From: a virus | Direction: 5' to 3' (one strand) | Virus record (IMG/VR): IMGVR_UViG_3300040946_000073 | Coordinates: 1-39,015 of that record | DNA: 39,015 bases | Shown here: positions 1-39,015 of the stretch, one piece after another | Position numbering within the stretch: position 1 is the stretch's first letter | Layout: every line of letters begins with the position of its first letter | Translations under genes and position numbers: made by a program | The notes under the pieces: generated by a model | Told to the model about the DNA's origin: nothing | Databases searched by the model: none | Seen by the model: the letters and a program-made list of their open reading frames with translations, nothing else

Positions 1-240
1 TGTTGAAACTGAGAACAACATATTGGGGCAATAGGTGGCCTTGTTCGCAGCTATCCATGTGGGCACCGCTTTTAGCTTGTTTACATCTCCGCCCGAGCTC
101 TGGTACTGATAGTCAGGATACACAGCAAAGCAGTAGGCTGGCTCCTGACTGAAAGCCGATGGGGGATTAAGGAGCACAAGCCACAAAAATAATAAGAACA
201 GCGCGGCAAACCAAAGCACCGGCTTGAGAAGAATCTTCAT
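1..240 (-). CDS. Small exported protein, 3' end cut by window edge
   Basis: The frame opens with ATG at 238-240 on the minus strand and stays open for 80 codons to base 1, so the C-terminus lies outside the window. The N-terminus is a clear Sec signal peptide: two Lys, about 20 hydrophobic residues (Leu, Phe, Trp rich), then an AFS-QE cleavage-like site. The mature part seen is about 45 residues with two Cys. The ATG overlaps the stop of the upstream gene (ATGA), so the two are probably translationally coupled. It is the last visible member of a run of exported proteins on this strand. I do not recognise the family. Confidence 0.6.
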   Translation of the reverse strand, partial: MKILLKPVLWFAALFLLFLWLVLLNPPSAFSQEPAYCFAVYPDYQYQSSGGDVNKLKAVPTWIAANKATYCPNMLFSVST

Positions 241-1193
241 CACTGCACGTCCAAACACATCAGATTCACGCTACCCCCGGCATAGGTGAGCGTGCCGGTT
301 GCCTGCGCATCGAGCACGTATTGCCCCCATGTCAATGCGCTTCCGTAGTTAACGTCTCCTGTCAAATTCCCATTGGGCGCGACGCTGAATCCGGTTGCCG
401 CGGACGTGGCCACGCCGCCTAGCGCCAGGTAGTCAGTCGAATTCGTCAAGGTGCAAGTTAACTGAGTCCCACTGTATGCTGCGCCCGTGAACGTCGCGGC
501 AGTGTAGTTGGCAAAGGCGCTCACGTTGGACCATTCACCGACTAGACAGACGGTGTAGGCTGTCGTCACGGAGCTCGGGGTGATGGTCAGATGGTGGATG
601 CCGGTCGCAAAGGCCAAGGTATGAAAAAACTGCCCGGTGCGGGAACCGCCAACCTTCGCAGCCTCCAGCACGTAGGTCGAAGTCCCGCTGCTCGCATCGT
701 CGGTGATAGTCCCACCCGTGAGCGATATGGATGTGCTCGTAATGCCGAACTCAAACACCGCGCCATCGCCCGGCGCCGCCGGAGTGTAGGTAAACGACAA
801 TGCAGATCCGCCGCTGTGTTGGCAGGCGGTTCCTGCTCCTAAGTTAGGCGTGGGGGTGCTGGCGATCGTGTACGCTTCACTGGCCACCGCGCTTGCCGAG
901 TACCCCGTGGCCGCTGCCCCCGCCCGGATGTATCCAGATCCGCTCACCGCGACCGGAGTTGAATAGGATGTTCCGGGACTGCAGGTGTTCGTTCCATCCG
1001 TGCAATAGCTCATCACAAAGCCGGACAATCCAGAGCCGGTATCAGAAATGGTGATCGGGCTGGAACTCCCGCTAGAGAATGTCGGCGTGGCGACGGTGGG
1101 GGCCATTTTGTGCTTGACGACAATAGCCTCTTGGCCCACAGCTATCCCGCAGAGGAGCACCGCAAGAAACGACAGTGAAGTCGGTTTTTTCAC
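240..1193 (-). CDS. Exported protein with CHB_HEX/FN3-like domain
   Basis: This 317-residue protein starts at GTG, one base after the TAG of the upstream fibre gene. A Sec signal peptide covers about residues 1-20 (two Lys, a hydrophobic core, GQ cleavage region). Residues about 32-110 look like the chitobiase/hexosaminidase C-terminal-type FN3 fold (PTFSSG, ITISDTGSG and a terminal SEAYTI), a non-catalytic beta-sandwich common in cell-surface and tail-fibre proteins. The rest is Ser/Thr/Gly-rich beta-type sequence with scattered Cys and no catalytic motif that I recognise. A role in surface binding or as a fibre accessory follows from context only. The signal peptide argues against simple cytoplasmic assembly into a tail. 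Confidence 0.65.
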   Translation of the reverse strand: MKKPTSLSFLAVLLCGIAVGQEAIVVKHKMAPTVATPTFSSGSSSPITISDTGSGLSGFVMSYCTDGTNTCSPGTSYSTPVAVSGSGYIRAGAAATGYSASAVASEAYTIASTPTPNLGAGTACQHSGGSALSFTYTPAAPGDGAVFEFGITSTSISLTGGTITDDASSGTSTYVLEAAKVGGSRTGQFFHTLAFATGIHHLTITPSSVTTAYTVCLVGEWSNVSAFANYTAATFTGAAYSGTQLTCTLTNSTDYLALGGVATSAATGFSVAPNGNLTGDVNYGSALTWGQYVLDAQATGTLTYAGGSVNLMCLDVQ

Positions 1194-1194
1194 G

Positions 1195-3207
1195 CTAATT
1201 CACCGTGTAATCTACGGCGCAGCTCAGCGACGTTGGCGTTCCTGAAATCGCGCCCACATGCAAGGTGACCGGAGTGTGCGCTGCTATTGGGCAATAGGCG
1301 GTTTGCGAACCGCACGACCCACTTACCCAGGTCGCGACGACTACCTGATTTACATCACCAGCAGTGGCCGTCATATCCGCAACGAGCGAGTTGCCTCCAG
1401 AGACCAAATTTGTGGTCACTGAGGTTGTTCCGGTGAGACCGCAGGAGAAGCGGATCAGCTTGACGGCCGTCGCGGGATCGAGGATCACGATCAACAGATC
1501 ATCCCCCGTCACTGGAGCCACGTCGGTCACCGTGGCCGTGCGCGTGGACTGCGCAGTTGGCAGCGTATATACGGATGCTGCCACTGAGATATTCGCGGGG
1601 CCGCCCGTCACTGCGACATTGCTGCCTGCCTTGATCGGCGTGCCGCCTGTATAGTCGCTGGTGATGCTCGTCGTGGATGCGATTGGCACCGTCTGGTACG
1701 CAACGAGACTCGGAGCTGAAGCCCCGGAATTATAAGTGGCGCCAGAGGCAAGCGCGATCGATCCCGCGCCTGCAGAATCTTCCGCAACAATCACCGCGCA
1801 AGGATTCGCGGGCTGGGTCGCTGGCAGTGTCAACACATAGCCAGCGAGGTTAATGATGTAGCCACAATCACTCGAAAGCAGTGAACGAGACGATGCCAGC
1901 GAAAGTGTGCCCGAGGGACTAACCGGCCCCTGCGGGCCGGTTGCGCCCGTGGCGCCGGCGCTGCCCTGGGGCCCGACAAGCGACGTACAGGTCCCCGGCC
2001 ACGCGCCGCTCGCTTTGGGGCCATAGAGACAGTTCGTAGTGGTGAGAAGATAGAAGTCGCCATTCGCGCCGGTGCCGCTGCCGGGCGCGCTCGCCCCATT
2101 CCAGATCGTATTGCCGTTCGTGCCGTTGCTTCCAGCTGTGCCCTGGCCGCCCGTGGCGCCGGCGGCGCCTTGCGCCCCGGTTGCGCCCGCCGCGCCGGCG
2201 CTGCCCTGGGGTCCGACAAGCGACGTACAGGTCCCCGGCCACGCGCCGCTCGCTTTGGGGCCATAGAGACAGTTCGTAGTGGTGAGAAGATAGAAGTCGC
2301 CATTCGCGCCGGTGCCGCTGCCGGGCGCGCTCGCGCCATTCCAGATCGTATTGCCGTTCGTGCCGTTGCTTCCAGCTGTGCCCTGGCCGCCCGTGGCGCC
2401 GGCGGCGCCTTGCGCCCCGGTTGCGCCCGCCGCGCCGGTGGCTCCTGTCGCGCCAGTTGCGCCCTGCGGCCCCTGCGCTCCTGCGGCCCCCGTTGGCCCC
2501 GTGGCGCCGGTGGCGCCCGCTGCCCCAGTGGCGCCCGCCTGCGCAATCAGACCCCAATCTGCCCAACTGCTGGGCGGCGTCACGCTCGTGCTCGACGCCA
2601 GCGCCAGATAACTCGCTCCGCTATAACTCACGGCCTCGCCAGCGACATACGCGGTCGAGCTGCTCCACGCGCCCATCCACATCCAGCCGCCGCCGGTGCC
2701 GCTTGCCGTGCAGGTGAGCGAGATTATGTCACACGTAAATCCGCTGCCTAGAATCCACGCGCCCGCCACGCCGTTGATCGACTGCCCATACGCCATAGGC
2801 GGCAGCGCCGGGACGCCGGGAACGAAGTTATCGAAGTTATCGACGCCGGAGGCGTACCAGTAGTTGCTCGCGCTGGGCTGCACGCAGCTGCTCAAGACTT
2901 TGACGCCGTTCGCTGTCGCGAGCGCTACGCGCCAACAGAGATTCAGCGGTGCGGTATAAGCCGAGTCCGGCATCGAGGGCAGACTGAAAGCGCCGGCGGT
3001 GACCAGCGCGGTGATTGGCGTGGGAGTCGCCAGGCCGCCGCTGCCGTTGCGATAAGTCGTGGGCGTGCCATTGCTGAGCACCGGCGTCCAATAGATGGTG
3101 CCGTTCGCCGCCGAATTCCCGTCCTGCAGATGACTCGCCGCGACGGGCACCGTCTGCGCAAAGGCTGCGCAGCAAATCGCCAAAACCAACCACGCGATGT
3201 TCTTCAT
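1195..3207 (-). CDS. Exported collagen-like fibre protein
   Basis: This 670-residue protein starts at ATG 3205-3207 with a GAGG Shine-Dalgarno sequence about 8 bases upstream; a longer frame to 3267 has no such support. Order of parts: signal peptide 1-17 (AFA-QT cleavage site); an N-terminal beta domain with a Cys pair, ending in CVQPS, that resembles the neighbouring spike protein; a chitin-binding-like segment at about 175-215 (repeated Trp, TAYVAGEAVSYSG); collagen-like Gly-X-Y repeats rich in GAT, GPQ and GAQ (about 221-429) broken by a duplicated 80-residue insert; then a beta-rich, Thr/Ser-rich C-terminal head with several Cys. Gly-X-Y stalks with globular heads are typical of trimeric phage fibres, but a Sec signal is not. 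It could be a receptor-binding fibre, a surface-displayed protein of the lysogen, or both. Confidence 0.75.
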   Translation of the reverse strand: MKNIAWLVLAICCAAFAQTVPVAASHLQDGNSAANGTIYWTPVLSNGTPTTYRNGSGGLATPTPITALVTAGAFSLPSMPDSAYTAPLNLCWRVALATANGVKVLSSCVQPSASNYWYASGVDNFDNFVPGVPALPPMAYGQSINGVAGAWILGSGFTCDIISLTCTASGTGGGWMWMGAWSSSTAYVAGEAVSYSGASYLALASSTSVTPPSSWADWGLIAQAGATGAAGATGATGPTGAAGAQGPQGATGATGATGAAGATGAQGAAGATGGQGTAGSNGTNGNTIWNGASAPGSGTGANGDFYLLTTTNCLYGPKASGAWPGTCTSLVGPQGSAGAAGATGAQGAAGATGGQGTAGSNGTNGNTIWNGASAPGSGTGANGDFYLLTTTNCLYGPKASGAWPGTCTSLVGPQGSAGATGATGPQGPVSPSGTLSLASSRSLLSSDCGYIINLAGYVLTLPATQPANPCAVIVAEDSAGAGSIALASGATYNSGASAPSLVAYQTVPIASTTSITSDYTGGTPIKAGSNVAVTGGPANISVAASVYTLPTAQSTRTATVTDVAPVTGDDLLIVILDPATAVKLIRFSCGLTGTTSVTTNLVSGGNSLVADMTATAGDVNQVVVATWVSGSCGSQTAYCPIAAHTPVTLHVGAISGTPTSLSCAVDYTVN
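1952..2438 (-). repeat. Tandem 240-bp in-frame duplication in fibre gene
   Basis: Bases 1952-2198 match 2192-2438 with a period of 240 bp. I count two mismatches over the 247 aligned bases (1972/2212 and 2095/2335). The unit is exactly 80 codons, so the frame is kept, and it contains a short globular insert plus a Gly-X-Y stretch. The near identity suggests a recent unequal exchange or slippage event that lengthened the stalk. Confidence 0.95.
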
Positions 3208-3241
3208 CCGGCATGCCTCACTTCGAGCGCATTCACGGCGC

Positions 3242-6200
3242 TCAAATCTTCGCCGTCCAAGTTCCACTCAGGCAGACGGTTCCATGTCCGTCCTGCGAGA
3301 AAACCCATATGCCATTGGTGGAGCACGAGCCGCTGGGCGCCGTGGCAGGGCCGCTTACTTTCACCGTTTCGCAGGTCGCCACGGAACCCGCGGGCATGCC
3401 TGGCGGCACGCAGCCGTGGTATTGATCCCGGCGCGCTTCTTCGATCTGATCCGCCGTCAGGTTGCAGGTTCCCGCCGCTGTGCAGGCCGGATTGTTCGGG
3501 CCGGGGATGAATGCCCAGAATGGCTCTGCAGTTTGGTTGCCAGCCGTCCCGCTGCCACCGTTCGTCGCAGCAAGCTCGAAGTGGATATTGTGTGAGGTCG
3601 AGCTTCCGGTAGAGACAGTGCAAATCGCGACCTCCGGGCTCCAACCATTGCTGTAAAGTCCAGTGCCGAAGGCGCCGGGAGCGCAAGTGTTCGTCAACGA
3701 TCCGACGTTCTGCGTCGGCGTGAATTCGTTAGAGTCGTCCGACTGGATGAAGAACGAATTGCCGTTGCCAATCACGCCGCCTATCGATCCCGCCGTGTGC
3801 ACTTCATTCAATCCAGGTCGTACCCACGAACCGATGATGAAGTGATCGCCGGGGTAGGTTGCGCCCGTCCATGTGCCGATAGAAATGTTTGTGCCGGTAA
3901 CGCTCGTGTCGATCTCGGCTGCGGCCATCGACCCCGCTGGACCATCTGGGCCAACCGCCGCTGTAGCCGTGCAAGACGCCGATGCGCACAGGCCGCTCCA
4001 CGCAGCCACGGTATCGCTTGCCATGGGCAGGGAGCCGTAAGGGAGTATCGAAGGCGGAAAACTCGCGCTCTCGTTCTCAATCTCACCCGCCAGCAAATTG
4101 CCCTCATTGTAGACGCCGCTTGATGCCGACCCATTCGGCGGAAAGGCGCGGATTGCGCTCTGGGTCTCCGTGTCGGTCAGGTTGCCGTTGAAATAAGAGT
4201 TCGTGACCGGGTTCCCATAGAGGGTGGCCATGTACGTTTGCACGCAGCCGGATGGAGGCAGGCCGCCGTCCGTGTAGCCGATTTCAGGTTGATTCAAGAG
4301 GGAGATATTATCTTGAGTATTGAGGTTCGTCAGAGACAGGCAGTTCGGAGTTTGGATTCCGTTCCGGTTATCGACACTGATGACGTTGCCGAAAACCTCT
4401 TCAAAGTCCGGGTACGTGATGATCGGAAATCCGACAAGCTGATTTACACCGTCGCCGGTGATTTTGATGTTGCCGAAGAACCAGGTCTTGTCGATGGTCG
4501 TGCGGTCGCAGCCGTCTACTGAATGCGAATAGTAGCCGCCCACCGAGGCATCGGAATTGCACAGCAGGGCAGAGGGGTAACTAGGCTGTGAGCAACCCCC
4601 GCTCGGGCAACTGCCCGCGCCGTTCAAACTCTCTTGGAAATATCCGCCACTGATGTGCGAGAAGTAGTTTGAGCTAAGTTCCGTGGCGACAGAGGTGAGG
4701 TACGGCCATGCCTGCGTAGAGATATTATTCAGCGTCAGGTTTGTGCTGCCCTCAGCCCAGAAGCACGCGCCCGCGCACTGCTCGATGGTGAGATCGGACC
4801 AAGTTTGAGAGCCATAGGTGTTGAACGCAGGACCAGCCGCAACCTCTCCCCATTGGTCGGTCGAAAGGTGCGTGTGCTTGCTCATGACCGTGACCTGGCC
4901 CGAGCCGCATGAATTGTAGTTCACGCCGTTGAAGGTTCCGCCCACGCCGTTCGAGCACAGGATGCGGATTGATTCGAATTTGTCCTCGTTGAACCCTGTC
5001 GCCGTGCAGCCGGTAGCCGTCGTATTCGTCGTCGTGGTCACAAAGAAGGTGACGGTCTGGGCGGTGTAGTCGGAAGAAGCGACCGGGATGTTGCTTACAT
5101 TCACCGACGAATCCGAGCATCCAGTTACGGAGATGTTTTCGCCTGGAGGAATGCGCAGCGGAGTGGAGAACGAGAGAGTGACTTTGCTAAACCCCACAGG
5201 CGCATCGATGACGCGGGTCGCTGTGGCTGAGACGGAAGCGAGAGCAGCCCCCGTGAACGCCGCGCCGACTGGCAAGTTTGCAATACCGCACGATGGGCCG
5301 CCGCCGTAGACTGTCCCGCTGAAAGTCGGTGTGATGTTGGTCGCGGTATTCGCGGCGGTGATGGCCGTGCCCAGCGTTCCAGTGCACATCGGGCCAAAGA
5401 TCGTCGCCGGAACGGTGTCGTCTTGAAATTGTTGCGGCGCTCCGCCGGCATCGCCAAATAAGCTCGCCCAGCCCGGTAAGACCAAGGTCGAGCCAACCTG
5501 GAGACCCCCTTGCAATTCAAACTTCACCATTCCCGCCGATGGTCCAGTGAGCAGCGAAAAATTTTGCAGGTAACATCCCGGCCCCGTGCTGCCAGCCCGC
5601 ACGCAAGGTAGACGCACGATCCCCGTTCCGCCGTAGACGGAATCCACATTGCTGATGCACGCCTGCACCGCGCTGTAGATGTCCGTGGTCCCGTTAATCA
5701 CCGCGCCCTCGGAGCGAACGTCGCACACCGGCGAGAGAGAAGTGCTCGACTTTGCCGAGCCCACATTGCCGGTCACGGCGATGCCGTTAGCCCCGTCTGA
5801 GACGAGCCCGGTGATTGAACCTCCCGATGAACTGCCCGCCGGTCCCTGCGGCCCCGTGGCGCCGGTCGCGCCCGTTGGCCCCTGTGGAACCGTGAAATTA
5901 AGAACCGCCGCTGTGGAGCTTCCCGTGTTCGCCACCGCGGCGCTCGATCCTGCTGCGCCGGTGGTAGTGGTGCCGACCGATACCGTCGCGGAGCCGTTGC
6001 TGCCCGTCGGCCCCGTCGGCCCCGCAGGCCCCGCAGGCCCTTCGGCTATCAGCGCGGTTGGCGCTGCGGGGGGCACGTAAGTGTCGAAGCTCCACGTCGA
6101 TCCCGAGGGCTGCACGCACGGCATCACCGGCGCGGCCCATCCGGTCACCGCATCTAGAATCGTTGTCTTGTAGCAGAAGTGCAGCGGATTGGTCGTCGTC

Positions 6201-6478
6201 GTGTCGAGCACCGTGCAGGCCGTTCCGTTGAGCGCTGTCGTGATGGCCCCGTTTGCGACCAGGCACACGGCCGCGCGTGGAACCATCAGGCCGCCGCTCG
6301 ATCCCAGATTCACGTTGAGCGGGTTGCCGTTCGCATCCGTGGGCTGCATGGTGATCTCGCCGCGCTGCAGCGGAGCGTTATCGCCGCCTACGATCGTCGT
6401 GCCCACGATATGCGTGGTCTGCGCGAACACCGCGGAGGCGGCGAGAGCCAATATCGCAAACCCACGAAGCCGGTTCAC
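3242..6478 (-). CDS. Exported collagen/beta-helix tailspike-like protein
   Basis: This 1078-residue protein most likely starts at GTG 6476-6478: AGGAG lies 7 bases upstream and the start overlaps the previous stop (GTGA). Order of parts: signal peptide 1-19 (AVFA-QT); an N-terminal beta domain with paired Cys ending in CVQPSG, like that of the next fibre gene; short collagen-like stretches (GPAGPAGPTGPTG and GPTGATGATGPQGPAG); from about residue 250 a pectate-lyase-3/tailspike type entry (D..SEGAVINGTTD...AVQACI...GGTGIVRLP) leading into a long, Asn/Ser/Gly-rich right-handed beta-helix; a lectin-like beta region; and a small C-terminal domain. Such spikes bind or cut surface polysaccharide in known phages. 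I cannot point to catalytic residues. The many paired Cys fit an oxidising, exported location. Confidence 0.75.
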   Translation of the reverse strand: MNRLRGFAILALAASAVFAQTTHIVGTTIVGGDNAPLQRGEITMQPTDANGNPLNVNLGSSGGLMVPRAAVCLVANGAITTALNGTACTVLDTTTTNPLHFCYKTTILDAVTGWAAPVMPCVQPSGSTWSFDTYVPPAAPTALIAEGPAGPAGPTGPTGSNGSATVSVGTTTTGAAGSSAAVANTGSSTAAVLNFTVPQGPTGATGATGPQGPAGSSSGGSITGLVSDGANGIAVTGNVGSAKSSTSLSPVCDVRSEGAVINGTTDIYSAVQACISNVDSVYGGTGIVRLPCVRAGSTGPGCYLQNFSLLTGPSAGMVKFELQGGLQVGSTLVLPGWASLFGDAGGAPQQFQDDTVPATIFGPMCTGTLGTAITAANTATNITPTFSGTVYGGGPSCGIANLPVGAAFTGAALASVSATATRVIDAPVGFSKVTLSFSTPLRIPPGENISVTGCSDSSVNVSNIPVASSDYTAQTVTFFVTTTTNTTATGCTATGFNEDKFESIRILCSNGVGGTFNGVNYNSCGSGQVTVMSKHTHLSTDQWGEVAAGPAFNTYGSQTWSDLTIEQCAGACFWAEGSTNLTLNNISTQAWPYLTSVATELSSNYFSHISGGYFQESLNGAGSCPSGGCSQPSYPSALLCNSDASVGGYYSHSVDGCDRTTIDKTWFFGNIKITGDGVNQLVGFPIITYPDFEEVFGNVISVDNRNGIQTPNCLSLTNLNTQDNISLLNQPEIGYTDGGLPPSGCVQTYMATLYGNPVTNSYFNGNLTDTETQSAIRAFPPNGSASSGVYNEGNLLAGEIENESASFPPSILPYGSLPMASDTVAAWSGLCASASCTATAAVGPDGPAGSMAAAEIDTSVTGTNISIGTWTGATYPGDHFIIGSWVRPGLNEVHTAGSIGGVIGNGNSFFIQSDDSNEFTPTQNVGSLTNTCAPGAFGTGLYSNGWSPEVAICTVSTGSSTSHNIHFELAATNGGSGTAGNQTAEPFWAFIPGPNNPACTAAGTCNLTADQIEEARRDQYHGCVPPGMPAGSVATCETVKVSGPATAPSGSCSTNGIWVFSQDGHGTVCLSGTWTAKI

Positions 6479-6867
6479 TGAGCTTCTCCTTGCGCCTGAG
6501 CGACCACCGCCCACTGCGTGGTGGTGGGAGACGCCGGCAGCATGAACTTGGCGAACTCGCCGAACGCGCCCAGGTTCTGGCCTTCGTTGGTGAAGAAATA
6601 AGCACCGTACTTCGCGGACGGATTGAAGAGAGCGTCCGTCGTCGATTCCAGTGTGAAGGACGCGATGGTGAGCGTCGCGCCGCCCGCCGTGCAGGCCACA
6701 GCTACGAAGAAGTTGTCATTCTGCGAAGCATCCTCGCTGGGGACGCCGGCGGGGATCAGGTTGCCATCGGCGGAAACGAAGCTCTCCAGCGCGTAGATGC
6801 GCAGGACCACATTGTTGCTGAGCTCCCAGTTGCCGATGGTTGCGGGCGAGAAGGTGATGACGGCCAT
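6475..6867 (-). CDS. Hypothetical protein preceding exported spike
   Basis: This 130-residue protein starts at ATG 6865-6867. It has no signal peptide, no membrane segment and no motif that I recognise. It is rich in beta-forming residues, with a distinctive aromatic stretch (KYGAYFFTNEGQNLGAFGEF). Its stop overlaps the GTG start of the spike gene, so it is translationally coupled to it. A chaperone, an anchor or a fibre-connector role would fit the position, but nothing in the sequence shows it. Confidence 0.55.
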   Translation of the reverse strand: MAVITFSPATIGNWELSNNVVLRIYALESFVSADGNLIPAGVPSEDASQNDNFFVAVACTAGGATLTIASFTLESTTDALFNPSAKYGAYFFTNEGQNLGAFGEFAKFMLPASPTTTQWAVVAQAQGEAQ

Positions 6868-6894
6868 ACGGCTCGATCTTCACGCGCGCGCGAA

Positions 6895-7434
6895 TTAGAG
6901 GCAGTCCGCGGCGGCAACGCTGCGCGGGGCGGTGAATTCTTTGTCTCGTGTCTCATTCAGGAAGTGCTTGAACGAAATCCGCGAGATGCGCCAGGTGTAT
7001 TCCTTGCTCAGCCGGTAGGCGTCGAAGCGGCCTTCTTCAATCAGGTAGATCAGCGGACGCCGGTCATCGTAGCCGAGCGCCGCCAACGCCTCGGCCGAGT
7101 AGATCGTGTCGCTTAGCGGGAAAGGCAGCAGATCCTCGTCGCGATGGCGCAGCATGGGGTGATCGAGCCTGGGACGCCGATCCGCAATGCCGTATTCCCC
7201 GCGCAGGAAGTTGCAGAAGCCCACGATCGACGAATAGAGCACGCGCTTGCGCGCCTGGTGGCGATAGCTCACCAGCTTGATGGCGGCGTGCCCGTCGCGA
7301 TAGCTTTCTTCGGCCATGCGGTAGACCGTGCTGATGCCGACGCCGAAGATGTGCGCGGTGCGCGCCACGTCCACGTACTCCTTCTCCGCGAAGGGCAGAA
7401 TGAGCTGGTCGCCGGGTTCGAAGCTGTTGCTCAT
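6895..7434 (-). CDS. HTH protein in the Mor position
   Basis: This 179-residue protein starts at ATG 7432-7434, overlapping the gemA stop (ATGA) and preceded by GGAGGAAGAAGG. Residues about 20-45 (VDVARTAHIFGVGISTVYRM) form an excisionase/MerR-type helix-turn-helix, and a second similar pattern occurs later (SAEALAALGYDDRRPLIYLI). In Mu the gene after gemA is mor, the activator of middle transcription. This protein sits in that position but does not look like Mor/C. A role as the early-to-late regulator is inference from position. It could instead be an excisionase-type DNA-bending protein. Confidence 0.6.
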   Translation of the reverse strand: MSNSFEPGDQLILPFAEKEYVDVARTAHIFGVGISTVYRMAEESYRDGHAAIKLVSYRHQARKRVLYSSIVGFCNFLRGEYGIADRRPRLDHPMLRHRDEDLLPFPLSDTIYSAEALAALGYDDRRPLIYLIEEGRFDAYRLSKEYTWRISRISFKHFLNETRDKEFTAPRSVAAADCL

Positions 7435-7943
7435 GCCTTCTTCCTCCAGATGCCCTTGCGCTTTGCGATACGCTTCAGCGCCCACCACACCTTGTTCGCA
7501 TCGGCTGTCGTCCGGATGGTTTTGTCGGCGCGTCTGGCCAGCGGCGATCGCGCCGATTCCAGGAATTTGCGGAATGTCTCCTGCTGCCATCCGAGCTGGT
7601 CTAGCAATCGCTGAATGCGCGCCAGATCTTCGCTGGTGGCCATCTGTGGCGTCGCGGAGTACTCCGCGCCATCCGCACGCCCATCCAGCCCCGCGCGCCG
7701 CGCCTGGGCCGCGCCGGGGCGCTTTACGATGGGAGCCTTGACGCCGAGCTGCTGCTGAATGCTGTCGATCAGGAAGGTCGCCTCGTTGAGCGAGAGCTGC
7801 TTGAAGCTCGCGATCTCGCGCTGCAGGCGCTCGCTGGCCCAGCGCAGTCGGGAGACGCGATCCGCGCTGAGCCCGATCTCGCGCTGTGAAAGTTGACTGT
7901 ACAGGATCTGCAGCCGGCCGAGTTGTGGTTTCGTGATCTGCAT
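7431..7943 (-). CDS. gemA: GemA-like regulatory protein (Mu gp16 family)
   Basis: This 170-residue protein opens with ITKPQLGRLQILYSQ, the typical start of the GemA/gp16 (DUF1018) family of Mu-like phages, and ends with a basic segment (KVWWALKRIAKRKGIWRKK) that also fits the family. In Mu, GemA is an early protein reported to affect host gene expression and DNA topology. The protein is Arg/Lys-rich and probably cytoplasmic and DNA-associated. It follows the small zinc protein directly (TGA next to ATG) and overlaps the downstream HTH gene, so it is part of one polycistronic message. The central part, Ala/Gln-rich with charged helices, is less conserved as far as I can judge. Confidence 0.8.
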   Translation of the reverse strand: MQITKPQLGRLQILYSQLSQREIGLSADRVSRLRWASERLQREIASFKQLSLNEATFLIDSIQQQLGVKAPIVKRPGAAQARRAGLDGRADGAEYSATPQMATSEDLARIQRLLDQLGWQQETFRKFLESARSPLARRADKTIRTTADANKVWWALKRIAKRKGIWRKKA

Positions 7944-8216
7944 TCAGTTCTTAAGCTTCTTCCGGCACTCGTCGCAGAGCACGGGCCATGGGTTGGCGCG
8001 CCGCTGCCTTCGTAGCTCGCGGCCATCGTGTTGGCGACACGCATCACAACAAAATTTCTGCACTCGGCGCCTCGGGTCGATCAGGTTGGTGCATCCCATT
8101 CGCTGGCATTGCCTTTTGTAGATCGTCACGATCTTTCCTTTTAGCCCCTTCGTTCGCGTCCACGCGCCACGTCTCGCCGCGCAAAATAAGGGACTTAATA
8201 CTTGAGTCCCTTTCAT
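7944..8216 (-). CDS. Small Cys-rich zinc-finger-like protein
   Basis: This 90-residue protein starts at ATG 8214-8216 with GGAG 9 bases upstream; the longer frame that runs into the upstream gene has no such support. The C-terminal two thirds carry CxxxxC, then FCCDAC, then CDEC, separated by basic residues (RRRVQKF, RRQRRANPW). This is a plausible zinc-ribbon or treble-clef fold of the kind that binds nucleic acid. It lies directly before gemA. The function is unknown. Confidence 0.6.
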   Translation of the reverse strand: MKGTQVLSPLFCAARRGAWTRTKGLKGKIVTIYKRQCQRMGCTNLIDPRRRVQKFCCDACRQHDGRELRRQRRANPWPVLCDECRKKLKN

Positions 8217-8265
8217 GGTTTCGGCTCCAAACGGCGGACTCTGCTCCAAAGTCGCGCGACGATCT

Positions 8266-8709
8266 TCACGCGATCCTCCGCTGGGCCATGTCCAAAAACT
8301 CCACGGCCCGCTGGATGACTGGCGGCATCTCGCGCGCCGCACCCTTGCGCGGGCCGTGTCTGCGCGCACACAGCACCTTGGCGAGTTCGTTGATCTTTTC
8401 TTGCGAACACTGACCCTCGAGCAGGATCACGTCGGCAAAGACCGTCGGCGCTTCAGTGAGCTCCTCGCCAATCACCATCGAGCGCATCAGCGGGCAGCGT
8501 TTGTGCAGCTCATCGAGCAGCGCGGAAGCGCCCTCGAAGGGCCAGCGCAGCACGGCCAGGTCCGGATAGACGATCACTGCCGCCCGGAGCGCGTCGCCGG
8601 CGTTGGCGACGGGGAACACCAGAAAGCCGCGGTTGCTCAAAACGAAACTGCGTATAGAGCAGCGCGTCTCGTCGGAATCAATCAGCAAAATCTTTTTCTT
8701 CGGTCTCAT
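8266..8709 (-). CDS. Degenerate response-regulator receiver protein
   Basis: This 147-residue protein has a receiver-type (CheY-like) N-terminal domain. The strand-1 and acid-pocket motif KKILLIDSDE is intact (D11, D13), followed by the typical A-x-x-G-x-x-A-L helix and the PDLAVLR strand. The phosphoacceptor position, where the family has Asp, is Arg (R55), and the conserved Lys region near strand 5 reads VILLEGQ. It therefore should not be phosphorylated in the usual way and is best called a pseudo-receiver. The last 35 residues are basic and helical. There is no output DNA-binding domain. It sits within the early operon among small zinc proteins, so a role in binding a host regulator or kinase is a guess. 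Confidence 0.6.
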   Translation of the reverse strand: MRPKKKILLIDSDETRCSIRSFVLSNRGFLVFPVANAGDALRAAVIVYPDLAVLRWPFEGASALLDELHKRCPLMRSMVIGEELTEAPTVFADVILLEGQCSQEKINELAKVLCARRHGPRKGAAREMPPVIQRAVEFLDMAQRRIA

Positions 8710-8718
8710 CGTTTCTTC

Positions 8719-9051
8719 TTAAAGTGTTTCTGCCCGCGTCCAGCGCGCGAGCTGCGCTTCTTGAGTCGCCACGTCGATCCGGTGCAGCCTGGCGACGGTG
8801 ATGATGGCGCGCAGCCGCGCTTTCAGGTACGGCCGCACATCGTTCTTGCCGCCCAGCCACGCCGCGAGCGAAAGCTCCACTTCACGGCGCAGCTCGGCGC
8901 GAACCTCGAACCAGTGCTGCTGGCATAGGAGATGCCGCCGCGGAATGCCCACCGCGCAGCCCGGAATCTGGCACACCTGGTGGAAGCGCGCTCCGGCCGA
9001 CGCCGGGAGCGCCGGTTTGCCATTGTCTCTGTTGACCGAGCGTGCGTACAT
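8719..9051 (-). CDS. Small protein with CxxxxC...CxxH cluster
   Basis: This 110-residue protein starts at ATG 9049-9051. Residues about 27-46 hold CQIPGC and LLCQQHW, giving a four-ligand Cys/Cys/Cys/His pattern that could bind one zinc. The rest is basic and helical (RAELRREVELSLAAWLGGK). This arrangement, a compact finger followed by a basic helix, recurs in other genes of this operon. Function unknown. Confidence 0.6.
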   Translation of the reverse strand: MYARSVNRDNGKPALPASAGARFHQVCQIPGCAVGIPRRHLLCQQHWFEVRAELRREVELSLAAWLGGKNDVRPYLKARLRAIITVARLHRIDVATQEAQLARWTRAETL

Positions 9052-9055
9052 GGTT

Positions 9056-9526
9056 TCAGCTCTCTTTCGCGGTTACGGTTTCAACCTCGTTGGAAATCTG
9101 CCCGAACAGCGCGCGCAGATCGTGTAAGTTCCGAATCACTCGGATGCGCTCCGCCAGCGCGACAATCTCTTTCACGTAGTCGGCGGTGCCGGAGATCCGC
9201 TCCTCGGCCGTGACGGCGAAGAAGTATCCGCCGGCGTCGCCATCGCGGCTGGCCACGATGGGCATGCCGAAGGTGACCACCAGCTCGCGCACATCGGCCT
9301 TGATTTCGCGCGGGCCGCTGCCAACCCTGGCAATGACTTCGGCGATGGTCATGGCCTGCAGTCTTCCCTGCCGGCCGCGCAGGCATTCGAGCAAACGGCG
9401 CTGCCGCTCGGTCAGCTCGCAAGTCGCCCGGCCCATCAGCACGTCGTGGATGCGGAGCTGGTTCTGGGCCACCGCGTCGCGGCGGACTTCCTCATCGCTG
9501 CGTGTTTCAAAAAGCGTGCCGATCAT
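9056..9526 (-). CDS. Winged-helix early protein
   Basis: In this 156-residue protein, residues about 38-105 form a winged helix: LTERQRRLLECLRGRQGR, a helix (TIAEVIARVG), a recognition-type helix (PREIKADVRELVVTFG) and a wing with GGYFFAV. This resembles the small winged-helix proteins that many phages carry in their replication and early modules. The C-terminal 40 residues are helical and could form a coiled coil. It overlaps the next gene by one codon (ATGA-type junction at 9523-9526). DNA binding is likely; the target is unknown. Confidence 0.65.
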   Translation of the reverse strand: MIGTLFETRSDEEVRRDAVAQNQLRIHDVLMGRATCELTERQRRLLECLRGRQGRLQAMTIAEVIARVGSGPREIKADVRELVVTFGMPIVASRDGDAGGYFFAVTAEERISGTADYVKEIVALAERIRVIRNLHDLRALFGQISNEVETVTAKES

Positions 9527-9804
9527 TGCAGGGTCTCCTTCGGTGGCGGATTGGGGTCAGGCGGCGGATCCGGGACGGGCTCCGTCGCGGGCACAAGGAT
9601 GGATCGAATCCGTTCCCACGCGGCGTTAGTGCTCCTTGCCAGCGCCATCAGGTTGATGTCGGCGACGGCCGTCGCCGGCAGGCAGCCGTGCAGGATGGCC
9701 GCGCGCTGGATGCGCGCCGCTTCGCGCATCCCGCGATAATTCATGTCGAGCAGGTCGTAAAGAAGATTCAACCGATCGATCTCTTCGGGCGCGAAGGTTT
9801 TCAT
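9523..9804 (-). CDS. Hypothetical early protein with Pro-rich tail
   Basis: The ATG start at 9802-9804 overlaps the upstream stop and gives 93 residues. The N-terminal 65 residues are helical and the tail is Pro-rich (VPDPPPDPNPPPKETL), likely disordered or protein-binding. No family recognised. It is coupled to both neighbours by overlapping start and stop codons. Confidence 0.55.
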   Translation of the reverse strand: MKTFAPEEIDRLNLLYDLLDMNYRGMREAARIQRAAILHGCLPATAVADINLMALARSTNAAWERIRSILVPATEPVPDPPPDPNPPPKETLQ

Positions 9805-10061
9805 TGGGCGTCTCCAAACATTTCGCGCTGCGCCGGCGGCGGCCCGTCTTTGTGGGTCGGGCAATAGTCCTGATCGGGGCCGACGCGGGTTGCGCACTTC
9901 TCGCACATGGCGTTGTTACAGACCGAGCCCGTAGGCTTTCTGAAATCGCAGAGCCGCGCCGCATATTCGTTGTGGCAGAAGGGGCAGAGCCTGACCTTCT
10001 TGCCGCCCCAGATGAACGCGGTGCGCGGGGCGTCGCTGGTTTGGAACGTAATGCAGGGCAT
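9801..10061 (-). CDS. Small multi-cysteine zinc-binding-like protein
   Basis: This 86-residue protein starts at ATG 10059-10061, overlapping the stop of the upstream gene. Its Cys/His pattern is dense: CPFC, then C, then C-x4-C-x2-C, then C-x2-H (YCPTHK). Eight potential ligands could hold two zinc ions in a RING- or double-ribbon-like fold. The start MPCITF... was chosen over a longer, Arg-rich frame that only shadows the upstream gene. Function unknown; probably a protein- or nucleic-acid-binding early factor. Confidence 0.6.
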   Translation of the reverse strand: MPCITFQTSDAPRTAFIWGGKKVRLCPFCHNEYAARLCDFRKPTGSVCNNAMCEKCATRVGPDQDYCPTHKDGPPPAQREMFGDAQ

Positions 10062-10282
10062 CAGCTCACCGTCTCCGTCGTGGTCAAAGAATCTTCGAGC
10101 AGTTGCCCACACTCCGCGCAGTAGTCGTGCGGAACGCGGCGGCTCTTGCCGCAAGCATCGCGCGCGAGAATCTCGACGTAATGCGCGAAGCGCATCCCCA
10201 GCCAAATCTCCTCGCCGCACTCGCAGCAGATGTGCGACCCGCTGGCCATCATCCAGCGCACGGGCTCGATCGTTTCTTTCAT
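10061..10282 (-). CDS. Small CCxxC/CxxC zinc-ribbon-like protein
   Basis: This 73-residue protein starts at ATG 10280-10282 (MKETIEPV...). It has ICCECG near residue 20 and YCAECG near residue 58, two knuckles separated by about 35 residues, as in a classic zinc ribbon. It is acidic at the C-terminus (LLEDSLTTTETV). It overlaps both neighbours by 1-4 bases. Function unknown. Confidence 0.6.
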   Translation of the reverse strand: MKETIEPVRWMMASGSHICCECGEEIWLGMRFAHYVEILARDACGKSRRVPHDYCAECGQLLEDSLTTTETVS

Positions 10283-10956
10283 GACACGAAGCCTTCCAGG
10301 CGGATCACGCAGTGGGCGCCGAAGATCGCAGCCTTGTCGCAAGTGGTCAACTGCTTCCACCATGCGTCGAGAAGCGCGCGCTGCACCGACAGGGTCACTG
10401 GCGCGGACTCAGGAGCCGTCGCCGGCGGCTCGGGCACAGCGGGATCCGGCAGCGGAGGCGGCGATAGAGGCGGCCATCTGGTCGACGCAAGATTGCCCGG
10501 AAGATCCTCGGGGCTGCGCGGCTTCGCGGCCTGGGGGTGCGGGCCGCGGACGCCAAGCGGCCGCCCATGGAGTACCGCGATGCCGGCCTCGCGCCGCCAC
10601 TTGCCCACCGTGACATCGGAGACCGTGTACTTGCGCGCCAGCGCGGCGTTCGAGACACTGACGGGCTGGGCCAGAACGGCCCGCTTAATCTCGGGGTCGA
10701 TCGGTTTGGCGCCCTTTTTCCTGCCGCTTGCAAGGCTCACAGGTTTCTCCTTTTTCATCGGTTCGAATTTAATCGACTCAAGAATGGGCGCCGGAAGCTC
10801 GATGGCCGCCGCGCGGTGAGACTCGGGCGGCGGCGGATGCGTTCCGTCGTCGCAGGCCGCGCAGAGAGCCTCACAGCCGAAGCAGATGACCGCGGAGCAG
10901 CAGAGGCACTGCGTGCATTTCTTGCCAGCCGGCGCGGAGGTGGCGTGCTCAACCAT
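10279..10956 (-). CDS. Zinc-knuckle plus HTH early protein
   Basis: This 225-residue protein starts at ATG 10954-10956 with GGAG six bases upstream. A TTG seven codons earlier is possible but less likely. The N-terminal 40 residues hold a Cys cluster (CTQCLCC...CFGC...CAAC). Residues about 75-130 carry a helix-turn-helix of transposase/Trp-repressor type (NAALARKYTVSDVTVGKWRR). Then comes a Pro-rich linker and a C-terminal helical part. A dual metal-site and HTH protein would most simply be a transcription or recombination factor. The partner and target are unknown. Confidence 0.6.
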   Translation of the reverse strand: MVEHATSAPAGKKCTQCLCCSAVICFGCEALCAACDDGTHPPPPESHRAAAIELPAPILESIKFEPMKKEKPVSLASGRKKGAKPIDPEIKRAVLAQPVSVSNAALARKYTVSDVTVGKWRREAGIAVLHGRPLGVRGPHPQAAKPRSPEDLPGNLASTRWPPLSPPPLPDPAVPEPPATAPESAPVTLSVQRALLDAWWKQLTTCDKAAIFGAHCVIRLEGFVS

Positions 10957-11527
10957 TGAAATCTCCGTCGTGATCAATCGTCTTCACCATGTGCGAACGG
11001 AAGCCTTCGCGGCGGTCAGCTTTCTTCGCGCGCTTCGCGGGCTTGGCCGGATCGGCGATGCTGACTTTGAGCGACGGCTTCTTGGGCTTGACGCTGATGC
11101 AGCGGCCCCAGAGATTGAGCACCTTCTCCGAAAGCCGCTTGGGCAGCGATTCAGCCTTGAGCGCGGCCTCCGCGCCTTCCACCACTTCCCACTTCCGCCG
11201 CTCGGCGAACAGCCGGGGGAAGAACGCGCCGTAGCCGTTGGCTTCGAGCGCATCCTTCAATGTGTCCACGCGCTCGTCGACGACAGTCAGCGTGTCGGCC
11301 TTGGTGACGGTGAACTCCGAGAGCTTGCCGGCCAGGCGGCGGCTCTTTTCGGCGTGGGCGGGAACGTCGCCCCACTCCCGCACCAGCGCGATGGCTTCTT
11401 CCTCGATGGCCTTGAACGCCTCGCCGGCGGTGAGCGTCGCCAGCTTCGCAGCCAGGTAGCGCGCGGCCAGCTCGTCGAGCTGGTCAGGTGTCGGCCGTAG
11501 AGCGTCAATCTGATCCGGAATGCGCAT
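10949..11527 (-). CDS. Hypothetical helical early protein, Gam-like position
   Basis: This 192-residue protein starts at ATG 11525-11527, nine bases after the previous TAA. The N-terminal half is strongly helical and charged (coiled-coil-like, TPDQLDELAARYLAAKLATL). The middle has FFPRLFAERRKWEVVEG, and the C-terminus is very basic (KPAKRAKKADRR). In position and style it recalls the host-nuclease inhibitor/Gam or DUF3164 proteins that follow the B gene in Mu-like phages, but I see no signature that settles this. DNA binding through the basic tail is plausible. Confidence 0.55.
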   Translation of the reverse strand: MRIPDQIDALRPTPDQLDELAARYLAAKLATLTAGEAFKAIEEEAIALVREWGDVPAHAEKSRRLAGKLSEFTVTKADTLTVVDERVDTLKDALEANGYGAFFPRLFAERRKWEVVEGAEAALKAESLPKRLSEKVLNLWGRCISVKPKKPSLKVSIADPAKPAKRAKKADRREGFRSHMVKTIDHDGDFNG

Positions 11528-11531
11528 AAAT

Positions 11532-11795
11532 TTATGTGTCCTTTCCGTTCGTGATGGAACTGTTGGCCTTGAGTTCATCGAGCCAGCGCGAGAGGCGAAT
11601 GTGCGCGCACGCCTCGCCGCAGAGATCCTCGTACCGCCAGTCAGAGTTGCGCGCCTGGACGTGGGCCGCTTGACCCGCGGAAAGAAAGACGATGGTCCCA
11701 AGCTCGGCGCCGGGCTCGATGGCGGCGACGATCCAATGGTTGGTCTCCTGCTTCTGTCGCCCGCAGACGTTGCACGCAACCGTGATCACATCCAT
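11532..11795 (-). CDS. Small CxxC...CxxxC early protein
   Basis: The ATG start (MDVITVACNVCG) overlaps nothing and gives 87 residues. A CNVC knuckle near residue 8 and CGEAC near residue 65 could form one zinc site; the segment between them is predicted beta. It is part of the run of small metal-binding-like early proteins. Function unknown. Confidence 0.55.
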   Translation of the reverse strand: MDVITVACNVCGRQKQETNHWIVAAIEPGAELGTIVFLSAGQAAHVQARNSDWRYEDLCGEACAHIRLSRWLDELKANSSITNGKDT

Positions 11796-11797
11796 CG

Positions 11798-12040
11798 CTA
11801 CGCCGCCCTTCCGCCGCCCGGCCGCCCTACGCACGCGCAATTGGGCGAGCCTCCGACATGCGGCTTCTTGGGATGGCCGTTCGCGACCTGGACGACAATC
11901 GATTCGCCGCACCGCGCGCACTCGGCCGACGCGATCCGGTCGCCGTCATCTTTGCGGCGCCTCCAGGGCATGAACAGCGCGTGCCCGCGGCTTTCCGCGA
12001 TCAGCGTGGCCTCTTTTTCGACAACGCGAATCTTCGCCAT
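11798..12040 (-). CDS. Small Cys/His early protein
   Basis: This 80-residue protein starts at ATG 12038-12040, which overlaps the stop of the upstream gene. It has ECARCG near residue 41 and, after a His-containing loop, NCACVG near the C-terminus, which would make a zinc ribbon. The N-terminus is basic with a Trp-Arg-Arg-Arg-Lys patch that could contact nucleic acid. Function unknown. Confidence 0.55.
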   Translation of the reverse strand: MAKIRVVEKEATLIAESRGHALFMPWRRRKDDGDRIASAECARCGESIVVQVANGHPKKPHVGGSPNCACVGRPGGGRAA

Positions 12041-12321
12041 CACCGCGCCGCCTTTCCAGCCTTCAATCCCATGTCCAGGCCCACCACGACCAGGTCGAGG
12101 CCGCGCAGAATGGCCTTGGCTACCGGCGCGGGCACGCCGTCCCAAACCTCGACGCATTCCAGCGCCAGATCGAGATTGGAGCGCAACATGCGCAGCGCGT
12201 CCTTGAATTCGGCGGGGATCTTCACCAGCGCGCCGTCGCGCACGATGCACTTCATGTCGCCGTTGCCGTCAACATAGGCCACGCGATCTTCGCTCGCGGG
12301 GGGCTTGACTTCGTAGATCAT
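12040..12321 (-). CDS. Hypothetical early protein
   Basis: This 93-residue protein starts at ATG 12319-12321 with AGGTGG just upstream, overlapping the upstream stop. It has a short beta N-terminus and a helical C-terminal half (EFKDALRMLRSNLDLALECV; LDLVVVGLDMGLKAGK). Unlike its neighbours it has no Cys pairs. No family recognised. Confidence 0.5.
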   Translation of the reverse strand: MIYEVKPPASEDRVAYVDGNGDMKCIVRDGALVKIPAEFKDALRMLRSNLDLALECVEVWDGVPAPVAKAILRGLDLVVVGLDMGLKAGKAAR

Positions 12322-12719
12322 TGGCCACCTCGCAGGATCCGCTCGACGGGACCGCCGGGCAGGAAGGCTGTACCGACTTCAGCCATGATGTAGAGCATGG
12401 TCAGAATCACGGCGATCGCCAGCACGTTGTTCGCCACGCGGCCGGCGCGTTCAAGCCACGCGCTGATGCGCCGCATCTGGCTGTCGCTGGGCGCGAAGTC
12501 GAGCAGCGCGGCCCAGCGTTGGCGCAGCGTCTTTCTGACGGCGCGCTGCTGGCGCCAAGCCTGCATCGCGTCGACCTCTTCCTGGCAGCGCGGGCAATAA
12601 GGTCCCCCAATGGCGAAGCCGGTGCAGCCACGCACTTGGCAGGGATGGAGCGCGTTGGGAGCGTCGCCGTCGAGGTAACGGCACAGGGATGAAGGAATGG
12701 TTTGCGTACCGGAGTTCAT
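12318..12719 (-). CDS. Zinc-knuckle protein with one membrane segment
   Basis: This 133-residue protein starts at ATG 12717-12719, overlapping the MuB-type stop (ATGA). The N-terminal third has Cys pairs (C...CQVRGC...YCPRC) consistent with a zinc ribbon. The middle is basic and helical. Near residues 97-118 lies a membrane-type segment (VLAIAVILTMLYIMAEVGTAF). A soluble zinc domain anchored to the inner membrane is unusual in the early transposition region of a Mu-like phage. The role is unknown. Confidence 0.6.
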   Translation of the reverse strand: MNSGTQTIPSSLCRYLDGDAPNALHPCQVRGCTGFAIGGPYCPRCQEEVDAMQAWRQQRAVRKTLRQRWAALLDFAPSDSQMRRISAWLERAGRVANNVLAIAVILTMLYIMAEVGTAFLPGGPVERILRGGQ

Positions 12720-13693
12720 GCGATGGCTTCCTTTCTGTCTGCGGCCTCTTGCACTGCCGCGCGTGCGTCTTCGATGGCAAAGAACAAATTGCGCGCCGAG
12801 ACGTAGCGAAACGGCTTGGCGTTGCGCACCGCCTCGACCGATGCACCCTGAATGATGTCGGCCAGGTCGCGCTTGGCTATGGTTCCGAGTTCGGACGTGA
12901 GGATGTGCTGCGCCTCGGCTTCGCTCAGCCCTGCGAGCAGGTGACTGCGGCGCAGGCGGCTGCGCCACTGCTCCATCTGCCAGTTCCTGAGGCGCACGCT
13001 GAGATCGTGGCTGCCGCCCAGCATCACGCCGAAGAACGGCGGCGTGTCGAGCAACTGGCGCAGGATCTCCAGCGTGTTGAACGGGAGATGCTGCGCCTCG
13101 TCGACGATCAGCAGCGCGCGCTGGCCGCCCAGGAAGAAGCGCAGCTTGCGGATGAGCTGCCCGATCGAACCACGGTTGGGAATGCCAGCCTCGGTGCAGG
13201 CTTCGACGAGGAATGCCGAGGGCGCGTGATCGACGCGCGCATACACGTAGACCGCGCGACCCTCGCCGGAAGCGTTGATCTCCGCGGCCACATTGCGAAA
13301 GGTGTAGGTCTTCTGGGTTCCCGGAGGCCCGTCGATGAGAAACGCCGTGCTCTGGCGCAGCGCGTTCCACATTGATCTGCGCACGCGCTCAAACTCAACC
13401 GTCGCATAATGAGGCCCGCTGGCGGGCTCCGCGGTCTCGATTTCGTAGCGGTCTATTGTTTCCTTCACCGCCGCGCGGATGTTCAGCGTATTCGAGTCCG
13501 CCGCGCGGTGACGATCGTAGTTGCCGGCAATCCACACATGGAAAGAGTTGTGGTTAATGCCCACCATATTGGCCAGCTCGATGTAGGTGAGGCCCGCGCG
13601 CAGCGCAAACGCGCGGGCGCGGCGGATCATCTCGGTGTCGTTGGGCAACCCGAGGGCTTGCAGGTGCTGCTTACGAATCGCTGCTACAGGCAC
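12716..13693 (-). CDS. MuB-type AAA+ ATPase, target activator
   Basis: This 325-residue protein starts at GTG 13691-13693 with AGGAG five bases upstream, and overlaps the transposase end by 23 bases. The N-terminal region (about 25-60) is a helix-turn-helix, as in MuB. Walker A is GPPGTQKT (122-129) and Walker B is LLIVDEAQ (194-201); GGSHD near 227 fits sensor 1. MuB-family ATPases form filaments on target DNA, stimulate the transposase and give target immunity. Position directly after the A gene and domain order both fit. Product: DNA transposition protein B homologue. Confidence 0.88.
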   Translation of the reverse strand: MPVAAIRKQHLQALGLPNDTEMIRRARAFALRAGLTYIELANMVGINHNSFHVWIAGNYDRHRAADSNTLNIRAAVKETIDRYEIETAEPASGPHYATVEFERVRRSMWNALRQSTAFLIDGPPGTQKTYTFRNVAAEINASGEGRAVYVYARVDHAPSAFLVEACTEAGIPNRGSIGQLIRKLRFFLGGQRALLIVDEAQHLPFNTLEILRQLLDTPPFFGVMLGGSHDLSVRLRNWQMEQWRSRLRRSHLLAGLSEAEAQHILTSELGTIAKRDLADIIQGASVEAVRNAKPFRYVSARNLFFAIEDARAAVQEAADRKEAIA

Positions 13694-15548
13694 CGTTTCT
13701 CCTTAAAAGTGCTGCCGTGAGCCGGTCTGTAAGTTCGCCTGGCTGTAAGTCATTTGTGGGTTCGAGCGTTTCCGGCGCAAACCTGTGCTTGCGCTGCGTG
13801 ACGATGCCGGTGACATCGCCGGGAAGTGAAAGCCGCGAGGCCATGGCCTCAAGCGGAGACTGCGCGCCGTTGGAGCGGGCGACGCGGCCGATCGTGCTGA
13901 GGGTTTCGCGCGTGGCCTTTTCGAGGCCGCGCCGCGTCTTGAAGCTGTCCGCAATCTGCTGCTGTGTGCGCTCGTTGCCGGGCGCGAAGCGGACCAAATC
14001 CTCGACCCGCAGCCACGCCAGGAAGCAGCCATCCACGTCGAGGGCCGCGGCGCACTCCCAATCGTTGGGATCGTAGGCCACCACAATCTCGCGCTCATTG
14101 CGCTCGTGGATGGTCATCCATCCCGCCTGGTCGACGGGAAGATAGCGGCGCTTGCCGAGCGTGATGGCGCATTCGCGAACTTTTCTGGTTCCACGTTCGG
14201 CCAGCAGCAGCGCCAGCGCGGCCGGATCGGGCGCAGGCGCCTGGTTCGGATTGCGGTTCGCGTTGAAGACTTCGAGAGGCGACCCGCCTTCCATAGCTTC
14301 GCCGGTGTGCGGCGTGGCGTTGTATTCGTCAATCCACGCCAGGCAGGCAACGATGAAGCGGCTGGCCAGCGGATGGCGGCTCTCACTCGCGCGCCCGGCG
14401 CGCAGCAGGCGGCGATGATCAATCATGGCGAGCGACGTAGCATCGGGGCGCGTGAAGGGATTGCCGCTGGTGTAGGTGGGCCAGCACTTGTCGAAGCGCT
14501 CGTGCAGCGAACGGAAGAAACGCTCGACGTGCTTGGATTGCGGGTGGTGCGGAATGCAGTGCGTGACGGCGATGCCCAGGCGCGCCAGAAAGCCGGTGTG
14601 GCCGATGTCTTCGAGCTCCGCGCGCCACCATTCCTTGGGCGCCAGCGGCGACTCCTGCAGGTAGCCGGGCATTGCGCCGCGCGCCACTTTTTTGTAGTCC
14701 TTGCCGTTGTCGACGTAGATGTGTTCCGGCGGCCCATGCTGGAAGATGCCGCGCCGCATGGTGGCGGCGATGGCGCGCGAGCTGCCCTCCCACGCCCAGC
14801 TCGCACCGGCCAACAAGCGAGAGCGATAGTCGAGCATGGCGGAGAGCCGGATGCGGATCGGCGCGCCCCACTCCACATCTTCAAAGAGATCGTTGGCGCA
14901 CTCCACGTCGTGGATCATGTGATCGCCCACCCACACCTGGTTCGCCCAGATGTCGGTGTAGCCGCGGCGCAGGTACGCGGCCATGCGCTCGCGATAAACC
15001 TTGCGCCCTTCTCGCGCGTAAACAGTGAGCGCCGCCGGCATCTGCTTCAGCCAGGCGCGCACCGTTTCGTAGGCGGGCGCTTCCTCGGCCGGAATTTCAA
15101 GGAGTATCAGATCGCGCACGATGGCTTCGTGCGCCACTCTGACGCTGGTGCGTTCGTCAAGATAAAGGTAGGCAGCCAGCCACGCGGCTTTCGGATAGGA
15201 AGAAAAAAAGCGGGAAGTGTTTTTGTCGCGGCGCTGCCGATCGGCGAGGGCCGGCAGGCCGCCTTCGCGGAAAGCATTGAGCCAGTTGAACAACGTGGCG
15301 ACGCCGACGCCCGAGGTTTCCGATGTGTATTTGACCAGGCGGCTGAAGCTGGTGACGGCTTGCCCGTTTTCTAAGCGCAGATCCGCGTACTTGGGAGCGC
15401 CCGCGCGGAAGCCTAGAAGCGGCGCGATCAGCTTCGATCTCGTTTCGGCCTGTTGCTGCGCCTCCGGATCGGTAAGCGCCACGCGCCGCGGCCGCGCCAG
15501 CGAGGCGGGAGGAAAGGGCAGAAGGGCTAACTGCGGTTGCGCGCTCAC
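13671..15548 (-). CDS. MuA-type DDE transposase
   Basis: This 625-residue protein starts at GTG 15546-15548, overlapping the Ner-like stop (GTGA). An N-terminal helical, HTH-rich region precedes the RNase H-like core. The catalytic triad is visible as D209 (QVWVGDHMIHD), D280 (HIYVDNGKDY) and E342 (HPQSKHVERFF), close to the spacing in MuA. A beta-barrel-like segment follows (RRYLPVDQAGW), then a Lys/Arg-containing C-terminus that should contact the B protein. It would cut and join the phage ends during integration and replicative transposition. The ends it acts on are not in the window. Confidence 0.9.
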   Translation of the reverse strand: MSAQPQLALLPFPPASLARPRRVALTDPEAQQQAETRSKLIAPLLGFRAGAPKYADLRLENGQAVTSFSRLVKYTSETSGVGVATLFNWLNAFREGGLPALADRQRRDKNTSRFFSSYPKAAWLAAYLYLDERTSVRVAHEAIVRDLILLEIPAEEAPAYETVRAWLKQMPAALTVYAREGRKVYRERMAAYLRRGYTDIWANQVWVGDHMIHDVECANDLFEDVEWGAPIRIRLSAMLDYRSRLLAGASWAWEGSSRAIAATMRRGIFQHGPPEHIYVDNGKDYKKVARGAMPGYLQESPLAPKEWWRAELEDIGHTGFLARLGIAVTHCIPHHPQSKHVERFFRSLHERFDKCWPTYTSGNPFTRPDATSLAMIDHRRLLRAGRASESRHPLASRFIVACLAWIDEYNATPHTGEAMEGGSPLEVFNANRNPNQAPAPDPAALALLLAERGTRKVRECAITLGKRRYLPVDQAGWMTIHERNEREIVVAYDPNDWECAAALDVDGCFLAWLRVEDLVRFAPGNERTQQQIADSFKTRRGLEKATRETLSTIGRVARSNGAQSPLEAMASRLSLPGDVTGIVTQRKHRFAPETLEPTNDLQPGELTDRLTAALLRRNGACSSDS

Positions 15549-15754
15549 GCCGCACGCTCCAGCATCTTGTCCCGGATGCGCCGAACTTCCCTGTCAATGG
15601 CTGTCGCAACCCGCTTTGATCGCCTGACGCCGCGGGCGACGTGGCGGACATGCTGGGGACTGACGCGGAGCTTGCGGGCGATGCGGCTATAGAGCCCGTA
15701 AAAATTAGCGGCCAACTCGAGCTCAGGTGTCGTACGCTTTTCGGAAGGATGCAA
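15545..15754 (-). CDS. Ner-like small HTH regulator
   Basis: About 69 residues. An open frame extends upstream to a TTG at 15808, but that TTG is the first base triplet of a TTGACA promoter box, so it should not be translated. I prefer TTG 15752-15754, which has GAGG 6 bases upstream and lies about 20 bases after the expected transcription start. The centre (FYGLYSRIARKLRVSPQHVR) is a helix-turn-helix, followed by a basic C-terminus. In Mu, Ner is the small protein that opens the early operon and turns down early and repressor transcription; position and size fit. The exact start is uncertain. Confidence 0.6.
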   Translation of the reverse strand: MHPSEKRTTPELELAANFYGLYSRIARKLRVSPQHVRHVARGVRRSKRVATAIDREVRRIRDKMLERAA

Positions 15755-15779
15755 CTTGAACCTCGGATGTATGCAGGCG

Positions 15780-15808
15780 AGGATAGTCCCGATAGTATTT
15801 TCTGTCAA
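15780..15808 (-). promoter_or_regulatory. Early leftward sigma70-type promoter
   Basis: On the minus strand TTGACA (15808-15803) is followed after 17 bases by TATCCT (15785-15780). The -35 box is perfect and the -10 box matches TATAAT at 4 of 6. It would drive the Ner/transposase operon with a start near 15773. It ends 12 bases short of the repressor start codon on the other strand. Confidence 0.65.
15782..15796. promoter_or_regulatory. Candidate operator: GATAGT direct repeat
   Basis: Two copies of GATAGT at 15782-15787 and 15791-15796 (9-base period) cover the -10 box and part of the spacer of the leftward early promoter, next to the start of the repressor gene. A protein bound here would block early transcription. 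This is a candidate site for the HTH repressor or the Ner-like protein. Confidence 0.4.
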
Positions 15809-15820
15809 GAGGGAAAATGA

Positions 15821-16273
15821 GTGCCCGTGAAAAAAGAGGAATTGCCGCCGTACGCGCTGCGGTTGAGAGCCCTGCGAGACAAGCTCGGCTTCGATCGTCA
15901 GATTGAATTCGCTGCCGCCCTAGGCACAAGGCAAGCCACTATATCCAGATGGCTTAATGGCACGGCTCGGCCGCTGCCGCTCGCCTTCATGCGCATGGCC
16001 GGGCTGGCTCAAGGCGAGGACCGCATCTTCTTTCTGAGAGAGGGCGGCGTTCTTATCGAGGACGGTGACCCTGTGGACCCGGCGATCGCCCAGTCCTTTT
16101 TCGCCGGCGAGTCCCGGCCGGCGAAAGCGCGCGCCAACCTCGCCGCGCTCCTTGAAGCCATCCCAACCTTGGATAGCGAAACGATCTGCGCTATCATGGA
16201 GGCCGCGAGCCGCGAGCTCGCGAAGAGGGCTCGCGCTGGACGCGCTTCCGCGCCCGGAAAGGAACTTCCATGA
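15821..16273 (+). CDS. HTH repressor candidate
   Basis: This 150-residue protein starts at GTG 15821, the first start after an in-frame stop, with AAGAGGG upstream. Residues 27-47 form an HTH (QIEFAAALGTRQATISRWLNG) of the Cro/CI type. The C-terminal helical region (residues about 100-145) may serve oligomerisation. I see no Ser-Lys protease (LexA-like) domain, so RecA-driven self-cleavage is not expected. It is divergent from the early operon and next to a candidate operator, as expected for the lysogeny repressor of a transposable phage. It overlaps the next gene by 4 bases (ATGA). Confidence 0.7.
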   Translation: MPVKKEELPPYALRLRALRDKLGFDRQIEFAAALGTRQATISRWLNGTARPLPLAFMRMAGLAQGEDRIFFLREGGVLIEDGDPVDPAIAQSFFAGESRPAKARANLAALLEAIPTLDSETICAIMEAASRELAKRARAGRASAPGKELP

Positions 16274-16875
16274 AAAAGATCGCGATCGCAATTTGCCTGA
16301 TCCTGATCGGCGGTGTCGTCGCCGCGTCTTCACAATCGACCGAGCCAGCGACGAGGAACTGGGCGCAGGAGCCGTCCTCCTTCCTGGGAATTCAGATTGG
16401 CAAGCCTATTGCGAAATCTGTGCCTGAGTGCCCATATAGAACTGAGTACGGATATCGACGCTACGACATCCTCGATTGGAGCAATCTCGGCCATCCATGC
16501 TTCGAGCCCATTGACGACTTCTATTCCGTCCACAACGTCGATGCGTTTTTTGATGTCTTCGTGCACCAGGTGGCTGGGAAAGTCGAATGCGTTAGTGGCT
16601 TTTTTAAAGAGCAGCAGACTTCCGCAGTCAGCCAAGCCTTGATAGAGAAGTACGGACCGGCCCTCGTTACGACGGTGGAGCAAAAGCAAAACAGAATGGG
16701 CGCGGCGTTCCCTGATCACGTCATGCTCTGGAAGGGAACAACCGTCCAAATTAGCTTCCACTCGGTGGCCGGCAGAATAGACGAAGGATCTGTGACGGCA
16801 TACACCTTGACCTACGAAGCTCAAATCGCGAGGGACACCGAAAAAGGCGCGAACTCAATCAAAGGCACCCTCTAG
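16270..16875 (+). CDS. Exported protein coupled to the repressor
   Basis: This 201-residue protein starts at ATG 16270, overlapping the repressor stop. A Sec signal peptide covers residues 1-19 (two Lys, then IAIAICLILIGGVVAAS). The mature part has four Cys, a GIQIGKPI motif and a mixed alpha/beta pattern, with no enzyme motif that I recognise. Because it should be expressed with the repressor in the lysogen, it is a candidate for superinfection exclusion or lysogenic conversion; that is inference from position. The base composition is less G+C-rich than the head genes, which fits a recently acquired cargo gene. Confidence 0.65.
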   Translation: MKKIAIAICLILIGGVVAASSQSTEPATRNWAQEPSSFLGIQIGKPIAKSVPECPYRTEYGYRRYDILDWSNLGHPCFEPIDDFYSVHNVDAFFDVFVHQVAGKVECVSGFFKEQQTSAVSQALIEKYGPALVTTVEQKQNRMGAAFPDHVMLWKGTTVQISFHSVAGRIDEGSVTAYTLTYEAQIARDTEKGANSIKGTL

Positions 16876-17093
16876 CTCTTCACTCTCTTCGCCGCTTAAC
16901 GCCAATTGTGCGTCGTGCGCGTCCCTGCGCTCGCGCCCTGCCTACGCTGTGATCTGGAAATCCGCGACATCCGATCGTCATGAGGAAAGGAAGTTGCGGA
17001 GCGCCAGAGCCGGTAGCGCGGCGAGCTGGATGCGCGGCAGAGCCGTTTAGCGCAGCTCGCCAAGCTGTCGGTCGCGAGACGGGCGGCGAAGCG

Positions 17094-17606
17094 GTGAACC
17101 AACTCCAGCAAACGTTTTTGCAATTGGCGGTACCGGCGGCGATGGCGTCGCAGGCCGCGACGGGAGTGCCGGCGTCGATCACCATCGCGCAGGCCATTCT
17201 CGAATCGGGCTGGGGACAATCGGGGCTCGCGAAAAAAGCCAACAACTTTTTCGGCATCAAGGCGGCGGCGCACGCCGCCCCGGACAGCTATATCCAGTTG
17301 CCCACCGAAGAGATTGGGTTGGGCCACGCCGTGACCGAGGAAGCCGACTTCGCCAAGTACGCGAGCGTCGCCGACGGATTCAAGGCGCACGGGCTGCTGC
17401 TGATGCAGGCTTCGCGCTACGCGCCGGCCATGGCGGTGCGCAACAGTCCCGCGCAGTTCGCCGCGCACTTGCAGAAGTGTGGCTACTCCACGAATCCCAA
17501 CTACGCGAGCGAGCTGATGAAGATCGTCGCGGAGCTCGATCTGGCGCAATACGACACGCAAGCAAATTCGCAGCCGGCCACGCCGGCAGCAGAGGTGAAG
17601 GCATGA
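17094..17606 (+). CDS. Glucosaminidase-type endolysin
   Basis: With the GTG at 17094 the protein has 170 residues; an in-frame ATG at 16980 would add 38 residues of Arg/Gly/Cys-rich sequence that does not look like a real domain. The protein matches the FlgJ/LytA-like mannosyl-glycoprotein endo-beta-N-acetylglucosaminidase family: PASITIAQAILESGWGQSGL holds the expected catalytic Glu, followed by NNFFGIK and later YASVADGFKAHG and YAPAM. It would cut the glycan strands of peptidoglycan at lysis. I see no signal peptide, so release needs a holin or other membrane hole. Its stop overlaps the next start (ATGA). Confidence 0.82.
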   Translation: MNQLQQTFLQLAVPAAMASQAATGVPASITIAQAILESGWGQSGLAKKANNFFGIKAAAHAAPDSYIQLPTEEIGLGHAVTEEADFAKYASVADGFKAHGLLLMQASRYAPAMAVRNSPAQFAAHLQKCGYSTNPNYASELMKIVAELDLAQYDTQANSQPATPAAEVKA

Positions 17607-18175
17607 GAATTCTGAACTTCTTTTCGAAGACCTGGAAATATCTGAACGCGCGCGCGCTGGCAGGCTTCACGCTTTCGACGATCCTATTCTCGGGCACGCT
17701 GCCGGTGTGCACGGTTGCCACCGGATGCACGAGCACGCAGGTGATCAAGGAGATCAACGTGGCGCTCAACGAGGCCAGCGCCGTCCTGGCCGTTGCCGAC
17801 CCGAGCGCGCCGTGGCTGAACGATCTCAAGAACGCCATCGTGAATTTGCAGGGCGCCGAATCGACCTGGCAGAGCGGCGGCAAAGTTGCGATCGTGGACG
17901 ATGCGCTGAACACGCTGGCAGCGGTCACCGCGGCAATTCCACTGACGGCCGTCTACTCGCCTTTGATCGATGTTCTGGTCGCCAGCATTGAGGAAGTTCT
18001 TGCCGCGCTTCCCACATCGACCGCGGCCAGATTGTCGGCAACGCTGGCGACCAATCCGCACGCCGGCCGCTATCAGATCCAGAAGCGCTGGTACCGCACA
18101 CCAGCAGGAAATCTGAAAGCGAACTGGAACCAGGTGGCGAAGGCCAAGGGCCTGACGCTGATGCTTTTGAAGTAG
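17603..18175 (+). CDS. Exported or membrane-anchored lysis-region protein
   Basis: This 190-residue protein starts at ATG 17603, overlapping the endolysin stop. A basic N-terminus and a hydrophobic segment (about 17-40) are followed by CTVATGCTS, where either Cys could be a lipidation site. The mature part is helical with long Ala/Val-rich amphipathic stretches (residues about 50-150), then a basic C-terminus (IQKRWYRTPAGNLKANW). Its position after the endolysin suggests a lysis role, for example spanin-like, but no spanin signature is clear. Confidence 0.6.
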   Translation: MRILNFFSKTWKYLNARALAGFTLSTILFSGTLPVCTVATGCTSTQVIKEINVALNEASAVLAVADPSAPWLNDLKNAIVNLQGAESTWQSGGKVAIVDDALNTLAAVTAAIPLTAVYSPLIDVLVASIEEVLAALPTSTAARLSATLATNPHAGRYQIQKRWYRTPAGNLKANWNQVAKAKGLTLMLLK

Positions 18176-18186
18176 TGGAGGCGCCC

Positions 18187-18450
18187 GTGGCCCCGATCGT
18201 ATTCAACAAAATCTCGCCGCTGAAGTATCGCGCGATCGTGGCGCGCATCCGCGCGCAGGCCGACTTGATCACGATCAACGGCAACACTGGATCGGCGATG
18301 GGCCAGAGCCCGCTCGGCATGTTCGCCGCGGAATGGACCTACGACGGCGTGGCAAACCTGACGATCACGCTCACCAAAAAACCGCTCCTGGTCACAGAAA
18401 ATTTCATGATTGCAAAGATGCAGGCGTTGGTGGAGTCGATCAACCTATGA
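18187..18450 (+). CDS. Hypothetical protein in the lysis module
   Basis: The best start is GTG 18187, with GGAGG five bases upstream (87 residues); a GTG at 18175 overlapping the previous stop is the alternative. The protein is basic at the N-terminus with a mixed alpha/beta pattern and no membrane segment. No family recognised. It overlaps the following papain-like gene by an ATGA junction. Confidence 0.55.
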   Translation: MAPIVFNKISPLKYRAIVARIRAQADLITINGNTGSAMGQSPLGMFAAEWTYDGVANLTITLTKKPLLVTENFMIAKMQALVESINL

Positions 18451-19229
18451 GCACAGACCATTCAAAAATGAAGCTGGGCCGCAAGGCCATCAAGACCGAC
18501 AGCCGCACCCTGATGCTGGGCGACTACCTGACACCCAGCCTGCCCCCACCACCGCCCACGGCCGACTGGACCAAGGGCATCACCGTCTGGGGCATGATGC
18601 TGAATGGCCCCGATCCTGCGGAGCCCAAATACCCCGATGGATTGAGGGACTGCACCATCGCCGGCTGCGGGCACGCGGTACAGGTATGGACCGCGAACGC
18701 CGGCAGCGAAGTGACTCTGCCCGTCGCAAGCATTGAGGAGTACTACCAGTGGTGGGACGGCTACGAGCCCGGCGATCCCTCGACCGACAATGGCGGTGCT
18801 GAGCTGGACGTACTCAACAAGTGGAAGCGGGGTCTCTTCGCCGGCCACGCACTCACGGCATTCGCAGATCCCAAGCCTACAAATCTGACCGAGGTGCAGC
18901 AGTCGATCGCTCTCTTCGGCGGCGTCTACATTGGAGTGTCGCTGCCCCTGACGGCGCAAACGCAGGACGTATGGGACGTGGCGCCGAACGGTGGCGACGA
19001 CGCCGCGCCCGGAAGCTGGGGCGGTCACTGCGTATTCGTTCCCAAGTACGACGAGCGCGGCTTTACGTGCATCACCTGGGGCCAGCTAAAGACGATGACC
19101 TTGGCTTTCTGGAACAAGTACTGCGATGAGGCGCACGCTCTGCTCAGCCCGGATTGGCTGGCGGCAAAAGGCTCGCCCAGCGGGTTCGATCAGGCGCAGT
19201 TGCTGGCCGATCTAGGGGCAATTGTTTAG
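18447..19229 (+). CDS. Papain-like (C1 family-like) protein
   Basis: This 260-residue protein starts at ATG 18447. Residues 66-81 (LRDCTIAGCGHAVQVW) look like the Cys-bearing first helix of papain-like peptidases (C69 or C74 as nucleophile), and 190-212 (SWGGHCVFVPKYDERGFTCITWG) closely follow the C1 pattern of a GGH-containing strand, a turn with Gly, then a strand ending in SWG; H194 would be the catalytic His. The usual Asn before SWG is Thr here, so activity is uncertain. There is no signal peptide. A Pro-rich patch (LPPPPPT) lies near residue 32. It could be a lysis amidase/peptidase or a host-directed protease. Confidence 0.6.
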   Translation: MSTDHSKMKLGRKAIKTDSRTLMLGDYLTPSLPPPPPTADWTKGITVWGMMLNGPDPAEPKYPDGLRDCTIAGCGHAVQVWTANAGSEVTLPVASIEEYYQWWDGYEPGDPSTDNGGAELDVLNKWKRGLFAGHALTAFADPKPTNLTEVQQSIALFGGVYIGVSLPLTAQTQDVWDVAPNGGDDAAPGSWGGHCVFVPKYDERGFTCITWGQLKTMTLAFWNKYCDEAHALLSPDWLAAKGSPSGFDQAQLLADLGAIV

Positions 19230-19308
19230 AGGATGGGGCGAAGTAAAGGCGAAAACGCACAGAGATGCGTTCTGCGGGGCTGCTGGGACTTAAGTGGCGG
19301 GTAGGTAG

Positions 19309-19370
19309 CCAAAATTTACGTGAACGGGGTCGACGGGGGGTCGTAGGGTCAGGAAAAGGTAAAATTTTGG
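19309..19370. repeat. AT-rich inverted repeat in intergenic gap
   Basis: CCAAAATTTAC (19309-19319) and GTAAAATTTTGG (19359-19370) are complementary except for one extra base, separated by 39 bases that include two GGGTCG-like blocks. The gap 19230-19425 holds no gene. The structure could be a protein-binding palindrome or a weak transcription stop between the lysis-type genes and the holin/head operon. No convincing promoter was seen. Confidence 0.5.
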
Positions 19371-19425
19371 CCTGGTTCGATTGTCCGGACCCATTTTAGG
19401 GGCTTCGAGGGTTTTGGAGCGTTTT

Positions 19426-19779
19426 ATGGGGAAGATTTGGGCGGGAGTCGTGGTTTGGTTCCAGGGCAAGAAAACCATCCTCGGCGGAGGGCTGGTGATG
19501 GCGGGGGCGGTGGCCGGCGTCTGGTACGGAAAGCTGGATCCGACAACCGGCCTGGCGGTCCTGGGATTTGGGCTTTCGATCGCCGGAATGAGCGCCAAGG
19601 CGAACCGCCATCAGGCGCAGCTCCTTGACGCGCTCAAGGCCGTGGCGCAGGTGGCCGGAGATGAGCGCGCGGGCAACACGGCGAAAGCCATCGCGGACGC
19701 TGAAGCGGCGGCGGAGTCGATCGGATTGTCGCTGGTGCCTCCAGCTCCATCTTCGCCACAAGGCGGTGCGGCCAAATGA
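19426..19779 (+). CDS. Holin-like small membrane protein
   Basis: This 117-residue protein starts at ATG 19426 with GGAG seven bases upstream; an in-frame TTG at 19381 has no such support. Two hydrophobic segments lie at about 14-33 (TILGGGLVMAGAVAGVWYG) and 38-54 (TGLAVLGFGLSIAGMSA), separated by a short turn, followed by a charged helical tail. Two-span proteins of this size upstream of Mu-like head genes are often holins. That call rests on topology and place only. Confidence 0.55.
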   Translation: MGKIWAGVVVWFQGKKTILGGGLVMAGAVAGVWYGKLDPTTGLAVLGFGLSIAGMSAKANRHQAQLLDALKAVAQVAGDERAGNTAKAIADAEAAAESIGLSLVPPAPSSPQGGAAK

Positions 19780-20309
19780 TGAGCCTGGGCCTGGGTTCAC
19801 TGAGCGCACCGAAGGCGGAAGTGGCGCTGGGCTTTCGCAGCGGATTGTTGAAGCGCCTCGGCGTAGCGGTTGGCGGCGCCGGCGGTGCGGCGGTTGTGCT
19901 TGGCGCCTACGAAATCCTGCGCACGCAGCCGGAGAAAGCGTTCGCGCTGCTGCAGGCGTGGGGTCCGGCGTTTCTGATCGCGCTCGTCGCCATCTTCGTC
20001 GTCGGCAGATTTCTCGACGGGTTGAACTCGACGGTGCGCGAGAGCTTCAGCATCGTGGCGGCCGGCGTGCAGAATTCGGCTGAGGCTTCAGGGCGCACCG
20101 CGGATGCGCTGACCAGGCTCGCGGAGCAGGGGGGACGCCAGGCCGAGCATGTGGAGCGGCTGGCTATCTACGCGGCGCAGGAGTTTCCGCAGGTGTATGA
20201 GCGTTTCGACAGGCAAGATGAAGCGCTGAGCGAATTAGGCAAATCAGTGAGCGCGATCAGAGATTTTCTGTGCGCCAAAGGGGAAGGCAATGGAAATATC
20301 GGAACGTAA
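19776..20309 (+). CDS. Membrane-anchored coiled-coil protein, Mu gp25 position
   Basis: This 177-residue protein starts at ATG 19776 (or 19779), overlapping the previous stop. Two hydrophobic stretches (about 28-45 and 63-83) precede a long helical, coiled-coil-like region. It sits just before the gp26-like and small terminase genes, where Mu has gp25 (DUF2730, one membrane segment plus coiled coil). I infer the same role but cannot confirm the family. Confidence 0.55.
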   Translation: MMSLGLGSLSAPKAEVALGFRSGLLKRLGVAVGGAGGAAVVLGAYEILRTQPEKAFALLQAWGPAFLIALVAIFVVGRFLDGLNSTVRESFSIVAAGVQNSAEASGRTADALTRLAEQGGRQAEHVERLAIYAAQEFPQVYERFDRQDEALSELGKSVSAIRDFLCAKGEGNGNIGT

Positions 20310-20613
20310 GCTGGTCCTGGCGCGGCGGCGTCGCGGCATCATTCTTAAACTCGTTCGCGAAGGGCACGAGAACCAGCTTCCGCGGCTGGACGATCTGGAA
20401 ACCTGGACCATGCTGCTGAAAATGGGGCAGACCATGGGCCGCGACCAGGTGGTCACGCTACTGCAGGATCTGAGCATCCTGGATTACGTCGACTTCAAGT
20501 CAACCATGAACGACATCAGCGGCCGCCTCGAGCTGAACCAGATCCAGCTCACCGCAGCGGGCCTGCGCTTTGTCATCGTCGGGCGCAGCAACGACGACGT
20601 GCTGTTCAACTAA
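20290..20613 (+). CDS. Mu gp26-like (VpaChn25_0724 family) protein
   Basis: This 107-residue protein overlaps the previous gene by 20 bases. The pattern RRRGIILKLVREG, then MGRDQVVTLLQDLSILDYV, then LELNQIQLTAAGLRFVIVG matches the short winged-helix proteins found just before the small terminase in Mu-like phages (gp26, VpaChn25_0724 family). Their function is not known in detail; a DNA-binding or packaging-linked role is suggested by fold and place. Confidence 0.65.
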   Translation: MEISERKLVLARRRRGIILKLVREGHENQLPRLDDLETWTMLLKMGQTMGRDQVVTLLQDLSILDYVDFKSTMNDISGRLELNQIQLTAAGLRFVIVGRSNDDVLFN

Positions 20614-20634
20614 CTCTCCGCGTGAAGGGATGCG

Positions 20635-21336
20635 ATGGCAAAACCGAGACCCAAGACCGGAGAGCGGCGCGCGGTGCGGCAGCCGTTGAAGATCGACAAG
20701 CTGCCGCAGGAAGTCCGCGATGCCATCCAGACGCTGAAGAACGATCACACCTGGGAAGAGATCGAGGATCTTTCCGGGATGCGCTTCAACGCGAAGTGGC
20801 AATCGCAGGGCGGCGGCTTCGTCGATTGGGACGCCCTGCCGGCGAAGCTCTCCGGTCTGTTCCCGAACCGCAGGCTGCCGCATTCCAACCTGCAGCGCTG
20901 GTACGATCTGCGCGTGCGCCAGGTGATGGCCGAGACGCTGGCGCGATCGGCGCAGGCCCGGGAGCTGGCGGCGGCCTTCACGCAATCCATTGTGAAAGAC
21001 AGCGACGCCGCGGTATTGAATGCGGCGCGCGACCAAATCATGTCGATTCTGGCCGAGAGCACGCAGCCTGGACTGCGCTTCGCCGCGACGAAGCAGTTGA
21101 TCGCCCTGGCCGAGCAGATGCAGAGCCGCCGCGCTAACGACATCAAGGAGCGCAAGGTTGGTATCGACGCGCGGAAAATCAAGATCCTCGAAGACCGCGA
21201 GCAATTGACGCGCGAAAAGCTGGACGCGGAAACGCAGCGCGTGGCGAAGAAAGGCACGGGCCAGTTCTCATTGAAGGACATCAACCTGCTGCGCGAGCGC
21301 ACCTTCGGCCTGCCGCCGTTGAAGGCGCCGGCCTAA
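20635..21336 (+). CDS. Small terminase subunit, DUF3486 (Mu gp27)
   Basis: This 233-residue protein starts at ATG 20635. It has the DUF3486 layout: KIDKLPQEVRDAIQ near the start, an HTH-like region (TWEEIEDLSG ... LPHSNLQRWYD), then long helices that would form the oligomer core, with an Arg/Lys-rich C-terminal part. It recognises phage DNA and hands it to the large subunit; in Mu-like phages packaging starts near the left phage end. Confidence 0.8.
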   Translation: MAKPRPKTGERRAVRQPLKIDKLPQEVRDAIQTLKNDHTWEEIEDLSGMRFNAKWQSQGGGFVDWDALPAKLSGLFPNRRLPHSNLQRWYDLRVRQVMAETLARSAQARELAAAFTQSIVKDSDAAVLNAARDQIMSILAESTQPGLRFAATKQLIALAEQMQSRRANDIKERKVGIDARKIKILEDREQLTREKLDAETQRVAKKGTGQFSLKDINLLRERTFGLPPLKAPA

Positions 21337-21361
21337 TCCATCGAAAAGGGGGAAATGGGAA

Positions 21362-21586
21362 ATGAAAAAACTATTGCTAGCTGGTTCTTTGCTGCTCACC
21401 GGTTGCGGGCACTATCAGGTTTCGGTTTACGGGCACAGCGGAGCGGCCTTCACTGCGCCTTCACTCTGCGCTGCTATGGTTCAGTGTCTCAATAGCAACG
21501 AGACTTCCTGCTTCTACGACCGGAATCTGATGCAAACGGCGACAGGACAAACCGAGATGGAAGAGTGCAAGGAAGTTAAGAAGTAA
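21362..21586 (+). CDS. Small lipoprotein inserted between terminase genes
   Basis: This 74-residue protein starts at ATG 21362 after a purine-rich GGGAAATGGGAA. The signal peptide KKLLLAGSLLLTGC ends in a lipobox (LLTG-C, lipidated Cys about residue 15). The mature part is about 60 residues with four further Cys, enough for two disulfides. No family recognised. The normal Mu order is small terminase then large terminase, so this looks like an inserted gene. Confidence 0.7.
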   Translation: MKKLLLAGSLLLTGCGHYQVSVYGHSGAAFTAPSLCAAMVQCLNSNETSCFYDRNLMQTATGQTEMEECKEVKK

Positions 21587-21597
21587 GGCGCCAGGCA

Positions 21598-23064
21598 ATG
21601 GTTAAAGTCCTCAATCGCGGAATCAAAACGCCTGCCGTGCTGCAGATGCGGCCGTACCAGCAGCGCTGGATTGACGACGACACCCGCTTCAAATGCTGTG
21701 TGAAATCGGCCCGCATCGGCTACAGCTTCGCGACGGCGTATCGCCGCGTTGAGATCTCGATGCGCGTGCCAGGCCGAACCACTACGGTGCTTTCCGCATC
21801 CAAGGCTCAGTCCGTTGAGTTCGTTGAGACCTGTGCCAAGCTCTGCCAGTTGATGGGCGGCACGGCGCAGATGATCGCGAACGAAGACTTTGTCGACGCT
21901 CTGGGGCGCATCGAGGCCATCCAAAGCAGGATCGCGTTTCCCAACGGCAGCCGCATCATCGCGCTGCCCGCCAACCCGCGCACGGCGCGTGGCTATCCCG
22001 GCGACGCGGTGCTCGACGAGTTCGCTCACCACGAAGACAGCTACGCGATTTTCGCAGCCGTGTTCCGCCAGGTGGCGCTGGGTAACTCGCTCGAAGTGCT
22101 GTCCACGCCCAACGGCCAGCAAGGCAAGTTCTACGACATCGCGCGCAACCTCGGGCTCGACATGGGCGTTGGTCCGTCGCGGCAGCCGATCAAAAAAGAC
22201 GGATGGTCCGGGCATTGGGTGGATGTCTATGCCGCGGTATCCGAGGGCTGCCCGATCGACATTGAGGGCATGCGCCGCGGCCTGAACGACGACGACACCT
22301 GGAACCAGGAATTCTGCTGTGTGTTTTTGAAATCGACCGGCGCGTGGCTCACGCTCGATTTAATTGTAGCCTGCGAAGACGCGGCCACCGGCGCCAAGCT
22401 GCTGCACATGGATCCCAACGCGGGATTGAAGATCGATCTCGGTCCCAACTTCAAGCCGCGCGCGCCGCTCAATCTCGGCATCGACGTGGGCCGCGATCGC
22501 GATGCCACCTGCGCGTGGCTGGACGAAAAGATCGGCGATGTGACTTGGACGCGCGGCGTGTTCTGGCTGCACGGCATCACGTTCCCGAACCAGTTCAGGA
22601 TCCTCAGCCCAATTGTTAAGTTGTGCAGCCGGGCGGCGATCGACAAAACCGGGATGGGCGTGGGCCTTTATGACTTACTGAACGAAGCGCACGCGGGCCG
22701 CGTTCTGGGCGTGAGCTTCGCCGGAACCAACGACAACGGCGTGCGCATGAAGACCGACCTCGCCATCCGGCTGAAGAAAAGATTTGAGCAGGCGCGCGCA
22801 CGCATTCCCTACGACTCGCAGATCCGCGCCGAGCTGCAGGCGATCAAACGCCAGGCGACGAGCACCGGCGTCACCTTCGACGCGCCGCGGATCGAGGTCG
22901 ACACCGCCGTCGCCGGCGGCGCCAAGAAGAAGGTCTTTGCGCACGCCGATGCGTTCTGGGCCAAGGCGCTGGCCGAGCTCGCCGCGGACTCGGACGTCTG
23001 CGCGCTCGACATCGAGCTGCCCGATCGACAGACCTCCTACACCCAGGTGAAAGGATACGTGTGA
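21598..23064 (+). CDS. Large terminase subunit (Mu gp28 type)
   Basis: This 488-residue protein starts at ATG 21598. It is an ATPase plus nuclease: Walker A-like KSARIGYS (36-43), typical of the Mu gp28 group rather than the canonical GKS/T; Walker B AVLDE (137-141); a coupling-type STPNG motif near 169; and an RNase H-like nuclease with acidic residues around D296 (LGIDVGRDRDATCAW) and IDKTGMG. It drives DNA into the prohead and cuts it after a headful. The next gene starts 4 bases before its stop. Confidence 0.9.
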   Translation: MVKVLNRGIKTPAVLQMRPYQQRWIDDDTRFKCCVKSARIGYSFATAYRRVEISMRVPGRTTTVLSASKAQSVEFVETCAKLCQLMGGTAQMIANEDFVDALGRIEAIQSRIAFPNGSRIIALPANPRTARGYPGDAVLDEFAHHEDSYAIFAAVFRQVALGNSLEVLSTPNGQQGKFYDIARNLGLDMGVGPSRQPIKKDGWSGHWVDVYAAVSEGCPIDIEGMRRGLNDDDTWNQEFCCVFLKSTGAWLTLDLIVACEDAATGAKLLHMDPNAGLKIDLGPNFKPRAPLNLGIDVGRDRDATCAWLDEKIGDVTWTRGVFWLHGITFPNQFRILSPIVKLCSRAAIDKTGMGVGLYDLLNEAHAGRVLGVSFAGTNDNGVRMKTDLAIRLKKRFEQARARIPYDSQIRAELQAIKRQATSTGVTFDAPRIEVDTAVAGGAKKKVFAHADAFWAKALAELAADSDVCALDIELPDRQTSYTQVKGYV

Positions 23065-24518
23065 TGGCCCAAGCGAAACCGGTCGCCATTCCGCCGTTGC
23101 CGCCCAAGGGCGAGATGCTCTCGGCCGAGAGCATCTATCTGCAACAGCTCTCTCTCTATCGCAACACGCTGGCCTTCGGCGGCACGCGCAATCCCACCGA
23201 CATCTGGGCGGCCATGACCTACAACATGCCCGAGACCATGGCCTACTTCCGCGAGCTGGAGGATAAGGATGAGGACGTCGCCAACGATCTGTTGGAACTG
23301 AAGCTCACGGTGCTGGGCCGCGATCGCAGCATCCTGCCCGCGGCCGGCGACGAGTCCTCGCAGGCCAACGACGTGAAGGAATTCATCGAGGAGCAACTGA
23401 GCGCCCTCAGCTTTCACGAGATCCTGGATTGCGTCCTGGATGCCCCGGCCTACGGCTTCACGGTGCAGGAGATGATCTTCGATGTGAGCGCGGGCCAGGC
23501 GTCGCTGCTGGAGGTCAGCGACTGCCCGCAGGAGCTGTTTCTCTTCGGCAACCGATATTTTCCGCAGGTCGGGCCACTCCAGCTTCTCGACAATCCCTGG
23601 GCCGCTTCGGGCACGCCCATGCCGGAAGAAAAGTTCCTGATCTTCAGCTATCGCAGGCGCGGCCGCAATCGCATGGGCCGCCCGCTGCTCAAGGCCATCT
23701 TCTGGCCGTCCTGGTTCAAACGCAACATGCAGCGCCTGTGGCTGCAGTTCGCCGAGAAGGGACCGGGAACCGCGGTGGTTCGCTACAACGATCCCGACAA
23801 CCAATCGGAGCGCAAGCGGGCGGCAGCCATCGCGCAATCGATCATTGAGAACACGGCGGTGGCGGTGCCCACGACGTTTCAGATCGAACTCGACCTGCTC
23901 AAGGTGGCGCGCGCGCAGAATCCCCAGGTCTACGAGAATTACTTCCGCGCCATGCAGTACTCCATCGCGCGGCGCATCAAGGGCGAGACGCTGACCAGCT
24001 TCGGCAACGAGGGTGGCAAGGGATCGAACGCGCAAGGGCAAACCCACGCGGACACGCTCGACACGCGGTCGGTGGAACTCTGCCGGAGCCTGGAGACAGT
24101 CATCAACCAGCAGCTCGTGCGCCCGCTGGTGCTGTGGAACTTTGGGCCAGACGCGCCGATGCCGCGCTGGGCCTTCGATCTCGAAGAGGCCGACGATCTG
24201 CAGGAGCGCCTCACCATCGACAGCGGCCTGCAGCGCATGGGCAAGCAAATCACCGTCGGCTATGTCAGCGATCGCTACGACGTGCCGGTGTTCGCTCCGG
24301 AAACGGAAGACCAGATCCTGACGCCGAACGTGAACGCGCCGATGGTGACGCTGCGCGACACGGTCAACTCTTCGTTCAGCGAGGCGGAAAAGGAAGCGGA
24401 GCTGGAGCTGAAGGCGTTCGACAAACTCTGCGACCAGCTCAAAGCCGATGCGGTGAAGCAGTACCGGGAGCGCGTAGGCGGCGTCGTCGCCTCCGCAGTG
24501 CCCATCCAGGAGGCGTAA
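23061..24518 (+). CDS. Portal protein, DUF935 (Mu gp29)
   Basis: This 485-residue protein starts at ATG 23061 (ATGA-type overlap with the terminase). It has the DUF935 features: an N-terminal MAYFRELEDKDEDVANDLLE type segment, VLDAPAYGFTVQEMIF, FLIFSYRRRGRNRMGRPLLK and a C-terminal helical tail. It forms the dodecameric ring at the capsid vertex through which DNA enters and to which the tail joins. The order terminase, portal, MuF is as in Mu. Confidence 0.9.
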   Translation: MMAQAKPVAIPPLPPKGEMLSAESIYLQQLSLYRNTLAFGGTRNPTDIWAAMTYNMPETMAYFRELEDKDEDVANDLLELKLTVLGRDRSILPAAGDESSQANDVKEFIEEQLSALSFHEILDCVLDAPAYGFTVQEMIFDVSAGQASLLEVSDCPQELFLFGNRYFPQVGPLQLLDNPWAASGTPMPEEKFLIFSYRRRGRNRMGRPLLKAIFWPSWFKRNMQRLWLQFAEKGPGTAVVRYNDPDNQSERKRAAAIAQSIIENTAVAVPTTFQIELDLLKVARAQNPQVYENYFRAMQYSIARRIKGETLTSFGNEGGKGSNAQGQTHADTLDTRSVELCRSLETVINQQLVRPLVLWNFGPDAPMPRWAFDLEEADDLQERLTIDSGLQRMGKQITVGYVSDRYDVPVFAPETEDQILTPNVNAPMVTLRDTVNSSFSEAEKEAELELKAFDKLCDQLKADAVKQYRERVGGVVASAVPIQEA

Positions 24519-24519
24519 C

Positions 24520-25353
24520 GTGACGCTGCGCTTCCATCTCAATGTCACGGCGCAGAGCCAGGTGCAGGAACGTGTGGGCGACCAGCTTGCGCGCCACCTG
24601 GCCGCGGCCAATCTGCTCGGCCGCGTGCAGATCGTCAAGCACGCGCACAAGCTCACCGGCCGCGCGCTTCCCATCAGCACCGTCTCGCGCATCAAGAACT
24701 TCGATGAAGATGACGACGATCTGGTCTACGGCAGCTTCATCACCGATCTGCCGAACGACGACGCGGCGCAATACATCCGCGACCTCACGCCGGTAACCAA
24801 GGAGATCTTCGACGGCCTGACGGCGCAATACAAGAAACACGCCTTCACGCTGGCCGCCGCGGCCGACGTGCGGCTGATTGGGAAGATCCGCGACGCGCTG
24901 GCCGACGCCGCGCAAAAGGGCGAGACCAAAGATCAGTTCGAGCTGGCGGTGAAGAAAATCACCGACGATGCCGGAGTGGCAGAGCTGAACAGCTTCACGC
25001 TCGACACCGCATTTAACACCGCGATGCAGCGCGCCTACTCGCTCGGCCGCTACGAGCAGATGCACGATCCGGCGACGAAGAACGTCTTGCCGTTCTGGCA
25101 GTATTGGACGGTGGGCGACGATCGCGTGCGGCCGGAGCACGCAGTGCTCGATCAGTTCACGGCGCGTGCCGACGATCCGGTGTGGATGAAAATCTATCCG
25201 CCCAACGGATTCAACTGCCGCTGCTCGGTGGTGCCGGTGATGGAAGCCGAAGCGTTGAAGGCAGACAAGGAAGCGAACGAACCGGGCTACGCGCGGCTGC
25301 CGATGCTGGCGCAATTGCTCGTGCCTCAGCCCGGATTCATGAAGGTGTTTTGA
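24520..25353 (+). CDS. MuF-type minor head protein (Mu gp30)
   Basis: This 277-residue protein starts at GTG 24520, one base after the portal stop. It matches phage Mu F/SPP1 gp7-type head morphogenesis proteins: helical N-terminus, FNTAMQRAYSLGRYEQM, WTVGDDRVRPEHAVLD and the C-terminal signature NGFNCRCSVVPV (Cys 233 and 235). It is packaged in few copies at the portal and helps head assembly. No toxin domain is fused to it. Confidence 0.88.
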   Translation: MTLRFHLNVTAQSQVQERVGDQLARHLAAANLLGRVQIVKHAHKLTGRALPISTVSRIKNFDEDDDDLVYGSFITDLPNDDAAQYIRDLTPVTKEIFDGLTAQYKKHAFTLAAAADVRLIGKIRDALADAAQKGETKDQFELAVKKITDDAGVAELNSFTLDTAFNTAMQRAYSLGRYEQMHDPATKNVLPFWQYWTVGDDRVRPEHAVLDQFTARADDPVWMKIYPPNGFNCRCSVVPVMEAEALKADKEANEPGYARLPMLAQLLVPQPGFMKVF

Positions 25354-25399
25354 GGGCGATTCTCCCCACAGATCGCCAATCTTCCGCTTTAGGCGCGAC

Positions 25400-26758
25400 G
25401 TGACGAAGCGGGGTTTGAAGATAGCTGCGATGGCAGCGAAGATCAAGACGGTCGAAGGCGCTCCGCTCACCGCGGATAAGTTCGCCTACGTCGGCGATCC
25501 GCAGGATCCGGAGACGTGGCATCTGCCGCTCGATTCGCACCAGCACATCAACTCCGCGCTGGACATGTTCGCGCATACCGATCTGCCGTCGAGCGCCAAG
25601 GCGCCCACCGCGCGCAAGATCGTCGAAAAAGCGCGGGGAGAAAATCTTGACACAACCGATTTTGTAAAGAACCACCTCAGCTCGCAGATGCACGGCGAAG
25701 CGCCGCGGCCGTGGTTCGAGATCTTCCGGGCGGGAGATTATTCCAAAGCTGGCAAGGGCGCGATCACCGCCGACGATTTGCACCGCGTGGTGCGCAACTA
25801 CGATCCCACTTATCACGAAGCGCCGGAAACTCTCGGCCATCGCTCGGACGATCAGCCGGCATATGGCTGGCTCGATGGACTGATGGTGGATGGCGACAAG
25901 CTGATGGCGCGCGAGCGGCAGGTCGATCCCAAGTTCGACGAGGCCCGCAAGGCGGGCAAATTCAAAAAGCGTTCGGCTGCTTTCTACACAGACGACAGCG
26001 GCCAGGTCACGGGGTTGCGGCATCTGGCATGGCTGGGCGCCGGAATTCCCGAGGTCAAAGGTTTAGAGGACGTCGCATTCGACGATCACGGATCGAAGTT
26101 CATCACGGTGGACTTCGGGGAGGGTGATGCAGTGGCAGACAAAACAATGGCCGACCAGATCAAGGAAGGCGTCAAGTCGTTCTTCGCCGAGATGTTTGGC
26201 AAGCCGGGCGAGCAGAAGACGTTCAGCGAGGATGACGTGAAGCGCGTCGCCACCGAGGCTGCAACCGCGGCCGCTGCGCCGCTGCAGGCGGAGATCGCCG
26301 CGCTCAAGACTCAGAGCGCGAAGTTCGCGGAGCGCGAAGCAGCTCGCGCCGGCGGCGAAGTGAAGCAACGCGCCGCTGCGGCGATTGCCCAGCTCAAGGC
26401 CGCGGGCAAGTGGGTTCCGGCCTTCGAGAAGATGGGCCTCGGCCTGGTCTTCGACGAGCTCGCCAAGGTGACCACCACGGCGGAGTTTGGCGAGGGCGAC
26501 GCGAAGAAAATCGTCACGCCGCTGCAGGCGCTGGTGCTCTTCCTCGAAGGGCTGCCCAAGATCGTTCCTGGCGGACGCGCGGTCGATGCCGGCGTGGCCG
26601 GAGCGAAGAGCGGCAGGAGCAGCGGCGATCCGCTGACCGATGAGGCCCGGAAGTACGCCAAAGAAAAGAGCGTGAAGTTCACTGAGGCGTTGGTCATCGT
26701 TTCGGCAGAGCATCCCGAGTGGACGGGCGCAGGCGCGGCTACCGGCGGCCAGGTCTAA
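25400..26758 (+). CDS. Head maturation protease/scaffold with DUF6582-like N-terminus
   Basis: This 452-residue protein starts at GTG 25400 (an ATG at 25430 is possible). Residues about 18-75 resemble DUF6582 (FAYVGDP...WHLPLDSHQHINSALDMF...KAPTARKIVEKAR). Residues about 95-240 fit the Mu gpI-like head protease group (PWFEIFRAGDY, ETLGHRSDDQPAYGWLDG, KKRSAAFYTD, LRHLAWLGAGIPEVKGLEDVAF). The last 200 residues form the scaffold: coiled-coil, Ala/Lys-rich. The protein cleaves itself and the scaffold during prohead maturation. I cannot assign the catalytic residues with certainty. Confidence 0.72.
   Translation: MTKRGLKIAAMAAKIKTVEGAPLTADKFAYVGDPQDPETWHLPLDSHQHINSALDMFAHTDLPSSAKAPTARKIVEKARGENLDTTDFVKNHLSSQMHGEAPRPWFEIFRAGDYSKAGKGAITADDLHRVVRNYDPTYHEAPETLGHRSDDQPAYGWLDGLMVDGDKLMARERQVDPKFDEARKAGKFKKRSAAFYTDDSGQVTGLRHLAWLGAGIPEVKGLEDVAFDDHGSKFITVDFGEGDAVADKTMADQIKEGVKSFFAEMFGKPGEQKTFSEDDVKRVATEAATAAAAPLQAEIAALKTQSAKFAEREAARAGGEVKQRAAAAIAQLKAAGKWVPAFEKMGLGLVFDELAKVTTTAEFGEGDAKKIVTPLQALVLFLEGLPKIVPGGRAVDAGVAGAKSGRSSGDPLTDEARKYAKEKSVKFTEALVIVSAEHPEWTGAGAATGGQV
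26132..26758 (+). CDS. Nested scaffold protein (internal start in protease gene)
   Basis: In frame with the protease gene, a GTG at 26132 is preceded by GGGGAGGG (26117-26124) with 7 bases of spacing, a very strong ribosome binding site in the middle of a gene. The product would be 208 residues, starting just after the protease domain, and would consist of the coiled-coil scaffold. In Mu, the scaffold gpZ is made this way from inside gene I. Confidence 0.55.
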   Translation: MADKTMADQIKEGVKSFFAEMFGKPGEQKTFSEDDVKRVATEAATAAAAPLQAEIAALKTQSAKFAEREAARAGGEVKQRAAAAIAQLKAAGKWVPAFEKMGLGLVFDELAKVTTTAEFGEGDAKKIVTPLQALVLFLEGLPKIVPGGRAVDAGVAGAKSGRSSGDPLTDEARKYAKEKSVKFTEALVIVSAEHPEWTGAGAATGGQV

Positions 26759-26767
26759 GTTCCGAGT

Positions 26768-26819
26768 GAGCGCGCCAAGCTCGCGCGCTCAGCGAAGGCG
26801 GCCTCGCGAATGGCCGCCA
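26768..26819 (+). terminator. Tandem hairpins between scaffold and cement genes
   Basis: A 9-bp stem (TGAGCGCGC 26768-26776 with GCGCGCTCA 26784-26792, 7-base loop) is followed by a 7-bp stem (GGCGGCC 26798-26804 with GGCCGCC 26813-26819). AGCTTTT comes next, a weak U-run. This could be a partial terminator or an RNA processing/stability element ahead of the abundant capsid genes. Confidence 0.55.
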
Positions 26820-26850
26820 GCTTTTGAAGCACCGCCCAGGAGGGCACGAC

Positions 26851-27870
26851 ATGGCGAACATCTACGTTGAAGCAAAAGGCCCCAAGGGCGTGCATGCGAA
26901 GGAATCGTTGCTGCCCGCCGCCGTTTCAGGCTATACGCGCGGCCTGTGCGTCAATTACGGCAGCGACGCGTACCACGCAACGCTCGTCACGCAAGCGGCC
27001 ACGGCGCCGCTGGGCATCCTCGAAGAGGACGCGATCAACATCCTCAACCCTTGCTCGGTGATCGAATTCGGCCAAGTAGTGGCCCAGATCGGCGCCAGCG
27101 TCACGGCACAGCAACAACTGACCACCGACGCGAACGGACGGCTCGTGCCGGCCACAAGCGGGCAGCCAGTCGTCGCGATTGCCCTTGAGCCGCAGACCTA
27201 CGTGTCGCCGGCCAGCTTCGCCAATGTGTTCTTCTTTGGCCTTATGGGACCCAACGCGGCCGCCGTGGCGTCTCCGACGACTTATTACACGGCGTCGGGC
27301 GCGATCGCAGTTGGGATCGGCACCGCAGTGTTGAACGCCGCCACGCTGCTGGCGATGACGCTGGCCGCGCCGACCGCCGCGCAGGACGGCACCGTGCTGC
27401 AGATCGTCGCGGAAACGGCCAAGGCGCACACCGTCACCACGCCGGCCAGCGGCATCAACGGCGCATCGACCGTGCTTACCTTCGCGGCCGTGGGCGACAG
27501 CGTGACGCTGCAGGCCATGAACCAGACCTGGGTGGTTACGGCGATCCGCGGCAGCGCGACGGTTGCGGCCTCGACCACCGCTTACGTCGCGAACGGGGCC
27601 ATCGGTCCCACGGTGGGCTCGGCGACGCTGGGGAGCGGCGCCGCCATTGCGATGACGTTGGTCACGCCGACGGTGGCGCAGGAAGACACCACAATTCTTA
27701 TCGTGGCGGTTACCGCCCACGCGCACACGGTCACGACCTTGGCCAATATTATCAACGGCGTCGACGACACGGTTACCTTCGCGAACGTGGGCGACGCGGT
27801 GCTGCTCAAGGCGAGGGTGCAGAAGTGGATCGTCGTGGCCCTCATCGGCGCGACGCTGGGCGAAGTTTAA
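26851..27870 (+). CDS. Capsid cement/decoration protein with duplicated domain
   Basis: This 339-residue protein starts at ATG 26851 with AGGAGGG 7 bases upstream. Residues 1-135 look like DUF2190-type capsid cement (GYTRGLCVNYGSDAYHATLV; a GASVTAQQQLTTDANGRLVP step typical of the family). Residues 141-236 and 241-335 are two homologous copies of a beta-rich domain, each with Y-x-A-x-GAI, AMTL-x-xPT-x-AQ, AHTVTT and TF-x-x-VGD. The duplicated part probably projects from the capsid. It is placed directly before the major capsid gene, as expected. Confidence 0.68.
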   Translation: MANIYVEAKGPKGVHAKESLLPAAVSGYTRGLCVNYGSDAYHATLVTQAATAPLGILEEDAINILNPCSVIEFGQVVAQIGASVTAQQQLTTDANGRLVPATSGQPVVAIALEPQTYVSPASFANVFFFGLMGPNAAAVASPTTYYTASGAIAVGIGTAVLNAATLLAMTLAAPTAAQDGTVLQIVAETAKAHTVTTPASGINGASTVLTFAAVGDSVTLQAMNQTWVVTAIRGSATVAASTTAYVANGAIGPTVGSATLGSGAAIAMTLVTPTVAQEDTTILIVAVTAHAHTVTTLANIINGVDDTVTFANVGDAVLLKARVQKWIVVALIGATLGEV

Positions 27871-27875
27871 TTTGG

Positions 27876-27902
27876 GCGCGGCCCGGCGCGAGCCGGCCGC
27901 GC
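27876..27902 (+). terminator. GNRA-capped hairpin between cement and capsid genes
   Basis: GCGCGGCC (27876-27883) pairs with GGCCGCGC (27895-27902). Inside, after a 1-base bulge, three more pairs close a GCGA tetraloop (27888-27891), a stable GNRA loop. No U-run follows, so it is more likely an mRNA stability or processing element than a terminator. Confidence 0.5.
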
Positions 27903-27952
27903 AGCAACGGTGATTTCGATTCGAGCCGCGAAGGCGGTGGGAGGAACAAGCG

Positions 27953-29044
27953 ATGGGCGGTTATGTGGGTCTTGCGCCGGCGGGCTTTCCGAATGTGGCG
28001 CTCAGCAACTACGCGAAGGAATTCGCCGATGACGATGTTCCGCTGGTGGGAGATCGGATCTTTCCGAAAGTTCCCGTGGAACGGCAGTCGTTCCCCTACG
28101 TGATCTGGAATCGCGACAACCTGCGCATTCCCGGATCGACGCTGCGGGCTCCGGGCGACGGCGCCACCACTATCCGGCGCTCCTATTCGACCAGCACCTA
28201 CTTCTGCCGGTCCCACGCCCTCAAGGGCGCGGTGCCGTTTGAAGACGAGGCTTACGGCCTCGGGCTGGGCTTCAGCACCAAAGCGCACCTGACGGGCGAC
28301 CTCATCGGCCGCATCCGGCGCGCGCGCGAGGTGGAGATCGCCACCATGGCGCTCAACCTCGGCAACTTCCCGAACGGAGTGAACCTTTCGCTCAGCGGGA
28401 ATTCGATGTGGGATTCCTACATCACCTCGAATCAAACCGAGGCGAATGTCACGTCGCACCCGATCATCGCCATGGAAAGCTACAAGGCCGTGCTGCGCCA
28501 GGCTGCCGTACAGGACACCCAGATGGTGCTGATTCTGAGCGACCCCGTCGCCCAGGCGCTGAGGAATCATCCGGACCTCATCGAGCGCTTCAAGTACACG
28601 AACCCCTCCGGGAACATTTCGCTATCTCAGATGGCGTCGGCCTTCGGCCTCAAGGAAGGAAACGTGGTGATGGCCAGCGCTCTGGACATGAGCCAGAACA
28701 ATGTCGCCTCCTGGATCTGGGGCTATAGCGCGTTTCTGGGATTCAGCAAGACCAACGTCGATCGCATGGACGTGAGCTGCGGAAAAACCTTCGTCTGGGC
28801 CGGCGGCAAGGGGCCTGGCGCGGGTGGCGATACACCGGCATTGCCGGGGCCTCCGGGGACCATTGATGGCTACGGCGTCCTGGAATGGCTGGACCCGGAG
28901 CAGGACAAGAAGACCTACTGGCAGTCCGTCGACTGGTACTACGGGCTGCAGGTTACGGCACAGGAGACCGGCATCCCGATCCTCAACGCCGTGGCCAGCG
29001 CGAACTTCCCGATGGGCGCGATTCCGGGCGACGCTGAAGGATAA
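27953..29044 (+). CDS. Major capsid protein
   Basis: This 363-residue protein starts at ATG 27953 with GGGAGG 8 bases upstream. The position (after protease/scaffold and cement, before DUF1320) and the composition fit an HK97-fold coat protein: N-terminal LSNYAKEFADDDVPLVGDRIFPKVPV, then RIRRAREVEIATMAL, SHPIIAMESYKAVLRQAA and a C-terminal beta region. A short Pro/Gly insertion (DTPALPGPPGTIDG) lies near residue 295. A strong terminator follows it. Confidence 0.82.
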   Translation: MGGYVGLAPAGFPNVALSNYAKEFADDDVPLVGDRIFPKVPVERQSFPYVIWNRDNLRIPGSTLRAPGDGATTIRRSYSTSTYFCRSHALKGAVPFEDEAYGLGLGFSTKAHLTGDLIGRIRRAREVEIATMALNLGNFPNGVNLSLSGNSMWDSYITSNQTEANVTSHPIIAMESYKAVLRQAAVQDTQMVLILSDPVAQALRNHPDLIERFKYTNPSGNISLSQMASAFGLKEGNVVMASALDMSQNNVASWIWGYSAFLGFSKTNVDRMDVSCGKTFVWAGGKGPGAGGDTPALPGPPGTIDGYGVLEWLDPEQDKKTYWQSVDWYYGLQVTAQETGIPILNAVASANFPMGAIPGDAEG

Positions 29045-29066
29045 AAGCTGCCAGGTACGACAACGA

Positions 29067-29097
29067 GGGGCGCGCTCATTTGCGGTGCGCCCCTTTT
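29067..29097 (+). terminator. Rho-independent terminator after capsid gene
   Basis: GGGGCGCGC (29067-29075) pairs with GTGCGCCCC (29085-29093), with one G-T pair and a 9-base loop, followed by TTTT. The shape is that of a classic intrinsic terminator and would end or reduce the capsid transcript. Confidence 0.75.
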
Positions 29098-29125
29098 CAC
29101 AAATCCGCTGATGCGGGAGGGAACC

Positions 29126-29311
29126 ATGGCAAATGCGGCATCGAATATCGGGAACATTGCGAAGACGATAGCTTACATCGTCCTGCGCGCGCTCACCCAC
29201 AACAATCAGTACTATTTCGTCGGGCACGAGGTGCAGCTCACCGCCGAAGAGGCCAAGCCGTTCCTCAAGGCTGGGGTCGTGAAGCTGGCGCCAGTCAAGC
29301 AAGCCGAGTAA
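29126..29311 (+). CDS. Mu gp35-like small head protein
   Basis: ATG 29126 follows GGGAGGG with good spacing; an ATG at 29111 lies ahead of that site and is less likely. The product has 61 residues. The pattern RALTHNNQYYFVGHEVQLTAEEAKPFLKAGVV matches the short gp35-like proteins (ALTHN...Y.pGd...LTe.eA..L...GaV) that sit between the capsid and DUF1320 genes in Mu-like phages. Function unknown. Confidence 0.62.
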   Translation: MANAASNIGNIAKTIAYIVLRALTHNNQYYFVGHEVQLTAEEAKPFLKAGVVKLAPVKQAE

Positions 29312-29323
29312 CTCCGGACGCCG

Positions 29324-29788
29324 ATGGCCTACGCTCTACAGTCCGACCTGGTCCCACTACGCATCACGCAGAGCGAGCTCACGCAGCTCACTGTCGACGT
29401 GCCCAGCGGGATTCCGGCAACCGATGCCGCCGTGACGGCGAGCATCGCCTCGGCTGTTTTGGCAGAAGCCAGCGGGATGGTCGACTCGTATTGCCGCGCC
29501 CGCTATGCCACGCCCCTGCAGCCCTCCCAGATGGTCACAGCGCGCACGCTCGACATCGCCGTCTACTTGCTCTTCAGCCGGCGGCGCGGCGGCCTGCAGC
29601 CCACGGAGCTGGTGCGGCAGCGTTACGAGGATGCGGTCGCATTCTTGAAAGACGTGGCCGCGTGCAAGGCGTCGCTCGATCAGCCGGCCAGCGTGCAGAC
29701 CGCGCAGACGTCCGCAGCCGACGCGGAGATCTCCGAGCGGGATCGTCATCTGCGTTTCAAGGATAGTCACATCGAGGGATATATCTGA
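29324..29788 (+). CDS. Head-tail connector, DUF1320 (Mu gp36)
   Basis: This 154-residue protein starts at ATG 29324. It is a clear DUF1320 member: MAYALQSDLVPLR at the start, IASAVLAEASGMVDSYCRAR in the middle, TARTLDIAVYLLF, and RDRHLRFKDSHIEGY at the end. It probably forms part of the head-completion ring below the portal. Its stop overlaps the next start. Confidence 0.85.
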   Translation: MAYALQSDLVPLRITQSELTQLTVDVPSGIPATDAAVTASIASAVLAEASGMVDSYCRARYATPLQPSQMVTARTLDIAVYLLFSRRRGGLQPTELVRQRYEDAVAFLKDVAACKASLDQPASVQTAQTSAADAEISERDRHLRFKDSHIEGYI

Positions 29789-30402
29789 TGGCGATCGTCG
29801 TCCAATCCAATGTCTCGAATGTGACGGTCTCGCTGAACCGCTTCAAGCTCTCGCTCGGCGCGCGCGATCAACTCATGCGCATCATCGGCATCGGGCAGCT
29901 CCAAAGCGTGCGCCAGACCTTTCGCGACGGCGGATCGCCGTCCGGATCGTGGCCTCCGCTGAGTCCGGCGTCGCTGAGTTGGCGGAAGTACTCTGCCGGT
30001 CACAAGCTGCTCATCGACACGGGACTGCTGCTGAATTCCATCACCTTTGCCGTCGACGGCAACACGGTGCTTGTGGGCACCGGGCTGCGCTACGCCAGCG
30101 TCCAGCAGGAAGGCTTCGACGACGACCAAAGCGTGAAGCCTTATAGCTACACGCGCCGCCAGCGCAGCCGCGACACCTTCGGCAGGCAGCAGATCACCAA
30201 CAAGCTCGGCCGCTTGCAGACAGTGCACCGCAAAATCTCCAGCGGCATAGGGACGGTGAATGTGCGCGCCTTCACGCGGCACATCCGCATCCCGGCCAGG
30301 CCGTTTCTGGTTTTCCGGCCGGAAGATCCCGCGCGGATCCAGGCCGAGGTTGAAGAGTACGTGAAAGCGTCGGCCGCGCAGGCCGGTCTGGAGGCACAGT
30401 GA
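29788..30402 (+). CDS. Phage virion morphogenesis protein (Mu gpG type)
   Basis: This 204-residue protein starts at ATG 29788. It fits the phage virion morphogenesis family (Mu gpG-like, head-tail joining): SVRQTFRDGGSPSGSWPPLS, LLIDTGLLLNSITF, then VGTGLRYASVQQEG, and a C-terminal RIPARPFLVF. It is probably a tail-completion or neck protein. It overlaps the next gene by one base at the ATG. Confidence 0.82.
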   Translation: MAIVVQSNVSNVTVSLNRFKLSLGARDQLMRIIGIGQLQSVRQTFRDGGSPSGSWPPLSPASLSWRKYSAGHKLLIDTGLLLNSITFAVDGNTVLVGTGLRYASVQQEGFDDDQSVKPYSYTRRQRSRDTFGRQQITNKLGRLQTVHRKISSGIGTVNVRAFTRHIRIPARPFLVFRPEDPARIQAEVEEYVKASAAQAGLEAQ

Positions 30403-30887
30403 TGAGCGCCTCCCAGTTTCTTCCCGGCGAAGTGCAGCGCGCATTGCACGCGTTGCTGATCAACGCGCTGCCTGGCGTCAACATCGGGTCGATCGGGGAT
30501 CTGAATACCGATCAGAACGGCGAGTTGGTCTTCGATCCGCCCTGCGCGCGCACGTTCTTTGCGGGCACAGATTACGGCGAGACGCACGACAATCTGGCGC
30601 TCGCCTACGACGAAGCGTCGCATGAGATTGACATCTGGTGCGCCGCGGAGAATCTGTCGTCGCTGGAAGCGCAACGGCGCGACACACTCAGCCTGGTCGC
30701 GCAGATCCTGCCCGTGCTGGCCGGCGCTGTGCTTGTGCTGGCGGATCAGAGCACAACGGAGCCGGTACGCCTCAGAAGCATCATCGGCACGCTACAGGGT
30801 AAGCAGGGCGCGCCGGTGGCCACCGTGTACACCATCAAGGTTCAGGTGCCGGGCATCGCGCAGTTTCCGCCGCAAGCGGGCGAGTGA
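30402..30887 (+). CDS. Mu gp37-like (DUF1834) tail terminator candidate
   Basis: ATG 30402 has GAGG 7 bases upstream; a GTG one codon earlier overlaps it. The product has 161 residues. Position after the gpG-like gene and the middle pattern (FAGTDYGETHDNLALAYDEASHEIDIWC, ending in a beta C-terminus) fit Mu gp37/DUF1834. It may cap the tail tube. The family call is moderate. Confidence 0.6.
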   Translation: MSASQFLPGEVQRALHALLINALPGVNIGSIGDLNTDQNGELVFDPPCARTFFAGTDYGETHDNLALAYDEASHEIDIWCAAENLSSLEAQRRDTLSLVAQILPVLAGAVLVLADQSTTEPVRLRSIIGTLQGKQGAPVATVYTIKVQVPGIAQFPPQAGE

Positions 30888-30910
30888 TGAGAAAGGTCCA
30901 GGGAAAAGCG

Positions 30911-31192
30911 ATGAGCAAAGCACGACCCGATTTTGTGACCATCCAGCTCAGCGACGCCGGCAAGCGCATGGCCGGCGACGGGGGCGTCATCGGCTGGGCG
31001 AACGGACGCCGGCATTTTGCGTTCAAGGCCGGCGAAACACAGGAAGTGGAGCGCAGCTACGAGTGGAATCACTTATTGCGCCATGAAGTTTTTGAAGGGC
31101 AACCCATTTTGGAAGAGGTTCCGGAAGAAGAGGGCGAGCTGCCGCAGGCGCTCAAGGCTCTGATCGACGCCGAACCGGGAGAAGGTGACTGA
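30911..31192 (+). CDS. Hypothetical tail-region protein
   Basis: ATG 30911 has AGGGA 6 bases upstream; earlier in-frame starts at 30884 and 30887 overlap the previous stop. The product has 93 residues with a mixed beta N-terminus and an acidic C-terminus (EEVPEEEGELP). No family recognised. Its TGA overlaps the tail-tube ATG. Confidence 0.6.
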   Translation: MSKARPDFVTIQLSDAGKRMAGDGGVIGWANGRRHFAFKAGETQEVERSYEWNHLLRHEVFEGQPILEEVPEEEGELPQALKALIDAEPGEGD

Positions 31193-32205
31193 TGGCTGGA
31201 CCGTATAACTTCGAATCCCAGAAAGTATCCGCGCGCAACCTGGTGCTGAGCGCAAACAAACAGGCGGCCGCAGGCACGGCGGTGGCCTCGGCGGACATGC
31301 TGCGCCGCCAGAAGTTCGACGGCAGCGCTGTTTTTGAGCTGAAGCAGACCCGCTATAGCGACAAGAATCTCTCCGGCAAAGGCACCGAGTTTGCTACGCA
31401 AGGACTGCTCACCGCGTGGGAAACCTCAGGCGGATTCAAGGGCGACCTCGACGATTACATGGCTGGCTGGATTCTCGCCTTCCTGATGGGCAAGGACGTG
31501 GTGACGGGCCTTGGCCCATACGTGCACGCCATCACCTTCGACGAGACCACTACCCAGGCGTGCATGACCTCGATCTACGCGGCCGACACCAACGACGTGC
31601 TGTGGACCCTGATCGACATGGGCGTGGTCGACGTGACCATCACCATCCCAGCGCGCGGCCCGATCACGTTTGAGGTGAACTTTGTGGGCACCGGCCACTA
31701 CACCTCCGGCGCTATCGTGTCGCTGCCGGGGCCGCCCGCGTCGTATACGTACCTGCTCGGCTCCGACTGCGTGTTCTCGATCGGGCCGAACGGCGCGACG
31801 GTGGCCAAGATCGGCCGCCACATGTCGACGACGATCAAGCTCTCGACCGGCGCCGTAAATCACACCGCGCCTGGTCTGGGACTTTACGGGGCCTTCATCC
31901 GCACCGGGTTGCGCAAGGTGAGCTTCCAAACCACCATCGCTGCCACTAGCGCCGACGACGTCTTCACGCTGCTGCGGAACAATACCTTGCAGGAAGTGAA
32001 CTGGACCACGACTTCCGGCACATCGATTCTGGCTCTCGACATGCCGAACGTCTACCTGAAGACCACCAAGCTGGGCACCAGCGGCAATATGGTGGTTTGG
32101 CAGATCGCAGCCGACGAGACTTCGATTCTGAACGTAGGCGGCGCGGGCATCTTGAACGCCACGGTTACCAACTCGCAGGCCACGGCGTACCTGGTGGGCG
32201 CGTAA
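31192..32205 (+). CDS. Tail tube (major tail) protein
   Basis: This 337-residue, beta-rich protein starts at ATG 31192. The features fit the siphophage-type tail tube group (phage_tube family): SARNLVLSANKQAAAGTAVA, then a charged loop, YVHAITFDETTTQACMTSIY, ITFEVNFVGTGHY and a beta C-terminus. No contractile sheath gene follows, so the tail should be of the long flexible type. A terminator follows. Confidence 0.7.
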   Translation: MAGPYNFESQKVSARNLVLSANKQAAAGTAVASADMLRRQKFDGSAVFELKQTRYSDKNLSGKGTEFATQGLLTAWETSGGFKGDLDDYMAGWILAFLMGKDVVTGLGPYVHAITFDETTTQACMTSIYAADTNDVLWTLIDMGVVDVTITIPARGPITFEVNFVGTGHYTSGAIVSLPGPPASYTYLLGSDCVFSIGPNGATVAKIGRHMSTTIKLSTGAVNHTAPGLGLYGAFIRTGLRKVSFQTTIAATSADDVFTLLRNNTLQEVNWTTTSGTSILALDMPNVYLKTTKLGTSGNMVVWQIAADETSILNVGGAGILNATVTNSQATAYLVGA

Positions 32206-32214
32206 ATTCTCCTT

Positions 32215-32249
32215 CCGGAGCGCTGCCAGTCTCGCGCTCCGGTCTTTTT
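32215..32249 (+). terminator. Rho-independent terminator after tail tube gene
   Basis: CCGGAGCGC (32215-32223) pairs perfectly with GCGCTCCGG (32234-32242), followed by TCTTTTT. It lies 10 bases after the tail tube stop. The rest of the gap to 32376 contains a second small hairpin and no gene. Confidence 0.8.
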
Positions 32250-32317
32250 GCGGTGCGGCTGCTTACTACGGCGGCCGATTCGAAGCAACGCAAGGTCTAC
32301 GCGGGCTTCGGGCAGTG

Positions 32318-32334
32318 CAGGGTTCTCCACCCTG
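32318..32334 (+). repeat. Small hairpin in the leader of the tail assembly gene
   Basis: CAGGGT (32318-32323) pairs with ACCCTG (32329-32334) with a 5-base loop. It lies in the 5' leader of the next gene, before an A-rich stretch and the Shine-Dalgarno sequence. It could affect translation or RNA stability. The evidence is only the repeat itself. Confidence 0.4.
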
Positions 32335-32376
32335 GGAACGCAACAAAAAATCCCAACACAAAAGGATGGAGCACCC

Positions 32377-33117
32377 ATGTCTGAATCTGACCTCGAAAAC
32401 TCATCTGGTCCGCAAAAAGAAAATGGCAACTTCAACTTCATCGATCTCGCGCTGCCGCGCAAGATCGTCATCCGGCAGGGCGCGCGTTGCGTCGCTTATC
32501 CCATTCCGCCCATCCCGCAAGGCGCGTGGTTCCAGTACTTCGACGGCATCGTCTCCACGGCCGAGCGCGAAGGCAATCAGGTTGTGCAGCGCACTGACGC
32601 CAGCAGCGCCGGCATCGCGCTGGTGCATGAACTCCTGGAGCGCGATGGAGGATCTTCGGCCGTCCCGCTGGCGCACAAGCTGGCCCTGGCCAATGTGCTG
32701 ACCTCCGCTTTTGCGCCAGGAATAGACGATGTGAACGACGTTCCGACCGAGGGCGTGCGGCTGCACTGCATCTGGTCCGCGGGAGACGGCGATGCCATGC
32801 GCCGCTACAAAAACCTTGAGCACGTCTTCGAGTCGCCCACCGCTGAGCAGAATCGCCGCTATCGCCGCGACGACAGCCGCGCGCAGATCATCGGCGGTTC
32901 GCGCAAGGGCACGACCATCTTCCACGGCGCGCAGCGCGCCCTGGCCGCGCTCTACGACGAGCTGATTGTGAGCGTGGCTGGTTACGCGGTGAACGGCGTG
33001 GCGCTCGAAGGCCGCGAAGAAATAGCGCGGCACATGGACACTTACCACAAGGTGGCCGCGGCGGCACAGCTCTTTGCGCCGGCCGAGGTCAACCTAGAAG
33101 AGGACGAAGAAGAATAG
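32377..33117 (+). CDS. Tail assembly chaperone candidate (G-like position)
   Basis: This 246-residue protein starts at ATG 32377 with GGAG 6-8 bases upstream. It is placed between tail tube and tape measure, where lambda has G and GT. The N-terminal part is beta-rich (IVIRQGARCVAYPIPPIP) and the remainder helical with an acidic end (LEEDEEE). It ends in TAG directly followed by the ATG of the next gene in the same frame. The family is not recognised from sequence, so the call is by position. Confidence 0.6.
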   Translation: MSESDLENSSGPQKENGNFNFIDLALPRKIVIRQGARCVAYPIPPIPQGAWFQYFDGIVSTAEREGNQVVQRTDASSAGIALVHELLERDGGSSAVPLAHKLALANVLTSAFAPGIDDVNDVPTEGVRLHCIWSAGDGDAMRRYKNLEHVFESPTAEQNRRYRRDDSRAQIIGGSRKGTTIFHGAQRALAALYDELIVSVAGYAVNGVALEGREEIARHMDTYHKVAAAAQLFAPAEVNLEEDEEE

Positions 33118-33522
33118 ATGGCGATTGACGTGACACGCGACGGGGAAGGATTGCGCATCGCTCTCAGCGAAATGCTGGAGCGGGGCTTCGCCCAATCGCG
33201 GATCTCGCGGTCGCTTGACGACTCGGATGAGGCGGCCGGCGAACGGATGTTTGGATCCTTGCCGCCGTTCACGCTCTCGCCCGGCTATTACAAGCGCGCC
33301 GAGTACCTGCTGTGGCTGGAGAAATGCAAGAGCACCGGACTGACGCAACAGATGGTCGGATTCACGATGGCAGAGGCGGACGGATTGATGGCGGTGGCCG
33401 AGGCGCGCAGCCAGTTCGAGCGCAACCATCCGCCGTGCGGCGTGTGTGGCGCGTTGCAGGAGACGCCGTTCGCCACGAGCTGCTGCAAGTGCAGCACGGA
33501 ATTTGTGCGGAGGGCTGCGTAG
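33118..33522 (+). CDS. Tail assembly protein with C-terminal zinc ribbon (T-like position)
   Basis: This 134-residue protein starts at ATG 33118, which touches the previous stop. The N-terminal 95 residues are helical (YYKRAEYLLWLEKCKSTG, MAEADGLMAVAEARSQF). The last 30 residues hold CGVCG...CCKCSTEF, two knuckles that fit a zinc ribbon. In lambda the T part of GT binds the tape measure and recruits tube protein. This protein sits directly before the tape measure gene, again separated by one TAG in the same frame. Confidence 0.6.
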   Translation: MAIDVTRDGEGLRIALSEMLERGFAQSRISRSLDDSDEAAGERMFGSLPPFTLSPGYYKRAEYLLWLEKCKSTGLTQQMVGFTMAEADGLMAVAEARSQFERNHPPCGVCGALQETPFATSCCKCSTEFVRRAA

Positions 33523-36500
33523 ATGCCTAACAACGTCGCCATCACCATCGATGTCATCGACAACGATTCCGCCGCAAAGGTGGGCCAGGTTGCGGCCAAT
33601 CTGGAGGCGCTAGGGCCTGCCGGCCAGAGCGGAGGCGCGGCGGCCGGCGCTGGACTTGACCAGGTGGGCGAGCACGCCGTCACCACGCGCGAGAAGGTGC
33701 GGCTGCTGAATGAGGAGCTGCACCTGGGCGTTCCCCTCGCCATGCAGAGCGTGATCGCCAACAGCCAGATGATGACCGCGGCCATCGGCGCGATCGCGCC
33801 CGCCATGATCGCCATCGGCGGCGCTGACATTCTGATGCACATCGGGGAGTCGGCCTACGCCGCCTACCAGAAGTACATTCTGCTGAAAGATGTCATTGAG
33901 GATAGCAACGCGGTGATCAAGAGCTTCGGCGACTCAGCCGAGGCCGCGATGAACCGGGCTTCCGATGCAACGGAGCGCTACGTTCGTCTCACGCAGGGCG
34001 CGGCGGCCGCCGATGCTTATAAGCTCAACCGCTACGAGAGCACGCCGATCGGGATTTCGCAGTACCAGAGCGACCAATTCAAAAAGCTGCCCGACGCGGT
34101 GAAGGGAGACTTCGAGAAGATCACCGGCGAGTCGGTGATGCCCAAGGATCTGGACGCCGCGATCGAAAAGCTGCAGACTTATGAAAATTCAGCCCAGCAT
34201 ACTCTCTCTTACCTAAAACAATTGCACGACAATCCGCTAATGCCGGATCCGTATTCAAACGAAAAGACCAACGCCAGCTCGCAGGAGGTCACGCAGCAAC
34301 AATTGCGGGTCGACACAGGCGCGCAAGTTATCGCGGACCTGAAGGCTCAGCAAGAGGCTTACACGGCTTATGTGAAAGACAGCCACGCGCAGATGGATGC
34401 CGACAATAAGGCGAAGGCGGACGCTGAGATCGAGAAGGCGAAGGAAAAGAACGAGGCGATTCTGGCGCTCGAAACCAGCGCGCGCAACGCGCAGCTCTCC
34501 GGTGAGGCGCTGCTTGAAGCGCAGCGCGAGGAAGCGATCGACGGCTTCGTGCGCAGGTACGGACAATCCCGCGCGGCGGTCGAAGCTATCGACGACGACT
34601 ACTTGGCCAAGGTGCTCGCGCTCTACAAGAGGGAGGACGAAGAGGCCGACAAAAAGAACGCGAAAATCGTGTCGGCGCAGCAGCAGTTCAACAAGGAGAT
34701 GGACCAGGTCGGCACGCACGCGGACGATCAGCAGACCGAGGGTTACGCGCGCATCGCGGACATGGCGGCGCAGCAGATCAAGAAGATTCAGGACGACTGG
34801 GCGGGGGTGGAAAAAACAGTGGGAGATGTCTCGGCCGCCGGCGTTGACGATCAACTGCTGGCCGCAGACCGAATCATGCAGGTAAATCAGAACGCCGATC
34901 GCGAGCGCGAGCAGCTCCACGCAAAGACCATGGAGGAGATCACCAAAGAGGAAGAGCAGGCCGCGCGGATGGGCCTTGCGCCCTGGCAGCAGGCCGAGGC
35001 GGCGATCCGGGACGAATACGACGATCGAGTGCGCAAAATCCAGGAAGATGTGCGCATCAACGTCATGACCGAGCAGGAGGGCGCGCAGGCCGTGGCCGCG
35101 GCGTGGGCTACGGCGAACGCGCAGATGCAGCGCAGCGAAGAGGAGACGCGCGACAAGATCGCCAGCGGGTTGCAGAGCATGTTCAGCCACCCCGAGCAGT
35201 TCTTTGAAAAGCGCGCCATGGACACCGCGTTCCAGATGATGGCGAACGAAATGTTGTCGGTGTTCAAGAGCAGCAGCCCCGCTGGCGGCATCCTGCAATA
35301 CATGTTCGGCATGGGGCCGCAGATGAGCACCAGCACCAACCCGCTGAGCGCGATGGAGTCGGCTCTCGGCATGGGCGGTCACGGGCAAGCGGGAGTTTCC
35401 AGCGCGGCAACCAGTCCTGGAATGGTGCAGTTCCAGCAGGGCTCGACAACGCTGCTGACTGCAAGCCAGATGCTGCAGAGCGCGGCCAGCACATTGCAAT
35501 CGGCCGCGGGGACCATGACGACGAGCGGTGGCCTCGGCATTGGTGGCAGTGGCGTGGGCGGCCTGGGCGCCGCTGGAACGTCGCTGCTGGGCACGGGCGG
35601 CGCGGCCGTGAGCACGGCATCGGGCGCGGGCGCCGGCGTCAATATGTCGGCGGGGCTTTCGGGTCTTGCGGGCGCGTCTAGCGGCCTGTCGACTCTTGGC
35701 ACTTTCGGTAATGCGCTCGCTCCCCCGGGCATGAGCGGAACGAGTTCGCTGAATGGAGACGCAGCCGCGACCGAGAGCCTGGACTCAGGTGGGCTCCTCA
35801 ATCCGCTGACTGGCGCGATGCCGGGCGCCACGAACGGAGTCTCGGCGCTCAGTGCGGGCATGGGCATCGCCAGCGGCGGATTGATGGGGGCGACCAGCAT
35901 CTTCTCTGCCTATCAGAATTCCAATCCGTTAGCCGGCGCGATGGGCGGCGCGATGGGCGGCATGGAGACGGGCGCGGCGCTCGGCAGCATCGTGCCTGGC
36001 CTTGGCACTGTGGTGGGCGGCGCGATAGGCGCGATCGCGGGCGGCATCGGAGGATTGCTTGCCGGGATCTTCGGCGACCGGGGGCGCAGCCAGGCTGAGA
36101 GCCTGGACGTAAATCAGATCCAGCCGGCATTGGCAAAAGATGTGCAGGACTTCGAGGCTGGACGCTCCGGCTATAACTCGGTAGCGCCGGCATTGAATGC
36201 GATGCTGATCTCCGCGCAAAACGCCACGATGTCGATGGGCAGCGGCGCGCGCAGTTACTTCAACAGCAATATCTCGCCGGAGATCAACAAGGTGCTTTCT
36301 TCGCTGCAGCAGCAGGAGATTGGCGGGCGCAGCCAGATCACAGTCACCGCGGGGCAGTATCACAGCGGCGGATGGACCAGCAATTTCGGGGATCTCGCCA
36401 CCAGCGACACCGAAGGCTTTATTCACGCCATGCAGAATGAGTTCGTCGTGAACCCGATGGCGGCGGCCACGCACGCGCCGATTCTGCAGGCCATGAACAA

Positions 36501-36699
36501 CGGGACGAACTTCGCTTACTCAAACAGCGTGCAGCCGCGCATGCCGGCGAGCCCAGCCGGCGGCAGCGGGGTGCAGCTCACCATCCAGGCGCTCGACTCA
36601 AAGAGCGTGGCGCAATGGGCAAAGGCGGGCGGCGGCCTGGCGCTGATGGCCGCGTTGAACCAGGCGCAGCGGCAATACAGCGGCGTGGGGAGAGGCTGA
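33523..36699 (+). CDS. Tape measure protein
   Basis: This 1058-residue protein starts at ATG 33523, touching the previous stop. Its length is in the usual range for a long-tailed phage. A long helical region with coiled coils (about 230-540) follows an N-terminal part containing a hydrophobic stretch (MMTAAIGAIAPAMIAIGGAD). The C-terminal half is Gly/Ala/Ser-rich with a strong membrane-type segment (GTVVGGAIGAIAGGIGGLLAGIFG, about 825-848), common in tape measures that help DNA cross the inner membrane. No lysozyme or peptidase domain was noticed. Its length sets tail length. Confidence 0.85.
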   Translation: MPNNVAITIDVIDNDSAAKVGQVAANLEALGPAGQSGGAAAGAGLDQVGEHAVTTREKVRLLNEELHLGVPLAMQSVIANSQMMTAAIGAIAPAMIAIGGADILMHIGESAYAAYQKYILLKDVIEDSNAVIKSFGDSAEAAMNRASDATERYVRLTQGAAAADAYKLNRYESTPIGISQYQSDQFKKLPDAVKGDFEKITGESVMPKDLDAAIEKLQTYENSAQHTLSYLKQLHDNPLMPDPYSNEKTNASSQEVTQQQLRVDTGAQVIADLKAQQEAYTAYVKDSHAQMDADNKAKADAEIEKAKEKNEAILALETSARNAQLSGEALLEAQREEAIDGFVRRYGQSRAAVEAIDDDYLAKVLALYKREDEEADKKNAKIVSAQQQFNKEMDQVGTHADDQQTEGYARIADMAAQQIKKIQDDWAGVEKTVGDVSAAGVDDQLLAADRIMQVNQNADREREQLHAKTMEEITKEEEQAARMGLAPWQQAEAAIRDEYDDRVRKIQEDVRINVMTEQEGAQAVAAAWATANAQMQRSEEETRDKIASGLQSMFSHPEQFFEKRAMDTAFQMMANEMLSVFKSSSPAGGILQYMFGMGPQMSTSTNPLSAMESALGMGGHGQAGVSSAATSPGMVQFQQGSTTLLTASQMLQSAASTLQSAAGTMTTSGGLGIGGSGVGGLGAAGTSLLGTGGAAVSTASGAGAGVNMSAGLSGLAGASSGLSTLGTFGNALAPPGMSGTSSLNGDAAATESLDSGGLLNPLTGAMPGATNGVSALSAGMGIASGGLMGATSIFSAYQNSNPLAGAMGGAMGGMETGAALGSIVPGLGTVVGGAIGAIAGGIGGLLAGIFGDRGRSQAESLDVNQIQPALAKDVQDFEAGRSGYNSVAPALNAMLISAQNATMSMGSGARSYFNSNISPEINKVLSSLQQQEIGGRSQITVTAGQYHSGGWTSNFGDLATSDTEGFIHAMQNEFVVNPMAAATHAPILQAMNNGTNFAYSNSVQPRMPASPAGGSGVQLTIQALDSKSVAQWAKAGGGLALMAALNQAQRQYSGVGRG

Positions 36700-37502
36700 T
36701 GGCGCAGACCGACATTCTGAACCCGACGCCGACGCACCCGCTGAATCCCGATTACGGCTTTCAGAAAAAGCGTCCGCTCACGCACCTGAACGCGAAGGCG
36801 AACCAGGGCGCGCCTTATTTCCGCGAGATCACTGATACCGGCCACCAGTTCAGCCTGAGCTGGAACGACAAGCTGGCCAGCCACGCGCGGAAGTTGAAGT
36901 GGTACTACGAACAGTACCGCGACGGCTTCTTCACGCTGATCGATCACGAGGGTGGGGGACGCCACTACGTCGGCCGATTCTCGCAGCCTGTCGAGCCATC
37001 GCCCACGGGAAACAACCGGTGGAGCGTGCAGCAGGTGCTGTTCGATGAAGTTCCGCTGGCGCCGATGCTGAATTATCCGAGCGACTGGAACAACGACGCG
37101 ATCTGGCGGCTGCTGCTGAACGACTTTGGCGATCGCATGGTTGCGATTGTTTCGGGAACCTGGGGGCTGTCGGCGGCGGGGCAAGCTAAGAGTGGCGAGG
37201 TGCTTTATGACGCGGCGCCGGCGACCACGGACCAGGTGAGTTATGTCTATGCGGGATATGGCTTTCAGTTCTGGTCGATCACAGGCCCCGCGGCCGGAAA
37301 GGCAAACCTATTGCTCGACGGCGCGACGGTTGGAGCCGTGGACTTTTACGCAGCGGCCGCGGGTGCTCCTTCGCAGTTGCTACTTGAGGTGCAAAACGTC
37401 CCGCTCGGAATTCATACGGTGACGCTGCAGCCCACGGCCACCAAAGACCCGGCGAGCGGCGGCACCATGGTGTATTGGGATGCGTTGAAGGTGATGAGAT
37501 AG
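36699..37502 (+). CDS. Distal tail protein with carbohydrate-binding-like C-terminus
   Basis: This 267-residue protein starts at ATG 36699, overlapping the tape measure stop. The first 145 residues resemble lambda M-like/distal tail proteins (FQKKRPLTHLNAKANQGAPY, SLSWNDKLASHARKLKWYY, GFFTLIDHEGGGRHYVGRF). The last 105 form a beta-sandwich with a pattern seen in carbohydrate-binding modules: AGYGFQFWSITGPAAGKANL, LDG...VDFYA, LLLEVQNVPLGIHTVTL and a closing VYWDALKVM. It would sit at the tail tip and may touch surface glycans. Confidence 0.65.
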   Translation: MAQTDILNPTPTHPLNPDYGFQKKRPLTHLNAKANQGAPYFREITDTGHQFSLSWNDKLASHARKLKWYYEQYRDGFFTLIDHEGGGRHYVGRFSQPVEPSPTGNNRWSVQQVLFDEVPLAPMLNYPSDWNNDAIWRLLLNDFGDRMVAIVSGTWGLSAAGQAKSGEVLYDAAPATTDQVSYVYAGYGFQFWSITGPAAGKANLLLDGATVGAVDFYAAAAGAPSQLLLEVQNVPLGIHTVTLQPTATKDPASGGTMVYWDALKVMR

Positions 37503-37505
37503 CCG

Positions 37506-38243
37506 ATGCCTTTCCCGTATAGCTCGGAACTTATCCAGATCATGGCTGCGCGCAGCGGTCCCGCGCCCGTGCTGCTGCTGGATGTGGTTGCGATGGACGG
37601 CACGAGTTATCACTGGGGAAACAAGGCGATCAATGTTACTCCCGTCTATCCGACGACGCTGCCAGGCACGCCGCCGGCCGCATGGCTTGCCGGCCTGGCG
37701 AATCCGCCGGCAGATTACGATACTTATTACTTCCCGTGGCTCTTGAGCGCTACCGGGTTCAATCAGACGCGAGCCATGCAGGCGGTGACCGCTTCAATCG
37801 CGGTGCAGAATATCAGCGGCAACACGCTGCAGCGCGACCTGATGGGGCTGCTTTCAGCGCGCACGTTCGAAGGCGCGCTTTATGCTTTCCGCGAATGGAA
37901 CCTGGTGAAGCAGGAAGCGGAGTTCGAGCAGCACGGGCGGCTGACCGTGGTGACGGCGAGCGAGCGCATTTGCACCTTCGGCGCAAACCTTCTCTTCAAT
38001 CCCAACGACTACGATGGGCAGCCTTACGCGTACAGCGAGACCTGCCAGTGGCGCTTCGGCAGCCCGCAATGCGGGTCGACGGCGGCCAATGACAGCGCGT
38101 TCGCGACGCCCTGCGATCAGACTTATATCACCTGTCATCAGGTGTGCCGCTTCGGCGGCGAATTGAACACTGTGGTATTTCCGCAAAATCCAGCCACGGC
38201 GCAGACCAGTCCGAATCAGGTGCAGTACCGGAGGATGGTCTAG
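37506..38243 (+). CDS. Lambda L-like tail tip protein with Cys cluster
   Basis: This 245-residue protein starts at ATG 37506. The C-terminal third contains C180, C189, C203, C210 and C214 in the arrangement C-x8-C-x13-C-x6-C-x3-C, with the FGSPQCG and CRFGGELN settings typical of lambda gpL-type minor tail proteins, which bind an iron-sulfur cluster. The N-terminal half is beta-rich. The gene stands two after the tape measure, as L does in lambda. Its TAG overlaps the next GTG. Confidence 0.7.
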   Translation: MPFPYSSELIQIMAARSGPAPVLLLDVVAMDGTSYHWGNKAINVTPVYPTTLPGTPPAAWLAGLANPPADYDTYYFPWLLSATGFNQTRAMQAVTASIAVQNISGNTLQRDLMGLLSARTFEGALYAFREWNLVKQEAEFEQHGRLTVVTASERICTFGANLLFNPNDYDGQPYAYSETCQWRFGSPQCGSTAANDSAFATPCDQTYITCHQVCRFGGELNTVVFPQNPATAQTSPNQVQYRRMV

Positions 38244-39015
38244 TGCCCGGCGGCAACATCTGCACGGTCAACATGGGCGCGGCGTGGCCACTGTCTTACG
38301 GCTATTTTCGCGCGACTGGCATGCAGAAAATCAGTTACTCCGTTCCCGCAGGCAGCGGTGATCCGCAGCCGGCCGATATGCAGATCGGCGTGTGGGATTT
38401 GGGCGAGGGCGAGCTTGACGGATGCGACGCGCTTTGGATCAACGATGTGCTTCAGTTCGCCTTCGATCAGGTGGGCAACCTGATGGGGAACACCTTGCTC
38501 GGAGTCGCGCCCAGCGGCAGCCCGACGGATAACATCACCAACACGCCCACGCTAACTTCCTTCAGTTTTCACACAGGATGTGACGCGCCCGCAGCACCCG
38601 CCGGCGGCAGCTCGCAGACTCAGCAGTTGTACGATCCGATTCTGTTTCCAATCGGCGCCCTCATCACACCGCTCTGCTGGTCGCGCCGCGCCTATTACAC
38701 AATCGCGTGGACGCCGGCGACGGACGATAATTCGCAGATGTCGCCCGTCGCCGACTTTCGCGGAATGCGCTGTCGAATGTTTGACGGCAGCGGAAACCAG
38801 ACGGGCTACGGGTTCACCACAAATCCCATCTGGCATTGGGTCGATCTTTGGCTGCGCCGCGCGATCAAGCCAGAGTACGCGATTCCCTATGCCGCGGGAG
38901 CCGACGCTCTGACCGCGGCCGAAAAAACGGCGTTTAATTGGCCTTCGATTTACGGCGCCGCGCAATACTGCGATCAGAGGCTCGCCAACGGGCTGCCGCG
39001 CTTCTCGGGCAACTA
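38243..39015 (+). CDS. Tail tip/hub protein (J-like), cut by window edge
   Basis: The frame opens at GTG 38243, overlapping the L-like stop (TAGTG), and stays open for 257 codons to the edge. The pattern fits the N-terminus of central tail hub/J-like proteins in transposable siphophages: SPVADFRGMRCRMFDGSG, YGFTTNPIWHWVDLWLRRAI and AQYCDQRLANGLPRFSGNY. The product should recognise the receptor or form the hub to which fibres bind. The C-terminal part is outside the window. Confidence 0.75.
   Translation, partial: MPGGNICTVNMGAAWPLSYGYFRATGMQKISYSVPAGSGDPQPADMQIGVWDLGEGELDGCDALWINDVLQFAFDQVGNLMGNTLLGVAPSGSPTDNITNTPTLTSFSFHTGCDAPAAPAGGSSQTQQLYDPILFPIGALITPLCWSRRAYYTIAWTPATDDNSQMSPVADFRGMRCRMFDGSGNQTGYGFTTNPIWHWVDLWLRRAIKPEYAIPYAAGADALTAAEKTAFNWPSIYGAAQYCDQRLANGLPRFSGN

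Follow-up and report, generated by a model that had tools for sequence, protein, structure and literature searches.

The window, that is, the whole stretch of DNA analysed here, is an entire virus record, linear and 39,015 bp long, both ends of which are cut inside genes. A leftward early operon runs from about 15.5 kb and comprises genes for MuA-like and MuB-like proteins, small early genes, a gp16-like gene, an HTH_17-like gene, a gene encoding a 130-aa protein, and four genes that we named f1 to f4, the last of them truncated (table 1). The rightward operon carries the lysis, head, and tail genes and ends in a truncated J-like gene. The head genes are of the transposable-phage type, with PHROG matches for terminase, portal, gpF-like minor head protein, protease, and capsid. 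Together with the MuA and MuB matches, they bear out the preliminary description of the element as a Mu-like siphophage. The gp16-like gene was named by none of the family models run and is presumably of the GemA/DUF1018 type. Near the lysis region, three plus-strand ORFs (16270–16875, 17477–18175, and 21362–21586) are predicted to encode exported or lipoprotein-like proteins (MKKIAIAICLILIG..., VATGCTSTQ..., and MKKLLLAGSLLLTGC..., respectively), possibly lysis or spanin components. A 298-aa ORF on the same strand (18333–19229), overlapping 18175–18450, reads by eye like a cysteine protease (GCGHAVQVW...GSWGGHCVFV), an odd neighbour for lysis genes. A 4,496-bp contig from another sample (L031) encodes portal, gpF-like, and protease proteins sharing 99–100% identity with those of the window; it represents the same or a near-identical phage assembled from a second metagenome.

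Table 1. Features of the window discussed in the text, with coordinates, strand, and supporting evidence
Feature	Coordinates	Strand	Evidence or remarks
MuA-like transposase	13671..15548	-	phrog_310, 1.4e-75
MuB-like DNA transposition protein	12716..13693	-	phrog_296, 1.7e-30
gp16-like protein, anchor gene of the survey of relatives	7431..7943	-	Alignment A1 and relatives
HTH_17-type DNA-binding protein, adjoining the 130-aa gene upstream (ORF open to 7590)	6895..7434	-	Pfam HTH_17, 3.6e-4, under the family cut-off
130-aa cytoplasmic protein, overlapping the f1 start	6475..6867	-	Also upstream of f1-type fibres in L003, L004, L005, L075, and L077
f1, 1079-aa SP-bearing fibre	3242..6481	-	SP, beta-sandwich N-terminal domain, collagen-like region (aa ~147-239), large C-terminal region
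f1 signal peptide, predicted cleavage between MNRLRGFAILALAASAVFA and QTT	6425..6481	-	Heuristic
f1 N-terminal domain, fibre attachment-type beta sandwich	6062..6421	-	Alignment A2, AlphaFold2 pLDDT 84.7, Foldseek
f2, 670-aa SP-bearing fibre	1195..3207	-	N-terminal domain as in f1, CBM_5_12-like segment (Pfam 5.3e-6), collagen repeats
f2 signal peptide, predicted cleavage between MKNIAWLVLAICCAAFA and QTV	3157..3207	-	Heuristic
f3, 317-aa SP-bearing protein	240..1193	-	Weak match to Fn3_assoc; mature protein with 6 Cys
f4, first 80 aa of an exported or membrane-anchored protein truncated at the contig end	1..240	-	ORF and SP heuristic
J-like central tail fibre, truncated at the contig end	38144..39015	+	Weak phrog_31 match, homologues, downstream genes in relatives

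As first described, the four consecutive minus-strand ORFs f1 to f4 each start with a segment resembling a Sec-type signal peptide (SP). SPs were called by a transparent heuristic of our own and not by SignalP. The ORF reported at 3242–6478 stands, with a corrected start: the real start of f1 is a GTG at 6481, which overlaps the stop of the 130-aa gene and has an AGGAG Shine–Dalgarno (SD) motif 7 nt upstream. Genes of the block overlap or are separated by gaps of 1–35 bp, and terminator-like sites are not above those of shuffled sequences, in agreement with the claim that the block continues the early operon on the same strand without a visible terminator. Promoter-like sites within the block were not above chance in a scan with an E. 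coli-type consensus. Mature f1 contains 32 Cys, including the Cys pairs of its N-terminal domain (N-domain). The collagen-like character previously assigned to two of the proteins holds for f2 (Pfam Collagen 2.6e-11) and, more weakly, for f1. The beta-helix proposed alongside it found no support in f1, as the Pfam search returned no match and a single-sequence fold model (pLDDT 35) was worthless. For f3, the heuristic places the cleavage site between MKKPTSLSFLAVLLCGIAVG and QEA, and segments of this protein resemble the C-terminal part of the L077 fibre. The 80 aa available for f4 resemble, by eye, the N-terminus of an exported protein of the metallophosphoesterase type (FAVYPDYQY...WIAANK); the hydrophobic stretch of f4 is unusually long and could be a membrane anchor.

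Full-length f1 used as a query gave no matches in viral contigs or isolate phages. We therefore sought relatives through MuA, portal, and the gp16-like gene, which retrieved 28, 11, and 57 related loci, respectively; all eight genomic hits among them are Acidobacteriaceae MAGs. In about two dozen of the related loci, the HTH gene is followed by at least one large SP-bearing protein (360–2004 aa), often with collagen-like stretches. Relatives devoid of this left-end cassette carry the SP-bearing fibre after the J-like gene. This late-strand arrangement, usually with a protein of about 117 aa, was found in nine loci (G007, G012, G013, G015, G017, G019, G025, G027, and G032), in which the left-end cassette is either absent or the contig is cut there. 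Three others (G026, G028, and G041) have an SP-less fibre in the post-J position. Where both ends are resolved, the cassette occupies one of them, the left in G014, G004, and G011 and the right in G015, G017, and G019. It always lies on the outward-pointing strand, the left and right locations being almost complementary; G006 seems to have a cassette at both ends. C-terminal modules are common to left-end and right-end fibres, for instance one with 64% identity between f2 and the post-J fibre of L042, and we therefore consider them as one shuffled family. The block had been regarded as peculiar to the early strand of one phage. Instead, the comparison with other transposable phages revealed a fibre cassette that recurs across related Mu-like phages of Acidobacteriaceae and is widespread among them, at either genome end. 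Host-like genes were read by eye from the sequences outside the phage ends in G012, G014, G019, and G032. The possibility that the block consists of host genes past the phage end was discarded, since many phages have it in the same position and host-like DNA begins only beyond it. In L023 and L091, the fibre SP directly follows the first residues of the 130-aa protein, and in L227 part of this protein appears to be fused in frame to the fibre. The 130-aa protein may be a fibre partner or chaperone.

Several observations indicate that the block very probably consists of tail-fibre genes, as judged from sequence and predicted structure. The f2 protein matches a PHROG tail-fibre family (phrog_5073, 9.3e-31), and f1 has a tail-fibre match restricted to its collagen part (4.8e-6). 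The f1 N-domain is confidently modelled as a beta-rich fold (AlphaFold2 pLDDT 84.7). Its closest Foldseek matches are minor tail proteins and tailspikes of phages, the PDB list including the P22, Pan3, and Pam1 tails, all with E > 0.001 and hence weak support; when the N-domain sequence was searched against the PDB, E values were about 0.05 or worse. The C-terminus of an SP-less homologue (L110) resembles annotated tail fibres and tailspikes of isolate phages, and the alignment shows that the attachment-type N-terminal domain is common to the SP-bearing proteins and the SP-less tail fibres. The fibre genes lie at the end of the early strand in the window and in the tail module in relatives. 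Known collagen-like phage tail fibres (phrog_5073, phrog_819, and phrog_1806) resemble the proteins studied here in their collagen repeats, N-terminal attachment-type domain, variable C-terminus, and, as regards the relatives, location in or beside the tail operon. However, known tail fibres lack an SP, whereas the window-type fibres have one. Likewise, none of ten annotated tail fibres inspected in six isolate phages of other phyla has an SP. On one point, therefore, the family departs from a tail fibre made in the cytoplasm without an SP: 42 of 49 N-domain proteins carry an SP, and the Cys evidence points the same way.

These 42 proteins include 41 recognised by the heuristic and one added by eye; the remaining seven lack an SP. 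Chance occurrence was discarded, as the same test is passed by just 4 of the roughly 158 non-fibre ORFs in the related contigs that are at least 400 aa long. In 34 of the 41 SPs, the cleavage motif is [small]-x-[A/S/G] with Gln as the next residue, immediately ahead of the domain. None of the 41 has a lipobox, which rules out lipoproteins. An SD of at least 4 nt precedes 21 of the 41 SP starts, compared with 16% of random sites and 3 of 62 internal start codons, and mis-called starts were rejected on this basis. The cysteines behave like disulphides of exported proteins, judging by their number and distribution: among 33 complete SP-bearing proteins, 32 have an even number of Cys in the mature form (p = 8e-9), compared with 138 of 253 control proteins without an SP. 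The proportion is lower among SP-bearing fibres outside this set (14/19), partly through uncertain cleavage sites. Four aligned Cys pairs of the N-domain covary almost perfectly (for instance, 17 sequences with both residues, 25 with neither, and none with a single one), and a complete Cys pair is present in 35 of the 42 SP-bearing proteins and in none of the seven SP-less ones (Fisher 4e-5). Because the sequences are related, these Cys p-values overstate independence; the C-terminal parts nonetheless differ widely. SP conservation, SD placement, cleavage motif, Cys parity, and covarying Cys pairs thus strongly support the initial proposal that these fibre-like proteins are genuinely exported, and we regard export of the block proteins, as predicted from these features, with high confidence. 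A reading in which the hydrophobic N-terminus serves as a membrane or assembly element, or results from a mis-called start, rather than being a working export signal, is very improbable. It draws on the heuristic nature of the SP calls and on the unusually long hydrophobic stretch of f4, but runs against the SD placement at SP starts, the cleavage motif, Cys parity, and pair covariation.

The A2 profile of the N-domain detected the domain in 21 of 200 genomes of the host family but in only 4 of 297 genomes of the phylum sample. The N-domain gene of non-Mu, siphophage-type prophages either belongs to the tail operon, flanked by the tape measure and a baseplate-hub-type protein, or follows J. 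The SP-less N-domain proteins start at the mature N-terminal residue of the SP-bearing ones, so that the SP has been gained or lost exactly at the domain edge. This is illustrated by L208, whose fibre has an SP, and L223 and L226, whose fibres have none. These loci are collinear over nine to twelve genes, with the fibre in the same slot between tape measure and hub, and their N-domains are 45–53% identical. On the domain tree, the SP-less sequences cluster (two changes, against a shuffled mean of 6.7) and are nested among the SP-bearing ones, deep support being weak. In two Mu-like loci (L106 and L110) and one siphoprophage (L223), the SP-less fibre is followed by a conserved 268-aa protein (MADILQYTNYTS...), which is absent from the SP-bearing loci inspected. 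This protein may mark a cytoplasmic assembly route.

That SP-bearing and SP-less fibres occupy one slot in syntenic prophages bears on what the exported proteins are for. Lysogenic conversion, in which the lysogen would display or secrete them as adhesins or matrix proteins, is compatible with the genuine export signals, with the collagen-like and CBM-like parts, and with a genome-end location, a frequent site of cargo genes. We nevertheless consider it improbable: besides sharing that slot, the genes follow closely on MuA-MuB-gp16 or J, leaving no gaps, and promoter-like sites are not above chance for an E. coli-type consensus. Of the uses first suggested for the exported fibres, display on the lysogen surface loses likelihood from the tight packing of the genes into lytic operons. 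The best fit is an unusual route of assembly following secretion, as many relatives carry the genes in the late tail operon, where they swap places with SP-less fibres and keep the shared domain.

We therefore favour, with a probability of roughly 55%, the interpretation of the block as a tail-fibre cassette of a Mu-like Acidobacteriaceae siphophage, whose fibres have working Sec SPs and are attached to virions after export. During lytic growth, the fibres would be exported via Sec, then folded and disulphide-bonded in the periplasm. At lysis, cytoplasmically assembled virions would become accessible to them, and the conserved N-terminal domain would mediate attachment, much as P22 tailspikes can be added to completed particles in vitro. 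From the gene arrangement and shared domain, we somewhat favour such post-lysis attachment to virions over a free role of the fibres.

Such a free role would make the exported fibres blockers and not virion parts. Made during infection and acting within the periplasm or, once cells have lysed, externally, they would occupy surface glycans or the receptor used by the phage itself and so prevent superinfection and the sticking of progeny to debris, as a large-protein analogue of T5 Llp. Llp is exported early in infection, has a disulphide, and prevents both superinfection and unproductive adsorption (PMC9586334), which provides a precedent for a receptor-blocking phage protein. The early-strand position of the cassette in the window and in left-end relatives also favours an early receptor-blocking role, since expression could precede virion assembly, and the variable fibre C-termini are module-shuffled like receptor-binding parts. 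However, many SP-bearing fibres are encoded in the late tail operon, they have neither a lipobox nor an anchor, and they retain an N-terminal domain in common with SP-less tail fibres, which a free blocker would not need. We hold such a blocker to be unlikely, though a serious alternative to attachment. T5 Llp and the Cor lipoproteins are phage-encoded and exported during infection, as is proposed for the SP-bearing fibres, but Llp is a small lipoprotein, whereas the fibres have 360–2004 aa, no lipobox, and a tail-fibre domain. The late region of the temperate siphophage lambda also encodes envelope proteins, namely Lom, whose gene is located directly after J, and Bor. Lom forms an outer-membrane barrel, Bor is a lipoprotein, and unlike the SP-bearing fibres, neither contains a fibre domain. 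Surface-displayed target proteins of bacterial DGRs resemble the SP-bearing fibres as binding proteins with an SP and variable C-terminal domains, but they are cellular.

Assembly of tailed phages is taught as wholly cytoplasmic, and tail fibres are not known to be made via export. To our knowledge, no phage assembles Sec-exported fibres, and the open-licence literature searched contained no description of tail fibres with export signals. Attachment after export would lead to a broader and still tentative proposal, to which we give somewhat less than even odds, that Acidobacteriaceae phages split virion assembly between the two sides of the inner membrane. Heads and tails would be made in the cytoplasm and disulphide-bonded fibres in the periplasm, the two meeting only at lysis, and fibre genes would switch route by gain or loss of an SP at the domain boundary.

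In published surveys, binding proteins with an SP are taken as cellular rather than phage-encoded (PMC6199706; PMC8144416), and Benler et al. counted the absence of SPs from phage DGR proteins in favour of their phage origin (PMC6199706). The SP-bearing fibres of these phages of soil Acidobacteria break the rule that variable binding proteins of phages have no SP, a rule used in support of assigning such proteins to phages. If our interpretation is true, these fibres are a family-wide exception, implying a novel route of assembly or else exported anti-adsorption proteins of a new class, and the annotation of receptor-binding proteins in Acidobacteria phages would change.

Follow-up and report, generated by a model that had tools for sequence, protein, structure and literature searches.

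At least six small early proteins (g1 to g6) of a transposing, Mu-like phage appear from their sequences to be conserved putative metal-binding modules, most likely for zinc, and to belong to mutually unrelated types. The phage, whose hosts are soil bacteria of the phylum Acidobacteriota, was analysed as a single window of 39,015 nucleotides (IMG/VR record IMGVR_UViG_3300040946_000073). The reading we favour, tentatively and with somewhat less than even confidence, is that a Mu-like phage clade of Acidobacteriota supplies, through its early operon, metal-binding adaptors acting on both phage and host machinery. To our knowledge, most early genes of transposable phages, even those of Mu, have no known function, and a clade with six recognisable conserved metal sites would offer concrete handles on them.

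Layout of the early operon

The early operon runs on the minus strand in the order A, B, 13 small genes and a gene in the position of GemA (Table 1). It is tightly packed, as an earlier sequence-only reading had described: between A and the GemA-position gene there are 15 junctions, of which nine are overlaps (1-23 bp), five are gaps of 0-9 bp and one is a gap of 49 bp. That reading had picked out eight zinc-finger-like genes (g1 to g8), and all eight open reading frames are indeed present on the minus strand with their starts as proposed. A trained gene model recovers seven of them and misses g1, the reality of which is accepted because it is conserved in relatives; as the ~32 N-terminal residues of g1 are not conserved, its true start probably lies nearer to 8117.

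Table 1. Features of the early region, in order of position in the window.
Feature	Position	Strand	Remarks
GemA-position gene	7431..7943	-	GemA identity without profile support
g1: C-x4-C...FC-x3-C...C-x2-C, treble-clef-like pattern	7944..8216	-	conserved core from ~8117
Degenerate CheY-type receiver, inside the cluster, outside the eight	8266..8709	-	profile against PDB receivers, E 2.8e-13
g2: C-x3/4-C...C-x2-HW knuckle and tail	8719..9051	-	phrog_18063, function unannotated
Non-zinc early protein, phrog_2113 (unknown function)	9056..9526	-	1.2e-9; tblastn match in 23 loci
Non-zinc early protein	9523..9804	-	
g3: eight-ligand double site CxxC-C-C-x4-CxxC-CxxH, cross-brace-like	9801..10061	-	
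g4: CxEC...YCxxCG...LLEDSLTT	10061..10282	-	
g5: N-terminal Cys knuckle (CxxCxCC...CxxCD), central helix-turn-helix (HTH), C-terminal WW...DKAxIF domain	10279..10956	-	
Non-zinc core early protein	10949..11527	-	tblastn match in 23 loci
g6: CxxC-x3-K-x3-NHW...CGxxC, treble-clef-like	11532..11795	-	kin to chromosomal Acidobacteriota family
g7: small protein, one CxxC	11798..12040	-	single relative
Non-zinc early protein	12040..12321	-	tblastn match in 16 loci
g8: conserved hydrophobic (membrane-like) segment; N-terminal Cys motif	12318..12719	-	Cys motif in window copy alone
Transposition ATPase B	12716..13693	-	phrog_296 1.7e-30; AAA_22 5.7e-14
Transposase A	13671..15548	-	phrog_310 1.4e-75
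Sigma70-like promoter match, just upstream of the early operon	15780..15808	-	10/12 bases

The layout recalls the semi-essential early region of Mu (kil to gemA), where a run of small genes separates B from gemA. The proposed placement between these two genes is supported at the B end by profile matches, but not at the other, where neither Pfam nor PHROGs matched the GemA-position gene and hhalign against six annotated GemA proteins reached only P=2.5%. The window differs from Mu in that neither a canonical GemA nor a Gam-like protein was detected. The phospho-acceptor Asp of the receiver which lies within the cluster is not conserved. The sigma70-like site (15808-15780) is the sole match in 7300-16100, but 1.1 would be expected there by chance. 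The early gene set differs between relatives of this phage, thus suggesting that some of its members may be dispensable passengers.

Conservation and excess of paired cysteines

Ligand conservation was counted in rows, each a distinct core among the relatives. All ligands of the pattern are retained in 27/28 rows for g1, 47/49 for g2, 36/36 for g3, 9/10 for g4 (four Cys), 31/47 for g5 and 48/49 for g6. The sole miss in g6 is a contig-edge fragment, and the 14 of 16 misses inspected in g5 are mostly HTH-only, second-slot or other-frame pieces. All eight genes have a pN/pS below 1, with synonymous sites near saturation, and this, together with conservation in relatives, rules out spurious open reading frames. 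A single expanded zinc family was also ruled out, as the 15 pairwise hhalign comparisons among g1 to g6 all gave P <= 17.5%; the genes had been described as unrelated outside their Cys/His pairs, and for these six that description holds. Such pairs had been ascribed to all eight proteins, and conservation across relatives confirms them for g1 to g6 only. g7 has one relative only (L001) and is too thin to judge as a zinc family, whilst the motif of g8 is found in 0/14 relatives, which rules it out as a zinc-protein family; the conserved part of g8 is a hydrophobic segment ending GGAVxRVLGG.

Paired cysteines were then counted with a fixed rule, under which a gene qualifies if it has at least two C-x2-4-[CH] pairs. 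Seven of the 13 early genes in the window qualify (g8 being included and g7 not), compared with three of the other 36 (Fisher p=0.0016). The number expected is 0.06 with the amino-acid composition of the other window genes and 1.6 with that of the early genes themselves, in which case seven was attained in 0.1% of trials. Clade-wide, 50/228 early genes qualify against 14/281 outside (p=7e-9); this count covers 17 of the 30 non-window loci, seven having been dropped as near-duplicates or for lack of B and six because the GemA-position marker was missing. When set against six other Mu-like phages, in which 6/53 early genes qualify, the window differs (7/13, p=0.002) and the clade is borderline (50/228, p=0.055). 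Mu already has two such genes among 11 (E5 and E14), and the window should therefore be seen as an enriched variant rather than a new kind of operon. g1 to g6 have no profile relation to E5 or E14 (P <= 27%).

Residue shuffles, carried out protein by protein, were unremarkable (the fraction matching the observed pairs was 0.03-0.60), and the case for metal sites thus depends on conservation. It is very improbable that short GC-rich open reading frames carry these cysteines by chance; the shuffles and the failure of the gene model at 7944-8216 would be in keeping with this, but for g1 to g6 the ligand conservation, the pN/pS below 1 and the synteny all speak against it. Iron binding, or a use of the cysteines as redox sensors or structural disulfides, is improbable: although the best sequence match of the g6 knuckle is to rubredoxins (E 0.42, non-significant), the spacings suit treble-clef, ribbon and cross-brace zinc sites, and His stands at a ligand position in g2 and g3. 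The metal in g1 to g6 would in our view be zinc.

Chromosomal relatives of g6

Judged by similarity, the host phylum has a chromosomal protein family to which g6 is related. Relatives occur in 30/396 Acidobacteriota genomes, with one to three copies in each, and 47 of the 48 loci fetched have neither the transposase nor the B of the phage clade in the fetched stretch. In a midpoint-rooted tree (90 rows, 81 columns), 45 of the 48 phage rows lie on one weakly supported side (78/90) and the remaining three fall among host rows, which gives no preferred direction of transfer. The chromosomal family carries no name in Pfam or NCBIfam; g6 would give a first lead on it and allows one family to be compared directly between phage and host.

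This kinship makes a host-directed role plausible, and to that extent the host takeover previously suggested for the cluster stands, but no function was matched to it. According to the adaptor reading that we prefer, g1 to g6 would be expressed early alongside A and B, and the small proteins would be protein-protein or protein-DNA adaptors which set phage gene expression and bend the host transcription and replication machinery toward transposition; g6 would most likely bind the partner of its chromosomal relatives, as a mimic or competitor. A more specific form, which we regard as doubtful, is a multi-type early adaptor set that includes a cross-brace double-zinc g3 and in which g6 mimics a host multi-paralogue family and competes for its partner, perhaps gyrase, opening the chromosome to transposition.

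That g6 is a YacG-like gyrase inhibitor tuning supercoiling for transposition is quite unlikely. It shares with YacG (PF03884) the CxxC...CxxxC ligand order (in 48/49 rows), a treble-clef-like model and an aromatic side chain at +8, counted from the last Cys (W, Y or F in 45/47 phage rows, 32 of them Trp; Trp in 18/18 for YacG), and there are weak matches to PF03884 (2/20 members at E<=0.1, best 0.012) and to the NCBIfam YacG model (E 0.017). However, the scores are far under the cutoffs (13.4 against a curated 25.5 bits for PF03884, 14.8 against 79 bits for NCBIfam) and the insert between the Cys pairs is longer. The D-L-G of the D-L-G-x-W that follows the last Cys in YacG is missing, Asp (+4) and Gly (+6) not being among the residues listed there, and hhalign gives P 18%, which is lower than for g1 against YacG (82%, over just 11 columns). 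Six host relatives of g6 lie within 150 bp of a gene which we take, on our own reading of its sequence, to be coaE-like; this argument for a YacG identity was dropped, since 0/20 fetched canonical YacG loci are near coaE. Fold prediction, proposed earlier as a check, gave a treble-clef-like model for g6 and, for g3, one with a faint likeness to cross-brace fingers, and the structural matches are weak (for g6, best Z 4.2 and Foldseek best E 0.29); YacG is not among the matches listed for g6, which excludes nothing.

An anti-defence island, with several of the proteins counteracting CRISPR, restriction or other defences, is unlikely. The genes are small, variable and non-core, sit beside the transposition genes and form a set that changes between relatives, as such an island would; typical anti-defence genes, however, are swapped fast, whereas most of these families are syntenic and conserved across divergent relatives. 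Furthermore, no named function came from Pfam, NCBIfam or PHROGs, and the anti-CRISPR, anti-restriction and RNA polymerase-binding roles raised earlier thus found no backing in these collections; hits to PADLOC, whose models are of defence and not counter-defence genes, were at chance level.

Candidate regulators among g1 to g5

It is possible, if somewhat unlikely, that the cluster serves mainly to regulate the phage itself, in the manner of Mor, Ogr or Com, through small zinc proteins that work on its promoters, its mRNA or the transpososome and do not target the host. Its location directly after the transposition genes, the Mor-like HTH of g5 and the essentially phage-restricted g1 to g4 agree with this, but the chromosomal relatives of g6 do not, nor does the fact that Pfam returned none of the known zinc regulators of phages at E<=1; in PHROGs, gpCom is reached just at E 0.11, by g7.

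For g5 the most likely role, to judge from its HTH, is that of a regulator which binds specific DNA sequences, and it may act on phage promoters instead of host defences. The HTH aligns over 26 columns with that of Mor, from the Mor/C activators of Mu (hhalign P 82%), and weak matches to several solved HTH proteins fall on the same stretch. The likeness to Mor/C is confined to those 26 columns, with no similarity past the HTH and no Pfam family at E<=1; g5 differs further in its additional N-terminal Cys knuckle and in preceding the GemA position instead of following it. Matches to g5 were found in 10/297 Acidobacteriota genomes, with a whole-protein match in G002 only.

The other four proteins are nearly absent outside prophages, being present in 1 (g1), 2 (g2), 3 (g3) and 3 (g4) of the 297 genomes, and G002, which carries the prophages, is among the positive genomes every time. 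g1 to g4 could act on phage components alone, which is a point against the adaptor reading.

The predicted model of g3 (pLDDT 73) weakly resembles cross-brace fingers of the FYVE/RING type. The FYVE/RIM/Slp fingers are eukaryotic signalling domains; g3 has eight ligands in an order compatible with theirs but lacks their sequence signature. The best six VIA rows are FYVE-type domains of RIM, melanophilin, Slp4 and CARP2, with a Z of just 2.7-5.0 (top row Z 5.0, rmsd 2.5 over 51 residues), and the Foldseek match is similarly weak (best E 0.40). The best match in a viral structure library is an uncharacterised phage protein (E 0.0056), and a phage collection gave one weak match at the protein level.

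For g1 there is no Pfam family, and PHROGs matches appear only at E 0.047 or worse, whilst g4 scores below the cutoff for zf-dskA_traR, the DksA/TraR zinc finger (19.2 against 24.9 bits, over 15 residues). g2 gave no protein-level match in the phage collection but is a member of PHROG 18063, which 42/42 rows match; as this family is of unknown function, no mechanism for g2 follows. An apparent fusion of g2 to the receiver in one locus (L029) was ruled out, there being an ambiguous base at the junction. Relatives of g2 also occur in contigs of more than 100 kb.

Operon layout and density of paired cysteines

On the minus strand of the 39,015-base virus record, transposase A (phrog_310, 1.4e-75, PHROGs profile match) is followed by ATPase B, 13 small early genes and a gene at the position of GemA. 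All eight open reading frames claimed by the sequence-only reading are present, and its label of B as the ATPase agrees with a match to phrog_296 (1.7e-30). The GemA label found no support, as the gene has no Pfam or PHROGs match and a comparison with six annotated GemA proteins using hhalign gave P 2.5% over 111 columns; judged by its position it may be a remote GemA, and it is well conserved, in 21 loci, though lacking a GemA profile match. Genes are tightly packed between A and this gene: nine of 15 junctions are overlaps, another five leave 0-9 bases between neighbours, and the remaining one leaves 49. A single sigma70-like site, about as many as expected by chance, lies directly upstream of the operon.

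Features of the window and of two related loci (L001, L003), with distinct relatives retaining the full ligand pattern
Feature	Coordinates	Strand	Full pattern	Observation
Transposase A	13671-15548	-
ATPase B	12716-13693	-
g8	12318-12719	-
g7	11798-12040	-
g6	11532-11795	-	48/49
g5	10279-10956	-	31/47
g4	10061-10282	-	9/10
g3	9801-10061	-	36/36
g2	8719-9051	-	47/49
Early operon gene	8266-8709	-		Degenerate CheY-type receiver domain, kept in relatives; phospho-acceptor Asp not conserved; basic ARKRGPR-like tail
g1	7944-8216	-	27/28
GemA-position gene	7431-7943	-
Two large proteins	1195-6514	-		Collagen-like repeats; same strand as the early operon, which they follow; probably tail fibre-like
Small protein	33118-33522	+		Structural gene half; Cys-paired C-terminal end; no family in Pfam or PHROGs
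L003, g5 relative	14658-15119, 14768-15466			Knuckle and HTH in different, overlapping frames
L001	10001-12760			Transposase and B

Under a fixed counting rule, by which a gene qualifies with at least two C-x2-4-[CH] pairs, seven of the 13 early genes qualify against three of 36 other window genes (p=0.0016). As residue shuffling of single proteins showed that paired cysteines are not striking protein by protein, the relatives must decide. Across the clade, counted in those 17 of 30 non-window loci that were countable, 50 of 228 early genes carry paired cysteines compared with 14 of 281 genes outside (p=7e-9). Six described Mu-like phages have 6/53 in total, Mu alone having 2/11 where the window has 7/13; the window is denser than these six (p=0.002), whereas the excess of the whole clade over them is only borderline (p=0.055). 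The cluster is a real, conserved and enriched version of an already known arrangement.

Independent families and their resemblances

Relatives were collected via the transposase (28 viral loci) and via B (six genome loci, three of them Acidobacteriaceae MAGs with B 69-72% identical), and the family sets were enlarged by six more scans using family alignments. Of the g2 misses, one is an additional ORF piece in L155, and the other, L041, keeps its ligands but differs in a flanking residue of the search pattern. For g5, 14 of the 16 misses were inspected, most being HTH-only, C-terminal-only or other-frame rows; three keep two CxxC pairs at other spacing and one lacks a single ligand. The claim that the genes are unrelated outside their Cys/His pairs is borne out for g1-g6, which are not copies of each other (15 profile pairs, P at most 17.5%). 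The proposed eight zinc-finger-like genes reduce to six firm families, g1-g6, since a single relative of g7 was found and the Cys motif of g8 occurs in the window copy only, its 14 relatives having a hydrophobic C-terminal half in common.

No named relative of g1 was found in Pfam or PHROGs, hmmsearch naming L24e at E 0.31. All 42 rows of g2 match PHROG 18063, whose function is not named there, and g2 relatives occur also on contigs over 100 kb. The eight ligands of g3 are kept, and its predicted model (pLDDT 73, pTM 0.50) lies nearest to the FYVE-type cross-brace fingers of RIM, melanophilin, Slp4 and CARP2 (Z 5.0 to 2.7), a predicted likeness that is weak but consistent. The profile score of g4 against the DksA/TraR finger is below cutoff. 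The g5 protein combines a Cys knuckle with a conserved C-terminal domain and, centrally, an HTH that resembles the one of Mor, the Mu activator (P 82%, 26 columns). In most g5 relatives a single frame encodes both knuckle and HTH, and an internal Met often precedes the HTH.

Host kinship and predicted fold of g6

Among 297 Acidobacteriota genomes, g1, g2, g3 and g4 match in 1, 2, 3 and 3, always including the prophage-bearing G002, and g5 in 10, outside G002 through all or part of the HTH only. Matches to g6 were found in 30 of 396 genomes, each of which has one to three copies. Among the 48 matching loci that were retrieved, L227 adjoins transposase and B genes and 47 do not; six have, within 150 bp, a gene that we take, from its sequence, to be coaE-like. 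The four cysteines are kept in 41 of 42 host rows, and six host examples received no name from Pfam or NCBIfam. A short-domain tree places 45 of 48 phage rows apart from host rows, with weak support; the other three fall among host rows. The host family, for example L221, L223, L225 and L228, forms several paralogue groups in Acidobacteriota genomes, with two copies beside a MerR-type gene and six beside the coaE-like gene.

The g6 model is better than that of g3 (pLDDT 81) and predicts a knuckle, a hairpin with an inserted helix, a strand and a long helix. Its nearest structures are large ribosomal subunit chains (Z 4.2, rmsd 2.1-2.9 over 45-47 residues), presumably L24e, a treble-clef zinc protein. 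It is improbable that g6 is a YacG-like protein: the two have a common Cys order and an aromatic residue at +8 from the last Cys (45/47 phage and 29/41 host g6 rows, 18/18 YacG), but g6 scores far below cutoff against YacG profiles, lacks the D-L-G of YacG, and is outdone on the YacG profile by g1, over 11 columns. The review PMC10886550 describes a YacG tryptophan that inserts into GyrB, which may or may not be the one at +8.

Reading of the block

On the most economical reading, the whole block would encode a set of adaptors that bind metal, in which the metal would be zinc, expression would be early, the g5 part would regulate phage genes and the g6 part would engage host machinery. The anti-defence role suggested for the cluster is favoured by no evidence. 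According to PMC12407980, Gam and GemA of a Mu-like phage sensitise that phage to Gabija defence; early proteins of this kind can meet defence without inhibiting it. Of wider interest are the cross-brace-like g3 and the presence of g6 in both phage and host.

In L001 the transposase is 84% identical to that of the window but B only about 26%, a contrast which suggests that B may have been exchanged between relatives.
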